Source: Microbacterium sp. nov. GSS16 (GTDB lineage Bacteria; Actinomycetota; Actinomycetes; Actinomycetales; Microbacteriaceae). Taken from it: a stretch of 64,000 nt of DNA. Positions 1-64,000 of the stretch are shown piece after piece. Numbering within the stretch: the first letter of the stretch is position 1; each line of letters begins with the position of its first letter. The translations under genes were made by a program, and so were the position numbers. The notes beneath the pieces are model-generated. The model worked only from the letters and a program-made list of their open reading frames with translations. It did no database searches and was not told the origin of the DNA. The stretch covers positions 1,984,001 to 2,048,000 of the forward strand of contig NZ_CP116338.1 in the NCBI RefSeq assembly GCF_028198145.1, given 5' to 3'.

Positions 1-2
1 AG

Positions 3-203
3 CACCTGCGCACCGCGGGCAGCCTTCGGCTCGCGCACCGCGACGCGAGCCTCGACGAGCTCGGACACCACGCCGACCCGCCGCTCACGAAGGACGCCGT
101 CGCCGGCCGCATCCGACGTCTGCTCGCGATGGCCGACAAGCGCGCTCAGCAGGAGGGCATCCCCGGCACCGAGGCCGCCGTCCCCGCCGGTCTCGACGGC
201 TGA
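3..203 (+). CDS. whiA: WhiA-type DNA-binding regulator, C-terminal end (partial)
   Basis: The window opens inside a gene. The 66 visible residues read [20 protein letters not shown], then a '[17 protein letters not shown]' block and a short polar tail. This matches the C-terminal helix-turn-helix of WhiA (sporulation/cell-division regulator family), where 'LR..A.LRL..PDASL.ELG...DPP..K..V..RLRR' is the usual signature. WhiA normally follows the rapZ/yvcK genes and precedes gap-pgk-tpi in actinobacteria, and that order continues here. The 5' part lies outside the window, so the LAGLIDADG-like domain cannot be checked. Frame and stop codon are clear. Confidence 0.8.
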
Positions 204-371
204 AGTCGCGCAGGCGAGCGGGATTCGAGCCCGCCGCAGCGCGCATTCGGAACATCCGGCCGCGCGGGGCGTTGTCGTCAGTAGGATGAAAAACGTCTGC
301 TCTGCGAGGCACTTCGGCGTCGCAGAGGATCGGCAAGCGCCGTGGCGCGGCGCGGATTGGATGAAATCGAC

Positions 372-998
372 ATGGCGACCTACACGCTCCCCGACCTTCC
401 CTACGATTTCGCGGCACTGGAACCGCATATCAGCGGCAAGATCATGGAACTGCACCATGACAAGCACCACGCCGCATACGTCTCCGGCGCCAACGCGGCA
501 CTGGACGGCCTGGCCGAGGCCCGCGAGCGCGGCAACCTCGCCAATGTGAACAAGCTCGAGAAGGACCTCGCGTTCAACCTGGGCGGTCACGTCAACCACT
601 CGATCTTCTGGACCAACCTCTCGCCCGAGGGCGGCGGACAGCCGGAAGGCGAGCTCAAGGCCGCGATCGACGAGTTCTTCGGCTCGTTCGAGAAGTTCCA
701 GGCGCACTTCGCCGCAGCCGCCGCCGGCATCCAGGGCTCCGGCTGGGCTGTGCTCAGCTGGGATCCGATCGGCGCTCGACTGATCATCCAGCAGCTGTTC
801 GACCAGCAGGGCAACACCGCCCAGGGCACCATCCCGCTGTTCCAGCTCGACATGTGGGAGCACGCCTTCTACCTCGACTACCTCAACGTGAAGGCCGACT
901 ACATCAAGGCCGCGTGGAACATCGCGAACTGGGAGAACGTGGCGTCACGCTTCGAGATCGCGCGTGAGAAGACCTCCGGTCTGCTGGTACTGTCGTAA
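372..998 (+). CDS. sodA: Superoxide dismutase, Mn-type of the Fe/Mn family
   Basis: A cytosolic 208-residue enzyme converting superoxide to hydrogen peroxide and oxygen. Metal ligands by family alignment are H28 (in LHHDKHH), H76 (in GGHVNHS), D160 and H164 (in DMWEHAFY). Gly in the GGH block and Gln in 'FDQQGN' (where mycobacterial FeSOD has His) suggest manganese use, but metal choice is an inference. The frame stays open to 342, but ATG 372 starts the canonical 'ATYTLPDLPYD' N-terminus. A strong hairpin follows directly, so the gene is probably transcribed alone. Confidence 0.93.
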   Translation: MATYTLPDLPYDFAALEPHISGKIMELHHDKHHAAYVSGANAALDGLAEARERGNLANVNKLEKDLAFNLGGHVNHSIFWTNLSPEGGGQPEGELKAAIDEFFGSFEKFQAHFAAAAAGIQGSGWAVLSWDPIGARLIIQQLFDQQGNTAQGTIPLFQLDMWEHAFYLDYLNVKADYIKAAWNIANWENVASRFEIAREKTSGLLVLS

Positions 999-1003
999 AA
1001 GAC

Positions 1004-1040
1004 CGGCGTCCTGATGGGCGTTCGGTCCATCAGGACGCCG
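1004..1040 (+). terminator. Hairpin terminator after sodA
   Basis: A perfect 14-bp inverted repeat (1004-1017 with 1027-1040) encloses a 9-nt loop. It begins six bases after the sodA stop. There is no T run, as in most actinobacterial terminators. It separates sodA from gap. Confidence 0.75.
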
Positions 1041-2109
<1,069 letters not shown>

Positions 2110-2112
2110 GCC

Positions 2113-3327
2113 ATGGCGCTGCGCACTCTCGAGTCACTGGGTTCCCTGTCGGGCAAGCGGGTCATCGTCCGCTGTGATCTGAACGTCCCGCTGAAGGACG
2201 GCGTCATCACCGATGACGGTCGCGTCCGGGCGTCGCTGCCCACGCTCAAGGCCCTCACCGATGCCGGCGCGCGCGTGATCGTGTGCTCGCACCTGGGGCG
2301 CCCTGACGGCGCTCCCGACCCCCGGTACAGTCTCGAGCCGGTCGCGCAGCGACTGTCTGAGCTGCTCGAGGCGCCCGTGGCCTTCGCTGCGGACACCGTG
2401 GGCGATTCGGCGCACCAGGTCGTGGCGGGTCTCGAGGACGGCGGCATCGCCGTCCTCGAGAACCTGCGGTTCAACCCCGGCGAGACCTCGAAGGACGACG
2501 CCACCCGCGCGACGTTCGCCGGTCAGCTCTCCGAGCTGGGCGACGCCCTCGTCTCCGACGGGTTCGGGGTCGTGCACCGCAAGCAGGCCAGCGTCTACGA
2601 CCTGGCCGAGCTGCTGCCGTCCGCAGCGGGACTGCTGATCGCGGCCGAGCTGGACGTGCTCGATCGTCTGACCGAGAACCCCGAGCGTCCGTACACGGTG
2701 GTGCTCGGCGGGTCGAAGGTCAGCGACAAGCTCGGCGTGATCTCGCACCTGCTGCCGCGTGTCGATCGGCTGCTCATCGGCGGCGGGATGCTCTTCACCT
2801 TCCTCGCGGCCGAGGGCCACGCCGTGGCCGCCAGCCTGCTCGAGAAGGATCAGCTCGAGACCGTCCGCGGCTACATCGCCGAGGCGAAGGAGCGCGGCGT
2901 CGAGCTCGTGCTGCCCACCGACGTCGTCGTCGCCTCGGGATTCGCCGCGGACGCGGATCATGAGACCGTCGCGGCGGATGCCATCGAGCAGAGCTCGTTC
3001 GGGGCATCCGGAATCGGCCTCGACATCGGCCCTGACACCGCGAAGGCGTTCGCCGACGCCGTGCGCTCGTCTTCGACCGCCTTCTGGAACGGGCCGATGG
3101 GCGTGTTCGAGTTCCCGGCCTTCGCGGCAGGGACGAAGGCCGTCGCGCAGGCGCTCGCCGAGGTCGACGGCCTCGGCGTGGTCGGCGGAGGGGACTCGGC
3201 CGCGGCGGTGCGTCAGCTCGGATTCTCGGACGACCAGTTCGGACACATCTCGACGGGCGGAGGCGCCAGCCTCGAGTTCCTCGAGGGCAAGAAGCTACCG
3301 GGCCTCACGGTCCTCGGATGGGAGTAA
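2113..3327 (+). CDS. pgk: Phosphoglycerate kinase
   Basis: Transfers phosphate from 1,3-bisphosphoglycerate to ADP, the first ATP-yielding step of lower glycolysis. The 404-residue length is normal. The signature RCDLNVPL lies at residues 20-27, the '[10 protein letters not shown]' block and substrate loop '[12 protein letters not shown]' follow, and the C-terminal nucleotide site reads [10 protein letters not shown]. The ATG at 2113 follows the gap stop by three bases with little Shine-Dalgarno sequence, suggesting translational coupling. Its stop overlaps the ribosome-binding region of tpiA. Confidence 0.97.
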
Positions 3328-3332
3328 ACCCT

Positions 3333-4130
3333 GTGACCAGCGCGCAGAACCGCCGCACACCGCTCATCGCGGGCAACTGGAAGATGAACCTCGATCACCT
3401 TCAGGCCGTTGCGACCGTGCAGAAGCTGCACTGGACGCTGAAGGACGCGGGGCACGAAGGCGACTCCGTCGAGGTGGCGGTGTTCCCGCCGTTCACCGAC
3501 ATCCGCAGCGTGCAGACGCTGATCGACGCCGATAAGATCCCGTTCGCCCTGGGCGCCCAGGATCTCTCGGCACACGACTCCGGCGCGTACACCGGCGAGG
3601 TGTCGGGCGCGTTCCTGTCGAAGCTGAACGTCGGCTACGTGATCATCGGTCACTCCGAGCGCCGCGAATACCACCGCGAGGACGACTCGCTCGTGAACGC
3701 CAAGGTCAAGGCCGCGCTGAGGCACGGCCTCATCCCGGTGATCTGCGTCGGCGAGACCGCCGAGGATCTCGAGAAGTACGGCGCCAGCGCCGTGCCGGCC
3801 GGCCAGCTCGAGAAGGCGCTCGAAGGCGTTCCCGCATCGGCGGACATCGTCGTGGCGTACGAGCCGGTCTGGGCGATCGGCTCGGGTCAGGCGGCGACTC
3901 CCGCTCAGGCGCAGGACGTCTGTGCCGCGCTGCGCGGCGTGCTCGCTGAGGTGCTCGACGAGGAAGCGGCCGCCCGCACCCGAGTGCTGTACGGGGGATC
4001 GGTCAAGTCGGGCAACATCGCCAGCTTCATGCGCGAGCCGGATGTGGACGGTGCGCTGGTGGGCGGCGCGAGCCTCGTCGTCGACGAGTTCGCGGCGATC
4101 GTGCGGTTCCAGAAGCACGTCGGCGTGTGA
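3333..4130 (+). CDS. tpiA: Triosephosphate isomerase
   Basis: Interconverts dihydroxyacetone phosphate and glyceraldehyde 3-phosphate. The 265-residue TIM barrel shows K17 in GNWKMN, H107 in IGHSERR and the catalytic Glu177 in [10 protein letters not shown], followed by the phosphate-binding YGGSV loop. The frame is open from an ATG at 3318 inside pgk. GTG 3333 is preferred because GGGAG (3320-3324) sits 8 nt before it and the protein then begins near the conserved NWKMN block. It closes the gap-pgk-tpiA run. Confidence 0.96.
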
Positions 4131-4160
4131 GTCGGGACGGGGCGCGAGAGCGCCTCGTCC

Positions 4161-4166
4161 TATAAT
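4161..4166 (+). promoter_or_regulatory. Consensus -10 hexamer upstream of secG-rbpA
   Basis: A perfect TATAAT lies 30 bases after the tpiA stop and 45 bases before the secG GTG. No convincing -35 element is seen at 17 nt. It probably gives secG-rbpA its own promoter in addition to readthrough from tpiA. Confidence 0.5.
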
Positions 4167-4210
4167 TGACCGCTAGACGGGCATTCCGGCCCCGGCGAAA
4201 GGCTTTCCTC

Positions 4211-4459
4211 GTGCAGGTTCTCGAGTTCGTTCTGCAGGTGCTCACTGGCATCACCAGTGTGCTGCTGACGCTCCTCATTCTTCTTCACAAGGGTCGCGGT
4301 GGCGGCCTGTCCGACATGTTCGGCGGTGGGATGTCGGCTGCGGTCGGCTCTTCCGGCCTCGCCGAGCGCAACCTCAACCGATTCACGATCGTGCTCGCCC
4401 TGATCTGGTTCATCTCGATCGTCGCGCTCGGTCTCATCACGAAGTTCCAGGTGATCTGA
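4211..4459 (+). CDS. secG: SecG subunit of the Sec translocon
   Basis: A small membrane protein of the SecYEG protein-export channel. The 82 residues form two hydrophobic segments (about residues 1-23 and 54-80) separated by the conserved glycine-rich loop 'HKGRGGGLSDMFGGG'. That loop and the position after tpiA identify it. The start is the GTG at 4211, eight bases after GGCGAAAGG. An in-frame TTG at 4166 would add a basic stretch overlapping the -10 element, so it is less likely. The stop overlaps the rbpA start as TGATG. Confidence 0.92.
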   Translation: MQVLEFVLQVLTGITSVLLTLLILLHKGRGGGLSDMFGGGMSAAVGSSGLAERNLNRFTIVLALIWFISIVALGLITKFQVI

Positions 4460-4815
4460 TGGCTACCGGAGGAAACGCGATCCGCGGCACACGTGTCGGC
4501 TCGGGTCCCATGGGCGAGCAGGACCACGGCTACCACGCCGACCGCATCCCCGTGTCGTACTGGGACGGCCTCGGCAACGAGACCGTCCGCTACTTCGCGG
4601 CCGGGCTCCCCGACGAGGAGATCCCCGAGACGATCGACCACCCGCAGAGCGGGCTGCCCGCGGGGCGCGATCGGCAGAACCCGCCGACGCTCGCCAAGCC
4701 CGAACCGTACAAGACACATCTCGCGTACGTGAAGGAGCGCCGCACCGACGAAGAGGCCAAGCAGCTTCTCGAGGACGCCCTCACGCAGCTGCGCGAGCGT
4801 CGCGGCGGCAACTGA
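4459..4815 (+). CDS. rbpA: RNA polymerase-binding protein RbpA
   Basis: RbpA is an actinobacterial RNA polymerase accessory factor that contacts the principal sigma factor and helps open the promoter complex. The 118-residue protein has the N-terminal 'IRGTRVGS..MG' segment, a middle domain and a C-terminal charged helix 'KERRTDEEAKQLLEDAL' that forms the sigma-interaction domain in the family. The middle domain contains no cysteine, unlike Streptomyces RbpA, which binds zinc there. The gene starts inside the secG stop (TGATG), and a terminator follows. Confidence 0.93.
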   Translation: MATGGNAIRGTRVGSGPMGEQDHGYHADRIPVSYWDGLGNETVRYFAAGLPDEEIPETIDHPQSGLPAGRDRQNPPTLAKPEPYKTHLAYVKERRTDEEAKQLLEDALTQLRERRGGN

Positions 4816-4828
4816 GCATCGAGACATG

Positions 4829-4863
4829 AAGAACCCCCGGTGGTACCACCCCCGGGGGTTCTT
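4829..4863 (+). terminator. Terminator of secG-rbpA
   Basis: A perfect 12-bp stem (4829-4840 with 4852-4863) ends in TTCTTCTCT. The loop contains GGTACC. It lies 13 bases after the rbpA stop. Confidence 0.85.
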
Positions 4864-4911
4864 CTCTGTGCCGGGCTCCGGGCGCGCCGGATCGGAGAAC
4901 GCCGGATGATT

Positions 4912-4947
4912 GAAGAAGGCCCCCACCTCGCGGTGGGGGCCTTCTTC
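4912..4947 (-). terminator. Terminator of the minus-strand tRNA-Gly gene
   Basis: A perfect 16-bp inverted repeat (4912-4927 with 4932-4947) with a 4-nt loop starts five bases beyond the tRNA 3' end. The stem reads the same on both strands, so it can also stop plus-strand transcription. Confidence 0.8.
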
Positions 4948-4952
4948 AGGAG

Positions 4953-5023
4953 AGGGGATGACGGGAATCGAACCCGCGTCATTAGTTTGGAAGACTAAGG
5001 CTTTACCATTAAGCTACATCCCC
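4953..5023 (-). tRNA. tRNA-Gly (anticodon TCC)
   Basis: Read on the minus strand, the 71-nt sequence folds as a cloverleaf. The acceptor GGGGATG pairs with CATCCCC, the D arm begins TAGCTTAATGGTA, and the anticodon stem TTAGT/ACTAA encloses CTTCCAA with anticodon TCC (4989-4991). The T arm contains GGTTCGATTCC and the discriminator is T. CCA is not encoded. A minus-strand TATGCT lies at 5080-5085, about 57 bases upstream. Confidence 0.93.
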
Positions 5024-5079
5024 GGAATTCCGGCGGTGTCTCGCCCTCTCAGGCGCCCGCTGAGCGGAGCACCTCGTAA

Positions 5080-5085
5080 AGCATA
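5080..5085 (-). promoter_or_regulatory. -10-like element upstream of tRNA-Gly
   Basis: TATGCT on the minus strand, 57 bases before the tRNA 5' end. It matches the TANNNT elements found before many genes in this window. No clear -35 element was found. Confidence 0.3.
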
Positions 5086-5112
5086 GCGGACGGAGCGACG
5101 TGTTCCGTCCGT

Positions 5113-5118
5113 TAGACT
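5113..5118 (+). promoter_or_regulatory. -10-like element upstream of tRNA-Pro
   Basis: TAGACT lies 33 bases before the tRNA-Pro 5' end. It may drive the tRNA and possibly tig downstream. Confidence 0.35.
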
Positions 5119-5150
5119 CGTCAGGGCCGTTCCCGTGTGCGGGTTCAAGC

Positions 5151-5227
5151 CGGGGCGTAGCTCAGCTTGGTAGAGCGCCCGCTTTGGGAGCGGGAGGTCG
5201 CAGGTTCAAATCCTGTCGCCCCGACCA
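5151..5227 (+). tRNA. tRNA-Pro (anticodon TGG)
   Basis: A 77-nt cloverleaf. The acceptor CGGGGCG pairs with CGCCCCG, the D arm reads TAGCTCAGCTTGGTAGAG, and the anticodon stem CCCGC/GCGGG encloses TTTGGGA with anticodon TGG (5185-5187). The T arm contains GGTTCAAATCC. The discriminator A and a full CCA (5225-5227) are encoded, unlike the other two tRNAs here. It lies 58 bases upstream of tig. Confidence 0.95.
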
Positions 5228-5285
5228 CGGTCGAAGACTTCACGACCGCGTCGTCAACGCGGAAACCACAAGGAGACACACCAGC

Positions 5286-6773
5286 ATGGCCAACAGCACC
5301 GTCGAGAAGCTGTCCCCGACCCGGGTCAAGCTCACCATCACGGTCACCCCTGAGGACCTCAAGCCCAGCATCGCCCACGCCTACGAGCACATCGCCCAGG
5401 ACGTGCAGATCCCCGGCTTCCGCAAGGGCAAGGTCCCGGCTCCGATCATCGACCAGCGCGTCGGCCGCGGCGCCGTCATCGAGCACGCCGTGAACGAGGC
5501 CCTCGACGGCTTCTTCCGTGAGGCTGCCGCCGAGCACAACGTCCGCATGGTCGGCCGTCCCGCTGCCGACATCACGCAGTGGCCGAACGAGAAGGACTTC
5601 TCGGGTGACCTGCTCGTCGACATCGAGGTCGACGTGCGCCCCGAGATCGAGCTCCCCGAGCTCTCGGACATCACCCTCACGGTCGATGCCGTCGAGGCCG
5701 ACGAGGCGGCGATCGACGCCGAGCTCGACAACCTGCGCGCGCGCTTCGGCACCCTGATCCCCGTCGACCGTCCGGCTGCGACCGGTGACTTCGTCGAGCT
5801 CGACCTCGTCGCCACCATCGACGGCGCCGAGATCGACCGCGCCGAGGGCGTGTCGTACGAGATCGGCTCGGGCGAGCTGCTCGAGGGCATCGACGAGGCG
5901 CTGGACTCACTCACCGCCGGTGAGGAGACGACGTTCCGCTCGGCTCTCGTGGGCGGCGACCACGCCGGCGAGGAGGCCGAGGTCTCGGTGACGCTCAAGG
6001 CCGTCAAGGAGCGCGAGCTGCCCGAGGCCGACGACGACTTCGCTCAGATGGCGTCGGAGTTCGACACCGTCGCAGAGCTGCGCGAGAGCCTCGCCGAGCG
6101 CGTCGCCCAGCAGGGCGTCTTCACCCAGGGCGCCGCCGCCCGCGACCAGCTCATCGAGAAGCTGCTCGAGCAGGTCGAGATCCCCGTTCCCGCTCAGCTC
6201 ATCGAGGACGAGGTGCACGCGCACCTCGAGAACGAGAACCGCCTCGAGGACGACGAGCACCGTGCAGAGGTGGCCGAGGCCAGCGAGAAGCAGTTCCGCA
6301 CGCAGGTGCTGCTCGACACGATCGCCGAGAACGCGAACGTCCAGGTGTCGCAGGAGGAGCTCAGCCAGTACCTCATCCAGTCGGCCGCGCAGTACGGCAT
6401 GGCGCCGCAGGAGTTCGTCGAGGCGCTGCAGGGTGCCGGCCAGCTGCCCGCCCTCGTCGGCGAAGTCGCCCGCAACAAGGCCCTCGCCGCGACCCTCGGC
6501 AAGGTGAACATCGTCGACAGCAACGGCAAGAAGGTCGACCTGTCGGAGTTCATCGGCGATGCCGAGGACGAGGACGCCGCTGACGCCGAGGAGGCTCCTG
6601 CCGCTGAGGAGAAGCCCGCCCCGAAGAAGAAGGCTCCGGCGAAGAAGAAGGCCGCGACCGAGAAGGCCGCAGCCGACGACGATGCCGAGAAGCCCGCCAA
6701 GAAGCCTGCCGCGAAGAAGGCTCCGGCCAAGAAGGCAGCTGCGAAGAAGGACGAGGCTGAGAAGGCCGAGTGA
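5286..6773 (+). CDS. tig: Trigger factor, ribosome-associated chaperone, with a Lys/Ala-rich tail
   Basis: Trigger factor binds the ribosome near the exit tunnel and shields nascent chains. The 495-residue protein has the N-terminal ribosome-binding domain with 'GFRKGKVP' (family signature GFRxGxxP), an FKBP-like domain beginning about residue 160 ('[10 protein letters not shown]'), and the helical C-domain. After about residue 425 come some 70 extra residues: first acidic, then Lys-Ala-Pro repeats such as [11 protein letters not shown] resembling histone H1 tails. The ATG at 5286 has AAGGAG (5270-5275). Upstream in-frame sequence runs through the tRNA and is excluded. Confidence 0.95.
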
Positions 6774-6793
6774 TCATCGCGTGATCGTACGAG

Positions 6794-6823
6794 GAAGGCG
6801 GATGCTGCACAGCATCCGCCTTC
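6794..6823 (+). terminator. Terminator after tig
   Basis: A perfect 13-bp stem (6794-6806 with 6811-6823) with loop GCAC, followed by TTCC, 20 bases after the tig stop. Confidence 0.8.
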
Positions 6824-6850
6824 TTCCGTCTGCGGCGCCGCCACGCTGAT

Positions 6851-6898
6851 ATGCCGACGGCGAACACGGCCGGGCGCGCGTGCCGCCGCCGGTAGATT
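6851..6898 (+). promoter_or_regulatory. Promoter region of clpP1-clpP2 with a possible ClgR-like site
   Basis: TAGATT (6893-6898) is a plausible -10 element 33 bases before the clpP1 ATG. About 40 bases upstream, 6851-6865 read on the minus strand is GTTCGCCGTCGGCAT. Its left half fits the actinobacterial ClgR site (TTCGC-N5-GCG) and its right half fits only partly. ClgR control of clpP is known in actinobacteria. The site here is only suggestive. Confidence 0.3.
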
Positions 6899-6930
6899 CG
6901 AACCACCGACACACGGAAACAGGAGCTGAC

Positions 6931-7521
6931 ATGGCTGAACCCCTGATGGCGACGAGCGTCTTCGACAGGCTGCTCAAGGACCGCATCATCTGGCTGGGCT
7001 CTGAGGTGCGCGACGAGAACGCGAACGAGATCTGCGCGAAGATCCTCCTTCTCGCCGCCGAGGACTCGGAGAAGGACATCTACCTCTACATCAACTCTCC
7101 CGGCGGGTCGATCACCGCGGGCATGGCGATCTACGACACCATGCAGTTCGTGCCCAACGACATCGTCACGGTGGGCATCGGAATGGCCGCCTCGATGGGT
7201 CAGCTGCTGCTGACCAGCGGCACCAAGGGCAAGCGCTACATCACCCCGAACGCCCGCGTTCTTCTGCACCAGCCGCACGGCGGCTTCGGCGGAACGGCCA
7301 GCGACATCCAGACCCAGGCTCAGCTGATCCTGTCGATGAAGCGTCGCCTCGCCGAGATCACGGCCGGCCAGACCGGCAAGACGGTCGAGCAGATCAACGC
7401 CGACGGCGACCGCGACCGCTGGTTCACCGCCGACGAGGCCCTCGAGTACGGCTTCGTCGACCACATCCGCGAGCACGCCAGCGACGTCACCGGCGGCGGC
7501 GGCACCGGCGCAGACCAGTAA
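6931..7521 (+). CDS. clpP1: ATP-dependent Clp protease proteolytic subunit ClpP1
   Basis: A serine protease subunit that forms tetradecameric barrels fed by ClpX or ClpC. The 196-residue protein carries the nucleophile Ser88 in GMAASMGQ, His113 in LLHQPHGG, and a late '[20 protein letters not shown]' block with the acidic triad member. The ATG at 6931 follows AGGAGC. The frame extends upstream to 6880 without a better start. It forms an operon with clpP2, 15 bases downstream. In actinobacteria the two ClpP paralogues form one mixed complex. Confidence 0.95.
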
Positions 7522-7536
7522 GGAAGGAACACACAC

Positions 7537-8178
7537 ATGCACACCCCCACCTTCCGCGCTGCCGGAAACCTGCCCTCCAGCCGCTACGTGCTGCCCCAGT
7601 TCGAAGAGCGCACGGCCTACGGCTTCAAGCGCCAGGACCCGTACAACAAGCTCTTCGAGGATCGCGTGATCTTCCTCGGCGTGCAGGTCGACGACGCATC
7701 GGCCGATGACGTCATGGCGCAGCTGCTCGTGCTCGAGAGCCAGGACGCCGACCGCGACATCACCATGTACATCAACTCGCCTGGTGGATCGTTCACCGCG
7801 ATGACGGCGATCTACGACACCATGCAGTACGTCGCGCCGCACATCCAGACGGTCGTGCTCGGACAGGCCGCCTCGGCGGCATCCGTCCTGCTCGCCGCCG
7901 GAACCCCGGGCAAGCGACTGGCACTGCCCAACGCCCGCGTGCTCATGCACCAGCCGGCGATGGGCGAAGCAGGTCACGGCCAGGCATCCGACATCGAGAT
8001 CCAGGCCGCTGAGATCCTGCGCATGCGCACCTGGCTCGAGGAGACGATGGCGCGCCACACCGGCAAGCCCGTGGAGCAGGTGAACCGCGACATCGACCGC
8101 GACAAGATCCTGTCGGCGGCCGAGGCGCTCGAGTACGGCATCGTCGATCAGGTGCTCACCTCGCGCAAGCGCGCCTGA
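7537..8178 (+). CDS. clpP2: ATP-dependent Clp protease proteolytic subunit ClpP2
   Basis: The second ClpP paralogue, 213 residues, with the active serine in [11 protein letters not shown], histidine in [10 protein letters not shown], and a C-terminal '[21 protein letters not shown]' block. Its N-terminus is about 20 residues longer than ClpP1, consistent with a processed propeptide, which is known for actinobacterial ClpP. AAGGAAGG sits about 10 bases before the ATG. It is encoded 15 bases after clpP1 and followed by a strong terminator. clpX lies 0.9 kb downstream behind deoC. Confidence 0.95.
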
Positions 8179-8190
8179 CCCGCCGAACAT

Positions 8191-8228
8191 GAAAGAGCGG
8201 CCCGGACACGCGTCCGGGCCGCTCTTTC
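8191..8228 (+). terminator. Terminator of clpP1-clpP2
   Basis: A perfect 17-bp inverted repeat (8191-8207 with 8212-8228) with a 4-nt loop, 12 bases after the clpP2 stop. Confidence 0.85.
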
Positions 8229-8284
8229 GTGCGCGGAAGGCTCATCGAGCCCCGCACGCTGCTCGCGCCGCCATCGGCCCCGAG

Positions 8285-8290
8285 TACGCT
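8285..8290 (+). promoter_or_regulatory. -10-like element upstream of deoC
   Basis: TACGCT lies 33 bases before the deoC GTG and after the clpP2 terminator. It matches the TANNNT element of the window. Confidence 0.35.
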
Positions 8291-8323
8291 GGAGTTCCCA
8301 CCCTTTCCGACCTGGAGGCCCAC

Positions 8324-8986
8324 GTGTCCGCATCCCTCGCCCGGCACATCGATCACACGCTGCTCAAGCCCGAGGCGACGCGCGCAGACGTCGCCGCGGC
8401 GATCGCGGAGGCCGCCGACCTCGGAACCTACAGCGTGTGCCTGTCGCCGTCCGCTCTGCCCCTCGACCTGCCGGAAGGGCTGAAGCTCGCCGTCGTGATC
8501 GGCTTCCCCAGTGGCAAGCACCATTCGTCGATCAAGGCTGCCGAGGCCTCTCTCGCCGTGGCCGAGGGCGCAGACGAACTCGACATGGTCATCGACATCG
8601 GCGCGGCCGTCGAAGGGCGCTACGCCGACGTCGAAGCCGACATCCGCGCAGTGCGCGACGCCGCCCCGCGACCCGTCGTCCTCAAGGTGATCATCGAGTC
8701 CGCCGCGCTGACCGACGATGCCATCGTCGCCGTCTGCCGCGCTGCCGAGAGCGCCGGGGCCGACTTCGTGAAGACGTCCACCGGCTTCCACCCGGCCGGC
8801 GGCGCCAGCGTGCACGCCGTGTCGCTCATGAAGAAGACGGTGGGCGACCGCCTCGAGGTCAAGGCATCCGGCGGCATCCGCACCGCTGCCGACGCGGGGG
8901 CGATGATCGAGGCGGGCGCGACTCGCCTCGGACTGTCGTCGTCACGCGCGATCCTCGAGGGCGCGAAGGCGGCCGAGGGGTACTGA
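8324..8986 (+). CDS. deoC: Deoxyribose-phosphate aldolase
   Basis: Cleaves 2-deoxyribose 5-phosphate to acetaldehyde and glyceraldehyde 3-phosphate in deoxynucleoside salvage. The 220-residue protein has 'HTLLKPEAT' near the N-terminus, '[13 protein letters not shown]', the '[10 protein letters not shown]' strand and the Schiff-base lysine in '[11 protein letters not shown]', then 'VKASGGIRT'. The frame is open back to 8189 through the clpP2 terminator. GTG 8324, five bases after GGAGG, gives the family-length start. Its neighbours are unrelated in function and it appears to be a single-gene unit. Confidence 0.95.
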
Positions 8987-9033
8987 ACACCACCTGACCG
9001 GCTCCAATGCCGTCCTGTGTCGGTGCGTGCGGT

Positions 9034-9039
9034 TAGGCT
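9034..9039 (+). promoter_or_regulatory. -10-like element upstream of clpX
   Basis: TAGGCT lies 51 bases before the clpX ATG. No clear -35 element was seen. Confidence 0.35.
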
Positions 9040-9090
9040 CGATTGACGGCATCAGGACTCTGCCTGACCGAATGCTCGAGGAGGACGCGC

Positions 9091-10359
9091 ATGGCACGCA
9101 TCGGTGAAAGCGCTGACCTGTTCAAATGCTCTTTCTGCGGAAAGAGCCAGAAGCAGGTCCAGCAGCTGATCGCCGGTCCCGGTGTGTACATCTGCGACGA
9201 ATGCGTCGAGCTGTGCAACGAGATCATCGAGGAGCGCATGGCCGAGGCCGGCGGCGGTCCCGTCGCCGATTTCGAGCTGCCGAAGCCCCGCGAGATCTTC
9301 TCGTTCCTCGAGGAGTACGTGGTCGGTCAGGATTCTGCGAAGCGCTCTCTGGCCGTGGCGGTCTACAACCACTACAAGCGTGTGCGTGCCCGCGGCACGA
9401 TCCAGTCCGCCGAGCAGAAGGCGGAGGAGGTCGAGGTCGCGAAGAGCAACATCCTGATGCTCGGGCCGACCGGCTGCGGCAAGACCTATCTCGCGCAGAC
9501 CCTCGCCAAGCGGTTGAACGTGCCGTTCGCGGTCGCCGATGCGACGGCTCTCACCGAGGCGGGCTACGTCGGCGAGGACGTCGAGAACATCCTGCTCAAG
9601 CTCCTGCAGGCGGCCGACTACGACACGAAGCGCGCCGAGACGGGCATCATCTACATCGACGAGATCGACAAGATCGCCCGCAAGGCCGAGAACCCGTCGA
9701 TCACGCGCGACGTGTCCGGTGAGGGCGTGCAGCAGGCGCTGCTGAAGATCCTCGAGGGGACGGTCGCCTCGGTACCGCCGCAGGGCGGACGCAAGCACCC
9801 GCACCAGGAGTTCCTGCAGATCGACACGACGAACGTGCTGTTCATCGTCGCCGGGGCCTTCGCGGGCCTGGAGGAGATCATCTCGGCCCGCGTCGGCAAG
9901 CACGGTGTCGGGTTCGGCGCTCCGCTGCACGACAAGGGCAAGGACCTCGACCTGTTCAGCGAGGTGCTGCCTGAGGATCTGCACAAGTTCGGGCTCATCC
10001 CCGAGTTCATCGGCCGACTCCCCGTCGTCACCTCGGTGTCGCCGCTCGATCAGGATGCCCTGATCGACATCCTCACGGGTCCCCGCAACGCCCTGGTCAA
10101 GCAGTATCAGCGTATGTTCGAGATCGACGGGGTGCAGCTGGAGTTCGAGGACGACGCACTGCGTTCCATCGCCGACCTCGCCGTGCTGCGCAAGACAGGC
10201 GCGCGCGGCCTCCGTGCGATCCTCGAGGACGTGCTCGGCCCGATCATGTTCGAGATCCCGTCGGCCGAGGATGTGTCGAAGGTCGTGGTCACGAAGGCCG
10301 CGGTCGAAGAGGGTGCTGCACCCACCGTGGTTCTCGCGCGCAAGCGCAAGAGCGCCTGA
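9091..10359 (+). CDS. clpX: ATP-dependent Clp protease ATPase subunit ClpX
   Basis: An AAA+ unfoldase that feeds substrates to ClpP. The 422-residue protein begins with a four-cysteine zinc-binding domain (C13, C16, C35, C38) that recognises adaptors. The AAA+ module follows, with Walker A GPTGCGKT at 125-132, Walker B '[10 protein letters not shown]', the pore loop 'YVGEDVEN', sensor 'GRLPV' and the small domain '[11 protein letters not shown]'. The ATG at 9091 follows GAGGAGGA. Upstream in-frame sequence lacks family similarity. The Nudix-like gene starts five bases after its stop. Confidence 0.97.
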
Positions 10360-10364
10360 GCGGT

Positions 10365-10736
10365 GTGACAGACGAGCACCCGCAGGCCTGGCGCGTCGCC
10401 GACAGCACGCAGATCGTCAAAGATCGCTGGATCGACCTGCGCGCGGACACGTGCGTCGACGGTCGAGGCCGCACCATCGCGCCCTACTACGTCCTGAACC
10501 CGGCCGACTGGATCACCGTCCTCGCCGTCGACGACTGGGGAAACCACACCAACCGGTCGCACCATCTCCTCGCGCGGGGCTGCCGCCGGGTCGCCGCGCA
10601 GTCGCTCGACGACAGCGAGATCATCACCGTGCACCTGGAGCCGGTCGACTCCCTCGGCGATCGACTCGAGCAGAGCTACCACCTGCTCACCTGGATGAAG
10701 GCGATGCCGCGGCTGCACGCTGCTGCAGCCGACTGA
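10365..10736 (+). CDS. Nudix-hydrolase-like protein lacking the Nudix box (probable in-frame internal deletion)
   Basis: The 123 residues match the two ends of the actinobacterial ADP-ribose-pyrophosphatase type of Nudix protein. The N-terminal strand region reads 'KDRWIDLRADTC...YYVLNPADWITVLAV'. The C-terminal part reads 'WGNHTNRSHHLLARGC' and 'EQSYHLLTWMKAM'. The centre is missing: no GX5EX7REUXEEXGU box exists, and about 55-65 residues expected between 'VLAV' and 'WGNHTNR' are absent although the frame stays open. Hydrolase activity is therefore unlikely. It may be a decaying gene or a protein reused for binding. The GTG start at 10365 is five bases after clpX, so co-transcription is likely. 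Confidence 0.7.
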   Translation: MTDEHPQAWRVADSTQIVKDRWIDLRADTCVDGRGRTIAPYYVLNPADWITVLAVDDWGNHTNRSHHLLARGCRRVAAQSLDDSEIITVHLEPVDSLGDRLEQSYHLLTWMKAMPRLHAAAAD

Positions 10737-10772
10737 GCAGGGCATCGCCGGGGTCGTGCATGCTTCCGAAGT

Positions 10773-10806
10773 GCGCCGGAGCCGGAGCCGCAGCCTGAGC
10801 CGGCGC
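10773..10806. terminator. Possible bidirectional hairpin between converging genes
   Basis: GCGCCGG (10773-10779) can pair with CCGGCGC (10800-10806) around a purine-rich loop of GAGCC repeats. It lies between the converging Nudix-like gene and the M3 peptidase. The stem is short and the assignment tentative. Confidence 0.3.
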
Positions 10807-10813
10807 CGGGCCC

Positions 10814-12865
10814 TCAGCCCTCGAGTCCGCGGCGCTTCAGCAGCGGTCCGATCTCGGCATCCCGACCGCGGAAGTCGCGGTAGGCCTCCAGCGGATCCTT
10901 CGAGCCGCCCACGCCGAGCAGGCGCGAGCGGAACCGGTCACCGTTCTCGCGCGTGAGTCCGCCGTTCTCGCGGAACCACTCCACGGTGTCGGCGTCGAGC
11001 ACCTCGCTCCAGATGTAGGAGTAGTACCCGGCGCTGTAACCGCCCGAGAAGACGTGCGCGAAGTACGCCGACGAGTAGCGGGTGGGCACGACGGGGTTGA
11101 GTAGCCCTACATCGGCCAGCGCCGCGCGTTCGAACTCCGCGACGTCAGCCACTGCTGAGCCGGCACCGACCCGGTGCCAGGCCTGGTCGAGCCAGGCTGC
11201 CGCCAGGTACTCGCTGGTCGCGTGGCCCTGGTCGAACGTCTCCGAGGCACGCAGCCGCTCGACGGTGCCGGCGTCGAGCGGCTCGCCGGTCTCGTGGTGA
11301 CGTGCATAGCTGCTCAGCACCTCGTGCCACAGGATCCACATCTCGTTGACCTGACTGGGGAACTCGACGAAGTCGCGGAACACGTTCGTCCCCGAGAAGT
11401 GGGGGTAGGTGACGCGAGCGAACAGCCCGTGCAGCGCATGGCCGAACTCGTGGAACAGCGTGGTGACCTCGTCGAGGGTCAGCAGCGTGGGCATCCCGTC
11501 GGCGGGGCGTGAGACGTTGAGGTTGTTCGCGACTACCGGCAGGGTGCCGCGCAGAGCCGACTCGCTGACGATCGGGTTCATCCACGCACCGCCGCGCTTG
11601 GTGTCGCGGGTGTACAGGTCGAGCACGTAGAGACCGACCGTCGAACCGTCCTCATCGTGCACCTCGAAGACCCGCGCATCCGGATGGTACGACGACAGAT
11701 CCGAGCGCTCGGTGAAGGTGATGCCGTACAGCTTCGTCGCGGCGAAGAAGACTCCGTCGCGCAGCACCCGCTCGGCCTCGAAGTACTCGCGCAGCTCGGC
11801 CGTGTCGATGTCGAAGCGGGCCTGACGCACCTTCTCGGTGTAGAAGGCCCAATCGTGGGCAGCGAGGGGGTACGGCTCGGCCTCGTTCTCGTCGATGATC
11901 TGCTGCAGCGCCGCGCCCTCGCGCTGCGCGTTGCGAGCCGCCGGAACGGCCAGCTCCCGCAGCATCCGCTCCACCGCCTCCGGGGTGCCCGCCGTCTCGT
12001 CGGCCGTGATGTACGCGGCATGCGATGGGTATCCCAGCAGCGCGGCCCGCTCGGCGCGGAGCGCGACGATCTCGGTGAGCACCGCGCGGTTGTCGTTCTC
12101 GTTCCCCCGCGCGGCACGGGCGAGCGACGCCTGCATGATGCGGCGGCGGCTCTCGCGCACGGTGAGGGATGCCAGGTACGGATGCCCGCTGAACAGCGGC
12201 AGCGACACGAGGTACCTGCCCTCGAAGCCGCGCTCGGCAGCGGCGCGGGCGGTGGCGCTGAGCTCACCCGCGGAGAGGCCGTCGAGATCGGCGGCGTCGT
12301 CGAAGATCACCGCGAGATCGTTCGTGTCGTTCAGCAGGTTCTTCTCGAACGTCGTGCTGAGGGTCGACAGGCGCTGGTTCAGCGCGGTCAGCCGCGCCTT
12401 CGACTCGGCGTCGAGCGCCGCACCCGCATGCGTCATCTCGCGGAAGTGCCGCTGCACGAGGTAACGCTGCTCGTCGGTGAGGTCGAGCCGGTCGAGCATC
12501 GCATGCAGCTGCGCCACCCGCCCGTACAGCGCGCCGTCGAGGCGGATCGCGTCGTCGTGCGCGGCCATCAGCGGGGCGAGCTGCTCATCGATCTGCTGGA
12601 TCTCGGGCGTCGCATCCGCTGAGCTGACGGTGTAGAAGGCGTGGGCGACACGATCCAGCGTCTCGCCGCTGCGCTCCAGCGCCTCGATGGTGTTCTCGAA
12701 CGTCGGCATCGAGCGCACCACGGTGATGGCCCGCACCTCGGTGAGGTGCTCGTCGAACGCCGCCGCGAATGCCGGCAGGTAGTGCTCGGGCCGGATGGTC
12801 GCGTAGTCCGGCATCCCGTAGGGGAGCGTCGACGGGGACAGCAGCGGATTCGAGGCCTGGGTCAT
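10814..12865 (-). CDS. dcp: M3-family zinc metallopeptidase (peptidyl-dipeptidase Dcp type)
   Basis: A 683-residue cytosolic oligopeptidase of the thimet/Dcp group that trims short peptides. The zinc motif HEFGH is at residues 472-476, with the downstream 'EFPSQVNEMW' glutamate block. The C-terminal 'YSSAYFAHVFSGGYSAGYYSYIWSEVLDAD' region, split here only by a few residues, is typical of Dcp and binds substrate. The start at 12865 follows a minus-strand TAGACT by exactly six bases with no Shine-Dalgarno sequence, suggesting a leaderless message. The LysR gene lies just upstream on the same strand. Confidence 0.92.
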   Translation of the reverse strand: MTQASNPLLSPSTLPYGMPDYATIRPEHYLPAFAAAFDEHLTEVRAITVVRSMPTFENTIEALERSGETLDRVAHAFYTVSSADATPEIQQIDEQLAPLMAAHDDAIRLDGALYGRVAQLHAMLDRLDLTDEQRYLVQRHFREMTHAGAALDAESKARLTALNQRLSTLSTTFEKNLLNDTNDLAVIFDDAADLDGLSAGELSATARAAAERGFEGRYLVSLPLFSGHPYLASLTVRESRRRIMQASLARAARGNENDNRAVLTEIVALRAERAALLGYPSHAAYITADETAGTPEAVERMLRELAVPAARNAQREGAALQQIIDENEAEPYPLAAHDWAFYTEKVRQARFDIDTAELREYFEAERVLRDGVFFAATKLYGITFTERSDLSSYHPDARVFEVHDEDGSTVGLYVLDLYTRDTKRGGAWMNPIVSESALRGTLPVVANNLNVSRPADGMPTLLTLDEVTTLFHEFGHALHGLFARVTYPHFSGTNVFRDFVEFPSQVNEMWILWHEVLSSYARHHETGEPLDAGTVERLRASETFDQGHATSEYLAAAWLDQAWHRVGAGSAVADVAEFERAALADVGLLNPVVPTRYSSAYFAHVFSGGYSAGYYSYIWSEVLDADTVEWFRENGGLTRENGDRFRSRLLGVGGSKDPLEAYRDFRGRDAEIGPLLKRRGLEG

Positions 12866-12871
12866 GAGCCG

Positions 12872-12877
12872 AGTCTA
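12872..12877 (-). promoter_or_regulatory. Leaderless-type -10 element of dcp
   Basis: TAGACT on the minus strand ends six bases before the dcp ATG, within the gap after the LysR gene. Confidence 0.45.
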
Positions 12878-12888
12878 TGATCACACCA

Positions 12889-13797
12889 TCAGCGGCTGAG
12901 CCGGCCCATCACCCGCTGCAGTCCTTCGACGACCAGCCGGACGCTGCGTCGGCGCAGCGTCTCGGGTCGGGCGAGCACGTCGATCAGGCGGTGCGTGCTC
13001 ACACCGAGGAGCGGGATGCGCACGATCTCGCTGTCGTCGACGCTACGGGAGGTGAACCGGGGCAGCAGCCCGACCACGCCGCCCGCGGCGACGGCGGCGG
13101 TGACCGCGCCGTAGTCGTTGATGCGGTGCTGCACTCGGGGCGCGATGTTCGCGACGGCGGCGATCGCGCCCAGCACGTCGTCGGGGGAGTAGCCGATCCG
13201 GCTCGTCACCCATCGTTCCGCCGCGATGTCCTTCGGCGTAACCGACGAGCGGGCGGCGAGCGGGTGTGTCGTCGCGACCGCGACGTCGAGCGGCTCGCGA
13301 ACGAGGGTGAGGCTGCGCACACCCTGCGACGGCCACGGCTCGGAGTGCTCCATGCGGTGCGCGAGCACGAGGTCGTAGCGGGCGGTGAGCGCGGGGAACT
13401 CGCTCTGCGCGACATCCTCATCGGTCAGCTGCACTGTCGGCGAGGCTTCGCCACGGGCGAGATCGCGCAGCAGCGCGCCGAACAGCGCCTGGCCCGCGCT
13501 GTGGAAGCCGCTCACGCTGACCACGCCGGCGGGATCCTGCTCGAACGCGTCCAGCGCACCGCGGGCAGCGGCCATGGCATCCAGCGCCTCGCCTCCCGCC
13601 TCGGCGAGCACCCGACCGGCGGCCGTCAGCGTGAGGGTGCGGCCCTGGCGACGAGTGAGCGGCGTGCCCACTCCGCGCTGCAGGGCGGCGAGCTGCTGTG
13701 AGACGGCCGAAGGGGTGACGTGCAGCGCATCGGCCACCGCTGTGACGCTGCCCAGCGTCCCGAGCTCGCGCAGGATCTGCAGCTGATGGAGTTCCAC
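12889..13797 (-). CDS. LysR-family transcriptional regulator
   Basis: A 302-residue regulator with the N-terminal winged helix-turn-helix typical of LysR proteins ('LGSVTAVADALHVTPSAVSQQLAALQ', residues 15-40, written here in part) and a periplasmic-binding-type effector domain after about residue 90. It starts with GTG at 13797, six bases after a minus-strand TAAGAT, so its message may be leaderless. It is divergent from tdh-kbl with 87 bases between. LysR proteins often control the divergent operon, so threonine catabolism is a plausible target. The effector is unknown. Confidence 0.88.
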   Translation of the reverse strand: MELHQLQILRELGTLGSVTAVADALHVTPSAVSQQLAALQRGVGTPLTRRQGRTLTLTAAGRVLAEAGGEALDAMAAARGALDAFEQDPAGVVSVSGFHSAGQALFGALLRDLARGEASPTVQLTDEDVAQSEFPALTARYDLVLAHRMEHSEPWPSQGVRSLTLVREPLDVAVATTHPLAARSSVTPKDIAAERWVTSRIGYSPDDVLGAIAAVANIAPRVQHRINDYGAVTAAVAAGGVVGLLPRFTSRSVDDSEIVRIPLLGVSTHRLIDVLARPETLRRRSVRLVVEGLQRVMGRLSR

Positions 13798-13884
13798 CAG
13801 GTGATCTTACCTTTCAGTGCTACTTAACAGAGGATGCAGAAAGACGGCGTTGCTCTACATCGTGAAGTGCAGTGAGATCGAAGT
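13798..13884. promoter_or_regulatory. Divergent promoter region, LysR gene / tdh
   Basis: An 87-bp region between divergent starts, more AT-rich than its surroundings. The minus-strand TAAGAT (13804-13809) serves the LysR gene. Short inverted arms CTTTC (13811-13815) and GAAAG (about 13839-13843) flank TACTTAAC and could be part of a LysR operator. No sharp T-N11-A pair stands out. Confidence 0.4.
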
Positions 13885-14928
13885 ATGAAGGCACTGTTCA
13901 AGAGCGAACCGCGCGCCGGGTTCGCGCTCGTGGAGCGCCCCGATCCGGTGGCGGGTACCGGCGAGGTCGTCATTCGGGTGCTGCGCACCGGGATCTGCGG
14001 CACGGATCTGCATATCCACCGCTGGGACGACTGGGCCGCCTCCGCCATCCGCACACCACTGATCCCAGGGCATGAGTTCTACGGCGAGGTCGTCGAGGTC
14101 GGCGACATGGTGCACGACATCGCCGTCGGCGACCGCGTCTCGGGCGAGGGGCACATCGTGTGCGGCACGTGCCGCAACTGCCGCGCCGGACGTCGGCAGA
14201 TGTGCATCCGCACCATCGGCCTCGGCCTGCAGCGCGACGGCGCGTTCGCCGAGTACCTGTCGCTGCCGGCGACCAACGTCTGGGTGCACCACGACGACGT
14301 GACGCCGGAGCTCGGCGCGATCTTCGATCCGCTCGGCAACGCCGTGCACACCGCACTGATGTACCGGGTGATCGGCGAGGACGTGCTGATCACCGGGTGC
14401 GGGCCCATCGGCCTGATGTCGATCGCCGTCGCCCGTCACGCCGGCGCGCGCTTCATCGTCGCCACGGACGTCAGTGCGCCTCGCCTCGACATGGCGAGCC
14501 AGATGGGCGCCGACGCGGTGGTCGACGTCTCGCAGCAGGACATCCGCGAGGCGCAGCGCGCGCTCGGCATGCGCGAGGGCTTCGACATCGGCTTCGAGAT
14601 GAGCGGTGCGCCGTCGGCCCTGCCCGCCATGATCGACAACATGAACCATGGCGGCCAGATCGCCATGCTCGGCCTTCCCAGCGCCGGATTCGACATCGAC
14701 TGGGGCAAGCTCGTCACCCACATGCTCACCATCAAGGGCATCTACGGGCGCGAGATGTTCGAGACGTGGAACGCCATGGGGGCCATGCTGCAGACCAGCG
14801 CTGCCCTGCGCGAATCGATCGCTCGCGTGATTGCCGAGGTGATCCCCGCGCGCGACTGGGAGCGGGGCTTCGCCGCCGCAGAGTCGGCAGGCACGGGCAA
14901 GATCATCCTCGACTGGACCGAGCTGTGA
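13885..14928 (+). CDS. tdh: L-threonine 3-dehydrogenase
   Basis: A zinc-dependent medium-chain dehydrogenase oxidising L-threonine with NAD+ to 2-amino-3-oxobutyrate. The 347-residue protein has catalytic-zinc residues in 'GICGTDLHIHRWDDWA' and 'GHEFYGEV', a structural-zinc cysteine cluster 'CGTCRNCRAGRRQMC', and the NAD motif 'GCGPIGLMSIAVARHAG'. The next gene is kbl, so the identity as threonine rather than another alcohol dehydrogenase is strongly supported. The last ten bases, ACCGAGCTGT, are repeated just after the stop (14931-14940). Confidence 0.94.
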   Translation: MKALFKSEPRAGFALVERPDPVAGTGEVVIRVLRTGICGTDLHIHRWDDWAASAIRTPLIPGHEFYGEVVEVGDMVHDIAVGDRVSGEGHIVCGTCRNCRAGRRQMCIRTIGLGLQRDGAFAEYLSLPATNVWVHHDDVTPELGAIFDPLGNAVHTALMYRVIGEDVLITGCGPIGLMSIAVARHAGARFIVATDVSAPRLDMASQMGADAVVDVSQQDIREAQRALGMREGFDIGFEMSGAPSALPAMIDNMNHGGQIAMLGLPSAGFDIDWGKLVTHMLTIKGIYGREMFETWNAMGAMLQTSAALRESIARVIAEVIPARDWERGFAAAESAGTGKIILDWTEL

Positions 14929-14951
14929 GAACCGAGCTGTAAGGAGCCGTC

Positions 14952-16130
<1,179 letters not shown>

Positions 16131-16325
16131 CGGGCCCCGGCCAGTACCGGCGCCGAATGAGCGCCCAGTCATCGTCAGGCAGGTGCGGATACGGCAGCGA
16201 GGCGCCAAGGCAGTACCTGCTGACTGCGTGAGGCCGCACTCCGCGCCACGCCCCCACTCTCCCGCACGGCACCGGACGTCGCCGCTCGATGAGAGAGTTC
16301 TCACCTACGCGAGACGGTACTCGAA

Positions 16326-16375
16326 GATGCAAAGAGATGCTTGCAAATGTTTCTTTGCAAGAGTATCTTTGCGTC
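16326..16375 (+). promoter_or_regulatory. 50-bp palindrome overlapping the promoter of the ArsR-like gene
   Basis: Two 22-nt arms (16326-16347 and 16354-16375) match at 18 of 22 positions around a 6-nt centre. The inner arms CTTGCAAA/TTTGCAAG are perfect. Each arm carries two GCAAA half-sites 14 bp apart. Within it, TTGCAA (16341-16346) and TATCTT (16364-16369) form a promoter with a 17-nt spacer. The ATG follows TATCTT by seven bases. A repressor bound here would block its own leaderless promoter. Confidence 0.7.
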
Positions 16376-16376
16376 T

Positions 16377-16988
16377 ATGGTCACCAACGATTCACAGGGT
16401 CGCACGCTCGACGCCGGGGCGCTGAAAGCACTCGCTCATCCGCTGCGCGTGCGCATCTACGACCTGCTCAGCGAGCGGGGGCCGCAGACGGCGAGCAGTC
16501 TCGCATCGCTGATCGGTGAGACATCGGGAGCGACCAGCTACCACCTTCGGGCCCTGGCCGCGCAGGATCTCATCCGCGAGGTGCCGGATCGCGGCACGGC
16601 GCGCGAGCGATGGTGGGAGCGACCCAAAGGGCGCATCAACATGCCGGGTCCGGCGGAGGCGATGTCGCCGTCGAACCGCGCCGCGGCGCAGATCGTGACC
16701 ACCGAGTTCCTGCGGCTGCGTCATCAGACGCTGATGGATTACATCAACCGCCCCGAATCCGAGCAGCCGGAGGGCTGGGAGGATGCCGGCCTCATCATGA
16801 CGACGATGCTCGACGTCACCGCCGAGCAGATGGCCGAGCTCAAGCAGGAGCTGACTGCGGTGATCGACGCCGCGGTCGAGCGCTACCGCGGGCAGGAATC
16901 CCTGCCTGGCACTCGGCGCGTGTCGCTGCGCGCCGAGGTCTTCGACCTTCCCGTGGCGAACAGCCGCGGCACGATGAAACAGGAGTGA
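16377..16988 (+). CDS. ArsR-like winged helix-turn-helix regulator
   Basis: A 203-residue protein with an N-terminal winged helix typical of ArsR-like regulators: 'LKALAHPLRVRIYDLL' (about residues 14-29), then 'LASLIGETSGATSYHLRALAAQDLI'. The remaining 120 residues are mostly helical and charged and may dimerise. No metal-binding cysteine pair of the classical ArsR type is seen, so the signal is probably not a metal. ATG 16377 directly abuts the palindromic promoter. An in-frame TTG at 16341 lies inside the operator and is unlikely. Autoregulation is inferred. A small gene follows two bases after the stop. Confidence 0.85.
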   Translation: MVTNDSQGRTLDAGALKALAHPLRVRIYDLLSERGPQTASSLASLIGETSGATSYHLRALAAQDLIREVPDRGTARERWWERPKGRINMPGPAEAMSPSNRAAAQIVTTEFLRLRHQTLMDYINRPESEQPEGWEDAGLIMTTMLDVTAEQMAELKQELTAVIDAAVERYRGQESLPGTRRVSLRAEVFDLPVANSRGTMKQE

Positions 16989-16990
16989 TC

Positions 16991-17209
16991 ATGGTCACAG
17001 CGACTCTTCATCTCGTCTCACCCACCCCGTTCGAGCGCGTGCTGCAACAGATAGCGGCCGCCCTCACCGGTCACGTCGAGCGACGAATCCTCGCCAGGGC
17101 GGAGCGCCGCGAGCTCGCACTCGACCTGCTTCGCGAGCAGCAGACCAGACGGCACGACCCGCGCCAGGTCGATCACCTCCTCGCGACGGTCGGACTCCCG
17201 CGTCGCTGA
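16991..17209 (+). CDS. Small protein of unknown function
   Basis: Seventy-two residues, basic and Arg-rich, with no membrane segment. It begins 'MVTATLHLVSPTPFERVLQ' and contains a likely helix 'HVERRILARAERRELALDLL'. The ATG is two bases after the regulator stop, and AGGAG (16981-16985) lies in the regulator's last codons, so translation is probably coupled. I do not recognise the family. Its place in a regulator operon suggests a role linked to the same signal. Confidence 0.6.
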   Translation: MVTATLHLVSPTPFERVLQQIAAALTGHVERRILARAERRELALDLLREQQTRRHDPRQVDHLLATVGLPRR

Positions 17210-17236
17210 TCCTGCCGGCGATGGGCGCGGCGGGGC

Positions 17237-17506
17237 TCAGTCCTCGAAGGGCCGGGCGACGACCTCGCCGGATGCCGTGAGGAAGACCTCCCACCCGGCA
17301 TCCAGCTCTGCGATCGGGTGGCCCTCCAGCCAGGTGAGCGTCCAGTGACCCTTCGACGGGCTCCGGGGCACGTTCGACAGGCTCAGGGACCCGTTCGGCA
17401 GGGATCCGGACAACCGCGACTCGACCTCGGCGATCGCCGGGCGCAGTGCCGCGGGAACGGAGGCCGGCGGCTCCGCGCCGGCCTCCCACCGCGTGCCGAG
17501 CTGCAT
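17237..17506 (-). CDS. Small hypothetical protein downstream of valS, containing a repeat-derived segment
   Basis: Eighty-nine residues, cytosolic. Its ATG is two bases after the valS stop on the same strand, so it is a valS-operon gene. The C-terminal half, 'HWTLTWLEGHPIAELDAGWEVFLTASGEVVARPFED' in shortened view, looks like a conserved small beta-rich domain. The preceding stretch 'GSLSLSNVPRSPSKG' is encoded by two tandem copies of the dispersed TTCGACRGGCTCNGGG repeat (17349-17390), apparently inserted in frame. Function unknown. Confidence 0.6.
   Translation of the reverse strand: MQLGTRWEAGAEPPASVPAALRPAIAEVESRLSGSLPNGSLSLSNVPRSPSKGHWTLTWLEGHPIAELDAGWEVFLTASGEVVARPFED
17349..17390. repeat. 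Two tandem copies of the dispersed TTCGACRGGCTCNGGG repeat, inside a gene
   Basis: CTTCGACGGGCTCCGGGG (17351-17368) and GTTCGACAGGCTCAGGGA (17372-17389) differ at only a few positions. Related copies occur at 28958-29027 and 61153-61168. Such short palindrome-derived repeats are usually intergenic; here they lie in a reading frame. Confidence 0.65.
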
Positions 17507-17508
17507 GA

Positions 17509-20082
17509 TCAGCCCTCCGCCGGCGCCAGCTCGATGGCCGTGACCGCGAGCTGGTCCGCTTCGGCGAACGTCAGCTCGGCGATGCGGCCGACCGCACGCA
17601 GGTCGTCGGCGGCGGCGCGCAACGCGTCGATCCTCGCGGCAGGAGCGGCGATGGTCGCCGATGCGACCGGGGTCTTCTGCGATGCCTTCGCCTCGGTCTT
17701 CGCCCGGCGGATGCCGATCAGGGCCTCGCTGGCTGCGGACAGCACCGCCGTGTCCCCGTCGATCCCGAGCGGCTCCGGCCAGGCCGCCGTGTGGATCGAT
17801 CCCTCCTCGAACCATGACCAGGCCTCCTCTGTCGCGAACGACACGATCGGCGCGAGCAGGCGCAGCAGCGTCGACAGCGCGAGGCGCAGAGCGAGGGCGG
17901 CCGAGGCCTGGTTCACGTCGGTCTGGTCGTAGGCGCGCTCCTTGACGAGCTCGAGGTAGTCGTCGCAGAACGTCCAGAAGAACGCCTCGGTGATCTCGAG
18001 GGCCTTCGCCTGGTCGTAGTTCTCGTATGCCGTGGTCGCCTCGCGCACCACCTGGTCGAGGGCCGTGAGCATCGACGCGTCGAGCGCATGCGTGACGCGC
18101 GCGCCCTCCGGCACGGGGAACGACAGCACGAACTTCGCAGCATTGAGGATCTTGATGGCCAGGCGGCGTCCGATCTTCACCTGCGTCGGGTTCTGCGGGT
18201 CGAATGCGGCGTCCATGCCCAAGCGGCTGGATGCCGACCAGTAGCGCACCGCATCAGAGCCGTGCGTGGACAGGATGTCGGCCGGGGTGACGACGTTGCC
18301 CTTCGACTTCGACATCTTCTTGCGGTCGGGGTCGACGATGAAGCCCGAGATGGCGGCGTTGCGCCACGGCGAGCGCTGGTCCTCGAGCGTCGAGCGCAGC
18401 ATGGTCGAGAACAGCCAGGTGCGGATGATGTCCTGACCCTGCGGGCGCAGGTCGAACGGTGCCACGGTGTTCCACAGCTCCTCGTCGCGCTGCCAGCCGC
18501 CGGCCAGCTGCGGGGTGAGCGAGGAGGTCGCCCAGGTGTCGAAGATGTCCTGCTCGGCGTCGAATCCGCCGGGCACGCCGCGCTGGTCCTCGGTGTAGCC
18601 CTCCGGCACGTCCGTGGTCGGATCGATGGGCAGGCTCGCGAGCGACGGCGTCAGCACGCGGTCGTAGTCGCGCTCGCCGTTCTCGTCGAGGGCGTACCAG
18701 ACGGGGATCGGCACGCCGAAGAACCGCTGGCGCGAGATGAGCCAGTCGCCGGTGAGGCCGCCGACCCAGTTCTCGTAGCGCACGCGCATGAAGTCGGGAT
18801 GCCAGCTCAGCTCGCGGCCGTTCTCGAGCAGCTGCTCGCGCAGCTGCGGGTCGCGGGAGCCGTTGCGGATGTACCACTGCCGCGTCGAGACGATCTCGAG
18901 CGGGCGGTCGCCCTTCTCGAAGAACTTCACGGCGTGGCTGAAGGGCTTGCCGACCTCGAGCAGGTCGCCCGACGCCTGAAGCTGCTCGACGATGATCTTG
19001 CGGGCGCTGAAGACGGTCTTGCCGGCGAGCTCCGCATACGCGGCACGGCCCGCGTCCGACGTGATCGCCTCGGGGACATCGGCGAGCACGCGGCCGTCCT
19101 TGCCGAGGATGGTGCGGTTGGGCAGGTCGAGCTCGCGCCACCAGATGATGTCGGTCACATCGCCGAAGGTGCAGATCATGGCGATGCCCGAGCCCTTGTC
19201 AGGCTGGGCGAGGTGGTGGGCGAGCACGGGCACCTCGACGTCGAAGATCGGGGTGCGCACGGTCTTGCCGAAGTAGGGCTGATACCGCTCGTCGTCGGGG
19301 TGCGCGACCAGCGCCACGCACGCGGGCAGCAGCTCGGGGCGGGTCGTCTGGATCTCGATGTCGCCCGAGCCGTCGGTCTTGTGGAAGGCGACGCGATGGT
19401 AGGCGGCCTGCTGGTCGCGGTCCTCGAGCTCTGCCTGGGCGATCGCCGAACGGAAGTCGATGTCCCACAGGGTCGGCGCCAGCGACTGGTACGCCTCGCC
19501 GCGCTCGAGTCCGCGCAGGAACGCGAGCTGGCTCTGGCGGATCGTGTCGTCGGAGATGGTGCGGTAGGTCTGGGTCCAGTCGACGCTGAGGCCGAGCTGG
19601 CGGAACAGCGCCTCGAACTGCTTCTCGTCCTCGACGGTCAGCTTCTCGCACAGCTCGATGAAGTTGCGGCGGCTGATGGGCTGCTGGTCGGCAGCGCGGG
19701 ACGACTTGTTGTCACCGCCTTCGAACGGCGGCGTGAAGTCGGGGTCGAAGGGCAGAGTCGGGTCGCAGCGCACGCCGTAGTAGTTCTGCACGCGGCGTTC
19801 GGTGGGCAGACCGTTGTCGTCCCAGCCCATCGGGTAGAACACGTTCTTGCCGCGCATGCGCTCGAAGCGCGCCTTGATGTCGGTGTGCGTGTACGAGAAC
19901 ACATGCCCGATGTGCAGGCTGCCGGACGCCGTCGGCGGGGGAGTGTCGATCGAGTAGACGCTGTCGCGTCCGGATGCCGTGGCCTGGGCACGATCGAAGA
20001 GGAAGGTGCCCTCGTCCGACCAGCGCTCACCCCACTTCGCTTCGAGGCCTTCGAGCGCGGGCTTGTCGGGAATGCGTGACAT
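17509..20082 (-). CDS. valS: Valyl-tRNA synthetase
   Basis: Class I synthetase attaching valine to tRNA-Val, with CP1 editing of mischarged threonine. The 857-residue protein carries HIGH at residues 57-60 and KMSKS at 589-593. It ends in an anticodon-binding and short helical region that includes 'RRAKTEAKASQKTPVA'. The chosen ATG 20082 follows GAGGAG by eight bases. The GTG at 20112 is in frame but lacks a ribosome-binding site. A small gene follows two bases after its stop. It is divergent from the peptide transporter. Confidence 0.96.
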   Translation of the reverse strand: MSRIPDKPALEGLEAKWGERWSDEGTFLFDRAQATASGRDSVYSIDTPPPTASGSLHIGHVFSYTHTDIKARFERMRGKNVFYPMGWDDNGLPTERRVQNYYGVRCDPTLPFDPDFTPPFEGGDNKSSRAADQQPISRRNFIELCEKLTVEDEKQFEALFRQLGLSVDWTQTYRTISDDTIRQSQLAFLRGLERGEAYQSLAPTLWDIDFRSAIAQAELEDRDQQAAYHRVAFHKTDGSGDIEIQTTRPELLPACVALVAHPDDERYQPYFGKTVRTPIFDVEVPVLAHHLAQPDKGSGIAMICTFGDVTDIIWWRELDLPNRTILGKDGRVLADVPEAITSDAGRAAYAELAGKTVFSARKIIVEQLQASGDLLEVGKPFSHAVKFFEKGDRPLEIVSTRQWYIRNGSRDPQLREQLLENGRELSWHPDFMRVRYENWVGGLTGDWLISRQRFFGVPIPVWYALDENGERDYDRVLTPSLASLPIDPTTDVPEGYTEDQRGVPGGFDAEQDIFDTWATSSLTPQLAGGWQRDEELWNTVAPFDLRPQGQDIIRTWLFSTMLRSTLEDQRSPWRNAAISGFIVDPDRKKMSKSKGNVVTPADILSTHGSDAVRYWSASSRLGMDAAFDPQNPTQVKIGRRLAIKILNAAKFVLSFPVPEGARVTHALDASMLTALDQVVREATTAYENYDQAKALEITEAFFWTFCDDYLELVKERAYDQTDVNQASAALALRLALSTLLRLLAPIVSFATEEAWSWFEEGSIHTAAWPEPLGIDGDTAVLSAASEALIGIRRAKTEAKASQKTPVASATIAAPAARIDALRAAADDLRAVGRIAELTFAEADQLAVTAIELAPAEG

Positions 20083-20201
20083 GGAGGACTCCTCGAACGA
20101 TGTGTGCGGCACTGTGTGAGCGTGCCTGAGTGTGGTTGTTCGGCGAGTCTACCGGTCGCCGAATGACCGGCCCTAGATCGACTGCGTCCAACAACCGCCG
20201 G

Positions 20202-20207
20202 TAAGAT
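20202..20207 (+). promoter_or_regulatory. -10-like element of the peptide ABC transporter operon
   Basis: TAAGAT lies 38 bases before the binding-protein ATG in the 163-bp region divergent from valS. No strong -35 element or operator was recognised. Confidence 0.4.
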
Positions 20208-20245
20208 GGAGTGTTCCCCTTCTCCGCATGCATCGAGGTTCCCGA

Positions 20246-21865
20246 ATGCCTTCTTTCCCTGTGCGTCGTCTTCTGCCGCTGGCCGCCCTGGCCGCGGCAT
20301 CCGCCCTTCTGCTCAGCGCCTGTGCACGACCGGCCGGTGACGCCGGCGGTTCCGAGGCCGAGCTCGTCTGGGCGATCGAGGGCGCCAACCTCTCGGCCGG
20401 ACACATGGATCCGCAGACCAGCCAGCTCGACGTGTCGGGGATGGTGCAGCGTCAGGTGCTCGACTCCCTGGTCTTCCAGGAGGCCGACGGGTCGTTCTCG
20501 CCGTGGCTCGCGAAGAGCTGGAAGGTGTCCGAAGACGGCAAGACGTACACGTTCGAGCTTCGCGACGACGTCGCGTTCTCCGATGGCACGGCGTTCGATG
20601 CCGAGGCCGTGAAGGCGAACTTCGACCGGATCGTCGATCCCGCCACCAAGTCGGCGCAGGCGGCGAGCATGCTCGGTGGCGAGCTGTATGCAGGCACCGA
20701 GGTCGTCGGCGAGCACACGGTCGAGGTCAGCTTCACTCAGCCGTACGCACCGTTCCTGCAGGCGGCCAGCACGGCGCAGCTCGGGTTCTGGTCGCCGAAG
20801 GCGCTCGCGTCGTCGAACGACGAGCTCGCAGCCGGCGGTCCCGACGTCTCGATCGGCACCGGTCCGTTCGTGCTCAGCGAGTACACCGCCGACCAGGAGA
20901 TCGTCTACACCCGCAACGACGACTACACCTGGGGCCCCGACGGCGCGACGGCTCCGAAGATCAAGACCCTGCGCGTGGAGCTGCTGCCCGAGGCATCCGT
21001 CCGCGCCGGCGTGCTCGCATCGGGCGAGGCGGACGTCGCGACCCAGCTGCCGCCGAACGTCGTCGCCGACCTCGGCGACGACGTCACGGTCACCGCCAAG
21101 GAGTACCCGGGCCTGCCGTACTCGCTGTTCCTCAACGAGAAGCACGGCGTCTTCGCCGATCAGAAGGTGCGTCAGGCGTTCTCGCGGGCGATCGACATCG
21201 ATGCGGCCGTCGACGAGATCTTCTTCGGCGAGTTCCCCCGCGCGTGGAGCATCCTTGGTCCCACGACCCCCGGCTACGACAAGAGCCTCGAGGGCAGCTG
21301 GCCGTTCGGCGCCGATGAGGCGAACGCCCTGCTCGATGAGGCCGGCTGGACAGAGCGCGGCGCCGACGGCATCCGGATGAAGGACGGCAAGCGCCTCTCG
21401 GCCCGCTGGATCGCCTGGACCCCGATCTCGGACGACCGCACCGCGCTCGCCAACGCCATTCAGTCCGACCTGAAGGACGTCGGCTTCGAGATCGTCCGGG
21501 AGAAGCTCGAACCCGCCGCCTACAACGAGCAGTACGGCCCGAAGACGTACGACATCACCGACTGGGACTTCTCGGGCGTGGATGCCGACCTGCTGCGCAG
21601 CCACCTCGGCACCGACGGGTTCCAGAACGCCTCGCAGGTGAGCGATCCCGCCGTCGACGAACTGCTCGAGCGCGGGCTCTCGACATCGGACACGTCGGAG
21701 CGGGCGGAGATCTACACCGAGCTGCAGCAGTGGAACGCCGAGCATGTCGCGATCGTGCCGCTGTACGTGTCATCGCTGATCACCGGATCCGTGAAGGGCG
21801 TCGAGGGCCTGGAGTACGACCTGTACGGCCGGCCGCTGTTCTACAGCGCGAGCGTCAGCCGCTGA
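20246..21865 (+). CDS. ABC transporter peptide-binding lipoprotein (SBP family 5)
   Basis: A 539-residue extracytoplasmic solute-binding lipoprotein of the DppA/OppA/NikA family. It has a basic-hydrophobic signal 'RRLLPLAALAAASALLLSAC', whose final cysteine is the lipidation site. The mature part shows the family pattern 'LVFQEADGSFSPWLAKSWKVSEDG' (quoted partly) and 'DDVAFSDGTAFDAEAVK'. The ATG at 20246 with GAGG eight bases upstream places the signal correctly; an ATG at 20228 is less likely. It heads a complete operon with two permeases and a fused ATPase. The ligand is probably a short peptide, unproven. Confidence 0.92.
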   Translation: MPSFPVRRLLPLAALAAASALLLSACARPAGDAGGSEAELVWAIEGANLSAGHMDPQTSQLDVSGMVQRQVLDSLVFQEADGSFSPWLAKSWKVSEDGKTYTFELRDDVAFSDGTAFDAEAVKANFDRIVDPATKSAQAASMLGGELYAGTEVVGEHTVEVSFTQPYAPFLQAASTAQLGFWSPKALASSNDELAAGGPDVSIGTGPFVLSEYTADQEIVYTRNDDYTWGPDGATAPKIKTLRVELLPEASVRAGVLASGEADVATQLPPNVVADLGDDVTVTAKEYPGLPYSLFLNEKHGVFADQKVRQAFSRAIDIDAAVDEIFFGEFPRAWSILGPTTPGYDKSLEGSWPFGADEANALLDEAGWTERGADGIRMKDGKRLSARWIAWTPISDDRTALANAIQSDLKDVGFEIVREKLEPAAYNEQYGPKTYDITDWDFSGVDADLLRSHLGTDGFQNASQVSDPAVDELLERGLSTSDTSERAEIYTELQQWNAEHVAIVPLYVSSLITGSVKGVEGLEYDLYGRPLFYSASVSR

Positions 21866-21866
21866 C

Positions 21867-22832
21867 GTGCGGCGCGCCCTGGTCCGGATCGCCGGGACCG
21901 CCGCCTCCGCCGTGCTCGTCCTCTGGGGCGCGGCGACGCTGGCCTTCCTGGCGCTGCGGATCATCCCCGGCGATGCCGTCTCGGTCATGCTCGGCCCGCA
22001 GGCGAAGGTGAGCGAGGCGGTGAAGGCGGCGGTCAGGGCCGATCTCGGCCTCGACCGCCCTCCGCTCGAGCAGTACCTCTCGTACATCGGGGGACTCCTG
22101 CGTGGTGATCTGGGGACGTCGTATCAGCTCCGGATGCCCGTGACCGAGGTCATCGGCCGTCAGCTCGGGCCCACCGTGCAGCTCACGGCGCTGGCGCTGC
22201 TGACCGCGGTTCTCGTCGCGCTCGCCGTGGCGCTGTTCGCGCGACGCGGGCTCGCGAGGACCGTGGTGGTCGCGGGGGAGCTGATCGTGCTCTCGTCGCC
22301 GGTGTTCTGGATCGGCATCGTCCTGCTGGCGGTCTTCGCCTTCGGGGTGGGCTGGTTCCCCGTGGCGGGCACGCGCAGCGCTGCCACGGTGGTGCTGCCC
22401 GCGCTCACGCTCGCACTTCCGGTCGCGGCGCTGATCGGTCAGGTGCTGCGCGACGGCATCGACGAGGCCGAGCGACAGCCGTTCGCCGAGACCGTCCGCT
22501 CCCGCGGCGCCGGATCGTCCCGCCTCGTGCTGCGGCACTCGCTGCGCCACGGCGCGGCGAGCGCGCTCACCCTCACTGCCTATCTCATCGGCTCGCTGCT
22601 CGGCGGTGCGGTGCTCGTCGAGACCGTGTTCGCGCGGCCCGGGCTCGGGCGGGTGACGCTGACCGCCATCGTCGACCGCGATCTGCCCGTCGTCGCGGGC
22701 GTGATCATGCTCAGCGCCCTCGTGTTCGTCATCGTGAACGTGATCGTCGAGCTGCTGCATCCGATCATCGACCCGCGACTGCGCGCGCGGTCCGCCGCGT
22801 TCGAGGCGCCCGCCATCGAGGAGCGCCGATGA
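21867..22832 (+). CDS. ABC transporter permease, DppB-type
   Basis: A 321-residue inner-membrane permease of the DppB/OppB class with about six membrane segments. The first is at residues 9-33, followed by the extracellular loop 'IPGDAVSVMLGP' typical of the family. The cytoplasmic EAA loop is represented by 'FAETVRSRGAGSSRLVLRHSL'. The start is the GTG at 21867, one base after the binding-protein stop. The end overlaps the next permease by four bases. It pairs with the 22829 gene to form the channel. Confidence 0.93.
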   Translation: MRRALVRIAGTAASAVLVLWGAATLAFLALRIIPGDAVSVMLGPQAKVSEAVKAAVRADLGLDRPPLEQYLSYIGGLLRGDLGTSYQLRMPVTEVIGRQLGPTVQLTALALLTAVLVALAVALFARRGLARTVVVAGELIVLSSPVFWIGIVLLAVFAFGVGWFPVAGTRSAATVVLPALTLALPVAALIGQVLRDGIDEAERQPFAETVRSRGAGSSRLVLRHSLRHGAASALTLTAYLIGSLLGGAVLVETVFARPGLGRVTLTAIVDRDLPVVAGVIMLSALVFVIVNVIVELLHPIIDPRLRARSAAFEAPAIEERR

Positions 22833-23638
22833 TCGCCCGACGGGTGGGGCTGGGGTGCGCCGCGGCCTTCCTCGTCGTCGTCGCGCTCGCCGCGGCATTT
22901 CCCGACCTGCTCGCCACCCATGACCCGCTGCGCACCGATGTGCGCTCGGCGCTCGAGGCGCCGGGGCCGGCCCACCTGTTCGGCACCGACCAGTCGGGCC
23001 GCGACGTGTTCTCGCGGGTCGTGCACGGAGCCGCACGCTCCGTCGGGATCGGACTGCTGGCGACGACGCTCGCGGTGATCGCCGGTCTCGTGCTCGGCTC
23101 GCTCTCGGGCGTCGCACCCCGAGCGGTGGATGCCGCGGCGATGCGCGTCACCGACATCCTGCTCGCTTTCCCCGAATTCCTCATCGCGCTGATCGTCGTG
23201 GCGGTGCTCGGCCCTGGCGCGGTCAACGTCGCCATCGCGGTGACGATCGCGGCGGTGCCGGTGTACATCCGGCTCGCCCGCACGCAGACCCGCACGCTGC
23301 GCATCGCAGAGCACGTGGAGGCGGCCCGCATCCTGGGCGTCGGCGCCGTGCGCACCTTCACCCGGCACGTCGCGCCCGGGGTCCTCGGGACGCTGAGCGT
23401 GCTCGCCACCATCGGCATCGGGTCGAGCATCCTCGCCGCCGCCGGCCTCAGCTTCCTCGGCCTCGGCCCCTCGGAGCCGGCTCCGGAATGGGGACTCATG
23501 CTCTCGGGCGGACGCAATGTGCTCGGCCGCGCCTGGTGGATCTCGGTCTTCCCGGGTCTTGCCATCACGCTGACCGTGATCAGCGCCACGGTGCTCGGCC
23601 GAGCCCTGCGCGCGCGAGCCGAGGGGAGGCGCTCATGA
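22829..23638 (+). CDS. ABC transporter permease, DppC-type
   Basis: A 269-residue second permease with the N-terminal segment and 'HLFGTDQSGRDVFSRVVHGA', the hallmark of DppC/OppC proteins. Five to six further membrane segments follow. The EAA loop includes 'HVEAARILGVGAVRTFTRHV'. The ATG overlaps the preceding stop, and its own stop overlaps the ATPase start as ATGA, so the four genes form a tightly coupled operon. Confidence 0.94.
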   Translation: MIARRVGLGCAAAFLVVVALAAAFPDLLATHDPLRTDVRSALEAPGPAHLFGTDQSGRDVFSRVVHGAARSVGIGLLATTLAVIAGLVLGSLSGVAPRAVDAAAMRVTDILLAFPEFLIALIVVAVLGPGAVNVAIAVTIAAVPVYIRLARTQTRTLRIAEHVEAARILGVGAVRTFTRHVAPGVLGTLSVLATIGIGSSILAAAGLSFLGLGPSEPAPEWGLMLSGGRNVLGRAWWISVFPGLAITLTVISATVLGRALRARAEGRRS

Positions 23639-25119
23639 GCGCGGTGCACGTGCGGGGACTGCGCATCCGCATCGGCGCGCAGGCGATCGTCGACGGGGTC
23701 GATCTCGACATCGCCCCGGGCGAGTGCGTGGCGATCGTCGGCGAATCCGGGGCCGGCAAGTCGCTCACCGCACGTGCGCTGCTCGGGATGCTGCCGGACG
23801 GCGCCCGCATGACAGCGGACGAGCTGCGGATCGACGGCATCGACGCCGCCGGGCTCGGCGAGGCCTCGTGGCGTGCCCTGCGCGGCCGGCGCGTCGCGCT
23901 CGTCTCGCAGGACGCGCTGGCCGCGCTCGATCCGCTGCGCCGGATCGGCCGCGAGGTCGCCGAGCCGATGGAGATCCACCGCCTGCACCGCAGTGACCGG
24001 CAGGCGCAGGTCGTGCGGCTGCTGGCTTCCGTGTCGCTGCCCGAACCGGAGAGGCGCGCGCGCAGCCGCCCGCACGAGCTGTCGGGCGGGATGCGTCAGC
24101 GAGCGCTGATCGCGTCGGCACTCGCCGCCGATCCCGCGGTGCTGGTCGCCGACGAGGCGACGACGGCGCTGGACGCCACGGTGCAGGCGCGCATCCTCGC
24201 TCTGTTGCGCTCGATCGCCGACGACGGACGAGCCGTACTGTTCATCAGCCACGACTTCGCGGCGGTGCGGCGGGTGGCCGATCGGGTGCTGGTGATGCGC
24301 GCGGGGCGCATCGTGGAGCACGGTGGCGTGGCGGAGGTCATGGCGTCGCCGCGCGAGGAGTACACCCGCGCCCTCGTCGAGGCGAGCATCCTGCGCGCGC
24401 GCACCCCGACGCGACCGGCGGGTGAGCTGCTGCTGCAGGTGCGCGACGTGTCGAAGCGGTTCGAGCGGCCCGCGGTCATCGGCGCCTCATTCGCTCTCGT
24501 GTCCGGCCGCACGCTCGGCGTCGTCGGGGAGTCCGGGTCAGGCAAGACGACCCTCGCCCGGATGCTGATCGGCGTGGAGCGGCCCGACAGCGGAGTGATC
24601 GAGTGGGCGTCGGCGCAGCGGGTGCAGCTCGTGCACCAGAATCCGCTCGGCGCGTTCGACCCGCGGTGGACGATCGGCCGGTCGATCGCCGAGGCGCTGC
24701 AGGCCGCCGGCGCCCGTCGTGGCGATCGCTCCGCTGCCGTGGCGGCCCTGCTCGCGGAGGTGGGACTGGATGCGGAGCTCGGACGTCGGCGCCCTCGTCA
24801 GCTGTCCGGCGGGCAGCTGCAGCGCGCCGCCATCGCACGGGCGCTCGCCGCCGACCCGCAGGTGCTCGTGCTCGATGAGCCGGTGTCCGCTCTGGACCCC
24901 ACCGTGCGCGCTCGGGTGCTCGACCTGCTCGCGCGCCTGCAGATCGAACGCGGGCTGACGATGGTCTTCGTCTCGCACGACCTCGCTGTCGTCGCGGCGG
25001 TCTGCGACGACGTGCTGGTGATGCGCGACGGTGTGATCGTCGAGCGCGGCCCTGTGGCCGACGTGTTCGCCGCGCCGACGCATCCGTTCACGAGGGAGCT
25101 CCTCGCCGCCGGCAGATGA
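23635..25119 (+). CDS. ABC transporter ATPase, two nucleotide-binding domains fused (DppD-DppF type)
   Basis: A 494-residue protein holding both ATPases of a peptide importer in one chain. Domain 1 has Walker A at residues 36-43 (GESGAGKS), signature LSGGMRQR and Walker B 'VLVADEATTALD'. Domain 2 has Walker A at 298-305 (GESGSGKT), signature LSGGQLQR and 'VLVLDEPVSALD'. In many bacteria these are separate DppD and DppF proteins. GAGGGGAGG precedes the ATG, which overlaps the permease stop. This gene ends the operon. Confidence 0.94.
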   Translation: MSAVHVRGLRIRIGAQAIVDGVDLDIAPGECVAIVGESGAGKSLTARALLGMLPDGARMTADELRIDGIDAAGLGEASWRALRGRRVALVSQDALAALDPLRRIGREVAEPMEIHRLHRSDRQAQVVRLLASVSLPEPERRARSRPHELSGGMRQRALIASALAADPAVLVADEATTALDATVQARILALLRSIADDGRAVLFISHDFAAVRRVADRVLVMRAGRIVEHGGVAEVMASPREEYTRALVEASILRARTPTRPAGELLLQVRDVSKRFERPAVIGASFALVSGRTLGVVGESGSGKTTLARMLIGVERPDSGVIEWASAQRVQLVHQNPLGAFDPRWTIGRSIAEALQAAGARRGDRSAAVAALLAEVGLDAELGRRRPRQLSGGQLQRAAIARALAADPQVLVLDEPVSALDPTVRARVLDLLARLQIERGLTMVFVSHDLAVVAAVCDDVLVMRDGVIVERGPVADVFAAPTHPFTRELLAAGR

Positions 25120-25172
25120 GCGGCGGAGTGGGCACCAGGGCGCGTCGGCTCCCAGCGAAATCCCAGGTTCGC

Positions 25173-25178
25173 TATGGT
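25173..25178 (+). promoter_or_regulatory. -10-like element upstream of cstA
   Basis: TATGGT lies 46 bases before the cstA ATG in the 105-bp gap after the transporter operon. Confidence 0.35.
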
Positions 25179-25224
25179 GGGGCGCAGCAGCGACGACGAA
25201 GCCCTGCCGAAAGGAAGCGCCGCA

Positions 25225-26952
25225 ATGACTCCCGTTCTTCTCATGCTCATCGGATTGGCGATCTTCGCCGTCGGATACCTGTTCTACTCGCGGTACCTGG
25301 CCAATCGGGTCTACCGCCTCGACGCGTCTTTCGCGACCCCCGCTCACGAGCTCAACGACGGCGTGGATTACGTGCCGACGAACAAGTTCATCCTCTGGGG
25401 GCACCACTTCACCTCGGTCGCCGGCGCGGCGCCCATCGTGGGGCCCGCCATCGCGGTGATCTGGGGATGGGTTCCGGCCTTCCTCTGGGTCACGCTCGGC
25501 ACGGTGTTCTTCGCCGGCATGCACGACCTCGGAGCGCTGTGGGCCTCGACCCGCAACAAGGGCCGATCGATCGGCGCCCTGTCGGCGCGCTACATCGGCA
25601 AGCGTGGCGCCGGCCTGTTCCTCGTCGTGATCTTCCTGCTGCTGCTCATGGTGATCGCCGCCTTCGCGGTCGTCATCAAGAACCTGCTGATCTCCACACC
25701 CAGTGCGGTGATCCCCACCTGGGGAGCGATCGTGGTCGCACTGCTCGTCGGCATCGCCGTGTATCGCCTGCGCTGGCCGCTGCTGCCCGTGACCGTCGTC
25801 GGCGTCGCCACGCTGTATGGGCTGATCGTGCTCGGCGACCAGATGCCGGTCGTGCTGCCGGACGACTTCCTCGGCATGGGGCCTGCGACCTTCTGGATCC
25901 TCGCGCTGTTCGTCTACGGAGCCATCGCCTCGCTGCTGCCGGTGTGGGTGCTGCTGCAGCCGCGTGACTACATCAACGGCGTGCAGCTCTTCGTCGGGCT
26001 GATCCTGCTGTTCGGGTCGGTGCTCACCGCGACGCTCTTCTCGGGGGCCGCACCCGAGATCGTCGCGCCCGCGATCAACACCGCCGTTCCCGAGGGGACG
26101 CCGAGCATGGTTCCCCTGCTGTTCGTCACCATCGCGTGCGGTGCGATCTCGGGATTCCACGGCATGGTCTCGTCCGGCACGAGCTCGAAGCAGCTCGACA
26201 AGGAGACCGACGCCCGGTTCGTCGGCTACTTCGGCGCGGTGGGCGAGGGGCTGCTGTCGCTCGGAACGATCCTCGCGGTGATCGCAGGGTTCCGCACGGT
26301 CGCCGAGTGGGACGAGGTGTACAGCGCGTTCGGCGCGGGCGGCGTCGGAGCCTTCGTGACCGGTGGCGGTGCGCTGATGCAGGCGGGCATCGGGCTGCCC
26401 GCCTCGCTCAGCGCCACGGTGCTCGCCACCATGGCGGTGCTGTTCGCGGCGACGACCATGGATACCGGCATGCGCCTGCTGCGCTTGGTCGTACAGGAGA
26501 TCGGCGACTCGGTGAAGCTGCGGATCACGAAGGTGCCCGCGACGATTGTCGTCGTCGTGGTCGGTCTCGGGCTCACCTTCTCGCAGGGCCTCGGCGGCGA
26601 CGGCGGTCTTCGCATCTGGCCCCTGTTCGGAACGACGAACCAGCTGATGGCCTCGCTGACCCTGTCGATCATCGCGGTCATGCTCATCCGCAAGCGCCGC
26701 AACCCTCTGCCGGCGCTGATCCCGCTGGTGATCGTCTTCGTGCTGTCGTTCTGGGCGGCGATCGAGCAGCTCGCGTCGTTCGCCGACCCTGCGAAGGCGG
26801 ACTGGCTGCTGTTCGCGCTGGATGTCATCATCATCGCCTCGAGCGTCTGGGTCGCCGTGGAGGCTGTGCTCGCGATGCGTCGGGCCGCGCGGGAGGAACC
26901 CGAGCACGAGGATGAGGACGCCCGGCTCGAGGCGGTTCGCGAGGAGGTCTGA
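25225..26952 (+). CDS. cstA: CstA-family membrane transporter (carbon starvation protein)
   Basis: A 575-residue polytopic membrane protein. Family members import peptides or pyruvate when preferred carbon is limiting. About 14-16 hydrophobic segments run through most of the chain. Family motifs include 'GHHFTSVAGAAPIVGPAIAV' and the later 'GFHGMVSSGTSSKQL'. The ATG at 25225 follows AAGGAAG, and the upstream frame has no membrane character. The next gene encodes a small protein ending in Cys-Cys, as do the YbdD/YjiX partners of enterobacterial CstA and BtsT. An ArsA-like ATPase follows. Confidence 0.93.
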   Translation: MTPVLLMLIGLAIFAVGYLFYSRYLANRVYRLDASFATPAHELNDGVDYVPTNKFILWGHHFTSVAGAAPIVGPAIAVIWGWVPAFLWVTLGTVFFAGMHDLGALWASTRNKGRSIGALSARYIGKRGAGLFLVVIFLLLLMVIAAFAVVIKNLLISTPSAVIPTWGAIVVALLVGIAVYRLRWPLLPVTVVGVATLYGLIVLGDQMPVVLPDDFLGMGPATFWILALFVYGAIASLLPVWVLLQPRDYINGVQLFVGLILLFGSVLTATLFSGAAPEIVAPAINTAVPEGTPSMVPLLFVTIACGAISGFHGMVSSGTSSKQLDKETDARFVGYFGAVGEGLLSLGTILAVIAGFRTVAEWDEVYSAFGAGGVGAFVTGGGALMQAGIGLPASLSATVLATMAVLFAATTMDTGMRLLRLVVQEIGDSVKLRITKVPATIVVVVVGLGLTFSQGLGGDGGLRIWPLFGTTNQLMASLTLSIIAVMLIRKRRNPLPALIPLVIVFVLSFWAAIEQLASFADPAKADWLLFALDVIIIASSVWVAVEAVLAMRRAAREEPEHEDEDARLEAVREEV

Positions 26953-26955
26953 TCG

Positions 26956-27240
26956 ATGAGTCGCACCGAGGCGGCCCGGCGCCTGCGCCGGCGCTGGGCC
27001 GCCTTCCGGCGGGGGCTGGCGGAGTACTACGCCGGCCCCTATCGGCAGATGCTCGCCCGCGAGCAGCGCGATGAGGACGACCTGTTCACCCTGATCGTGC
27101 TCGGCGAGGCGCTCGGTGTTCCCGACCCGGCGGCGTACTACAGCGTCGAGCTCATGCCCCTCGTCGCCGATGACTTCCACCGCTGGCACCGACGGATGGG
27201 CATGCCGCGATCACCCCTGGATCACGTCTCGTGCTGCTAG
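26956..27240 (+). CDS. Small CstA-associated protein ending in Cys-Cys (cory-CC-star/YbdD-like)
   Basis: Ninety-four residues, very basic at the N-terminus ('RRLRRRWAAFRRG'), with a central helix 'DLFTLIVLGEALGVPDPA' and the terminal sequence DHVSCC. Small proteins ending in CC accompany CstA-type transporters: YbdD and YjiX in enterobacteria, and in actinobacteria a family I recall as cory-CC-star. The body does not resemble YbdD closely, so only the position and CC ending are shared. It starts three bases after cstA and overlaps the ATPase gene by ten bases. The cysteines could bind metal, a thiol partner or a lipid; none is shown. Confidence 0.75.
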   Translation: MSRTEAARRLRRRWAAFRRGLAEYYAGPYRQMLAREQRDEDDLFTLIVLGEALGVPDPAAYYSVELMPLVADDFHRWHRRMGMPRSPLDHVSCC

Positions 27241-28205
27241 ACGCTTTTCGGCGCCCCCTGCTGTTCGTGGGCGGCAAGGGCGGCGTAGGCAAGACGTCTC
27301 TGGCATCCGCGCTCGCCGTCGCACGCGCCCGCACTGGTGAGCGCGTGCTGGTGGTCTCGACAGACCCGGCCCACAACCTCGGGCATCTGTGGCGCATCGA
27401 GGCGGGCGACGCCCCGGTGAGGTTGGGGCGATTCGGTGGCGGAGTCGTCGACGGGGTCGAGATCGACCCGCAAGCCACGATCGACAGGCACCTGGCCGCG
27501 GTCGAGGGCACGATGCTGTCGATGCTGCCCGAACGGCAGCACGGCCCTGCGCACACGCATCTCGAGCGCGCACGCCATGCACCGGGCAGTCACGAGTCGG
27601 CGGTGCTGGAGCGCATCGCGGAGTTCGTGGAGGCCGGACGCACCGACTACGACGCCGTCATCTTCGACACCGCTCCATCGGGACACACACTGAGGCTGCT
27701 GGCTCTGCCGGGACAGCTCGCGGGGTGGACGGAGACGCTGCTGCGCAATCGCGACCGCTCCGAGCGATTCTCGGCAGCCATGCGTGGGCTGACGGGCGCG
27801 CCGGATGCCCAGGCCGAGGCTCAGTCCGATCTCCGCCGCGCCCTGCAGCGACGACGCGACCGCTTCGCGGCGATGCAGCAGGCCGTCGCGGACCCGGCGC
27901 AGTGCGGGTTCGCGGTCGTGTTCACCGCCGAGGCCCTTCCCGTCGCCGAGACGCTCGAGGTGGTGGCGAACCTGCGGGGAATGGGCGTCGCCGTCGGCGC
28001 ACTGATCGCCAACCGGCGCTCGCCCGCCGATGCCGGCGAGCTGCTGGCGGCACGTCGCACCGTCGAGGACGCGCACCTCCGGCATGTGCGAGATGCCGTG
28101 CCCGATGCCGCGGTGATCGAGATCCCGCTGATCGCCGGGGAGCTGACGGGCGTCCAGGCGCTCGTGGCCCTCGCCGACACGCTGGTTGAGGCCGAGCGGA
28201 TCTGA
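27231..28205 (+). CDS. ArsA/Get3-family ATPase
   Basis: A 324-residue cytosolic ATPase with the deviant P-loop GGKGGVGKT at residues 14-22 and switch motifs 'STDPAHNLG' and 'IFDTAPSGHTLRLL'. These define the ArsA/Get3 (signal-recognition GTPase-like) class. No arsenite-binding Cys triad or arsB/arsR neighbours are seen, so arsenic export is unlikely. It starts with GTG inside the CC-protein gene and so shares its operon with cstA. A role in handling the CC protein or the transporter is an inference from this linkage. Confidence 0.85.
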   Translation: MLLDAFRRPLLFVGGKGGVGKTSLASALAVARARTGERVLVVSTDPAHNLGHLWRIEAGDAPVRLGRFGGGVVDGVEIDPQATIDRHLAAVEGTMLSMLPERQHGPAHTHLERARHAPGSHESAVLERIAEFVEAGRTDYDAVIFDTAPSGHTLRLLALPGQLAGWTETLLRNRDRSERFSAAMRGLTGAPDAQAEAQSDLRRALQRRRDRFAAMQQAVADPAQCGFAVVFTAEALPVAETLEVVANLRGMGVAVGALIANRRSPADAGELLAARRTVEDAHLRHVRDAVPDAAVIEIPLIAGELTGVQALVALADTLVEAERI

Positions 28206-28370
28206 AGCACTTCGGATCCGAGACCGATTGCCTGCGACCATCCGTCAGATGTATCTTCAGCGCATGGCGCGACCTGGGCGGCCGGCTCAGCTGGAGGCGG
28301 GGATGATCGACCGGCGGGCCCGGCGCTCGCCGCTCGCCCGTCGGCGACCAGACCGGGGACGGAAGATGAG

Positions 28371-28679
28371 ATGACGGAAGACCAGCGGACCAGTCCCATC
28401 GAGTGGATGCGGCGGAACAGCCGTCCGCTCGGCGCAGCGGGCGCGGTCATCGCGACAGGAATGAGCGCACTGTGGGTCGTTGTCGTCCCGGGCAAGGCCG
28501 ACACCGTCTCAGGTGTGCACGAGATGGCCATCCGATGGGGACACCCGGTGTGCTGGGCGCTGCTTGCGATCGTCGGCATCCTCGTCGCGGTCGCCGCGCC
28601 GAAGCGCATCCGCGACGTGGTCGCGCTGCTGGCGGCCGCCAGCTACGCGGCCTTCGTCGTCGGGATGCTCTGGCCCTGA
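28371..28679 (+). CDS. Small membrane protein of unknown function
   Basis: One hundred and two residues with three predicted membrane segments (about 21-40, 58-73 and 80-101) and a charged N-terminal 'MTEDQRTSPIEWMRRN'. GGAAG lies six bases before the ATG. It is separated by 165 bases from the ArsA-like gene and lies just before the ileS leader. No family is recognised. Confidence 0.65.
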   Translation: MTEDQRTSPIEWMRRNSRPLGAAGAVIATGMSALWVVVVPGKADTVSGVHEMAIRWGHPVCWALLAIVGILVAVAAPKRIRDVVALLAAASYAAFVVGMLWP

Positions 28680-28731
28680 CGACGCCGGATCCGTATACGG
28701 CATGCGGGTGCGCGAGACGCGGCGGGACGCG

Positions 28732-28737
28732 TAGAAT
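28732..28737 (+). promoter_or_regulatory. -10 element of the ileS operon
   Basis: TAGAAT lies about seven bases before the probable start of the T-box leader. It agrees with the usual start of actinobacterial ileS leaders. Confidence 0.5.
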
Positions 28738-28743
28738 GGGCGC

Positions 28744-28936
28744 ACAAGCTGTGATCCGGCCATCACCGGGGAGCTCTCGGAAGAAAGGTCGTCAGACCGA
28801 CTAGAACCGAGCGGGGCAGGCCCGTCATCGCCGCAGTGAGAGCGGCTTCGTGAGAAGCACGCAGGGTGGTACCGCGGTCCGTGCACGCACGGGTCGTCCC
28901 TGCAGCAGCATCCGCCCACGACCACTGCGAGAGACG
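28744..28936 (+). ncRNA. Ile T-box riboswitch leader of ileS (actinobacterial ultrashort stem I type)
   Basis: The leader contains the T-box sequence AGGGTGGTACCGCGG at 28863-28877, with the TGGT bulge that pairs with the 3' end of uncharged tRNA. Near its 5' end, CCGG (28756-28759) and CCGG (28766-28769) enclose loop CCATCA, placing an isoleucine specifier ATC at 28762-28764. This is the class II layout of actinobacterial ileS leaders, which control translation rather than termination. The T-box end is about 60 bases from the ileS ATG, consistent with sequestering its start region. Confidence 0.93.
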
Positions 28937-31900
28937 ATGACCTATCCGCGCCCTTCACTTCGACTCGCTGACGCCCGCTCAGGGGAGGCGACAAGCTCTT
29001 CGACCGGCTCAGCGCAGGCACCAGGGACCGAATCCGCCTTCGGTCCTGCCGCCGTCACCCCGAGCCCGCGCTTTCCCGAGATCGAGCGCGAGGTGCTCGA
29101 CTTCTGGAAGACAGACGACACCTTCCGCGCCTCGATCGCGCAGCGCGAGGGCGCCGACGAGTGGGTCTTCTACGACGGCCCGCCCTTCGCCAACGGCCTG
29201 CCGCACTACGGGCACCTGCTCACCGGCTACGCGAAGGACGTCTTCCCGCGTTTTCAGACGATGATCGGCAAGAAGGTCGATCGCGTCTTCGGGTGGGACA
29301 CGCACGGTCTTCCCGCCGAACTCGAGGCGATGAAGCAGCTCGGCATCACCGAGAAGAGCGAGATCGAGCAGATGGGCATCGACGTCTTCAACGCGAAGGC
29401 GCGCGACTCGGTGCTCACCTACACCCGCGAGTGGCAGGACTACGTGACCCGCCAGGCCCGCTGGGTCGACTTCGAGCGCGGCTACAAGACCCTCGATCTC
29501 GGCTACATGGAGAGCGTGCTCTGGGCGTTCAAGACGCTCTACGACAAGGGCCTCGCCTACGAGGGCTACCGTGTGCTGCCGTACTGCTGGCGCGACGAGA
29601 CCCCGCTGTCGGCGCATGAGCTGCGCATGGACGACGACGTCTACAAGGACCGCCAGGACCCCTCGGTCACCGTGACCTTCCCCCTGGTGGGCGCCAAGGC
29701 CGAGACGCTCGGCCTCACCGCCGTCCGCGCCCTCGCCTGGACGACCACCCCGTGGACCCTCCCCACCAACCTCGCCCTCGTCGTCGGCCCCGACATCGAG
29801 TACGTGGTGCTGCCCGGCGGACCGAACGGCGCCGCCGACATCGTGCCGGGCGACGACCCGGCCGAGAGCGATGCGCATCGCTACATGCTCGCCCGCGACC
29901 TGCTCGGCGGCTACGCCAAGGATCTGGGATACGAGTCAGCAGACGACGCGCTCGCCGCCGTGCAGCAGACCGTGCTCGGCGCGGAGCTGGCCGACGTCGC
30001 ATACGACAGGCTCTTCGACTACTACGCGGATGCCGAGATCTGGGGCACCGAGAACGCCTGGCGCATCCTCGTCGACGACTACGTGACCACCACCGACGGC
30101 ACCGGCATCGTGCACCAGGCGCCGGCCTACGGTGAGGACGACCAGCGGGTGACGAACGCCGCCGGCATCCCGACGATCATCTCGCTCGACGACGGCGGGC
30201 GGTTTCTGCCGTCGGTCACCGATGTCGCCGGTGAGCTGTGGATGGACGCGAACACGCCGCTCATCCGCCTGCTGCGCGCGGCGGGACGGATGCTGCGCGA
30301 GCAGAGCTACGTGCACTCCTACCCGCACTGCTGGCGCTGCCGGAACCCGCTGATCTACAAGGCGGTGTCGAGCTGGTTCATCCGCGTCACCGAGATCAAG
30401 GACGATCTGCTCGCCAACAACGAGCAGATCACCTGGGTGCCCGAGAACGTCAAGCACGGCCAGTTCGGCAAGTGGCTCGAGGGCGCCCGCGACTGGTCGA
30501 TCAGCCGCAACCGCTACTGGGGCTCACCTATCCCGATCTGGAAGAGCGACGACCCCGAGCACCCGCGCGTCGATGCCTACGGATCCCTCGAAGAGCTCGA
30601 GCGCGACTTCGGCACGCTGCCGCGAAACCCCGAGGGCGAGGTAGACCTGCACCGCCCGTACATCGACGACCTCACGCGTCCCAACCCGGACGACCCGACC
30701 GGGCGCAGCACGATGCGCCGCATCGAGGACGTCTTCGACGTGTGGTTCGACTCGGGATCGATGCCGTACGCGCAGGTGCACTACCCGTTCGAGAACCAGG
30801 AGTGGTTCGACTCGCACTCGCCGGCCGACTTCATCGTCGAGTACATCGGGCAGACCCGCGGCTGGTTCTATGTGATGCACGTGCTCTCGACCGCGCTGTT
30901 CAACCGCCCGGCGTTCACCGGCGTGAGCTGCCACGGCATCGTGCTCGGCAGCGACGGCTACAAGATGTCGAAGTCGCTGCGCAACTACCCGGACGTCAGC
31001 GAGGTGCTCGACCGGGACGGGTCGGATGCCATGCGCTGGTTCCTCATGTCGAGCTCGGTGCTGCGCGGCGGCAACCTGGCCGTCACCGAGGAGGGCATCC
31101 GCGCCGGGGTGCGCGAGTTCATCCTGCCACTGTGGAACTCGTGGTACTTCTTCGCGACCTACGCCAATGCTTCGGGTGACGGTGGATACGAGGCGTCGTG
31201 GCGCACCGACTCGACCGACGTGCTCGACCGGTACATCCTCGCCCGTCTCGGCGACCTCGTACGCGAGGTGCGCGCCGACCTCGAGGGGCTCGACTCGACG
31301 ACGGCATCGGCACGCCTGCGCGACTTCGCCGAGGTGCTCACCAACTGGTACATCCGGCGCTCCCGCGACCGCTTCTGGGAGGGCGCCGGCGACGACCCGA
31401 AGAGCCGTGAGGCCTTCGACACGCTCTACACGGTGCTCGAGACGCTGACGCGCGTCGCGGCTCCGCTCGTGCCGCTGATCGGCGAGCGCGTGTGGCAGGG
31501 CCTGACCGGCGGGCGCAGCGTGCACCTGACCGACTGGCCGGATGCGGACGCGTTCCCCGCTGCGGATGAGGTGCGTGACGCCATGGACGCGGTCCGCGAG
31601 CTCTCCAGCGTCGGCAACGCGCTGCGCAAGAAGGAGAAGCTGCGCGTGCGACTGCCGCTCGCCCGCCTCACGGTCGTGTCGCCGCTCGCGGCGGACCTCG
31701 CCCAGTTCGAGGGCATCCTGCGAGAAGAGCTCAACGTGAAGTCGGTCGAGCTGGTGCAGCTCGCCGAGACGACGGCATCCGAGTACGGCATCACCCACCG
31801 CCTCAGCGTCAACGCCCGCGCCGCGGGACCGCGCCTGGGCAAGGAGGTGCAGAGGGTCATCCGCGCGGCGAAGGACGGCTTCTGGGCCGAGGAGGGCGGG

Positions 31901-32374
31901 GTGGTGACCGCCGACGGCATCGCTCTCGAGCCGCACGAGTACGACCTGGTGCTCGAGACCGCAGGGCGCCCGGAAGGCGAGGCCCTCGCCCTGGTGCCCG
32001 GCGGCGGGTTCATGCTGCTCGACACCGTGACCACGCCGGAGCTCGAGGCCGAGGGGATGGCGCGGGATGCGATCCGCGTCGTGCAGGAGGCTCGCAAGAA
32101 CGCCGGTCTCGACGTGAGCGACCGCATCGTGCTCGCTCTGAACGTCTCCGCGGCGGACGCGGAGGCTCTCCGTCAGCACGCCGACCTGATCGCCGGCGAG
32201 ACGCTCGCGGTCGGATTCGCGGTGCAGCCCACCGACGAGATCGAGCAGGTGGCCGAAAGCCTGGGCAGTCCCGGTGACGGCGTGTTCCGCACCAGCGCCA
32301 AGGCGCTGGGATCGCAGAAGGCGACGATCATCGTCACGATCGATTCGAACGTCGCCCAGGAGGCAGCGCGATGA
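28937..32374 (+). CDS. ileS: Isoleucyl-tRNA synthetase (IleRS2-like) with repeat-expanded N-terminus
   Basis: Class I synthetase of 1,145 residues. The first signature is HYGH (residues 90-93), as in the eukaryote-like IleRS2 group, and KMSKS is at 676-680. The CP1 editing domain lies between, and the long C-terminal region is typical of IleRS2, a type often naturally tolerant to mupirocin. The start MTYPRPS matches relatives. About 27 extra residues ('[19 protein letters not shown]' and more) sit between that start and '[16 protein letters not shown]', encoded by repeats at 28958-29027. Expression is controlled by the T-box leader. folC overlaps its stop by four bases. Confidence 0.95.
28958..29027. 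repeat. Dispersed TTCGAC...GCTCAGGG repeats within the 5' coding region of ileS
   Basis: CTTCGACTCGCTGACGCCCG with following CTCAGGGG (28958-28985) and CTTCGACCGGCTCAGCGCAG with following GCACCAGGGA (28998-29027) resemble the repeat at 17349-17390. They encode low-complexity Ser/Ala/Gly residues in the linker before the IleRS catalytic core. Confidence 0.6.
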
Positions 32375-33723
32375 GCGACACCCAGCGGGCCGACGTCGTC
32401 TACGAAAAGCTGCTCGAGCGGGCGGGGGAGCGGTGGGTTCAGCCGCGCAAGGAGCGGGTCGCCCGCATCCTGACCCTGCTCGACGATCCGCAGCGCACCT
32501 ACCGCGTCGTGCACATCACCGGCACGAACGGCAAGACCTCGACTGCGCGCATGATCGAGAGCCTGCTGCGCTCGCACGGGCTGCGCACCGGCCTGTTCAC
32601 CAGCCCGCACCTCAAGCGCTTCACCGAGCGGATCATGATCGACGGCGAGCCGATCGCCGATGGAGCTGTGGCGGACGCCTGGGATGAGATCGAGCCGTTC
32701 GTCGACATCGTCGACGCCGAGCTGGAGGCTGCGGGAGACGCGCCGCTGACGTTCTTCGAGCTGCTCACGGTGCTCGCCTTCGTCGCCGCGTCGGACGCGC
32801 CGGTCGACGTGCTCGTGCTGGAAGTGGGAATGGGCGGGTCGTGGGACTCGACCAACACCGCCGACGGCGACGTCGCGGTCTTCGCGCCGATCGACATGGA
32901 TCACGCAGACCGTCTCGGCGCCACGGTCGAGGCCATCGCCGAGGTGAAAGCCGGGATCATCAAAGACGGCGCCGCCGTCGTCTCGGCGGAGCAGAAGCCC
33001 GAGGTCGCGGCGGTGCTGCGCCGCGTCGCAAGCGAGAAGGATGCGACGATCGCGTTCGAGGGCGAGGATTTCGGACTCAGCGATCAGAAGCTCGCCGTCG
33101 GTGGTCAGCTGATCGGCATCCGCGGACTGGCCGGCGATTACGTCGACGAGTACCTCCCGTTGTACGGCGCGCACCAGGGGCACAACGCCGCCCTCGCCGT
33201 CGCCGCGGTCGAGTCGCTGATCGGCGGGGCATCGCAGCGCATCGTCGGCGACATCCTCGCCGACGGGCTGCAGAACGCGACATCTCCGGGGCGCCTGCAG
33301 CTGGTCGGCATCGCGCCGACTGTGGTCGTGGATGCCGCGCACAACCCGCACGGCGCCGCAGCGCTGGCGCGCTCGCTCGATGACAGCTTCGACTTCGACG
33401 AATGGGGGCTCGTGCTCGGCGTGTTCGCCGACAAGGACGCTGACGGCATCGTCGATCAGCTGCTCCCGCAGGTCGCCGAGGTGTTCGCGACAGCTCCCGA
33501 TTCCGATCGCGCGGCGGATGCGGATGCCATCGCCGACCTCGTCGAGGAGCGCGGCCGCCGCGCGAGCGTGCATCCGACCCTCGCCGACGCCGTCGATGCG
33601 GCCCGGGAGTGGGCGGCCTCGGCCGACCGTCGCGCCGTGGTGATCGCAGGCTCGATCGTGCTGGCGGGCGAGGCCCTGCTGCTCTCGGAGGAGGAGGACT
33701 GGAAGTCGGGGTGGCGCGCATGA
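32371..33723 (+). CDS. folC: Folylpolyglutamate synthase / dihydrofolate synthase
   Basis: Adds glutamate to dihydropteroate and folates. The 450-residue protein belongs to the Mur-ligase family. It has the ATP loop GTNGKT at residues 51-56, '[15 protein letters not shown]', the 'VLEVGMGG' Mg2+/folate strand and the C-terminal '[15 protein letters not shown]' motif. Its ATG overlaps the ileS stop (ATGA), and its own stop overlaps the next gene the same way, so translation along ileS-folC-DUF4233 is coupled. Confidence 0.94.
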
Positions 33724-34127
33724 CCGCCCGCGCCGCACGACCCGTCCGCGCGCCCCGCACCCTGGTGCAGAAGCTCGGGGCGATCGTTCTCGGATTCGAG
33801 GCGATCGGCGCCCTGCTCGCGGGGCTCGTGATCTTCGGGCTCAAGGCACTGCCCGCGGGCATGCCGCCTTGGTGGGGGATCGTGGCAGGTGCGGTCGTCG
33901 CGATCGCGCTCGTCGCGGTCGCCGGCGCCATCGCGAAGCCGTGGGCCGTCCCCGCCGGGTGGGCGCTGCAGGTCGTCATCGCGCTCGGCGCGCTGCTCGT
34001 GCCCGCGATCGCGTTCGTCGTGCTGATTTTCGGCGGCATGTGGGCGTATGCGACGATCGGTGGGGCCCGCATCGACCGACAGCGGCCGACGGGCCCGCCG
34101 GCAGAACCTCACACAGAGAGCGAATGA
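33720..34127 (+). CDS. DUF4233-family small membrane protein
   Basis: A 135-residue membrane protein with an Arg-rich cytoplasmic N-terminus ('RAARPVRAPR') and about four hydrophobic segments, ending in a polar tail. The conserved place between folC and ndk and the general pattern fit the actinobacterial DUF4233 family, whose function is not known. ATG 33720 overlaps the folC stop. ndk begins two bases after its stop. Confidence 0.8.
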   Translation: MTARAARPVRAPRTLVQKLGAIVLGFEAIGALLAGLVIFGLKALPAGMPPWWGIVAGAVVAIALVAVAGAIAKPWAVPAGWALQVVIALGALLVPAIAFVVLIFGGMWAYATIGGARIDRQRPTGPPAEPHTESE

Positions 34128-34128
34128 C

Positions 34129-34545
34129 ATGGCCACTGAAGAAACCCTCGTCCTCGTCAAGCCCGATGGCGTCGCCCGCGGCCTGACCGGCAGCATCCTC
34201 GCCCGCATCGAGGCGAAGGGCTACTCGCTCGTCGACCTGCGCCTGGTCGAGCCCGACCGAGACCGGCTCGCCGCGCACTACGCCGAGCACGAGGGCAAGC
34301 CGTTCTACGAGCCCCTGCTCGAGTTCATGATGTCGGGCCCGTCGGTGGCCATCCGCCTCGCGGGGAACCGCGTCATCGAGGGGTTCCGCTCGCTCGCGGG
34401 AACCACCGATCCGACCACTGCAGCCCCCGGCACCATCCGCGGCGACTTCGGCCGCGACTGGGGCCTGAAGGTGCAGCAGAACCTCGTGCACGGCTCCGAC
34501 AGCCCGGAGTCCGCGGCACGCGAGCTCGGCATCTGGTTCGACTGA
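34129..34545 (+). CDS. ndk: Nucleoside-diphosphate kinase
   Basis: Transfers the gamma-phosphate of ATP to nucleoside diphosphates. The 138-residue protein shows 'LVLVKPDGVARGL' at the N-terminus and the phospho-accepting His121 in NLVHGSDSPESA. Length and motif order are standard. The ATG follows GAGAGC by six bases. It ends the ileS-folC-DUF4233-ndk operon at a strong palindromic terminator. Confidence 0.97.
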   Translation: MATEETLVLVKPDGVARGLTGSILARIEAKGYSLVDLRLVEPDRDRLAAHYAEHEGKPFYEPLLEFMMSGPSVAIRLAGNRVIEGFRSLAGTTDPTTAAPGTIRGDFGRDWGLKVQQNLVHGSDSPESAARELGIWFD

Positions 34546-34555
34546 CGTCGACACG

Positions 34556-34595
34556 GATGAAGGGAGGGGCACCGGCCGGTGCCCCTCCCTTCATC
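34556..34595. terminator. Bidirectional terminator between ndk and the VKOR-like gene
   Basis: A perfect 40-bp palindrome (20-bp arms 34556-34575 and 34576-34595). It lies between converging genes and can end transcription from both sides. Confidence 0.85.
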
Positions 34596-34617
34596 GTCGT
34601 CAGCGGATCAGGTGGGG

Positions 34618-35229
34618 TCAGAAGACCATGTCGATGACCTCGCCCAGCAGGTCGAGCCCGGCGAGCTGCGCCATCGCGATGACGATCGCGTAGGCGAGGA
34701 TCGTCGCCAGCGGCACCCACACCATGAGTCGCCCGGCGCGCTCACGCGCCGCCGCGGATCGACCGAGGGTGCCGTTGCGCACGAGATGCAGCGCGGTCGC
34801 GAAGAAGGTCGGGATGGTCACCGCCCAGGTCGCCATGCACCATGGGCACAGGGTGTGCAGGTTGTAGATGCTCTGACCGATCAGCCAGCACACGAAGATG
34901 AAGGCGCCGAGCACGCCGACGCCGAACAGGCCCCAGAACCAGCGGGGGAACCGCACTCCTGCGAGCACGGCGACACCCACCACGAGCACCGCCATCCATG
35001 CGGTGACTCCTATCAGCGGATTGGGGAAGCCGAAGACCGCCCCCTGCCACGATCCGAGGTTCTTGTCGCACTGCAGCATGACGCTCACGTAGCAGCTCGA
35101 CGTCTCGCCCGGATTCTCGAGCACGTAGAACTTCTCGATCGTGAGTTGGAACGCTGCCCACCATCCGAGTATCGCGGCGACGACGAGCCAGATTCCGTAG
35201 CCGACATGGCGGGTGCGCGCGGTGGTCAT
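34618..35229 (-). CDS. Vitamin K epoxide reductase (VKOR) family membrane protein
   Basis: A 203-residue protein with four to five membrane segments. The active-site pair CPWC is at residues 128-131 within a membrane helix, and a second cysteine pair is in the extracytoplasmic 'SSCYVSVMLQCDKN' loop. In actinobacteria VKOR homologues re-oxidise a DsbA-like thiol oxidase using quinones, supporting disulfide formation in exported proteins. The ATG at 35229 gives a normal length. The upstream in-frame extension to 35451 is not membrane-like and is rejected. Confidence 0.9.
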   Translation of the reverse strand: MTTARTRHVGYGIWLVVAAILGWWAAFQLTIEKFYVLENPGETSSCYVSVMLQCDKNLGSWQGAVFGFPNPLIGVTAWMAVLVVGVAVLAGVRFPRWFWGLFGVGVLGAFIFVCWLIGQSIYNLHTLCPWCMATWAVTIPTFFATALHLVRNGTLGRSAAARERAGRLMVWVPLATILAYAIVIAMAQLAGLDLLGEVIDMVF

Positions 35230-35497
35230 AGCGCTGATTATCCCAGCGGCGGCTATGCCGCTCGGGTGAATCGCGGCGCGCGAGCCGAATGCGGTTCCGC
35301 TGTCGGGGCGCGGTAGTGCGATAATGACTGAGGACGACGTCGCGCTCACGTGCGACCGAATCGACAAGACTTCGGGGTCATGTGCCCCAGGCGGTCGGGC
35401 CGCAGAGCCGACCTCCAGCCGATCGAGTTCGCGGCCGCTGTTTCGCCGCACGAGTTTTCGCGGCGCACGCAGTGCCCGCGCAGGGAGCTAGCCAGAG
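35230..35497 (+). promoter_or_regulatory. Promoter and long leader region of the RNase E/G gene
   Basis: 268 bases without a gene. GATAAT (35320-35325) is the best -10 candidate for rne and would give a leader of about 165 bases. RNase E leaders are often targets of autoregulation elsewhere. No conserved structure was recognised here. The left part holds the upstream region of the minus-strand VKOR gene. Confidence 0.35.
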
Positions 35498-38011
35498 ATG
35501 GCCGATGAGAACGATGACAAGAACACCCCCACCCTCGACGAGACGCCGGCGCAGCCGGTAGTCGAGAGCGTCGCGCCCGCGGAGACGGCTCCGTCCGTCG
35601 CGGCTGACCAGCCCGGCGAGGCTGATCAGCCGGTCGCAGCTGACCAGCTCGTCGCAGCCGACCCACCCGTCGCGCCTGACCAGCCCGCCGCGGCTGACCA
35701 GCCCGTCGCCGTGGAGCAGGACGCCGCCGCGGATCAGGATGCCGCGCAGCAGCCCCGCGATGACCAGCCGAGCGCTGACCAGCCGAGCGCTCAGCTGCCG
35801 AGTACCCAGTCAGCGAGCGCCGAATCCGCGAGTGCCGAGCAGCCCGCAGCGCCGGCATCCACGTCCGCCGACGCGGCCGAGGCCGCCCAGCCGGCCGAGC
35901 CCGCCCAGCCGGCTGAGCCCGAGGCGCCGAAGCCCGTCACCGCGGTGAGCCTGGGCCTCCTGCCCGAGGTGTTCGTCTCGAAGGTGTCGACCCAGCTGCA
36001 CTTCTACGCACCCGAGATCGTCCCGCTGCCCGCGCGCGGCAGCCGCGACGACGACGAGGGTGACGATCGCGACAGCGCGTTCCGTCGGGGACGCGGCCGC
36101 CGCCGCGGCGAGAGCGACGAGACCCGTGACGAGCCGCGTCAGCGTCAGCGTCACGTCGAGTACATCACCGAACCGAAGGCTATCAAGGGCTCTACGCGAC
36201 TCGAGGCCAAGAAGCAGCGTCGCCGCGACGGCCGCGATGCAGGCCGTCGCCGCCCGGTGGTGACCGAGGCCGAGTTCCTCGCCCGCCGCGAGTCCGTCGA
36301 CCGCATGATGGTCGTGCGGTCCAAGAACGGCCGCACGCAGATCGGCGTGCTGGAAGACGACGTGCTCGTCGAGCACTACGTGGCCCGCAACCAGGATGCC
36401 TCGCTGATCGGCAACGTCTACCTCGGTCGCGTGCAGAACGTGCTGCCCAGCATGGAAGCCGCGTTCGTCGACATCGGCCGCGGCCGCAACGCCGTGCTGT
36501 ACTCCGGAGAGGTCGACTGGGACGGCGTCGAGACCGGGAATCAGCCCCGTCGCATCGAACTGGCGCTCAAGGCCGGCGACCGGGTGCTCGTGCAGGTCAC
36601 GAAAGACCCCGTGGGGCACAAGGGCGCCCGTCTGACGAGCCAGATCTCGCTCCCCGGGCGCTACCTCGTGTACGTGCCCGGCGGGTCGATGAACGGCATC
36701 TCGCGCAAGCTCCCCGACAACGAGCGCGCCCGCCTCAAGCGCATCCTGAAAGAGGTGCTGCCGGAATCGTCCGGGGTGATCGTGCGCACTGCCGCCGAGG
36801 GCGCCACCGAAGAGCAGCTGACCCGCGACGTGCAGCGTCTCACCTCGCAGTGGGAGCACATCCAGAAGCAGGTGCAGACGCAGCAGGCCCCGGCGCTGCT
36901 GCACGCCGAGCCCGACCTCCTGGTCAAGATCGTGCGCGACGTCTTCAACGAAGACTTCACCCGCATGACCATCCAGGGCGACGACGCCCAGCGCACCATC
37001 CGCGCGTACCTCGAGAGCGTCGCACCCGACCTGCTCGAGCGGGTCGAGACGTACACCGACGATGTCGATCCGTTCGACGCGTACCGGATCACCGAGCAGA
37101 TCGAGAAGGCGCTCGACCGCAAGGTGTGGCTTCCCTCCGGCGGCTCGCTGGTGATCGACCGCACCGAGGCGATGACGGTCGTCGACGTCAACACCGGCAA
37201 GTTCGTCGGCTCGGGCGGCAACCTCGAAGAGACCGTCACCAAGAACAACCTCGAGGCCGCCGAGGAGATCGTCCGGCAGCTGCGTCTGCGCGACATCGGC
37301 GGCATCATCGTGGTCGACTTCATCGACATGGTGCTCGAGTCCAACCGCGATCTCGTGCTGCGCCGCCTGGTGGAGTGCCTGAGCCGCGACCGCACCAAGC
37401 ACCAGGTCGCCGAGGTGACCTCGCTCGGACTCGTGCAGATGACCCGCAAGAAGCTCGGCCTTGGCCTGCTCGAGACCTTCAGCGAGGCGTGCGACGTCTG
37501 TGCGGGTCGAGGAGTGATCGTGCACCACGACCCCGTCGTCAAGCACCGCAGCAGCAGCAGCAGTGGATCGAACGGCGGCGGACAGAACCGCCGGTCGCGC
37601 GGCGGACAGCAGCAGCACTCCGCTTCCGCAGGGGAGAAGCAGGCGTCCGCCAACGGCGGCACCCACAGCATCACCGAGGTCGCGAAATCGGCCCTGGCGG
37701 CCATTGCCGCGTCGACTATCGTCGTCAACGGCGAAACCGCGCCGGACCAGCCGACGACCGACGAGCAGTCGGCACCGGAGACGCCCGCGCAGAACGAGCG
37801 CCCGAAGAAGCGCAAGAAGCGCGGAGGCGAGCGCAAGGGCGGACCGAAGACGCAGACCGAGCAGCTGCTCGACTCCGTGCTCGATGCTCTTCCCGAGCCG
37901 AAGGCGCCCGGTCAGGGCCGCAACCGGCGACGGGTCACCACCGCCATGCTGACACCGAACTCATCTTCCGGGGGATCAGCGCCGGTCGCGGGCTCGGACC
38001 CGCAGCCCTGA
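35498..38011 (+). CDS. rne: Ribonuclease E/G family protein with a long disordered N-terminus
   Basis: An 837-residue endoribonuclease acting in mRNA decay and rRNA maturation. Residues 1-145 are low-complexity and rich in Ala, Asp, Gln and Pro, with degenerate 'AADQPV' repeats. A basic segment '[13 protein letters not shown]' follows. The S1 domain is near 'IGNVYLGRVQNVLPSMEAAF'. Catalytic aspartates by alignment are D563 and D607, and the zinc-link cysteines are C665 and C668 in CDVCAGRG. The C-terminal 160 residues are again disordered and basic, as in actinobacterial RNase E. A relaxed AGGGAG lies upstream of the ATG. The 3' end overlaps the converging DUF4031 gene by 36 bases. Confidence 0.94.
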   Translation: MADENDDKNTPTLDETPAQPVVESVAPAETAPSVAADQPGEADQPVAADQLVAADPPVAPDQPAAADQPVAVEQDAAADQDAAQQPRDDQPSADQPSAQLPSTQSASAESASAEQPAAPASTSADAAEAAQPAEPAQPAEPEAPKPVTAVSLGLLPEVFVSKVSTQLHFYAPEIVPLPARGSRDDDEGDDRDSAFRRGRGRRRGESDETRDEPRQRQRHVEYITEPKAIKGSTRLEAKKQRRRDGRDAGRRRPVVTEAEFLARRESVDRMMVVRSKNGRTQIGVLEDDVLVEHYVARNQDASLIGNVYLGRVQNVLPSMEAAFVDIGRGRNAVLYSGEVDWDGVETGNQPRRIELALKAGDRVLVQVTKDPVGHKGARLTSQISLPGRYLVYVPGGSMNGISRKLPDNERARLKRILKEVLPESSGVIVRTAAEGATEEQLTRDVQRLTSQWEHIQKQVQTQQAPALLHAEPDLLVKIVRDVFNEDFTRMTIQGDDAQRTIRAYLESVAPDLLERVETYTDDVDPFDAYRITEQIEKALDRKVWLPSGGSLVIDRTEAMTVVDVNTGKFVGSGGNLEETVTKNNLEAAEEIVRQLRLRDIGGIIVVDFIDMVLESNRDLVLRRLVECLSRDRTKHQVAEVTSLGLVQMTRKKLGLGLLETFSEACDVCAGRGVIVHHDPVVKHRSSSSSGSNGGGQNRRSRGGQQQHSASAGEKQASANGGTHSITEVAKSALAAIAASTIVVNGETAPDQPTTDEQSAPETPAQNERPKKRKKRGGERKGGPKTQTEQLLDSVLDALPEPKAPGQGRNRRRVTTAMLTPNSSSGGSAPVAGSDPQP
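35600..35720 (+). repeat. Degenerate tandem repeat encoding ADQP units in rne
   Basis: About six imperfect copies of a GCTGACCAGCCCGTCGC-like unit encode repeats of the form A-A-D-Q-P-V. The unit varies in length between 15 and 18 bases, and copies vary at third positions. Confidence 0.55.
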
Positions 38012-38242
38012 TCGGATCAGCCGCCTGGTGAGCTCCTTGCCGCCCACGTGCACCGCACCGGCGGCGAGGAGTCTCGGCAGCGCGTCCTCGGGCACGTCGT
38101 AGTGGTCGCGGTCGAAGGCGCGGGCCGGGATGCCGTGCTGCGCCGCGAACGCATGCAGCTCTGCGAGGTCCGAGTCGCTGACGAGATGCGCCCACATCCT
38201 GCCGTGAGCAGGCCAGATGGCGTCGTCGACGAGAACGGTCAT
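37976..38242 (-). CDS. DUF4031-family small protein
   Basis: An 88-residue cytosolic protein beginning 'MTVLVDDAIWPAHGRMWAHL', with 'FDRDHYDVPE' in the centre and a basic tail. This pattern fits the DUF4031 family of actinobacteria, whose function is unknown. It converges on rne, and the last 36 bases of the two genes overlap, with no space for a separate terminator. Its start lies 37 bases before the rplU promoter on the other strand. Confidence 0.85.
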   Translation of the reverse strand: MTVLVDDAIWPAHGRMWAHLVSDSDLAELHAFAAQHGIPARAFDRDHYDVPEDALPRLLAAGAVHVGGKELTRRLIRSGLRVRARDRR

Positions 38243-38279
38243 GACGAGATCCTAGACGTGACACGCGACCGGCCCCGCT

Positions 38280-38308
38280 TTGCGGCATCGGCGATGATCC
38301 GGTAAAGT
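38280..38308 (+). promoter_or_regulatory. Promoter of rplU-rpmA
   Basis: TTGCGG (38280-38285) and TAAAGT (38303-38308) are separated by 17 nt. A leader of about 140 bases follows before the rplU GTG, ending in a small hairpin (38421-38426 with 38430-38435). The leader may bind a ribosomal protein, but no known motif was recognised. Confidence 0.6.
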
Positions 38309-38454
38309 TGTCCTTTGGTGCGAGACCCCTGACGGCTTTGCCGATCGCAGGAGAAGTCTTGCGTCCGCATCCGTCGCCCCGGGCGATGTACGCAAGCAAC
38401 AGTCTTCCCGTGAGATTCCCGGAGCGATCCGCTCCCCAACGAAACAGGTATGAA

Positions 38455-38763
38455 GTGGTTTACGCAGTAGTGCGCGCCGGTGGCCGGCAGGAGAAGGTCG
38501 AGGTCGGCACGATCGTTCAGCTCGACCGTGTTCAGGCTGCCCAGGGCGAGAACATCGAGCTTCCCGCCGTGCTTCTCGTCGATGGTGCCTCTGTGACCAC
38601 CGACGCCGACAAGCTGGCGCAGGTCAAGGTCACGGCTGAGGTTCTCGGCAACCTCCGCGGACCGAAGATCGTCATCCAGAAGTACAAGAACAAGACCGGC
38701 TACAAGAAGCGCCAGGGCCACCGTCAGGAGCTCACGCGCGTCAAGATCACCGGCATCAAGTAA
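38455..38763 (+). CDS. rplU: 50S ribosomal protein L21
   Basis: A large-subunit protein that contacts 23S rRNA and L20. The 102-residue chain begins '[18 protein letters not shown]' and has the conserved '[23 protein letters not shown]' region (quoted partly: [14 protein letters not shown]). The start is the GTG at 38455. The frame extends upstream to 38308 but that part has no L21 similarity. It is followed 20 bases later by rpmA, the standard L21-L27 pair. Confidence 0.97.
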
Positions 38764-38783
38764 GCACGGAAGAGGCTCAGGAC

Positions 38784-41417
<2,634 letters not shown>

Positions 41418-41459
41418 CGCACCGGTGTCACGGCGGCACCGGTCGCACCCGGGCGTCGA

Positions 41460-41465
41460 TACACT
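41460..41465 (+). promoter_or_regulatory. Leaderless-type -10 element of proA
   Basis: TACACT ends six bases before the proA ATG, which has no Shine-Dalgarno sequence. It suggests that proA has its own promoter in addition to obgE-proB readthrough. Confidence 0.45.
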
Positions 41466-41471
41466 GACCCG

Positions 41472-42749
41472 ATGAGCACATCCCTCGTCTCCGACGCCCC
41501 GGCGGACACCGCACAGGATCGCCTGGTGCGCGCCAAGGAGGCCTCCCGCTCGATCGCGCGGCTGACCAGTGCCGACAAGGCGCGTCTGCTCGAGGCGATC
41601 GCCGAGGCCATCGGGTCGAGCGCCACACGGATCGTCGAGGCCAACGCCCTCGACATCGAGCGCGGTCGGGTGGATGCCATCGGCGATGCGCTCATCGACA
41701 GGCTTCGCCTGGATGAGCGGCGCGTGGCGGCACTGGCATCCGCGGTCCGCGATGTCGCGACACTGCCCGACCCGATCGGGCAGGTCATCGGCGGTCACCG
41801 GATGCCGAACGGCGTCGCACTCGAGCAGGTTCGGGTTCCCTTCGGCGTCGTCGGCGCGATCTACGAGGCCAGGCCCAATGTCACGGTCGACATCGCGACA
41901 CTCGCGCTGCGCGCGGGCAACGCGGTGGTGCTCCGCGGCGGCAGCGCCGCGCGCGAGTCCAACACGGTTCTGGTCGCGGTGATGCGACAGGCCCTGGCGG
42001 ATCTGGGGCACGATCCCGAGGCGATCCAGAGCGTCGATGACTTCGGTCGCGAGGGCGCGAAGGCGATGATGCATGCCCGCGGCCTGATCGACGTGCTCGT
42101 GCCGCGCGGCAGTGCGTCGCTCATCGAGACCGTCGTCACCGAGTCCACGGTGCCGGTCATCGAGACCGGCGCGGGCGTGGTGCACATCGTGATCGACGAG
42201 TCGGCGCCGATGGATTGGGCGCGCGACATCGTGCTGAACGCCAAGGTGCAGCGCCCGAGCGTGTGCAACGCCGTCGAGACCGTGCTGGTGCACCGGCAGG
42301 CGGCGCCTCAGCTGATCCCCGTCATCGCGAGCGCGCTGCTCAGCGAGGGCGTGGCCATCCACGGAGACGACATGGTCGCAGGGCTCGTGGCGGGAACCAT
42401 CCCCGCCACCGAGGAGGACTGGGCGGCCGAGTACCTGGGGCTGGAGATCGCGATCAAGGTCGTCGACGACCTCGATGAGGCGCTGGCGCACATCCGCCGG
42501 TACAGCACGGGGCACACCGAGTCGATCATCACCACCGATTCGCGCAACGCCGAGCGGTTCCTCGCCGAAGTCGATTCCGCCGTCGTGATGGTGAACGCCT
42601 CGACGCGCTTCACCGACGGGGCGGAGTTCGGGTTCGGCGCCGAGGTCGGCATCTCCACCCAGAAGCTGCATGCCCGCGGGCCGATGGGGCTGGGGGAGCT
42701 GACGAGCACGAAGTGGCTCGCGCGCGGGTCCGGCCAGACGCGCGGGTGA
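41472..42749 (+). CDS. proA: Gamma-glutamyl phosphate reductase
   Basis: Reduces glutamyl-5-phosphate with NADPH to glutamate-5-semialdehyde in proline synthesis. The 425-residue protein belongs to the aldehyde dehydrogenase superfamily. The catalytic Cys265 lies in RPSVCNAVETV. 'VPFGVVGAIYEARPNVT' and 'FTDGAEFGFGAEVGISTQK' are family blocks. It works directly after ProB, encoded just upstream. Confidence 0.96.
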   Translation: MSTSLVSDAPADTAQDRLVRAKEASRSIARLTSADKARLLEAIAEAIGSSATRIVEANALDIERGRVDAIGDALIDRLRLDERRVAALASAVRDVATLPDPIGQVIGGHRMPNGVALEQVRVPFGVVGAIYEARPNVTVDIATLALRAGNAVVLRGGSAARESNTVLVAVMRQALADLGHDPEAIQSVDDFGREGAKAMMHARGLIDVLVPRGSASLIETVVTESTVPVIETGAGVVHIVIDESAPMDWARDIVLNAKVQRPSVCNAVETVLVHRQAAPQLIPVIASALLSEGVAIHGDDMVAGLVAGTIPATEEDWAAEYLGLEIAIKVVDDLDEALAHIRRYSTGHTESIITTDSRNAERFLAEVDSAVVMVNASTRFTDGAEFGFGAEVGISTQKLHARGPMGLGELTSTKWLARGSGQTRG

Positions 42750-42752
42750 GGA

Positions 42753-42758
42753 CTAGAA
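42753..42758 (+). promoter_or_regulatory. -10-like element before the nadD region
   Basis: TAGAAT lies 41 bases before the ATG at 42799 and directly after the proA stop. Confidence 0.4.
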
Positions 42759-42798
42759 TGGACAGGCGTTTGCTTGCCATGTCAGGAACGGAGTCAGG

Positions 42799-43011
42799 AT
42801 GAACCTCGTCGCACAGATCGCGATGGCCGCAGCCGAGACGGAGCACCACGGCAACGTGGCGGCTGAGACCTTCATCTTCGGCGTCATCGCCGCGATCGTC
42901 TTCGCCGCGATGGGCCTGGTGACCCTGTCGTTCCGCAACGTCGCGAATCGCCACGAGGCCAAGGCCGAGGCGTACGCCCTGAAGCACGGCAAGGACGGCC
43001 ACGGCCACTAG
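42799..43011 (+). CDS. Small single-pass membrane protein of unknown function
   Basis: Seventy residues with one membrane segment (about 26-44, 'FIFGVIAAIVFAAMGLVTL') and a charged, His-rich C-terminal tail ending 'KHGKDGHGH'. The His-rich end could bind metal, but no function is known. It lies six bases before nadD in what looks like one operon with the acidic membrane protein and rsfS. Confidence 0.75.
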   Translation: MNLVAQIAMAAAETEHHGNVAAETFIFGVIAAIVFAAMGLVTLSFRNVANRHEAKAEAYALKHGKDGHGH

Positions 43012-43017
43012 GACCGC

Positions 43018-43620
43018 ATGCACGATTCCAGCGCTCGGGCACCGCGCATCGGCGTGATGGGTGGCACGTTCGACCCCATCCACCACGGTCACCTGGTCGC
43101 GGCGAGCGAGGTGGCGCACTCGTTCGGTCTCGACGAGGTCGTCTTCGTGCCGACCGGTCAGCCCTGGCAGAAGCAGAACGTGTCGCCGAGCGAGCACCGC
43201 TATCTGATGACCGTGATCGCGACGGCTTCGAACCCCGATTTCACCGTGAGCCGCGTCGACATCGATCGAGACGGGCCTACGTACACGATCGACACGCTGC
43301 GCGATCTGAAGGCGCAGCGTCCGGACGCCGAGCTGTTCTTCATCACGGGCGCCGATGCCGTGGCGCAGATTCTCAGCTGGAGAGACCATGATGAACTGTG
43401 GGATCTCGCCCACTTCGTCGCCGTCTCGCGGCCGGGCCACGTGCTGAGCACGGACGGACTGCCCACCGACGACGTGAGTCAGCTCGAAGTGCCGGCGCTG
43501 TCGATCTCGTCGACGAACTGCCGAGAGCGAGTCGCCGACGGTCAGCCGGTCTGGTACCTCGTGCCGGATGGCGTGGTCCAGTACATCGCGAAGCATCATC
43601 TGTATCGGAGCAAGGCATGA
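43018..43620 (+). CDS. nadD: Nicotinate-nucleotide adenylyltransferase
   Basis: Adenylates nicotinate mononucleotide in NAD synthesis. The 200-residue protein has the nucleotidyltransferase signature '[11 protein letters not shown]' at residues 15-25 and the C-terminal '[13 protein letters not shown]' block, where most relatives read ISSTxIR. ATG 43018 is six bases after the preceding gene. Its stop overlaps the next gene (ATGA). Confidence 0.94.
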
Positions 43621-44810
43621 GCACTGAAGAGGACGGGCATACCCTCACGCGCAGGCAGCTGCGTGAGCTCCGCCTGACCGGCTCGACACCGGTCGTCAGC
43701 GGCGAGGAGGCTGCCGCCGCTCAGGCGGCGCAGACCGATAAGTCGCATGGCGGACGCATCGATGCCGCCTCGGCCGACGACGTCGACCGATCCACCGACT
43801 CCGCCGCCGATCGATCCGTCGGCGCCGACTCCGCCGGCTCGAGCGAGGCAGCGCCGGTCTCTTCGGATGCGACGCCCTCGGCCGCGCCCCTCACGCGCCG
43901 CGCAGCTCGCGCACAGGAGCGCGCTCGCACCGGGCCTGTGCCCGTCACCCCGCCCCAGCAGCAGAGCCCCGAGGACGTGCCGGTCGCAGCACCGCAGGCC
44001 GTCGAAGAGCCGGTCGAGGACGCGATCGTCGTCGAAGAGCCGGTCGTGGAAGAGCCTGTCGTGGACGCGATCGTCGTCGAAGAGTCGGCCGCCGAAGAAT
44101 CGGCCGTCGAAGAGCCGGTCGTCGAGAAGCTGATCGTCGACGTGCCCGTGGCCGCCGCACCTGCCGCAGCGGTGCGCGAGGGCGAGGCCGGCTCGGTGTT
44201 CGCGCCGCAGGCGGCCCAGACTGATCCCTCGAATCTCTCGACCCCGTCGCATGCTGACACCGAAGACGACACCGCCGGAGAAGACACCGCAGCGGCCGAT
44301 TCCGAGCCCGAGCGCCCGATGGTCGGCGCGGCCTTCGGCATCGGGGTCAAGAGATCTCCCTCCGGCCCCGGCATCCCCACGGCATTCGACGATCTGCTCG
44401 AAACCGGCTCGGCCGGCTCGCACAAGACTGCGAGCACACTGATCTTCACGCCGTCGCCGGGCGCCGGTTCGCTCTCCGGTCCCGTCGCCTCGACCGGCGA
44501 GTTGCTGATCACCGGCACCTACGCGCTGCCGGACGGCATGGGCTCCCAGGGCCACGCGCTCGGCACCACCGACGGCAAGGACATCGACGCCGTGCTCATC
44601 GACGGCGAACTCGCGCCGGCGTCGTCGCCGACGCCGATCGCCGCCAGCTCGGCGATCAGCACCTCCAAGCCCGCCGGAGAGGTCATCCGGCCCCCCGTGC
44701 CCGACAAGGGCAGCAAGCTCACTCTCACCCTCGCGATCGTCGCGGGAGGTCTCGCGCTCGCGTTGGCCGCAGCGCTGATCATCGCCTTCACCACAGGAGT
44801 CCTCGGTTGA
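43617..44810 (+). CDS. Acidic repeat protein with C-terminal membrane anchor
   Basis: Three hundred and ninety-seven residues. The N-terminus has '[14 protein letters not shown]' and a second related motif '[15 protein letters not shown]' near residue 90. Between about residues 125 and 180 come Glu-Val-rich repeats such as '[19 protein letters not shown]'. A Ser/Thr/Pro-rich stretch follows, and a single membrane helix (about 368-393, '[20 protein letters not shown]') lies at the end. It resembles membrane-anchored proteins found between nadD and rsfS in related bacteria. The topology suggests a cytoplasmic disordered domain held at the membrane. Function unknown. Both ends overlap neighbouring genes. 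Confidence 0.75.
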
Positions 44811-45187
44811 TGCAATCCCCTGACACCGCCGCAGAGATGCTGCAGATCGCCGCTCGCGCCGCGGAAGCCAAGGGCGGCGAGGATCTCATCGCCCTGAACG
44901 TCTCCGAGCCGCTGCCGCTCGTCGACATCTTCCTTCTGGTGACCGGAAACAGCGAGCGCAACGTGGCCGCCATCGCCGATGAGATCGAGGATCAGCTTCT
45001 CGAAGCGGGGCACCGCCGCGTGCGTCGTGAGGGCCGCGCCGAGTCGCGTTGGGTGCTGCTCGACTTCGGAGACCTCGTCGTGCACGTGTTCCACTCCGAG
45101 GAGCGGGTCTACTACGGTCTCGAGCGGCTGTGGAAGGACTGCCCGGTCGTCCCCATCGACGCGCCGGCGCCCGCCGCGGGGGAGTGA
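44810..45187 (+). CDS. rsfS: Ribosomal silencing factor RsfS
   Basis: RsfS binds L14 on the 50S subunit and blocks subunit joining when nutrients fall. The 125-residue protein shows 'DIFLLVTGNSERNVAAIADEIE' (quoted partly) and the conserved 'SRWVLLDFGDLVVHVFHSEER...YGLERLW' region, typical of this family. ATG 44810 overlaps the preceding stop as TGATG. A TTG three bases upstream is a less likely start. The gene closes the nadD operon. Confidence 0.94.
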   Translation: MQSPDTAAEMLQIAARAAEAKGGEDLIALNVSEPLPLVDIFLLVTGNSERNVAAIADEIEDQLLEAGHRRVRREGRAESRWVLLDFGDLVVHVFHSEERVYYGLERLWKDCPVVPIDAPAPAAGE

Positions 45188-45216
45188 CCCCGCGGCCGGC
45201 GTTCGGCGACTGATCC

Positions 45217-45420
45217 TCAGTCGACGCGCTCATCGCCCGCCCAGGCATCGTCCGCGCCTTCCGCGCCGGATGCCAGGCGGTCGGCGTCGATGCTGTCGAT
45301 CCGGTCCGCATCGGCGTCCGGATCCAGTTCGACCTCGCCGTCGACCTCTCTCGTCGGTGTGCCCTCTTCCTCCCCGAGGTCGGGGTCTTCCGGAAGCATG
45401 TTCGGGGTGGGGTTCGACAT
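45217..45420 (-). CDS. Small acidic hypothetical protein
   Basis: Sixty-seven residues, strongly acidic (about one third Asp and Glu), beginning 'MSNPTPNMLPEDPDLGEEEG' with no hydrophobic segment. A strong GAGGAG precedes the ATG by four bases, and the frame and composition argue for a real gene. It converges on rsfS with a 29-base gap. I do not recognise the family. Confidence 0.6.
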   Translation of the reverse strand: MSNPTPNMLPEDPDLGEEEGTPTREVDGEVELDPDADADRIDSIDADRLASGAEGADDAWAGDERVD

Positions 45421-45580
45421 GATCGCTCCTCTTCGTGATGACGTCGTGTGCGTCGTGTGCGGCGAATGTAGCGTGACCGGGTCGGACGTCGGATCCGGTT
45501 GACGGAGCACTCCGCAGAGGCTAGCCCGCCGACACTCCCGAGCCGGCGGCGCGATTTGGTGCTGTCCGGGCGGTGCGTAG

Positions 45581-45586
45581 TATGCT
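45581..45586 (+). promoter_or_regulatory. -10-like element of tRNA-Ala
   Basis: TATGCT lies 30 bases before the tRNA 5' end, with TTGGTG about 19 bases upstream as a possible -35 element. Confidence 0.45.
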
Positions 45587-45616
45587 GATCAGGTTGCCGA
45601 GTTCGGCAGCGAAGAT

Positions 45617-45689
45617 GGGCCTGTGGCGCAGCTGGTAGCGCACCTGCATGGCATGCAGGGGGTCAGGGGTTCGAGTCCCCTCAGGTCCA
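45617..45689 (+). tRNA. tRNA-Ala (anticodon GGC)
   Basis: A 73-nt cloverleaf. The acceptor GGGCCTG pairs with CAGGTCC, including the G3-T70 wobble that marks alanine tRNAs. The anticodon stem CCTGC/GCAGG encloses ATGGCAT with anticodon GGC (45650-45652). The T arm contains GGTTCGAGTCC. The discriminator is A and CCA is not encoded. Confidence 0.95.
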
Positions 45690-45703
45690 CCGAAGAAGCC
45701 ACC

Positions 45704-45738
45704 AGTGATCGCCGTCATCCCAGATGACGGCGATCACT
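45704..45738 (+). terminator. Terminator of tRNA-Ala
   Basis: A perfect 16-bp inverted repeat (45704-45719 with 45723-45738) with a 3-base loop, followed by GTTTCGG, 14 bases after the tRNA. Confidence 0.75.
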
Positions 45739-45869
45739 GTTTCGGCATCCCGCCGGCGCCATGTCTCCGGGCGGGCCGTCACGAACTGCGAGCACCCGCG
45801 AAACCCGCTTCCGCCTACCGGGTACCCTGGGCGATACCGTTGACGGTCCACGCAGGTGATTGGAGCCCC

Positions 45870-46943
45870 GTGACAGACGACATGAGCAACCCGAACTCCG
45901 CCCGGAGAGTGCGGTTCACCACTGAGAGCGGCGCCGAACAGGTCGTCGACCAGCGGGGGCAGGATTCCGCGAACGCCTTCTGGGACTTCGTCGCAGCGCA
46001 GGAGAAGCGCGGCGATCGGGTCTTCACCTTCGAAGACGTGGTCGACGGGTCGGGCCTGCGGTTCGATCACGATCGCGGCCTCATCGTGCGCTTCAAGCGC
46101 TTCCTCGAAGATGACGGCTACACCCAGAGTCACGTCTCCGAGCAGTTCACTTTCGTCGAAGACGCCGAGCGCTCTCGTGCCCTCGTGCTCGCCCAGCTGC
46201 ACGACGGCTTCAAAGGGACCTACCCGCTCGCCGCGTGGTCAGACGGAGTACCCACCCGGATTCCGGACTACGCCGATGACGACCCGGAGACCCGCGAGTA
46301 CGTGCTGAGCTGCGAATGCGGTGCGGCACAGCGTCTGCGCATTCGCCACCCTAACGAGACGACCTACGCGCTTCGGGCGTTTCTCGTGAGGCACGACGGA
46401 CACGACGTCTTCATTGAAGATCCGGAGAGCGGCGAGCGTCTCGCACTCATGCGCGGCGACAGCCTCATCGCACGTACTGCGGGCCGTGCTGCTGGTGACA
46501 GCGCCACGGGCTCGAGCGGGCGTACGGAGTTCATGAAGGTCGATCTCCCCAACAGGTACGCTCCCGCCGCCAGTCTCTTCTTCGAAGGAGGCTTCACCGG
46601 GCTTGATCGCTTCGGCCGATGGCTCACAGATATCCGAGAGCTTGATCTTTCGGCGGCCGCGCAGGGGCAGCTCCGTGCAGCGTCGTTCGGTTCGACAGCC
46701 GAGGTCCTCTCGCAGATCGGACGCATGTGGGCGGACTCCGGTGCGGTCGATCCGTCGGATCGCTACTGGGTGTTCTTCGATTCGAGTTCGCTCGACGAGG
46801 ACGAGATCGAACGCGCCGAACTGCTCGCGCTGCTCGACAGGCTCGGCCTGAAACCGGCTGAGCGCCCCGCTGAAGCAGCCGACGGCGAGGTGTGGGTGCC
46901 CAGGGAGACCCGCCTCGACGCCGAGCTCGACAGATGGTTCTGA
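45870..46943 (+). CDS. Hypothetical protein beside tRNA-Ala
   Basis: Three hundred and fifty-seven residues, acidic, without signal peptide or membrane segment. Visible landmarks are 'DRVFTFEDVVDGSGLRFDHD' near residue 50, a short CEC pair in 'LSCECGAAQRLRI' (about 152-156), and a Glu-rich C-terminal 'LDEDEIERAELLALLDRLGL'. No catalytic motif or family is recognised. GTG 45870 has TGGAG just upstream; the frame is also open from the tRNA, which cannot be coding. An ATG 12 bases later is an alternative. Its position next to a tRNA fits an acquired gene, but no integrase or repeat supports that. Confidence 0.65.
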   Translation: MTDDMSNPNSARRVRFTTESGAEQVVDQRGQDSANAFWDFVAAQEKRGDRVFTFEDVVDGSGLRFDHDRGLIVRFKRFLEDDGYTQSHVSEQFTFVEDAERSRALVLAQLHDGFKGTYPLAAWSDGVPTRIPDYADDDPETREYVLSCECGAAQRLRIRHPNETTYALRAFLVRHDGHDVFIEDPESGERLALMRGDSLIARTAGRAAGDSATGSSGRTEFMKVDLPNRYAPAASLFFEGGFTGLDRFGRWLTDIRELDLSAAAQGQLRAASFGSTAEVLSQIGRMWADSGAVDPSDRYWVFFDSSSLDEDEIERAELLALLDRLGLKPAERPAEAADGEVWVPRETRLDAELDRWF

Positions 46944-46984
46944 GCGGCGGCGATCCTGCGGCGAATACGGGTGCCGACGCGAAG

Positions 46985-47015
46985 AGAAGTCCCGCGAGAG
47001 TCTCGCGGGACTTCT
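46985..47015. terminator. Bidirectional terminator between converging genes
   Basis: A near-perfect inverted repeat (46985-46999 with 47001-47015) centred on one base, 41 bases after the unknown protein and 13 bases before the end of the secreted-protein gene on the other strand. Confidence 0.75.
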
Positions 47016-47027
47016 TCGTTCGAGGGC

Positions 47028-47795
47028 TCAGCCCGCCAACGCCGCGCAGTCGCCCGTGGCGTTCCTGCCGATCATGTTGCCGTACCCGAACACTCCGGGA
47101 ACGAGCCCCGAGCAGGTGAGATTGCGTCCGATCTCGTTCCGCACCACGAACACGTCGTTCAGCCCGGTCCCGGCCTCGTCGTCGAGACCGGTCATCTCGA
47201 TGTCGGACAGCGTCACGTTCCCGCCGATGCGGTTCCACATCACGCCGATCCACTCCTCGGTGATCCCGTGGACGGTCAGGTTGCGATCGATCGAGTTGTT
47301 CTTGATCGACCACGGGATGTCCGACCCGCCGCCGGTGACGGTGACGTTGCCGCCCACGGCCACACCGTTGAGGAACACACCGATCGCCCCGTTCACTGTG
47401 ATGTTCCCTGACACCGAGATGTCGGAACTGCCTTCGGGGTCGCTGGCGCACGGGTGGCCGGAGTTGCCCGGAACGGCCGGCTGACAGCCGAGCCCGAGCA
47501 TGGAGCCGGTCGCACTGATGACGTTCCTGTCGACGGTGATGACGGCCGGGGCGCTCTGCGCATCGAAGATCGCCCCCTCGAGGACCATGAGCGAGCGCAT
47601 GACGTGGATGTCCGCGCCGGCCTCCACACCGCACATTCCGGCGATGGTGAGAGTGGAGTACGTGCCGGACGGCACCGTTCCCTCCGTACATGTGTGATTC
47701 GCGGCCGCGGGTGTCGCGGCCATCGCCGGTGATGCTCCCCAGAGCAGTGCGCCCGCGAGTAGAACCGCGCCCAGTGGGCGCCATCCAGATCTCAT
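47028..47795 (-). CDS. Secreted repeat protein, possibly a parallel beta-helix
   Basis: Two hundred and fifty-five residues with a clear signal peptide 'LGAVLLAGALLWGASPAMAA'. The mature part contains repeated rungs: 'ITVDRNVISATGS', 'SVSGNITVNGAIG', 'VGGNVTVTGGG', 'IDRNLTVHGI', 'IGGNVTLSDIEM', 'IGRNLTCSGL'. Such N-[IL]-T-V patterns every 20-25 residues suggest a right-handed beta-helix. At least six cysteines in the mature chain may form disulfides, fitting the VKOR-like oxidant elsewhere in the window. The ATG at 47795 follows GGAGAGG. Function and partner are unknown. Confidence 0.75.
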   Translation of the reverse strand: MRSGWRPLGAVLLAGALLWGASPAMAATPAAANHTCTEGTVPSGTYSTLTIAGMCGVEAGADIHVMRSLMVLEGAIFDAQSAPAVITVDRNVISATGSMLGLGCQPAVPGNSGHPCASDPEGSSDISVSGNITVNGAIGVFLNGVAVGGNVTVTGGGSDIPWSIKNNSIDRNLTVHGITEEWIGVMWNRIGGNVTLSDIEMTGLDDEAGTGLNDVFVVRNEIGRNLTCSGLVPGVFGYGNMIGRNATGDCAALAG

Positions 47796-47933
47796 CTCCG
47801 AACCTCTCCGTTCTTGCGGCCCAGGTGACCGCGGCGAGAGACCATCCCCTCCTGTGGTCGGGCATCGTCGTCGACGCCGTGCCACACGGTATGCCACGGC
47901 ACCGGCGGCGCGCATCGGGGGTGAACCCCCTTC

Positions 47934-49073
47934 TCAGAGGAACGTCGACAGGGCGTAGAGCGCGAACAGCAGCAGATGCGCAGCGCCCAGCAGCGGGTAG
48001 GTCCGCCGTGCGGAGAACGTCGCCAGCGTCAGCAGCAGGGTCAGACCCAGCAGCACGAGGTTCGATGCGCTCTCCGCGAGCACGACGGACTGCCCGGTGA
48101 TCAGACCGATGGTCAGCACCGCCGGGATGGTGAGACCGGCCGTCGACACGAGGGCACCGTGGCACAGGTTGCTGACCCGCTGCATCTCACCCGCGTGGGC
48201 TGCGCGAACCGTGGTGATCGTCTCGGGAAGGAACACGATCATCGCGATGAGCAGACCCGACAGCGCGACCGGCGCGCCCAGACGCTCGAGCCCCTCATCG
48301 AGCAGCATGGCCATATCGTGCGAGAGCAGCACGATGGGAAGGGCGAGCGCGAGCAGCACAAGCGTGCGGCCGATGATCTCCGGCCGATGCTCGGCCACGA
48401 TCCGGCCGATCGGCAGCCGGCGCGCCGCGTCACCGGCATCCGCCCTGGTGTCCACCTCCTGGAAGTCCGCCTTGCGCGCGCCCATCTGCCGCAGCAGGAA
48501 GAACACGTACAGCAGCACCACGACGACGATCATCGCGATCGCGGCCGACGGCGGATACGCGCCTCCGTCGCGCAGCGAAGCGGGGAACGCGAACGCGACG
48601 GCGAGCAGCACGACCAGCATGCCCAGGTAGGCGAGCACGCCGGCGCGGTTCGCGCGCCGATCCGGATGCCGGATGCCCCCGACGACCAGCGCGACGCCGA
48701 TCACGAGATTCATGATGATCATCGACACGGCCATCACCGAGTCACGGGCGATGGTGTGGTGCTCTCCGGGCCCGAGCATGACGGCAGAGATGAGGATCAC
48801 CTCGATCGCGGCGATCGACAGGGTCAGCACGAGCGTCCCGTACGGGTCGCCGAGTCGATGCGCGAGATGTTCGGCCTCGGTGACGACGCCGAACGCGCAC
48901 ACGACGAGGATCCCGACGATCACAGCGAGGACGAGCCACAGCACGGGGGTCGGCAGGTCGCCGTCGAGCAGAGGGGCGAACGCGATGATCGCGACCAACG
49001 AGCCCCAGCCGAGCACGAGGCGAACGATGACGGTGCGCGTCAGCACGGAGGGCAGGAGAGCGGAGCGGGGCAC
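47934..49073 (-). CDS. Ca2+/H+ antiporter-like cation exchanger (ChaA/CaxA type)
   Basis: A 379-residue membrane protein with about ten to eleven hydrophobic segments. Two acidic motifs, 'LSIAAIEVILISAVML' and 'IAMIVFLPETITTVRAA', occupy equivalent positions in the two halves and match the alpha-repeats of CaCA exchangers, where the Glu residues bind cation. The start is uncertain: GTG 49073 is used here, and a TATCCT element (about 49150) lies upstream with a second in-frame GTG at 49148. The ORF opens further to 49472, which overlaps the next gene and is rejected. Confidence 0.85.
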   Translation of the reverse strand: MPRSALLPSVLTRTVIVRLVLGWGSLVAIIAFAPLLDGDLPTPVLWLVLAVIVGILVVCAFGVVTEAEHLAHRLGDPYGTLVLTLSIAAIEVILISAVMLGPGEHHTIARDSVMAVSMIIMNLVIGVALVVGGIRHPDRRANRAGVLAYLGMLVVLLAVAFAFPASLRDGGAYPPSAAIAMIVVVVLLYVFFLLRQMGARKADFQEVDTRADAGDAARRLPIGRIVAEHRPEIIGRTLVLLALALPIVLLSHDMAMLLDEGLERLGAPVALSGLLIAMIVFLPETITTVRAAHAGEMQRVSNLCHGALVSTAGLTIPAVLTIGLITGQSVVLAESASNLVLLGLTLLLTLATFSARRTYPLLGAAHLLLFALYALSTFL

Positions 49074-49229
49074 GGTGCGAACCGAATCTGCGGGGCCGTC
49101 CCCACCTGAGATCTCGCCGTCGGGTCGTCCCGCCGGGCGCGTGACCACCAGGATAGCAACCGGCCTCGAGGCAAGACGCCCGCCCGCACGGCGGGACAGC
49201 TCGCACAGCTGACGGTCGGACGCGGGGCG

Positions 49230-49235
49230 TAGCCT
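49230..49235 (+). promoter_or_regulatory. Leaderless-type -10 element of the NagZ-like gene
   Basis: TAGCCT ends seven bases before the ATG at 49243, and no Shine-Dalgarno sequence is present. Confidence 0.45.
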
Positions 49236-49242
49236 CGACGTC

Positions 49243-50415
49243 ATGCGTGCTCGAGTGATGCGCGGCGCCCTGACCGCCGCCCTGGCGGCGTGCCTTCTCA
49301 CCGCCTGTGCTCCCAGCGCTCCCAGCAGCTCGCCGTCGGCGACACGCCAGCCCACCTCCAGCGCGTCGTCGCCGACGCCGACTCCGCCACCGGATCCCGC
49401 CGTCGACGCGGTCGCCGGGATGAGCGTGACAGAGCAGGCCGCCAGCGTCGTGATGGGGCACATCTCCGGCACCGATCCGGTGACTCTGCGCGCCTACATG
49501 CAGTCGGCGCCGCAGGGGGCCCCGCTCGGTGGATTCATCCTGATGGGCGGGAACATCGGTGCCGATGCGGCCCAGGTCAGGGCGCTCAGCGATGCGCTCA
49601 CCCTCGACCCCGCGCTGCCGCCGCTCATCGCGATCGACGAAGAGGGCGGGGTCGTCCGACGCCTGCCGTGGGACACCCTGCCCGGGGGACAGGGCCTGCA
49701 CGCCTTCGACCTGACGCAGACCGAGCAGGTGTTCGCGCAGCGGGCCGCGCTCATCGCCGAGACCGGTGCGAACGTCAACTTCGGGATCGTCGCCGACGTG
49801 CCCGCCGACGCCTCATCCTTCATCTACTCCCGCGCGCTGGGCGCCGACCCCGACTCCGCCTCGTCGCGCGTGACGGCGGCCGTCGACGGAGAGGAGGGCG
49901 TCGTGCTCTCGACCCTGAAGCACTTCCCGGGGCACGGCGCAGCGTCGGGCGACTCACATCACAGCATCCCGACGACGGCGATGACGCTGCAGCAGTGGCA
50001 GGCGGGCGATGCGAGGCCGTTCGTCGCGGGCATCGACGCCGGTGCGGAGCTGCTCATGTTCGGTCACCTGGCGTACACGGCCGTCGATGCGGCTCCTGCG
50101 TCGCTGTCGGCCCACTGGCATGAGATCGCACGGGACGAGCTCGGCTTCGACGGCGTGACGATCACCGACGATCTCGGCATGCTGACCGCGTCCGGCGTCC
50201 CCGAGTACCAGGACCCCGTGTCGAACGCGGTGTCGGCGCTGCGGGCGGGCAGCGACATGGTGCTGATGGTCGCCGGCTCCACGGCAGAGACCGCACCGCA
50301 GATGGTGGCGGGGATCGTCAGCGCCGTCGACGACGGTCGGCTCGGCGCTGATCGACTGCGGGACGCCGCGGAGCGCGTCATGCGCTTGCGGATGCAGGCC
50401 GCAGCCGGCCGCTAG
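49243..50415 (+). CDS. Family 3 glycoside hydrolase lipoprotein (beta-N-acetylhexosaminidase, NagZ-like)
   Basis: A 390-residue lipoprotein that probably removes N-acetylglucosamine from cell-wall or glycan fragments. It has the signal 'LTAALAACLLTAC' with lipidation Cys22, then a Ser/Thr/Pro linker and a GH3 barrel. The barrel shows 'IDEEGGVVRRL', the flexible catalytic loop KHFPGHG at residues 226-232 followed by 'DSHHSIPTT', and the nucleophile block 'GVTITDDLGML'. The leaderless-type start is supported by the -10 element. It is divergent from the antiporter and converges on the DUF-type gene at 50412 with four-base overlap. Confidence 0.92.
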   Translation: MRARVMRGALTAALAACLLTACAPSAPSSSPSATRQPTSSASSPTPTPPPDPAVDAVAGMSVTEQAASVVMGHISGTDPVTLRAYMQSAPQGAPLGGFILMGGNIGADAAQVRALSDALTLDPALPPLIAIDEEGGVVRRLPWDTLPGGQGLHAFDLTQTEQVFAQRAALIAETGANVNFGIVADVPADASSFIYSRALGADPDSASSRVTAAVDGEEGVVLSTLKHFPGHGAASGDSHHSIPTTAMTLQQWQAGDARPFVAGIDAGAELLMFGHLAYTAVDAAPASLSAHWHEIARDELGFDGVTITDDLGMLTASGVPEYQDPVSNAVSALRAGSDMVLMVAGSTAETAPQMVAGIVSAVDDGRLGADRLRDAAERVMRLRMQAAAGR

Positions 50416-51278
50416 TCACGACCGAGCCACGCTGTCAGCAGAGCCTCACGCAGCGCGTTGCCGCGCTCGGCGAACGCTCGCTGCCGGCGCACGTACTCGG
50501 CTTTGCCCTCGGCGGTCTCGATCCGCACCGGCCGGACGCCCCACTCCGACAGGTCGTAGGGCGCCGCCTCCATGTCGAGCAGGCGGATGTCGGACGCGAG
50601 CTCGAAGGCATCCAGCAGCAGCTCACCCGGCACGAGCGGGCCGAGCTTGAGTGCCCACTTGTAGACGTCCATGCCGGCGTGCAGGCATCCGGGCTGCTCG
50701 AGCTCGGGCTGAGTGTCGCGGGTGAGAGGCAGTCGATTGCGCGGCACGGCATCGTCGGTGAAGAAGCGGAACGCGTCGAAGTGCGTGCAACGCAGCTCGG
50801 CGGCCTCGACGACGGCATCCGTCCCTGCCGCGCCCAGACGCAGCGGCGCGGCGTGCCGGTGCTCCGCGGTGCGGTACACCATCGCCCACTCGTGCAGACC
50901 GAAGCATCCGAACTGCCCGGGTCGGGCGGCCGTGAGTCGCAGCATCCGCTCCACGAGAGAAGCGAGCTGAGGCTTGTCGGCACGGAACGCCTCGGCGTCG
51001 GGCGCGTACTCGCCCGGCCCGGGGCCGGGGGAGTACCAGCGCCACCCGGCGCGCTCCCCGGCGTCGCGAAGCGTCACACTCGCACCCGGATGCCACTTGC
51101 GCAGCTGCGCGGGCTTGTACGAGTAGTAGGTGAAGAGGAAGTCCTCGACCGGATGCTTCTCACCGCGCTGCTGCCGGGCGCGGTGCGCGGCGGTCAGGGC
51201 ATCGGCTCGCTCGGCGTGCGCCTGCGCGCGGGACGTCCACTCGGCGCGCGTCAGGGGAGCGCGCGTCGAGGTCGTCAT
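50412..51278 (-). CDS. Conserved protein, labelled 3-methyladenine DNA glycosylase in relatives
   Basis: A 288-residue cytosolic protein with 'HPVEDFLFTYYSYKPAQLRKWHPG' near residue 40 (quoted partly: DFLFTYYSYKPAQLRKWHPG), 'GCFGLHEWAMVYR' and 'HFDAFRFFTDDA'. Homologues in actinobacterial genomes carry the label 3-methyladenine DNA glycosylase. I see no helix-hairpin-helix or AAG-type active site, so that label is weak and the activity is unproven. It overlaps the App1-like gene by four bases (ATGA) and is transcribed with it. Confidence 0.7.
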   Translation of the reverse strand: MTTSTRAPLTRAEWTSRAQAHAERADALTAAHRARQQRGEKHPVEDFLFTYYSYKPAQLRKWHPGASVTLRDAGERAGWRWYSPGPGPGEYAPDAEAFRADKPQLASLVERMLRLTAARPGQFGCFGLHEWAMVYRTAEHRHAAPLRLGAAGTDAVVEAAELRCTHFDAFRFFTDDAVPRNRLPLTRDTQPELEQPGCLHAGMDVYKWALKLGPLVPGELLLDAFELASDIRLLDMEAAPYDLSEWGVRPVRIETAEGKAEYVRRQRAFAERGNALREALLTAWLGRD

Positions 51279-52303
51279 GACCGATCGGCGAGGATGCCGA
51301 CCTCGGTGAGTCGTTCGCGCAGCCCCGCGCCGTCTTCGGCACTCACCCACGGCACGCTGCCCTCGGCGTGCTCACCCGACGCGCGACCGCCGGCGAGGAC
51401 CGCCTCGGCGGGCAGCAGGCGACGGATCGCGACGGCCGCGACGGAAGACGGATGCTCTTCGAGGAACTGCGAGTAGATCGCCTCGTCGTGCTGGCCGTCG
51501 TCGCCGATCAGCAGCCAGCGCACGTTGGGGAACTCCTCGGCGAGCCGGCGCAGGTTGCCGGTCTTGTGCGCCTGACCGCTGCGGAACCAGCGATCGTGCG
51601 TCGGACCCCAGTCGGTGAGCAGCATCGAGCCCGCAGGGAAGAGGTGGCGGCTGAGGAAGCGCGTCAGCGTCGGGGCGACGTTCCACGCCCCCGTGGAGAG
51701 GTAGATCATGGGCGAGCCCGGGTTGTCACGGCGCAGCTGCTCGAGCAGCACGGCCATGCCCGGCACCGGCGTGCGCGCGTGCTCGTCGACCACGAACGAG
51801 TTCCAGGCGGCGATGAACGGCCGCGGCAGCGCGGTGACCATGACGGTGTCGTCGACATCGGAGACCACACCGAAGTCCACGCTCTCATCGACGACGAACG
51901 CGGTGGCCTCGACCGGCTTCTGCCCCTCGACCGACATCGAGAAGGTCTGCCAGCCCGGCGGCAGCTCCGCCTCGACGACCGAGTCGATCACCCCGCCGCG
52001 ATCGGCGACGACGGTGTGAGTGCGCCCGCCGATCTCGACGACGACCGAGGCGAAGCTGACGGGGATGCTGACGAACGAGCGCCAGCCGCGCACGCTGCCC
52101 TCTCCGCGGGTCTTCTTCAGCGGCGCGGGGACGATGAGGGCGCGACCGACCACGCGCACCCAGCCGGCCGTGCTGCCGTATCCGGGAAACGGGACGGCGG
52201 TCGCCGAACGTCCCCGTCGGCGGGCGCGGCGCTCGCGCCAGACGTGGACGCGGTGTTCGAGGCGGGCGAACCAGTGGATCTTGGCCGGTGAGGCAGGAGA
52301 CAT
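51275..52303 (-). CDS. App1-family phosphatase (DUF2183)
   Basis: A 342-residue protein with an N-terminal beta-rich domain and a HAD-like catalytic domain. The key motif is DVDDT at residues 149-153, followed by 'YLSTGAWNVAPTL' and the late acidic pair in 'LIGDDGQHDEAIY'. These fit the App1 phosphatidate phosphatase domain known from yeast actin-patch protein App1. In bacteria its substrate is not established. GGAG lies before ATG 52303. It is the first gene of a two-gene unit. Confidence 0.87.
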   Translation of the reverse strand: MSPASPAKIHWFARLEHRVHVWRERRARRRGRSATAVPFPGYGSTAGWVRVVGRALIVPAPLKKTRGEGSVRGWRSFVSIPVSFASVVVEIGGRTHTVVADRGGVIDSVVEAELPPGWQTFSMSVEGQKPVEATAFVVDESVDFGVVSDVDDTVMVTALPRPFIAAWNSFVVDEHARTPVPGMAVLLEQLRRDNPGSPMIYLSTGAWNVAPTLTRFLSRHLFPAGSMLLTDWGPTHDRWFRSGQAHKTGNLRRLAEEFPNVRWLLIGDDGQHDEAIYSQFLEEHPSSVAAVAIRRLLPAEAVLAGGRASGEHAEGSVPWVSAEDGAGLRERLTEVGILADRS

Positions 52304-52336
52304 CCGCTCCAGTCTTTCACGCTTCGCGCGCGGCGG

Positions 52337-53014
52337 TCACTGCCCCGACTGCCGGCCGCCCTCATCGGATTCGCCGGAGCGGCGCATGTGCCGCTCCTCG
52401 CGGCGGGCGAGCAGCTTCTTGCCGACGAACAGCACCACGAGCAGCACGACGATGACCCCGACGAACACGTACCCCGCATAGTGCACCCGCTCGGACAGCT
52501 CGGGATAGCTGCCCGCAGCGGTAGCGGCCACGCCCACGTACAGCCCCGCCCACAGCACGCAGGCCGGCAGCGTCCAGGCGATGAACCGGCGGTAGGCGTA
52601 CCCGCTCATGCCCACCGTCAGCGGAACGAGGGAATGCAGCACGGGCAGGAAGCGGGAGAGGAAGATCGCCACACCGCCGCGGCGACGCAGGTACCGTTCC
52701 GAGCGTCTCCACTGCTCTTCGCCGATCCGCCGCCCCAGCCACGACGCGCGGATGTACGGACCCGCCCATGTTCCCAGCCAGAAGCCGATCGACTCGCCGA
52801 GCAGCGCGCCGATCACGACGGTCGCCCCGAGCGCGACGCCCTCCGCCCACCCGTCGACGCCGATGGCTGCGACGAGCACGACCGTGTCACCCGGCACGAC
52901 CAGACCGATCAGGATGCTCGTCTCGAGCATGATCGCCACTCCGGCCAGCACGGTGCGCAGCACCGGATCGACGGACTGAACAGCCTCGATGACCCAGAGC
53001 ACGAAGTCGTTCAC
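52337..53014 (-). CDS. DedA-family membrane protein
   Basis: A 225-residue member of the DedA/SNARE-associated family, which move lipids such as undecaprenyl phosphate or phosphatidylethanolamine across membranes. It has about five to six hydrophobic segments, 'ILIGLVVPGDTVVLVAA' and the basic-acid signature around 'FLSRFLPVLHSLVPLTVGMSGY'. The GTG start at 53014 lies six bases after a minus-strand TACGCT, giving a probable leaderless message. It is divergent from pabB, with overlapping promoter regions. Confidence 0.93.
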   Translation of the reverse strand: MNDFVLWVIEAVQSVDPVLRTVLAGVAIMLETSILIGLVVPGDTVVLVAAIGVDGWAEGVALGATVVIGALLGESIGFWLGTWAGPYIRASWLGRRIGEEQWRRSERYLRRRGGVAIFLSRFLPVLHSLVPLTVGMSGYAYRRFIAWTLPACVLWAGLYVGVAATAAGSYPELSERVHYAGYVFVGVIVVLLVVLFVGKKLLARREERHMRRSGESDEGGRQSGQ

Positions 53015-53020
53015 CCCATG

Positions 53021-53026
53021 AGCGTA
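53021..53026 (-). promoter_or_regulatory. Leaderless-type -10 element of the DedA gene
   Basis: TACGCT on the minus strand ends six bases before the GTG at 53014. The identical hexamer for pabB lies 18 bp away on the plus strand. Confidence 0.5.
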
Positions 53027-53044
53027 AAGCCTGCGGCGGAGCCA

Positions 53045-53050
53045 TACGCT
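53045..53050 (+). promoter_or_regulatory. Leaderless-type -10 element of pabB
   Basis: TACGCT ends six bases before GTG 53057. Its presumed -35 region overlaps the -10 element of the divergent DedA gene. Confidence 0.5.
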
Positions 53051-53056
53051 GTGAAG

Positions 53057-54397
53057 GTGCCCGCACCCGCCATGTTAACCGCCCGTACCGTGCTGCCCCG
53101 CGCGGGTTCGGCGCGCGCCGAGACGGAGTCGCTCTTCGCGCGGCTGTTCGCCGCAGCGGACCACGCCTTCTGGCTGGATGCCGGGATCGACCCGCACGAC
53201 GGGTGGAGCGTGATCGGCACGGGCGCCCTCGAGCAGGACGTCGACGCGGTGCGCCGCGTCGACCTGACGGCGCCGGCCGAGGCATCCGGAATCCCGTTCC
53301 TCGGCGGCTGGGTGGGGTGGCTGCCGTACGAGCACGGTGCCGCGGCGAACGGCGCTCCGGTCGCAGGGAGCGAGGCGATGCCGTCCTGGATCGCCGTGGA
53401 TCGGGCCGTCGCGGTCGACCACGCCACGGGCGCCGTGCACGCCCTCGCCCCGCAGGCCGACGTCGACGCATGGGCGGCGGAGGTGAACGACGCGCTCGCC
53501 GCACCCCCGCTCGATCCTGTGGCCCCGACCGCGTGCGCCCAGACCGCCTCGTCACGGCACGACGTCGCCGAGTACACCGCCCTCGTCGAGGAGTGCCGTG
53601 CGGCGATCCGGCGCGGAGACGCCTATCAGCTGTGCCTCACCACGCGCTTCACGGCCGCTCGGCCCGCCGATCCCTTCGCCGTCTACCGGCGCCTGCGCCG
53701 GGCGACGCCCGCACATCACGGCGGCTACGTGAGAGTGGGGGAGCAGCATCTGCTCAGCGCCAGTCCCGAGCAGTTCCTCAGCACGGCCGGGGGGCGCGCG
53801 TCGACGAGTCCGATCAAAGGCACCCGGCCGCGGGGAACCACGCCGGCGGAAGACAGGCGACTCGCTGAAGAGCTGCGGGCGGATGCCAAGGAGCGCGCCG
53901 AGAACGTCATGATCGTCGACCTCATGCGTAACGACCTCTCGCATGTCGGCGTACCCGGCACGGTGAGGGTCGAGCGGCTCTGGGAGGTGGAGACGTATCC
54001 TGCGGTGCACCAGCTGGTGAGCACGGTCAGTGTGAGGCTGCGCGACCGAGTCACCTTCGGCGATCTGTGCGACGCCGCGTTCCCGGCGGGGAGCATGACC
54101 GGTGCGCCGAAGCTGTCGGCGATGACGATTCTGCACGGCCTCGAGCGCGCCCCGCGCGGGGTGTACTCCGGATGCTTCGGACACGTCGGCATCGACGGCA
54201 GGGTCGACCTCGCGATGGTCATCCGCACGATCATGATCGACGCGGATACGGCATCCGTCGGCGCCGGCGGCGGGATCACCTGGCTGTCGCAGCCGGATGC
54301 CGAGGCTGCGGAGGTCGCGACGAAGGCGCGTGCCCCGCTCGCCGCGCTCGGCGCGGTGCTGCCCGAGCCCTGGCGCGGCCTGCTGCCGGTTTCCTGA
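53057..54397 (+). CDS. pabB: Aminodeoxychorismate synthase component I
   Basis: Converts chorismate and ammonia to aminodeoxychorismate for p-aminobenzoate and folate. The 446-residue protein belongs to the chorismate-binding family, with 'SPEQFLS', 'PIKGTRPRG', 'ERAENVMIVDLMRNDLS' and 'AFPAGSMTGAPK' in the C-terminal two thirds. Single PabB-type enzymes without a fused glutaminase are usual. GTG 53057 is chosen because it is six bases after TACGCT; GTG 53051 and ATG 53072 are alternatives. folC elsewhere in the window serves the same pathway. Confidence 0.9.
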   Translation: MPAPAMLTARTVLPRAGSARAETESLFARLFAAADHAFWLDAGIDPHDGWSVIGTGALEQDVDAVRRVDLTAPAEASGIPFLGGWVGWLPYEHGAAANGAPVAGSEAMPSWIAVDRAVAVDHATGAVHALAPQADVDAWAAEVNDALAAPPLDPVAPTACAQTASSRHDVAEYTALVEECRAAIRRGDAYQLCLTTRFTAARPADPFAVYRRLRRATPAHHGGYVRVGEQHLLSASPEQFLSTAGGRASTSPIKGTRPRGTTPAEDRRLAEELRADAKERAENVMIVDLMRNDLSHVGVPGTVRVERLWEVETYPAVHQLVSTVSVRLRDRVTFGDLCDAAFPAGSMTGAPKLSAMTILHGLERAPRGVYSGCFGHVGIDGRVDLAMVIRTIMIDADTASVGAGGGITWLSQPDAEAAEVATKARAPLAALGAVLPEPWRGLLPVS

Positions 54398-54414
54398 CCG
54401 CGCGCCGCTCGCGA

Positions 54415-54420
54415 TACCCT
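54415..54420 (+). promoter_or_regulatory. -10-like element upstream of leuS
   Basis: TACCCT lies 50 bases before the leuS start used here. It would give a leader of about 43 bases. No T-box or other known riboswitch was seen in it. Confidence 0.4.
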
Positions 54421-54469
54421 GGAAGGGCCCGATTTCCGGGCCGTTCCGCATCGTCAGATTGGCCGTTCC

Positions 54470-57001
54470 TTGACCGAGCACGCGTCCCACGCCGAGTCCC
54501 CTGAAGTGATGTCCGCACACGACATCCAGCTCAAGTGGCAGGAGTACTGGGCCGAGAACGACACGTTCGTGGCGGGCGGCGACGACGACGATCGGCCGCG
54601 CAAGTACATCCTCGGCATGTTCCCGTACCCGTCGGGCGACCTGCACATGGGGCACGCCATCAACTACCTGTATCCCGATATCGTCGCCCGATACTGGCGG
54701 CACCGCGGTCACAACGTGCTGAACCCGATCGGGTGGGACTCGTTCGGCCTTCCCGCCGAGAACGCGGCGATCAAGCGCGGCGCTGACCCGCGCGAGTGGA
54801 CTTACAAGAACATCGACCAGCACAAGGCCGGCTTCCGCGGCTACGGCATGTCGTACGACTGGTCGCGTGTGCTGCACACCTCCGACCCGGAGTACTACCG
54901 GTGGAACCAGTGGCTGTTCCTGAAGCTGTACGAGCGCGGGCTGGCGTACCGCAAGAAGAGCGCCGTCAACTGGTGCCCCAACGACCAGACCGTGCTGGCG
55001 AACGAGCAGGTCGTCGACGGCCGCTGTGAGCGCTGCGGCGCCGAGGTCGTGAAGAAGAAGCTCACGCAGTGGTACTTCAAGATCACCGACTACGCCGACC
55101 GGCTGCTCGACGACCTCGACACGCTCGAGGGCCACTGGCCGCACAAGGTGCTCCAGATGCAGCGCAACTGGATCGGCCGCTCCACCGGCGCCGACGTCGA
55201 CTTCGTCATCGAGGGTCGTGACGAGCCCGTCACCGTGTTCACCACGCGCCCCGACACGCTGCACGGAGCGACTTTCTTCGTGATCGCCCCCGACTCCGAT
55301 CTGGCCGCGGAGCTGGCATCCGGTTCGTCGTCCGAGGTGCGCATGCGCTTCCAGGACTACCTCGAGACGGTGCAGAAGCAGACCGAGATCGAACGCCAGT
55401 CGACCGACCGTCCGAAGACCGGTGTGTTCCTCGAGCGCTATGCGGTCAACCCGGTGAACGGCGAGCGGATGCCCATCTGGGCCGCAGACTACGTGCTGGC
55501 CGACTACGGCCACGGCGCGGTCATGGCCGTGCCCGCGCACGACCAGCGCGACCTCGACTTCGCTCGCGAGTTCGACCTTCCGGTGAAGACGGTCGTCGAC
55601 ACGACGGTCATCGGCGGCGCGAACGAGGGCGGCGACCTGACCGAACTCGACCCCGCCGTGACCGGCATCGCGCTGATCGGCAACGGTCGCCTGGTGAACT
55701 CGGGCGACCTGGACGGCGTAGACAAGGCCGACGCCATCGCCCGCACCATCGCTCAGCTGGGTGAGGCGGGCACCGGCCGCGCGGCGAAGAACTATCGTCT
55801 GCGCGACTGGCTGATCTCGCGTCAGCGCTTCTGGGGCACTCCGATCCCCATGCTGCACCTCGACGACGGCAGCGTGGTCCCCGTGCCGGAGGACCGCCTC
55901 CCCGTGCAGCTGCCGAGCGTCGACGGGCTCGACCTGCGTCCGAAGGGCTCGTCGCCGCTGGGTGCGGCCGAGTCGTGGGTGCGCACGGTCGATCCCGCGT
56001 CGGGCGAGCCCGCGCTGCGCGACGCCGACACCATGGACACGTTCGTCGACAGCTCGTGGTACTTCCTGCGCTTCCTGTCGCCTGACAGCGACCAGTTCGC
56101 GTTCGACCCCGAGCAGGCCAGGCGCTGGGCGCCGGTCGACGGGTACTTCGGCGGTGTCGAGCACGCGATTCTGCACCTGCTGTACGCGCGCTTCATCACC
56201 AAGGTGCTCTTCGACCTCGGCCTGATCGACTTCGAGGAGCCGTTCTCGAACCTGGTGAACCAGGGCATGGTCATCATGGACGGCGCGAAGATGTCGAAGA
56301 GCAAGGGCAACCTCGTCGAGCTGTCCGACCTGCTCGGCCAGTATGGCGCCGACGCTCTGCGCCTGGGCCTCGCATTCGCCGGACCGGTGGAAGACGACAA
56401 GGAGTGGAACGGCGTCTCGCTGTCGGGGGCGCAGAAGTTCCTCTCCCGCGCGCTGCGCGTCGCCGACGAGGTGACGAGCGAGCCGGGAACCGCTCCGGAT
56501 GCCGGTGACGCGGCGCTGCGCCGCATCACCCACCGCCTGCTGGCGGACGCGCCGGCGCTCGTCGAGCAGACGAAGTTCAACGTCGTCGTCGCGCGTCTCA
56601 TGGAGCTGGTGAACGGCATCCGCAAGACGATCGACACCGGCGCCGGAGCAGCAGACCCGGCGGTGCGAGAGGCGGCCGAGACCGTCGCGATGATCCTCGA
56701 GCTCATCTCGCCGCACACGGGTGAGGAGATGTGGGCCCGGCTCGGACACGAGCCGTCGGTCAGCGCCGTGCAATGGCCGGATGCCGAACCCGCACTGCTC
56801 GTGGAAGACACCGTGACCACCGCCGTGCAGGTGAACGGCAAGGTGCGCGCGACCCTCGAGGTCGCCGCCGACATCTCCGACGCCGACCTGGAGGCAGCCG
56901 CCCGGGCTGACGAAAAGGTGCAGCGGGCGCTGGAGGGCAAGGAGATCGTGCGCGTGATCGTGCGCGCGCCGAAGATCGTCAACTTCGCCGTCAAGGGCTG
57001 A
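54470..57001 (+). CDS. leuS: Leucyl-tRNA synthetase
   Basis: Class I synthetase of about 843 residues charging tRNA-Leu, with a CP1 editing domain. HIGH-type HMGH lies at residues 59-62 ('[11 protein letters not shown]') and KMSKS at 607-611. The C-terminal domain ends '[19 protein letters not shown]', the usual LeuRS tail. The start is uncertain: TTG 54470 fits the common N-terminus length, and ATG 54509 (before '[10 protein letters not shown]') is the main alternative. Neither has a strong ribosome-binding site. Unlike ileS, no T-box precedes it. Confidence 0.95.
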
Positions 57002-57016
57002 TCGACCGCTCTCTGC

Positions 57017-57056
57017 GGCTGTGCACAGCCCGCGCTCCCGCGCGAGTTGTGCACAG
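57017..57056 (+). promoter_or_regulatory. Paired TGTGCACA palindromes upstream of comEA
   Basis: A 14-bp perfect palindrome GGCTGTGCACAGCC (57017-57030) and a second TGTGCACA (57048-57055) lie 28 bp apart centre to centre, between the leuS stop and the comEA promoter. The two copies can also pair as a large hairpin with CGCG inside. They may be a regulator site for the comEA-comEC operon or a leuS terminator. Confidence 0.5.
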
Positions 57057-57095
57057 GCGCCGGGATCCGCGGTAGGCGTCCGCGAGCCGGCGGCC

Positions 57096-57101
57096 TAGCG
57101 T
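57096..57101 (+). promoter_or_regulatory. Leaderless-type -10 element of comEA
   Basis: TAGCGT ends six bases before the comEA GTG, with no Shine-Dalgarno sequence. Confidence 0.45.
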
Positions 57102-57107
57102 GTCAGG

Positions 57108-57767
57108 GTGTCAGCCGACGAGCCCGCAGACCCGGATGTGCGCGCACGCCCGCGTCTGAGGCTGGGCATCGGCGCCGCGGTGACGCTGGGACTGGTGGTG
57201 CTGTCGGCTGCGGTCGGCTGGGGCATCCTGCGCGGTCAGGCGGCTCCCGCCGAGAGCATCGCGCTCGACGACGCATCGTCCTCTGCCGAGACGACCGACG
57301 GATCGGGTGACGTTTCTGCGGTGGCGCCGCCCGAGGGGCTCTACGTGCACGTGCTCGGCGAGGTCGTCACACCCGGGCTGTACATCGTCGATCAGGACGC
57401 CCGGCTGGTGGATGCTCTCGCGGCTGCCGGCGGCACCCTGGATTCGGCCGACCTGCAGGCCGTGAACCTCGCCCGTCCGCTGAGTGACGGTGAGCAGATC
57501 GTCGTGCCTGAGATCGGCGCGGAGGCGGCGACCGATGCTGCGCCGGGCGGAGCGGGCGGCGAGGCCGCTTCCGACGGTGTGCTGAACCTCAACACGGCCG
57601 ACCAGGCGGCGCTCGAGACGCTGCCGCGCATCGGCCCGGCGCTGGCGCAGCGGATCATCGACTGGCGGGACGAGAACGGACGCTTCCGCTCTGTCGACGA
57701 CCTGCTGGCCGTGCCGGGCATCGGCGAGAAGCTGCTCGCCGGTGTGCGCGAGAAGGTACGGGTGTGA
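57108..57767 (+). CDS. comEA: ComEA-like DNA-binding competence protein
   Basis: A 219-residue membrane-anchored protein that in naturally competent bacteria binds incoming DNA outside the membrane. It has one N-terminal membrane segment (about 20-40), an acidic Ser/Thr linker, a SLBB domain with 'YVHVLGEVVTPGLYIVD' and a C-terminal helix-hairpin-helix pair with 'LNLNTADQAALETLPRIGPALAQRIIDWR' (quoted partly: LNTADQAALETLPRIGPAL). The last four bases overlap comEC (GTGA). Whether this strain takes up DNA is unknown. Confidence 0.92.
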   Translation: MSADEPADPDVRARPRLRLGIGAAVTLGLVVLSAAVGWGILRGQAAPAESIALDDASSSAETTDGSGDVSAVAPPEGLYVHVLGEVVTPGLYIVDQDARLVDALAAAGGTLDSADLQAVNLARPLSDGEQIVVPEIGAEAATDAAPGGAGGEAASDGVLNLNTADQAALETLPRIGPALAQRIIDWRDENGRFRSVDDLLAVPGIGEKLLAGVREKVRV

Positions 57768-60022
57768 AGGATCTGCGCATGTCGGCGGTGGCGGTGGCGC
57801 TCTGGGCGATCGCGCTGCTGCTCATCCACGTGCCGGGACTCGTCGCCGCCGTGATCGCGGTGAGCCTCGTCGCGGCGGCGCTGCTGATCGCGGCTCGTCG
57901 CCGCCGAGCCGGGCTCGCCGTGCTCGTGCTGCTGTGCGGTGCGGGTCTCGCCGCCACCGTCGGCGCGGCGCAGCCCGCCCGCGACGGCCTCGCGGCGCAG
58001 GACGGCCACATCATCGCGGCGCTGGTCGAGGTGAGCTCCTCGGCGTCGCTCGGCAGCGACGGCCGTCTCTGGTTCGATGCGCAGACCATCGCGATCGGTC
58101 CACCCGGCCACCCGGTGCGCATCGCCGGCCAGGTGCGTGTCGGGATCGCACCGATCGACGGGGCGGATCTCGGTGTGGTGCTGCAGGTGACCGGGCAGGG
58201 CAAGCGGACGGCGCCGGGGGAGCGGGCGGCGCTCGTGCTCTTCGGCTCGCGCGCGGAGGTGGCGCAGCCGGCATCCGGGATCTTCGCCGTGGCGGCCACC
58301 ACCCGCGCCGAGTTCATCGAGCGCGCGAGTGGACTCCCGGAGCCCGGCGCAGGCCTGCTGCCCGGCCTCGCCGTGGGCGACACGAGAGCCGTGTCGGAAG
58401 ACGTCAGCGCTGCGATGCTGGCATCCGGACTCAGCCACCTCACGGCCGTCAGCGGGGCCAACTGCGCGATCGTGGTCGCGGCCGTGTTCTGGCTCGTCTC
58501 GCTCCTCGGCGGCGGTCGCGGCCTGCGCATCGCACTCTCGCTGCTCGCCCTGGGAGCCTTCGTCGTGCTTGTCACACCCGAGCCCAGCGTCATCCGCGCC
58601 TCGGTGATGGCCGCGCTCGCGATGCTCACCCTGCTGCTCGGCCGGCCGAGCGCGGGATTGGCGATGCTCTCGCTCGCCGTCTGCGGGCTGCTCATCGTCG
58701 ATCCCTGGCTGGCGGCGACACCGGGCTTCGCGCTGTCGGCAGCCGCGACCGCGGCGCTGCTGGTGCTGTCCCGTCCGCTGCTGCGCGGGCTAGGGCGCTG
58801 GATGCCCGTACCGCTCGCTCTCGCCCTGTCGGTGCCGCTGGCGGCGCAGCTGGTGTGCGGGCCGATCGTCGCGCTGTTTTCCGAAACGCAGTCGGTGATC
58901 GGAGTCGTCGCCAACCTCCTCGCCGCACCCGCCGCGCCCATCGCGACCGTGATCGGGCTGCTGGCGTGTCTCACCTCTCCCGTGCCCGCGCTGGCGGACC
59001 TGCTCGCGGCGGCGGCGTGGCTGCCCGCAGCTTGGATCCAGACGACCGCGACCGTGTTGGCGGCGCTGCCCGGAGCCACCGCCGCGGTGCCGGCGGGGCC
59101 GGCTGCGGCCTGCGTCGTCGCCGTGCTCAGCGCCGCGGTCACGCTCGTGCTCGTCCGCCCACGTTCGCGTCGGCTGCGGCTGGCGGCCGCGGCCGTCGTC
59201 GTCATCGCGCTGGCCGCCTCGATCGCACGGATGCTGTTGAGCGGGCCGCTCGCATCCATGACCACTCCCGCGGCGTGGTCGATCGCCGCCTGCGACATCG
59301 GGCAGGGCGATGCAGTGCTCGTCCGCTCGGGAGAGCAGACCGCCCTCGTCGACGCCGGGCCGGATCCGGACGCCCTCGCCAGGTGTCTGGCGCAGACCGG
59401 CACCGACCGCATAGACCTGCTCGTGCTCACGCACTTCGACCTCGACCACGTCGGTGCGGCGACCTCGCTCGCCGGTCGCGTCGGCACGGTGCTGCACGGA
59501 CCGGTCGCCGAGCCCGCCGATCAGCGGATCCTCGATGAGCTGGCGGCGGGCGGCGCCACCCTGCAGCGCGGAGCGGTGGGCACCGGCGGGACACTCGGAT
59601 CGGCCGAGTGGCGGGTCGTCTGGCCGCCGCTGGACTCGGCGGCGTTCCCCAGCGGCAACGACGCCAGCATCGTCGTCGACATCGCCGACGGCGGAGTGCC
59701 CCGGATGCTCATGCTCGGCGATCTCTCGGCCGCTCCGCAGCGTCAGCTGCTCGCGAGCGGCCGGGTGCGTGGCGAGTACGCGGTGGTCAAGGTCGCGCAC
59801 CACGACAGCCGCGACCAGGAGCCGGCGTTGTACGCGCAGATCGCCGCGCCGGCGGCGCTGATCAGCGTGGGCGCGAAGAACGACTACGGGCATCCGCGCG
59901 AGGAGGCGCTGGCGCTTCTCGAGGCGGCGGGCTCGCGCGCGCTGCGCACCGATCGGCGTGGGCTCGTGCTGCTCGGCGAGGCGGAGGGGCGGCTGGTCGT
60001 GTGGACCGAGCGTCAGGAATGA
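57764..60022 (+). CDS. comEC: ComEC/Rec2-like DNA-uptake channel
   Basis: A 752-residue polytopic membrane protein, the probable channel for single-stranded DNA. The N-terminal part has several hydrophobic segments and the Competence domain with 'LPGLAVGDTRAVSEDV' and 'GLSHLTAVSGANCAIV'. The C-terminal metallo-beta-lactamase domain carries 'HFDLDH' at residues 557-562 and 'KVAHHDSRDQE', with zinc-binding residues kept. GTG 57764 overlaps comEA. No other late competence gene is in the window; holA follows separately. Confidence 0.92.
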   Translation: MKDLRMSAVAVALWAIALLLIHVPGLVAAVIAVSLVAAALLIAARRRRAGLAVLVLLCGAGLAATVGAAQPARDGLAAQDGHIIAALVEVSSSASLGSDGRLWFDAQTIAIGPPGHPVRIAGQVRVGIAPIDGADLGVVLQVTGQGKRTAPGERAALVLFGSRAEVAQPASGIFAVAATTRAEFIERASGLPEPGAGLLPGLAVGDTRAVSEDVSAAMLASGLSHLTAVSGANCAIVVAAVFWLVSLLGGGRGLRIALSLLALGAFVVLVTPEPSVIRASVMAALAMLTLLLGRPSAGLAMLSLAVCGLLIVDPWLAATPGFALSAAATAALLVLSRPLLRGLGRWMPVPLALALSVPLAAQLVCGPIVALFSETQSVIGVVANLLAAPAAPIATVIGLLACLTSPVPALADLLAAAAWLPAAWIQTTATVLAALPGATAAVPAGPAAACVVAVLSAAVTLVLVRPRSRRLRLAAAAVVVIALAASIARMLLSGPLASMTTPAAWSIAACDIGQGDAVLVRSGEQTALVDAGPDPDALARCLAQTGTDRIDLLVLTHFDLDHVGAATSLAGRVGTVLHGPVAEPADQRILDELAAGGATLQRGAVGTGGTLGSAEWRVVWPPLDSAAFPSGNDASIVVDIADGGVPRMLMLGDLSAAPQRQLLASGRVRGEYAVVKVAHHDSRDQEPALYAQIAAPAALISVGAKNDYGHPREEALALLEAAGSRALRTDRRGLVLLGEAEGRLVVWTERQE

Positions 60023-60039
60023 AGGTCGGCACCCGCCGG

Positions 60040-60045
60040 TAGGCT
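60040..60045 (+). promoter_or_regulatory. Leaderless-type -10 element of holA
   Basis: TAGGCT ends six bases before the holA ATG. Confidence 0.45.
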
Positions 60046-60051
60046 GTGAGC

Positions 60052-61092
60052 ATGGCAGCTCCCCGTTCTTCGGCACGCAGCACGGCCGCGAAGGGCGCCA
60101 AGATCCCACAGGTGTCATGGCGTGAACCGCGCCCGGCGCCGATTGTTCTCGTCTCCGGGCCCGAAGAGGTGCTCGCCGAGCGCGCGATCGCCGGCGTCCG
60201 CGACTACCTGCGCGCAGAGGATCCGGCGCTCGAGGTCAGCGACATCCGCGCCGACGACTACGCGGCCGGCGCGCTGCTCGCGCTCACCTCGCCCTCGCTG
60301 TTCGGCGAACCACGGCTGGTACGCGTGGCCGGCGTCGAGAAATGCACCGATGCCTTCCTGCAGGAGGCTGTGCGCTACGTCGAGGCGCCGCAGGAAGGCG
60401 CGACCGTGATCCTCCGCCACACCGGAGCGACTGTGCGCGGAAAGAAGCTGCTCGATGCGGTCCGTGCCGGCATCGGCGGCGGCATCGAGATCCCGTGTGC
60501 CGCGGTGAAGCGGGACTCGGACCGCGTCGACTTCGCGGCGGGCGAGTTCAAGGCGGTGAAGAAGCGCATCCAGCCGACCGCGCTGCGCGCGCTCGTCTCG
60601 GCCTTCGCCGATGACCTCACCGAGCTCGCGGCCGCCTGTCAGCAGCTCATCGGCGACGTCGAGGGGGACATCACCGACGACGTCATCACCAAGTACTACG
60701 GCGGCCGCGTTGAGGTGTCGGCGTTCGTCGTCGCCGACACCGCGATCGCCGGCCGCTATGGCGAGGCCCTCGTCGCGCTGCGCCACGCCCTGGCATCCGG
60801 CGCCGATCCCGTGCCCATGGTCGCGGCTTTCGCCATGAAGCTGCGCACCATGGCGCGCGTTGCCGGCCGCCGTGAGCCCAGCCGTCAGCTCGCGCAGCAG
60901 CTGGGGATGAAGGACTGGCAGGTCGATCGCGCGCGCAAAGACCTCGCCGGGTGGAACGAGCGCTCCCTCGGCATGGCGATCCAAGCGGCGGCCCGCGCCG
61001 ACGCCGAGGTGAAGGGCGCCGCACGCGACCCGATCTTCGCGCTCGAGCGCATGGTCACGGTCGTCGCCACGCGCGACGCGTTCGCGTCCTGA
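60052..61092 (+). CDS. holA: DNA polymerase III delta subunit
   Basis: The clamp-opening subunit of the replisome clamp loader. The 346-residue protein has the family start 'APIVLVSGPEEVLAERAI' after a basic tail, 'LFGEPRLVRVAGVEK', and the C-terminal helical domain with 'KLRTMARVAGRREPSRQLAQQLGM' (quoted partly: LRTMARVAGRREPSRQLAQ). ATG 60052 is six bases after TAGGCT; GTG 60046 would overlap the predicted transcription start. It is convergent with rpsT, with a hairpin between. The comEC-holA-rpsT order is common. Confidence 0.93.
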   Translation: MAAPRSSARSTAAKGAKIPQVSWREPRPAPIVLVSGPEEVLAERAIAGVRDYLRAEDPALEVSDIRADDYAAGALLALTSPSLFGEPRLVRVAGVEKCTDAFLQEAVRYVEAPQEGATVILRHTGATVRGKKLLDAVRAGIGGGIEIPCAAVKRDSDRVDFAAGEFKAVKKRIQPTALRALVSAFADDLTELAAACQQLIGDVEGDITDDVITKYYGGRVEVSAFVVADTAIAGRYGEALVALRHALASGADPVPMVAAFAMKLRTMARVAGRREPSRQLAQQLGMKDWQVDRARKDLAGWNERSLGMAIQAAARADAEVKGAARDPIFALERMVTVVATRDAFAS

Positions 61093-61099
61093 CACAGCA

Positions 61100-61131
61100 G
61101 AAGGCCCGCCCCGCGAACGGGACGGGCCTTC
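61100..61131. terminator. Terminator between holA and rpsT
   Basis: A 13-bp stem with one mismatch (61100-61112 with 61119-61131) lies seven bases after the holA stop, between converging genes. Confidence 0.75.
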
Positions 61132-61152
61132 GAAGCATCCGGGCCTATTCGG

Positions 61153-61176
61153 GCCCTGAGCCTGTCAAGAGCTCAG
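61153..61176. repeat. Dispersed CAGGCTCAGGG repeat copy at the 3' end of rpsT
   Basis: The minus strand reads CTTGACAGGCTCAGGG (61168-61153), matching the core of the copies at 17349-17390 and 28958-29027. CTGAGC and GCTCAG arms (61156-61161 and 61171-61176) form a small hairpin that overlaps the rpsT stop and may act in termination. Confidence 0.5.
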
Positions 61177-61433
61177 AGAGCGGCGACCTTCTTGGCGATG
61201 GCCGACTTGCGGTTCTTCGCCTGGTTCTTGTGCACGACGCCCTTGCTGACGGCCTTGTCGAGCTTCACCGACGCGAGCTTGAGGGCGCCCTCTGCGGCCT
61301 CCTTGTCGCCGGAGGCGATGGCCTCGCGGGTCTTGCGAACCAGCGTCTTCAGCTCGCTCTTGACGGCGCGGTTGCGCTCCTGAGCCTTCAGGTTGGTCTT
61401 GTTGCGCTTGATCTGCGACTTGATGTTTGCCAC
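61173..61433 (-). CDS. rpsT: 30S ribosomal protein S20
   Basis: A small-subunit protein of 86 residues binding 16S rRNA. It begins '[20 protein letters not shown]' and ends '[22 protein letters not shown]', the standard S20 termini. The start is the GTG at 61433, with AGAAGG about ten bases upstream. The frame extends to 61613 without S20 similarity. It converges on holA. Confidence 0.96.
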
Positions 61434-61599
61434 GTGCGGACACCTTCTGTCTGGATGGGATTCGGAGTGCTGCCGACGGTAGAGGGACGCCGCACAGCGG
61501 TCGTGAGGGACGAACCCACACGCAAGCCAAGAACCAACACTACCAGCAGCGAAGGGCAGATGCTGAACGGGTCGGTGCCGCGCCTGATCGACAGCGTCC

Positions 61600-62322
61600 T
61601 CAGCTCCCGGCATTCAGCGTGGCCAACGCGAGTCGCAGCACCGCGTTGAATACCGACGGGCGCATCGCCGTGACCAGGTGCGTGGCGCGGGGCACGACGA
61701 TCAGCTCGGCGTGCGGGGCGAGACGCTGGAAGAGCGCTTCGTTCACCCGCAGCTGGTCGAACTGCCCGTTCACGAACCACAGCGGCTCCCGGATGCGCGC
61801 GAGCGCGGTCTCGAGATCGAGCGTCGCGAGGCTGCTCAAGGCGGCATCCTGGGCGTCGAACGCGTATCCGCCGGCCGCGAAGTCGCCGCGCGTGTCGACA
61901 GGCAGGGTCGCTGCGAGCACCCGATCGGTGAGCCACTGACCCCGGCCCGGCAGCGAGTTCATCGCACCGGCCAGCACCCGGTACGCCCGCAGCGCCGTGC
62001 CGCGTGGGAGCGCGGTGCACGACACCGCGACGGTGCCCGCGAGCGGCGGCGGGTCCTCTCCGCCGGCATAGGCGAGCGAGAGCAGTCCGCCCATCGAATG
62101 CCCGACGAGCAGCACGGGCCCGTGCTCGGCCGCCGCCCGTACGGCGGCGTCGATCGTGTGCAGCGCCTCGTGCAGGGTGAAGTCCTCCTGCATCCGCGTG
62201 CCGTGCGCGGGAAGGTCGACCGCCGTCGCCGGGATGCCGTTCTCGGCGAGCCAGGAGAGCTGCGAGCGCCACATCGTGGCCGACGTGCGGATGCCGTGCA
62301 CGAGGACGACCTGGACGCTCAC
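61600..62322 (-). CDS. Alpha/beta-hydrolase fold protein
   Basis: A 240-residue serine hydrolase of unknown substrate. It starts '[20 protein letters not shown]', with the oxyanion-hole HG. The nucleophile elbow is GHSMGG (about residue 76), an acidic residue sits in '[14 protein letters not shown]', and a late histidine is in '[11 protein letters not shown]'. The GTG start 62322 is six bases after a minus-strand TATGCT. The ORF's upstream extension reads into that element and is rejected. Esterase or lactonase activity is plausible. Confidence 0.85.
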
Positions 62323-62328
62323 CCTCTC

Positions 62329-62334
62329 AGCATA
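62329..62334 (-). promoter_or_regulatory. Leaderless-type -10 element of the hydrolase gene
   Basis: TATGCT on the minus strand ends six bases before the GTG at 62322. Confidence 0.45.
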
Positions 62335-62341
62335 TGAAGAA

Positions 62342-62374
62342 AGCGGGGCCGGTGGATGAACCACCGGCCCCGCT
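62342..62374 (-). terminator. Terminator of the second peptide-binding protein gene
   Basis: A perfect 14-bp stem (62342-62355 with 62361-62374) with loop ATGAA, 15 bases after the binding-protein stop on the minus strand. Confidence 0.8.
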
Positions 62375-62389
62375 CAGATCGTGCTGTGC

Positions 62390-64000
62390 TTACTTCTCCC
62401 AGCCGACGTTCTCAACCGGCTGCACGCCGAAGAGGTCCAGACCCACGTAGGGCTCCGGGGTCAGGTTGGCGAGGCCCGTCTTGGCCGCCGAGATGGACGG
62501 TCCGTTGTACAGCGGGATGAGGCCCCAGTCCTGGAAGATCTCGGCCTCGAGCTTCATGGCCGCAGCCGTCTGCTTCTCGGGGTCGTTGATCGACTCGACC
62601 TCTTCGTGGATGCGCTCATCCATCTCAGGCGTCTGCACGCCAGAGAGGTTCAGGCCCATGTCCTGGCAGTACAGCTGGCAGAACCATGCCGCGCCGAACG
62701 GGTCGGACGAGGTGAAGCGCAGGCTGAAGATGTCCCAGTTCTTGGTGTTGTAGTCCTCGGCGAACTTGTTCGACGGGCGGACGTCCACCTTGACCTCGAT
62801 GCCGATGGCCTTCTCCTGAGCCTGGATCGACTGCGCGAGGGCCTTCTGCGTCGGGTCGTCGTTGTGGATCGGGTAGGTGACCGAGAGCTTGACGCCGTCC
62901 TTCTCGCGGATGCCGTCCGAGCCCTCCTTCCAGCCCGCCTCGTCGAGGAGCTTCTTGGCGCCCTCGACGTCGAACTTGTAGCCGGCTTCCTCGAGCGCGT
63001 TGGTGTAGCCCGGCTGGAACGAGAAGAGGGTCAGCGAACCGGCCGGCTCCTCCTCGTATCCGAGGCCGTTCCAGGCGATCTTCTTCTGCTGGTTGATGTC
63101 GATGGCCTTGAAGAACGCCTCGCGCACCTTGACGTCTGCGAACTGCGGCTTCTCGGCGTCGACCTCGAGCAGCGTGTTGGCCGTCTGCTGCGCGCGGTAG
63201 ATCTCGATGTCCTTCATGTCCTTGACCTGCGCGAGGCGGTCCTTGGTGCCCACGCCGACCATGTCGATCTCGCCGTTCTTGAACGCGTTGATCGAGGCCT
63301 GCGAGTCCATGCCCTTGAAGGTGACCTCGTCCAGCAGCGGCTTGTCGCCCCACCACTTCTCGTTCGGCTTGAACGAGATGAAGTCCTTGTTCGCGTCGAA
63401 CTCGTCGACGGTGTAGGGACCGGCGCCCCACTCGGCGTGCGGGTCGTCGATCATCGCCGTGTTGAAGGTGTCGGGGTCGGCCAGCGACGGGTGGATGATG
63501 CCCGTGAGGAACGGCATCTGCGGCCACGCGAACTCGCCCTTGAAGGTGACGATCGCGGTCTTGGGCGTGTCGCCCTGCTCGACCTTCTCGATCTCCTTGT
63601 AGCCGTCGGTGGCGTTCGGGACGAAGCCCTCCTCGGTCGAGCGGCTGGCCTTCCAGGTCGCGTCGATCGCGGTCCAGTCCATCGGCGTGCCGTCGTTCCA
63701 GGTCGCCTCGTCGGTGAACGTGAAGGTGATCTGGGTCTTGCCGTCGACCGTGTCGATCTTCCACTCGTCGAGGTAGGCGTCGTGCTTGTACGGGGTGCCG
63801 TCCGGCTTCTGCAGCAGGATCTGGGGCATGTACCACGCGGCGACGCGGGCGGTGTCAGCGCTGCCGTCGCCGTGGAAGGCGTTCAGCTGCTCGGGGATCT
63901 CGTTGATCGGGAAGTTGACCGTGCCGCCCTCCTTGAGGTTCTCGCGCGGCTGCGGGTTGTAGTCCGCGGCCGAGGTCTCGGCTGCGCTGCCGTTGTCGCC
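62390..64000 (-). CDS. ABC transporter peptide-binding protein (SBP family 5), partial
   Basis: The 3' part of a gene running off the right edge. The frame is open to 64000, giving 536 residues with no start in the window. It begins 'GDNGSAAETSAADYNPQPRE', a linker expected just after a lipobox, so only the signal and a few residues are missing. Family features include 'FTFTDEATWNDGTPMDW' and 'ADVKVREAFFKAIDINQQKK'. It differs from the binding protein at 20246. No permease or ATPase is visible here; they would lie beyond the edge or elsewhere. Confidence 0.92.
   Translation of the reverse strand, partial: GDNGSAAETSAADYNPQPRENLKEGGTVNFPINEIPEQLNAFHGDGSADTARVAAWYMPQILLQKPDGTPYKHDAYLDEWKIDTVDGKTQITFTFTDEATWNDGTPMDWTAIDATWKASRSTEEGFVPNATDGYKEIEKVEQGDTPKTAIVTFKGEFAWPQMPFLTGIIHPSLADPDTFNTAMIDDPHAEWGAGPYTVDEFDANKDFISFKPNEKWWGDKPLLDEVTFKGMDSQASINAFKNGEIDMVGVGTKDRLAQVKDMKDIEIYRAQQTANTLLEVDAEKPQFADVKVREAFFKAIDINQQKKIAWNGLGYEEEPAGSLTLFSFQPGYTNALEEAGYKFDVEGAKKLLDEAGWKEGSDGIREKDGVKLSVTYPIHNDDPTQKALAQSIQAQEKAIGIEVKVDVRPSNKFAEDYNTKNWDIFSLRFTSSDPFGAAWFCQLYCQDMGLNLSGVQTPEMDERIHEEVESINDPEKQTAAAMKLEAEIFQDWGLIPLYNGPSISAAKTGLANLTPEPYVGLDLFGVQPVENVGWEK

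Follow-up and report, generated by a model that had tools for sequence, protein, structure and literature searches.

A cstA, cory-CC-star and ArsA/Get3-class ATPase operon in Microbacterium: gene linkage across phyla and a possible role of the ATPase

The window, a stretch of 64,000 nt from contig NZ_CP116338.1 of Microbacterium sp. nov. GSS16, contains three co-directional genes that code for a transporter, a small protein and an ATPase (Table 1). Direct reading of the sequence gives a 3-base gap between the cstA stop codon and the ATG of the small gene; with the ATPase GTG at 27231 and the small-gene stop codon ending at 27240, the last two genes overlap by 10 bases, and the GTG lies among the final codons of the small ORF. 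The ribosome-binding-like heptamer is located inside the 3′ end of cstA, and translation of the small gene is likely to be coupled to that of cstA.

Table 1. Features of the three-gene locus (positions in the window)
Feature	Position	Strand	Details
cstA, short-form CstA-family transporter	25225..26952	+	575 aa, start ATG; PF02554 428 bits
Ribosome-binding-like GAGGAGG	26941..26947	+	3′ end of cstA, upstream of the small gene; read from sequence
cory-CC-star small protein	26956..27240	+	94 aa, ATG 26956, stop 27238-27240; NF041419 123 bits
Single-domain ArsA/Get3-class ATPase	27231..28205	+	324 aa, GTG start; TIGR00345 203 bits, PF02374 194 bits

The upstream neighbour is a family-5 peptide-type ABC transporter (20228-25119). 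Downstream (28850-33723) are a class I tRNA synthetase and a Mur-ligase-type protein, which we read as ileS- and folC-like; Pfam gives no match for a 102-aa protein at 28371. Scans of the window region for promoters, terminators and Rfam families found none. A shared operon with the upstream ABC transporter was considered and rejected: in the one other same-genus genome carrying the module that we compared, the 18-kb stretch around it lacks the flanking genes of the window. Among six neighbouring proteins scanned (E 1e-10), none matched an arsenic family. Both the gene arrangement, with the GGKGGVGKT motif in the ATPase and CC at the end of the small protein, and the lack of arsenic-resistance partners in the window had been put forward in the original prediction, and coordinates and sequence agree with it.

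The original prediction further held that the three genes form a module distinct from the enterobacterial one, a reading that would fail if they were not linked beyond the genus; the genome comparison supports it and shows linkage well beyond the genus. In 103 cory loci the ATPase gene is downstream in 102 and cstA upstream in 101, in a fixed co-directional order. When a single genome per species was scanned, 80 loci were kept of 275 relatives; cstA is directly upstream in 79/80 of them and the ATPase gene directly downstream in 79/80, on the same strand. The module was found in Actinomycetota, Pseudomonadota, Gemmatimonadota, a Halothece-labelled MAG and Bacillota. The linkage is more than chance would give, and the genes are co-inherited: distances in the protein trees correlate with r of 0.82-0.87 in 65 loci (31 of 96 loci were omitted for want of a long enough CstA or ATPase), although shared vertical descent would likewise yield such a correlation, which weakens it as an argument for the loading or reset reading preferred below.

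The set of 103 loci excludes those of a divergent two-ATPase type (L024-L027, L029 and L030) as well as L028, treated as a chance match for lack of any module gene. Ten of the 103 share the cory sequence of another locus, leaving 93 distinct ones. A Salinisphaera MAG (L073), with cstA and cory present and no ATPase over the cut-off in the assembly, is among these ten and is therefore counted in the 103 and absent from the 93. In one gammaproteobacterial MAG all three genes are present with the cory-ATPase pair unlinked from cstA; cory and the ATPase are therefore the tighter pair there, and this ATPase is the only TIGR00345 protein over the cut-off in that MAG. The annotated trio is already carried by three plasmid records inspected. 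When plasmids were searched from the ATPase side, six of the seven records were the cory records; in the seventh, an archaeal plasmid, a related ATPase adjoins an MFS transporter and not CstA. The concern that the ATPase might have other partners in most genomes thus finds a single archaeal instance, on evidence gathered mostly from the cory side.

The small protein is itself a member of the cory-CC-star family (NF041419, 123.1 bits, cut-off 80); a Pfam scan of it, PF04328 (YbdD/YjiX) included, gave no match. Its C-terminus reads HVSCC, with the two Cys at residues 93-94 and an HxxH motif whose His are at residues 75 and 78. All 93 distinct cory proteins of the 103 loci, the window copy included, end in CC, and HxxH precedes the terminal CC in 96/96 distinct cory proteins, a count partly ascertained because FHxWH formed part of one of the two scan patterns. 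The idea that CC is kept merely through the overlap with the ATPase start was rejected, as CC is retained in 13/13 non-overlapping loci, i.e. those of 102 in which the ATPase frame opens only past the cory stop codon (one of the 13, L099, is doubtful with its ATPase frame split, and L070 and L071 have identical cory). PDB profile searches with cory gave nothing convincing.

In the two-ATPase variant the terminal CC is absent from 9/9 small proteins, and 8/9 have no HxxH in the last 75 residues; the remaining one has HEEH, which visual inspection places further along the tail than the cory HxxH. The link between ATPase and small protein is therefore independent of CC. The earlier proposal that the ATPase may act on the CC protein agrees with the linkage of their genes (102/103 loci), although that linkage does not require CC.

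These residues could point to a metal: cory would bind it at the HHCC residues, the ATPase would insert or remove it, and the transporter would need or carry the metal complex. CooC and HypB act on metals in this way. The invariant His pair and the invariant Cys pair of cory, the loss of CC from the two-ATPase variant and the invariance of CstA residues C305 and H312 across all four CstA groups aligned are consistent with such a route. However, metal-inserting relatives of the ATPase usually possess conserved Cys, while in the alignment of the 96 loci (87 ATPases and 70 CstA used) every ATPase column has Cys in 20/87 sequences or fewer, and we regard a metal route as quite improbable.

With 203 bits the ATPase passes the TIGR00345 threshold of 135, and with 194 bits the PF02374 threshold of 24; its motifs GGKGGVGKT, STDPAHN and DTAPSGHT are intact. 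No other protein of the window genome matches PF02374 strongly, although four more at 24-36 bits pass the low cut-off. With respect to the arsenical-pump family TIGR04291, the 324-aa protein scores 113 of the 650 bits required. Two alignment columns have Cys in 7/7 ArsD-linked arsenic-type ArsA and in 0/94 module ATPases; judging from parts of PMC2963123, these Cys would be metalloid ligands. An arsenic role was rejected on these grounds and on the absence of arsenic neighbours, and the window ATPase should not be annotated as arsenic resistance.

PDB sequence matches of the ATPase include Get3 and ArsA. Membership of the same superfamily (TIGR00345) could suggest Get3-like targeting of a tail-anchored client, either CstA or cory. 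The Kyte-Doolittle profile of cory, however, has no membrane-span-like segment: the 19-residue maximum has a median of 1.07, exceeds 1.6 in 0/96 proteins and is 1.23 in the window copy (values from hydropathy screening rather than experimental topology). In addition, the ATPase region that corresponds to the hydrophobic groove of Get3 is hydrophilic where it could be measured (61 of 87 module ATPases). Targeting of this kind is therefore very unlikely.

The window CstA belongs to PF02554 (428 bits, gathering cut-off 27) and is the only gene matched by this family in its genome (two pieces, one gene). It fails the equivalog of E. coli-type CstA, the pyruvate/proton symporter NF011590, with 217 of 1188 bits. 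A PDB sequence search found no relatives of it, and the alignment has no clear candidate for a conserved CstA position that would account for cory binding.

On the basis of 26 operons whose trees match, Castillo & Saier (2010; PMC2963123, as far as covered here) proposed that the ATPase powers uptake by CstA with the small protein as a coupling linker, by analogy with ArsA-ArsB. The gene linkage is confirmed here with a larger set. Against this role, 5/8 plasmid loci inspected have a short-form CstA and neither cory nor ATPase within about 4 kb, and no ATPase is found within about 1.5 kb of 17 YbdD loci (0/17); both counts leave room for unlinked ATPases. Since CstA commonly occurs with a small partner and without a neighbouring ATPase, transport need not be ATPase-powered, and we consider the energizing role rather unlikely.

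A fourth protein, outside the window and unnamed, bears on the same question. It contains SGCC and adjoins cstA in 26/93 distinct loci. In six of its loci from genomes without a cory match, cstA is present in 5/6 and cory or ATPase in 0/6, which again speaks against an energizing ATPase; these loci were judged on the local stretch, so unlinked ATPases may exist. In Cytobacillus an in-frame TGA takes the place of the first Cys codon of SGCC, with a hairpin downstream of it, and the replicon carries selB; this gene probably encodes a selenoprotein. Over the hairpin, Rfam matches were at chance level, and there were none in the 5 kb scanned around selB, and no tRNA gene was found within the 18 kb around it. 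Five members compared with Pfam and NCBIfam matched no family over the cut-off; sub-threshold matches were thioredoxin-like for one (E 0.2 and 0.14) and to unrelated families for two others. Similarity to ArsD is weak (hhalign probability 37% over 26 columns), and a PDB profile search gave nothing convincing. As the protein adjoins cstA without nearby cory or ATPase, we do not press its reading as a metallochaperone for this ATPase.

Tentatively, and at somewhat less than even confidence, we favour a model in which the three genes would form one importer unit. CstA would be a secondary transporter, by family for pyruvate or peptides. Cory-CC-star would serve CstA as a soluble accessory subunit, and its C-terminal HxxH and CC may make a site of the metal or dithiol type. 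The ATPase would be a dedicated ArsA/Get3-class switch, probably dimeric, that binds cory and, with ATP binding and hydrolysis, loads it onto CstA or removes and resets it; uptake would thereby be matured or controlled, and the ATPase would neither belong to an arsenic pump nor drive transport. The fixed gene order, the correlated trees, the tight cory-ATPase pair of the gammaproteobacterial MAG, the HxxH and CC of cory and their loss in nearly all small proteins of the two-ATPase variant speak for this model. That CstA needs its own small partner is indicated in E. coli, where uptake was 13% without cstA and 20% without ybdD (PMC5847655, in the part considered). The two-ATPase variant, which pairs ATPases with CC-less small proteins, counts against loading or reset, as do the Salinisphaera MAG without an ATPase and the archaeal plasmid with its MFS transporter.

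The ATPase could instead sense ATP/ADP and open or close CstA through cory, as a metabolic brake and not an assembly factor. Its P-loop and switches are intact. Six genomes or records were searched, and in five of them it is the sole TIGR00345 protein over the cut-off, the other one being the MAG that lacks the ATPase; in the window genome it is the sole strong match. Sequence alone does not separate such a gate from loading; we give it a low probability, similar to that of the energizing role.

More broadly, small-partner use by CstA-type importers is the wider problem, to which the module adds a dedicated ATPase. It is possible, although we hold it with more doubt than the loading or reset model, that these importers repeatedly recruited unrelated small proteins with adjacent Cys (YbdD, cory-CC-star and the SGCC protein), that chemistry at these Cys sites, of the thiol/selenol or metal kind, matures or switches uptake, and that the cory branch added an ArsA-class ATPase to load or reset the subunit. 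Specific point-mutant tests could start from the HxxH and CC that are invariant in cory, from the two-ATPase variant that lacks CC, and from the fourth protein with its probable selenocysteine.

Among known systems, Get3/TRC40 and mycobacterial BagA/BagB are likewise single-domain ArsA-class ATPases and appear among the PDB sequence matches, although against the BagA family the window ATPase scores 60 bits with a cut-off of 400. Get3 brings tail-anchored proteins to a receptor in the membrane, and its dimers bind zinc at their interface through a conserved Cys pair; module ATPases have no conserved Cys for such a site. ArsA is of the same superfamily, and ArsD, which serves the ArsA ATPase, also has adjacent cysteines; the module ATPase differs in being single-domain and in the two missing Cys columns, and comparison of cory with ArsD gave no support for homology.

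Like cory, YbdD is a small protein ending in CC beside a CstA-family transporter, and YjiX also ends in CC. E. coli CstA is of the long form (716-aa open frame), with no ATPase in the stretch, while the window CstA is short. Homology of cory and YbdD found no support (hhalign probability 2.9%, with the alignment confined to CC); PF04328 has no match in the window genome, a PDB profile search with YbdD gave nothing convincing, and 5/15 YbdD tails read by script end in CP. The resemblance to YbdD/YjiX noted originally is thus real for the YbdD beside CstA and is best taken as an analogy.

A literature search found no tested function for the module ATPase or its Cys-tailed small protein and no paper on ‘cory-CC-star’; among the matches listed, no title other than that of PMC2963123 names the trio. 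The original prediction correctly named cory-CC-star but knew of no worked-out function for the three genes, whereas PMC2963123, in the parts examined, describes cstA-cstX-arsA operons and proposes a mechanism; the same parts do not mention HxxH/CC or the fourth protein. The words Brevibacterium and Rubrobacter occur once each in that paper. By position and size we identify cory with CstX, with the difference that the CstX of archaeal cluster 14 is described there as a ~90-aa one-span membrane protein and cory has no predicted span here. The published operons join CstA to a protein of ~90 aa and a single-domain ArsA homologue of ~330 aa, with no arsenic genes, and the window has this layout (575, 94 and 324 aa, with the gap, the overlap and the neighbours described above); its small protein fits NF041419 with no difference. 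The layout is thus not new, having been published in 2010 and with an NCBI family existing for the small protein, and the window carries a complete, ordinary copy of a nutrient-importer operon present in several bacterial phyla.

The three genes of the module were found on the + strand where the original prediction had placed them, as ORF coordinates and family matches bear out (see table). Three bases separate cstA from the gene of the small cory-CC-star (cory) protein, and the latter overlaps the ATPase gene by 10 bases. A GAGGAGG motif within the 3′ end of cstA, together with an ATPase start that falls inside the final codons of the cory gene, suggests that the module genes may be translationally coupled. 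Searches of the window genome identified one cory gene, one CstA gene (matched as two pieces) and a single strong match to the ArsA class (194 bits), with four weaker proteins (24–36 bits) that also exceed the low Pfam cut-off for this class. No YbdD-type protein (PF04328) was detected in this genome by family search. The window holds a complete, ordinary representative of a known operon kind; interest centres on what the ATPase does, on the HHCC site of the small protein and on a fourth protein, outside the window, with a probable selenocysteine form. A family-5 solute-binding ABC importer is encoded directly upstream of the module; in the sole same-genus relative compared it does not adjoin the module.

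Coordinates of the module genes in the window and of features at compared loci
Feature	Location	Positions	Strand	Remarks
Family-5 solute-binding ABC importer	window	20228–25119	+
cstA	window	25225–26952	+	575 aa; PF02554 CstA above cut-off
cory-CC-star small protein	window	26956–27240	+	94 aa, ends SCC; NF041419 above cut-off
ArsA/Get3-class ATPase	window	27231–28205	+	324 aa, GTG start; TIGR00345/PF02374 above cut-offs
cory–ATPase pair	L102, gammaproteobacterial MAG	4594–5870		no adjoining cstA
Gene of two-ATPase variant	L143	~5404–6213	+	~210 aa; one hydrophobic N-terminal segment
Gene of two-ATPase variant	L144	~4120–5328	+	~210 aa; one hydrophobic N-terminal segment
Fourth protein, in-frame TGA at first Cys of CC	L174, Cytobacillus spongiae plasmid NZ_CP089998.1	5805–6173
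TRC40/GET3/ArsA-type ATPase, directly before MFS transporter	L264, Halomarina plasmid NZ_CP119994.1	3914–6252
YbdD-type proteins	L159, L164, L165, L167, L171			end Arg-Cys-Pro in place of Arg-Cys-Cys

Co-occurrence of the three genes extends far beyond the genus, in both Actinomycetota and Pseudomonadota. Among the best 80 of 275 relatives kept from a one-genome-per-species scan, cstA lies upstream of cory in 79 and the ATPase gene downstream of it in 79. Adding 23 module loci from cory searches gave a set of 103 loci, with cstA in 101, the ATPase in 102 and CC in all 103. At L019, where cstA was not seen, the stretch starts 540 bases before the match, at the contig start. In the genome of L102, cstA sits on a separate contig, and the only ATPase found above the cut-off is the one paired with cory; genes that resemble rnfH and bamE flank this pair. 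No ATPase over the cut-off was found anywhere in the assembly of L073, a Salinisphaera MAG. NF041419 matched in 28 of 396 Actinomycetota genomes (21 above cut-off) and in 7 of 398 Pseudomonadota genomes, the centre genome itself among the seven. All seven Pseudomonadota loci have the ATPase and CC, and six of the seven stretches examined have cstA (the seventh is again the L102 genome). Near the window the distribution is patchy: two of four same-genus genomes and none of two other same-family genomes carry the module.

Tree distances of the three module proteins are correlated (r 0.82–0.87, 65 loci). When the three trees are rooted at the midpoint, each of them puts the Salinisphaera loci (Gammaproteobacteria) into one clade with actinobacterial four-gene loci (support 1.0 for CstA, 0.91 for cory and 0.56 for the ATPase), a clade that also includes loci without the fourth gene; this grouping suggests that the module genes may have been transferred jointly.

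In the 96 distinct cory sequences, residues G54, P58, H75, H78, C93 and C94 (window numbering) are invariant, and R30, W77 and G82 are 97–99% conserved. An HxxH motif followed by terminal CC is present in 96/96, a count partly ascertained for HxxH because one scan pattern of the two contained FHxWH; neither of them specified CC, though NF041419, the model behind other searches, does include it. Hydropathy indicated no membrane span. We considered whether the CC could be a by-product of the overlap with the ATPase gene, and rejected this since in 13 of 102 loci the ATPase frame opens only 3′ of the cory stop and all 13 keep CC (among them L099 is doubtful, its ATPase frame being split, and the cory of L070 is identical to that of L071).

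A divergent form of the module, with two small proteins and two ATPases, was found in four Actinomycetota genomes (five contigs, L141–L145). CC is missing from all nine of its small proteins that were seen and HxxH from the last 75 residues of eight; the ninth (L143) has HEEH, by eye beyond the aligned HxxH position. Across these four genomes, a small sample, the CC and the HxxH in its normal position seem to have disappeared together, as expected of one site. The ATPases diverged differently in their switch motifs (an altered DTAP switch in one, N for D of the first switch in the other) and, by sequence, look like an asymmetric pair. At L143 and L144 a further gene, in opposite orientation, separates cstA from the first small-protein gene and is a candidate for the CstY described by Castillo & Saier.

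Castillo & Saier (2010, PMC2963123) reported 26 CstA–ArsA operons, 24 with a small protein, CstX, and coevolving trees of the operon proteins. They also noted that arsenic genes are lacking and that single-domain ArsA proteins do not have the three arsenic cysteines. We identify CstX as cory-CC-star by size and position. The trio is already labelled in the NCBI annotation of all three module-bearing plasmid records inspected; no experimental test of the module ATPase was found in the open-licence literature. These authors proposed that CstA is energised by ArsA, with CstX as linker. We regard this as less favoured: short-form CstA occurs without cory or ATPase within ~4 kb in five of eight plasmid records inspected (haloarchaeal and clostridial), and CstA with a small partner occurs without a nearby ATPase at YbdD loci and at cstA/fourth-protein loci, so transport itself need not be ATP-driven. 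Since, in addition, the cory–ATPase pair of L102 stays together away from cstA, we favour a role of the ATPase as an ATP-dependent loader or reset factor of the cory subunit, the contacts and chemistry of which we infer. An ATPase acting as an energy-sensing gate would be inseparable from a loader or reset factor by sequence.

The fourth protein (~135 aa) precedes cory in 26 of 93 distinct loci (e.g. L061, L066, L068 and L069). Its gene is directly 3′ of cstA in 25; in the 26th (L019) the stretch starts inside the gene. The motif is SGCCG in 24 and ASCCG in one, and L019, at the contig edge, is without CCG. Family searches with five members returned nothing above the Pfam or NCBIfam cut-offs. 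All 23 aligned rows share CC and DPRN, with TGA standing for the first Cys in one row. The protein was found in 21 of 392 Actinomycetota genomes, 15 with cory and six without, as judged by overlap with genomes of the cory search, and was not found in the window genome. In the cory-less genomes the gene follows cstA in five of six, with no cory or ATPase nearby in any of the stretches examined.

The TGA-containing gene is on the Cytobacillus spongiae plasmid, where the annotation starts late and the hypothetical protein is the part after TGA only; the frame opens at an ATG further 5′, which has a GGAGGG leader, and places TGA at the first Cys of the CC. The 37 bases directly 3′ of TGA form a predicted hairpin (−13.4 kcal/mol, z −3.4, 0/200 shuffles as stable); a longer window of 58 bases, the first to be folded, yielded another structure (z −1.4, 16/200 shuffles as stable). 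The plasmid carries selB (346 bits, cut-off 242; also annotated as such), and no tRNA-Sec was found within 18 kb around it. This protein is probably a selenoprotein, a reading which rests on one record, as the 22 matches in the 392 Actinomycetota genomes have no internal stop and NZ_CP089998.1 was the only record returned by plasmid searches.

Comparison with arsenic ArsA sets the module ATPases apart. The window ATPase retains an intact P-loop and both switches (I and II). Across the module ATPases no Cys is conserved (column maximum 20/87), and the region corresponding to the client groove of Get3 is hydrophilic in the 61 measured (of 87). A 107-sequence tree places all seven ArsD-linked ArsA proteins in a separate group (support 1.0), and the 94 module ATPases cluster together with weak support (0.27). 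Cys occupies two columns in 7/7 of the former versus 0/94 of the latter, all 94 having Gly at the first. From the ATPase side, a plasmid search (E 1e-20) gave seven records, of which six were cory records; the seventh, from the archaeon Halomarina, has an MFS transporter beside the ATPase and neither cstA nor annotated cory, so that an ATPase of this class may serve a different transporter there.

YbdD, the small partner of E. coli CstA, offers the other comparison. PF04328 proteins were found in 17 of 198 Actinomycetota genomes; a CstA gene is present at 15 of the 17 loci and an ArsA protein at none within ~1.5 kb each side. Both systems occur in one Actinomycetota genome, G171 (L147, L148). 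For E. coli, PMC5847655 reports that cstA and ybdD are both required for the full level of pyruvate uptake. The CC ending originally noted as common to cory and YbdD does occur in both, but a profile comparison aligns CC alone (probability 2.9%) and, of 15 YbdD-type tails read by script, 10 end in CC and five in CP, a split that argues against a dithiol being strictly necessary in YbdD-type proteins.
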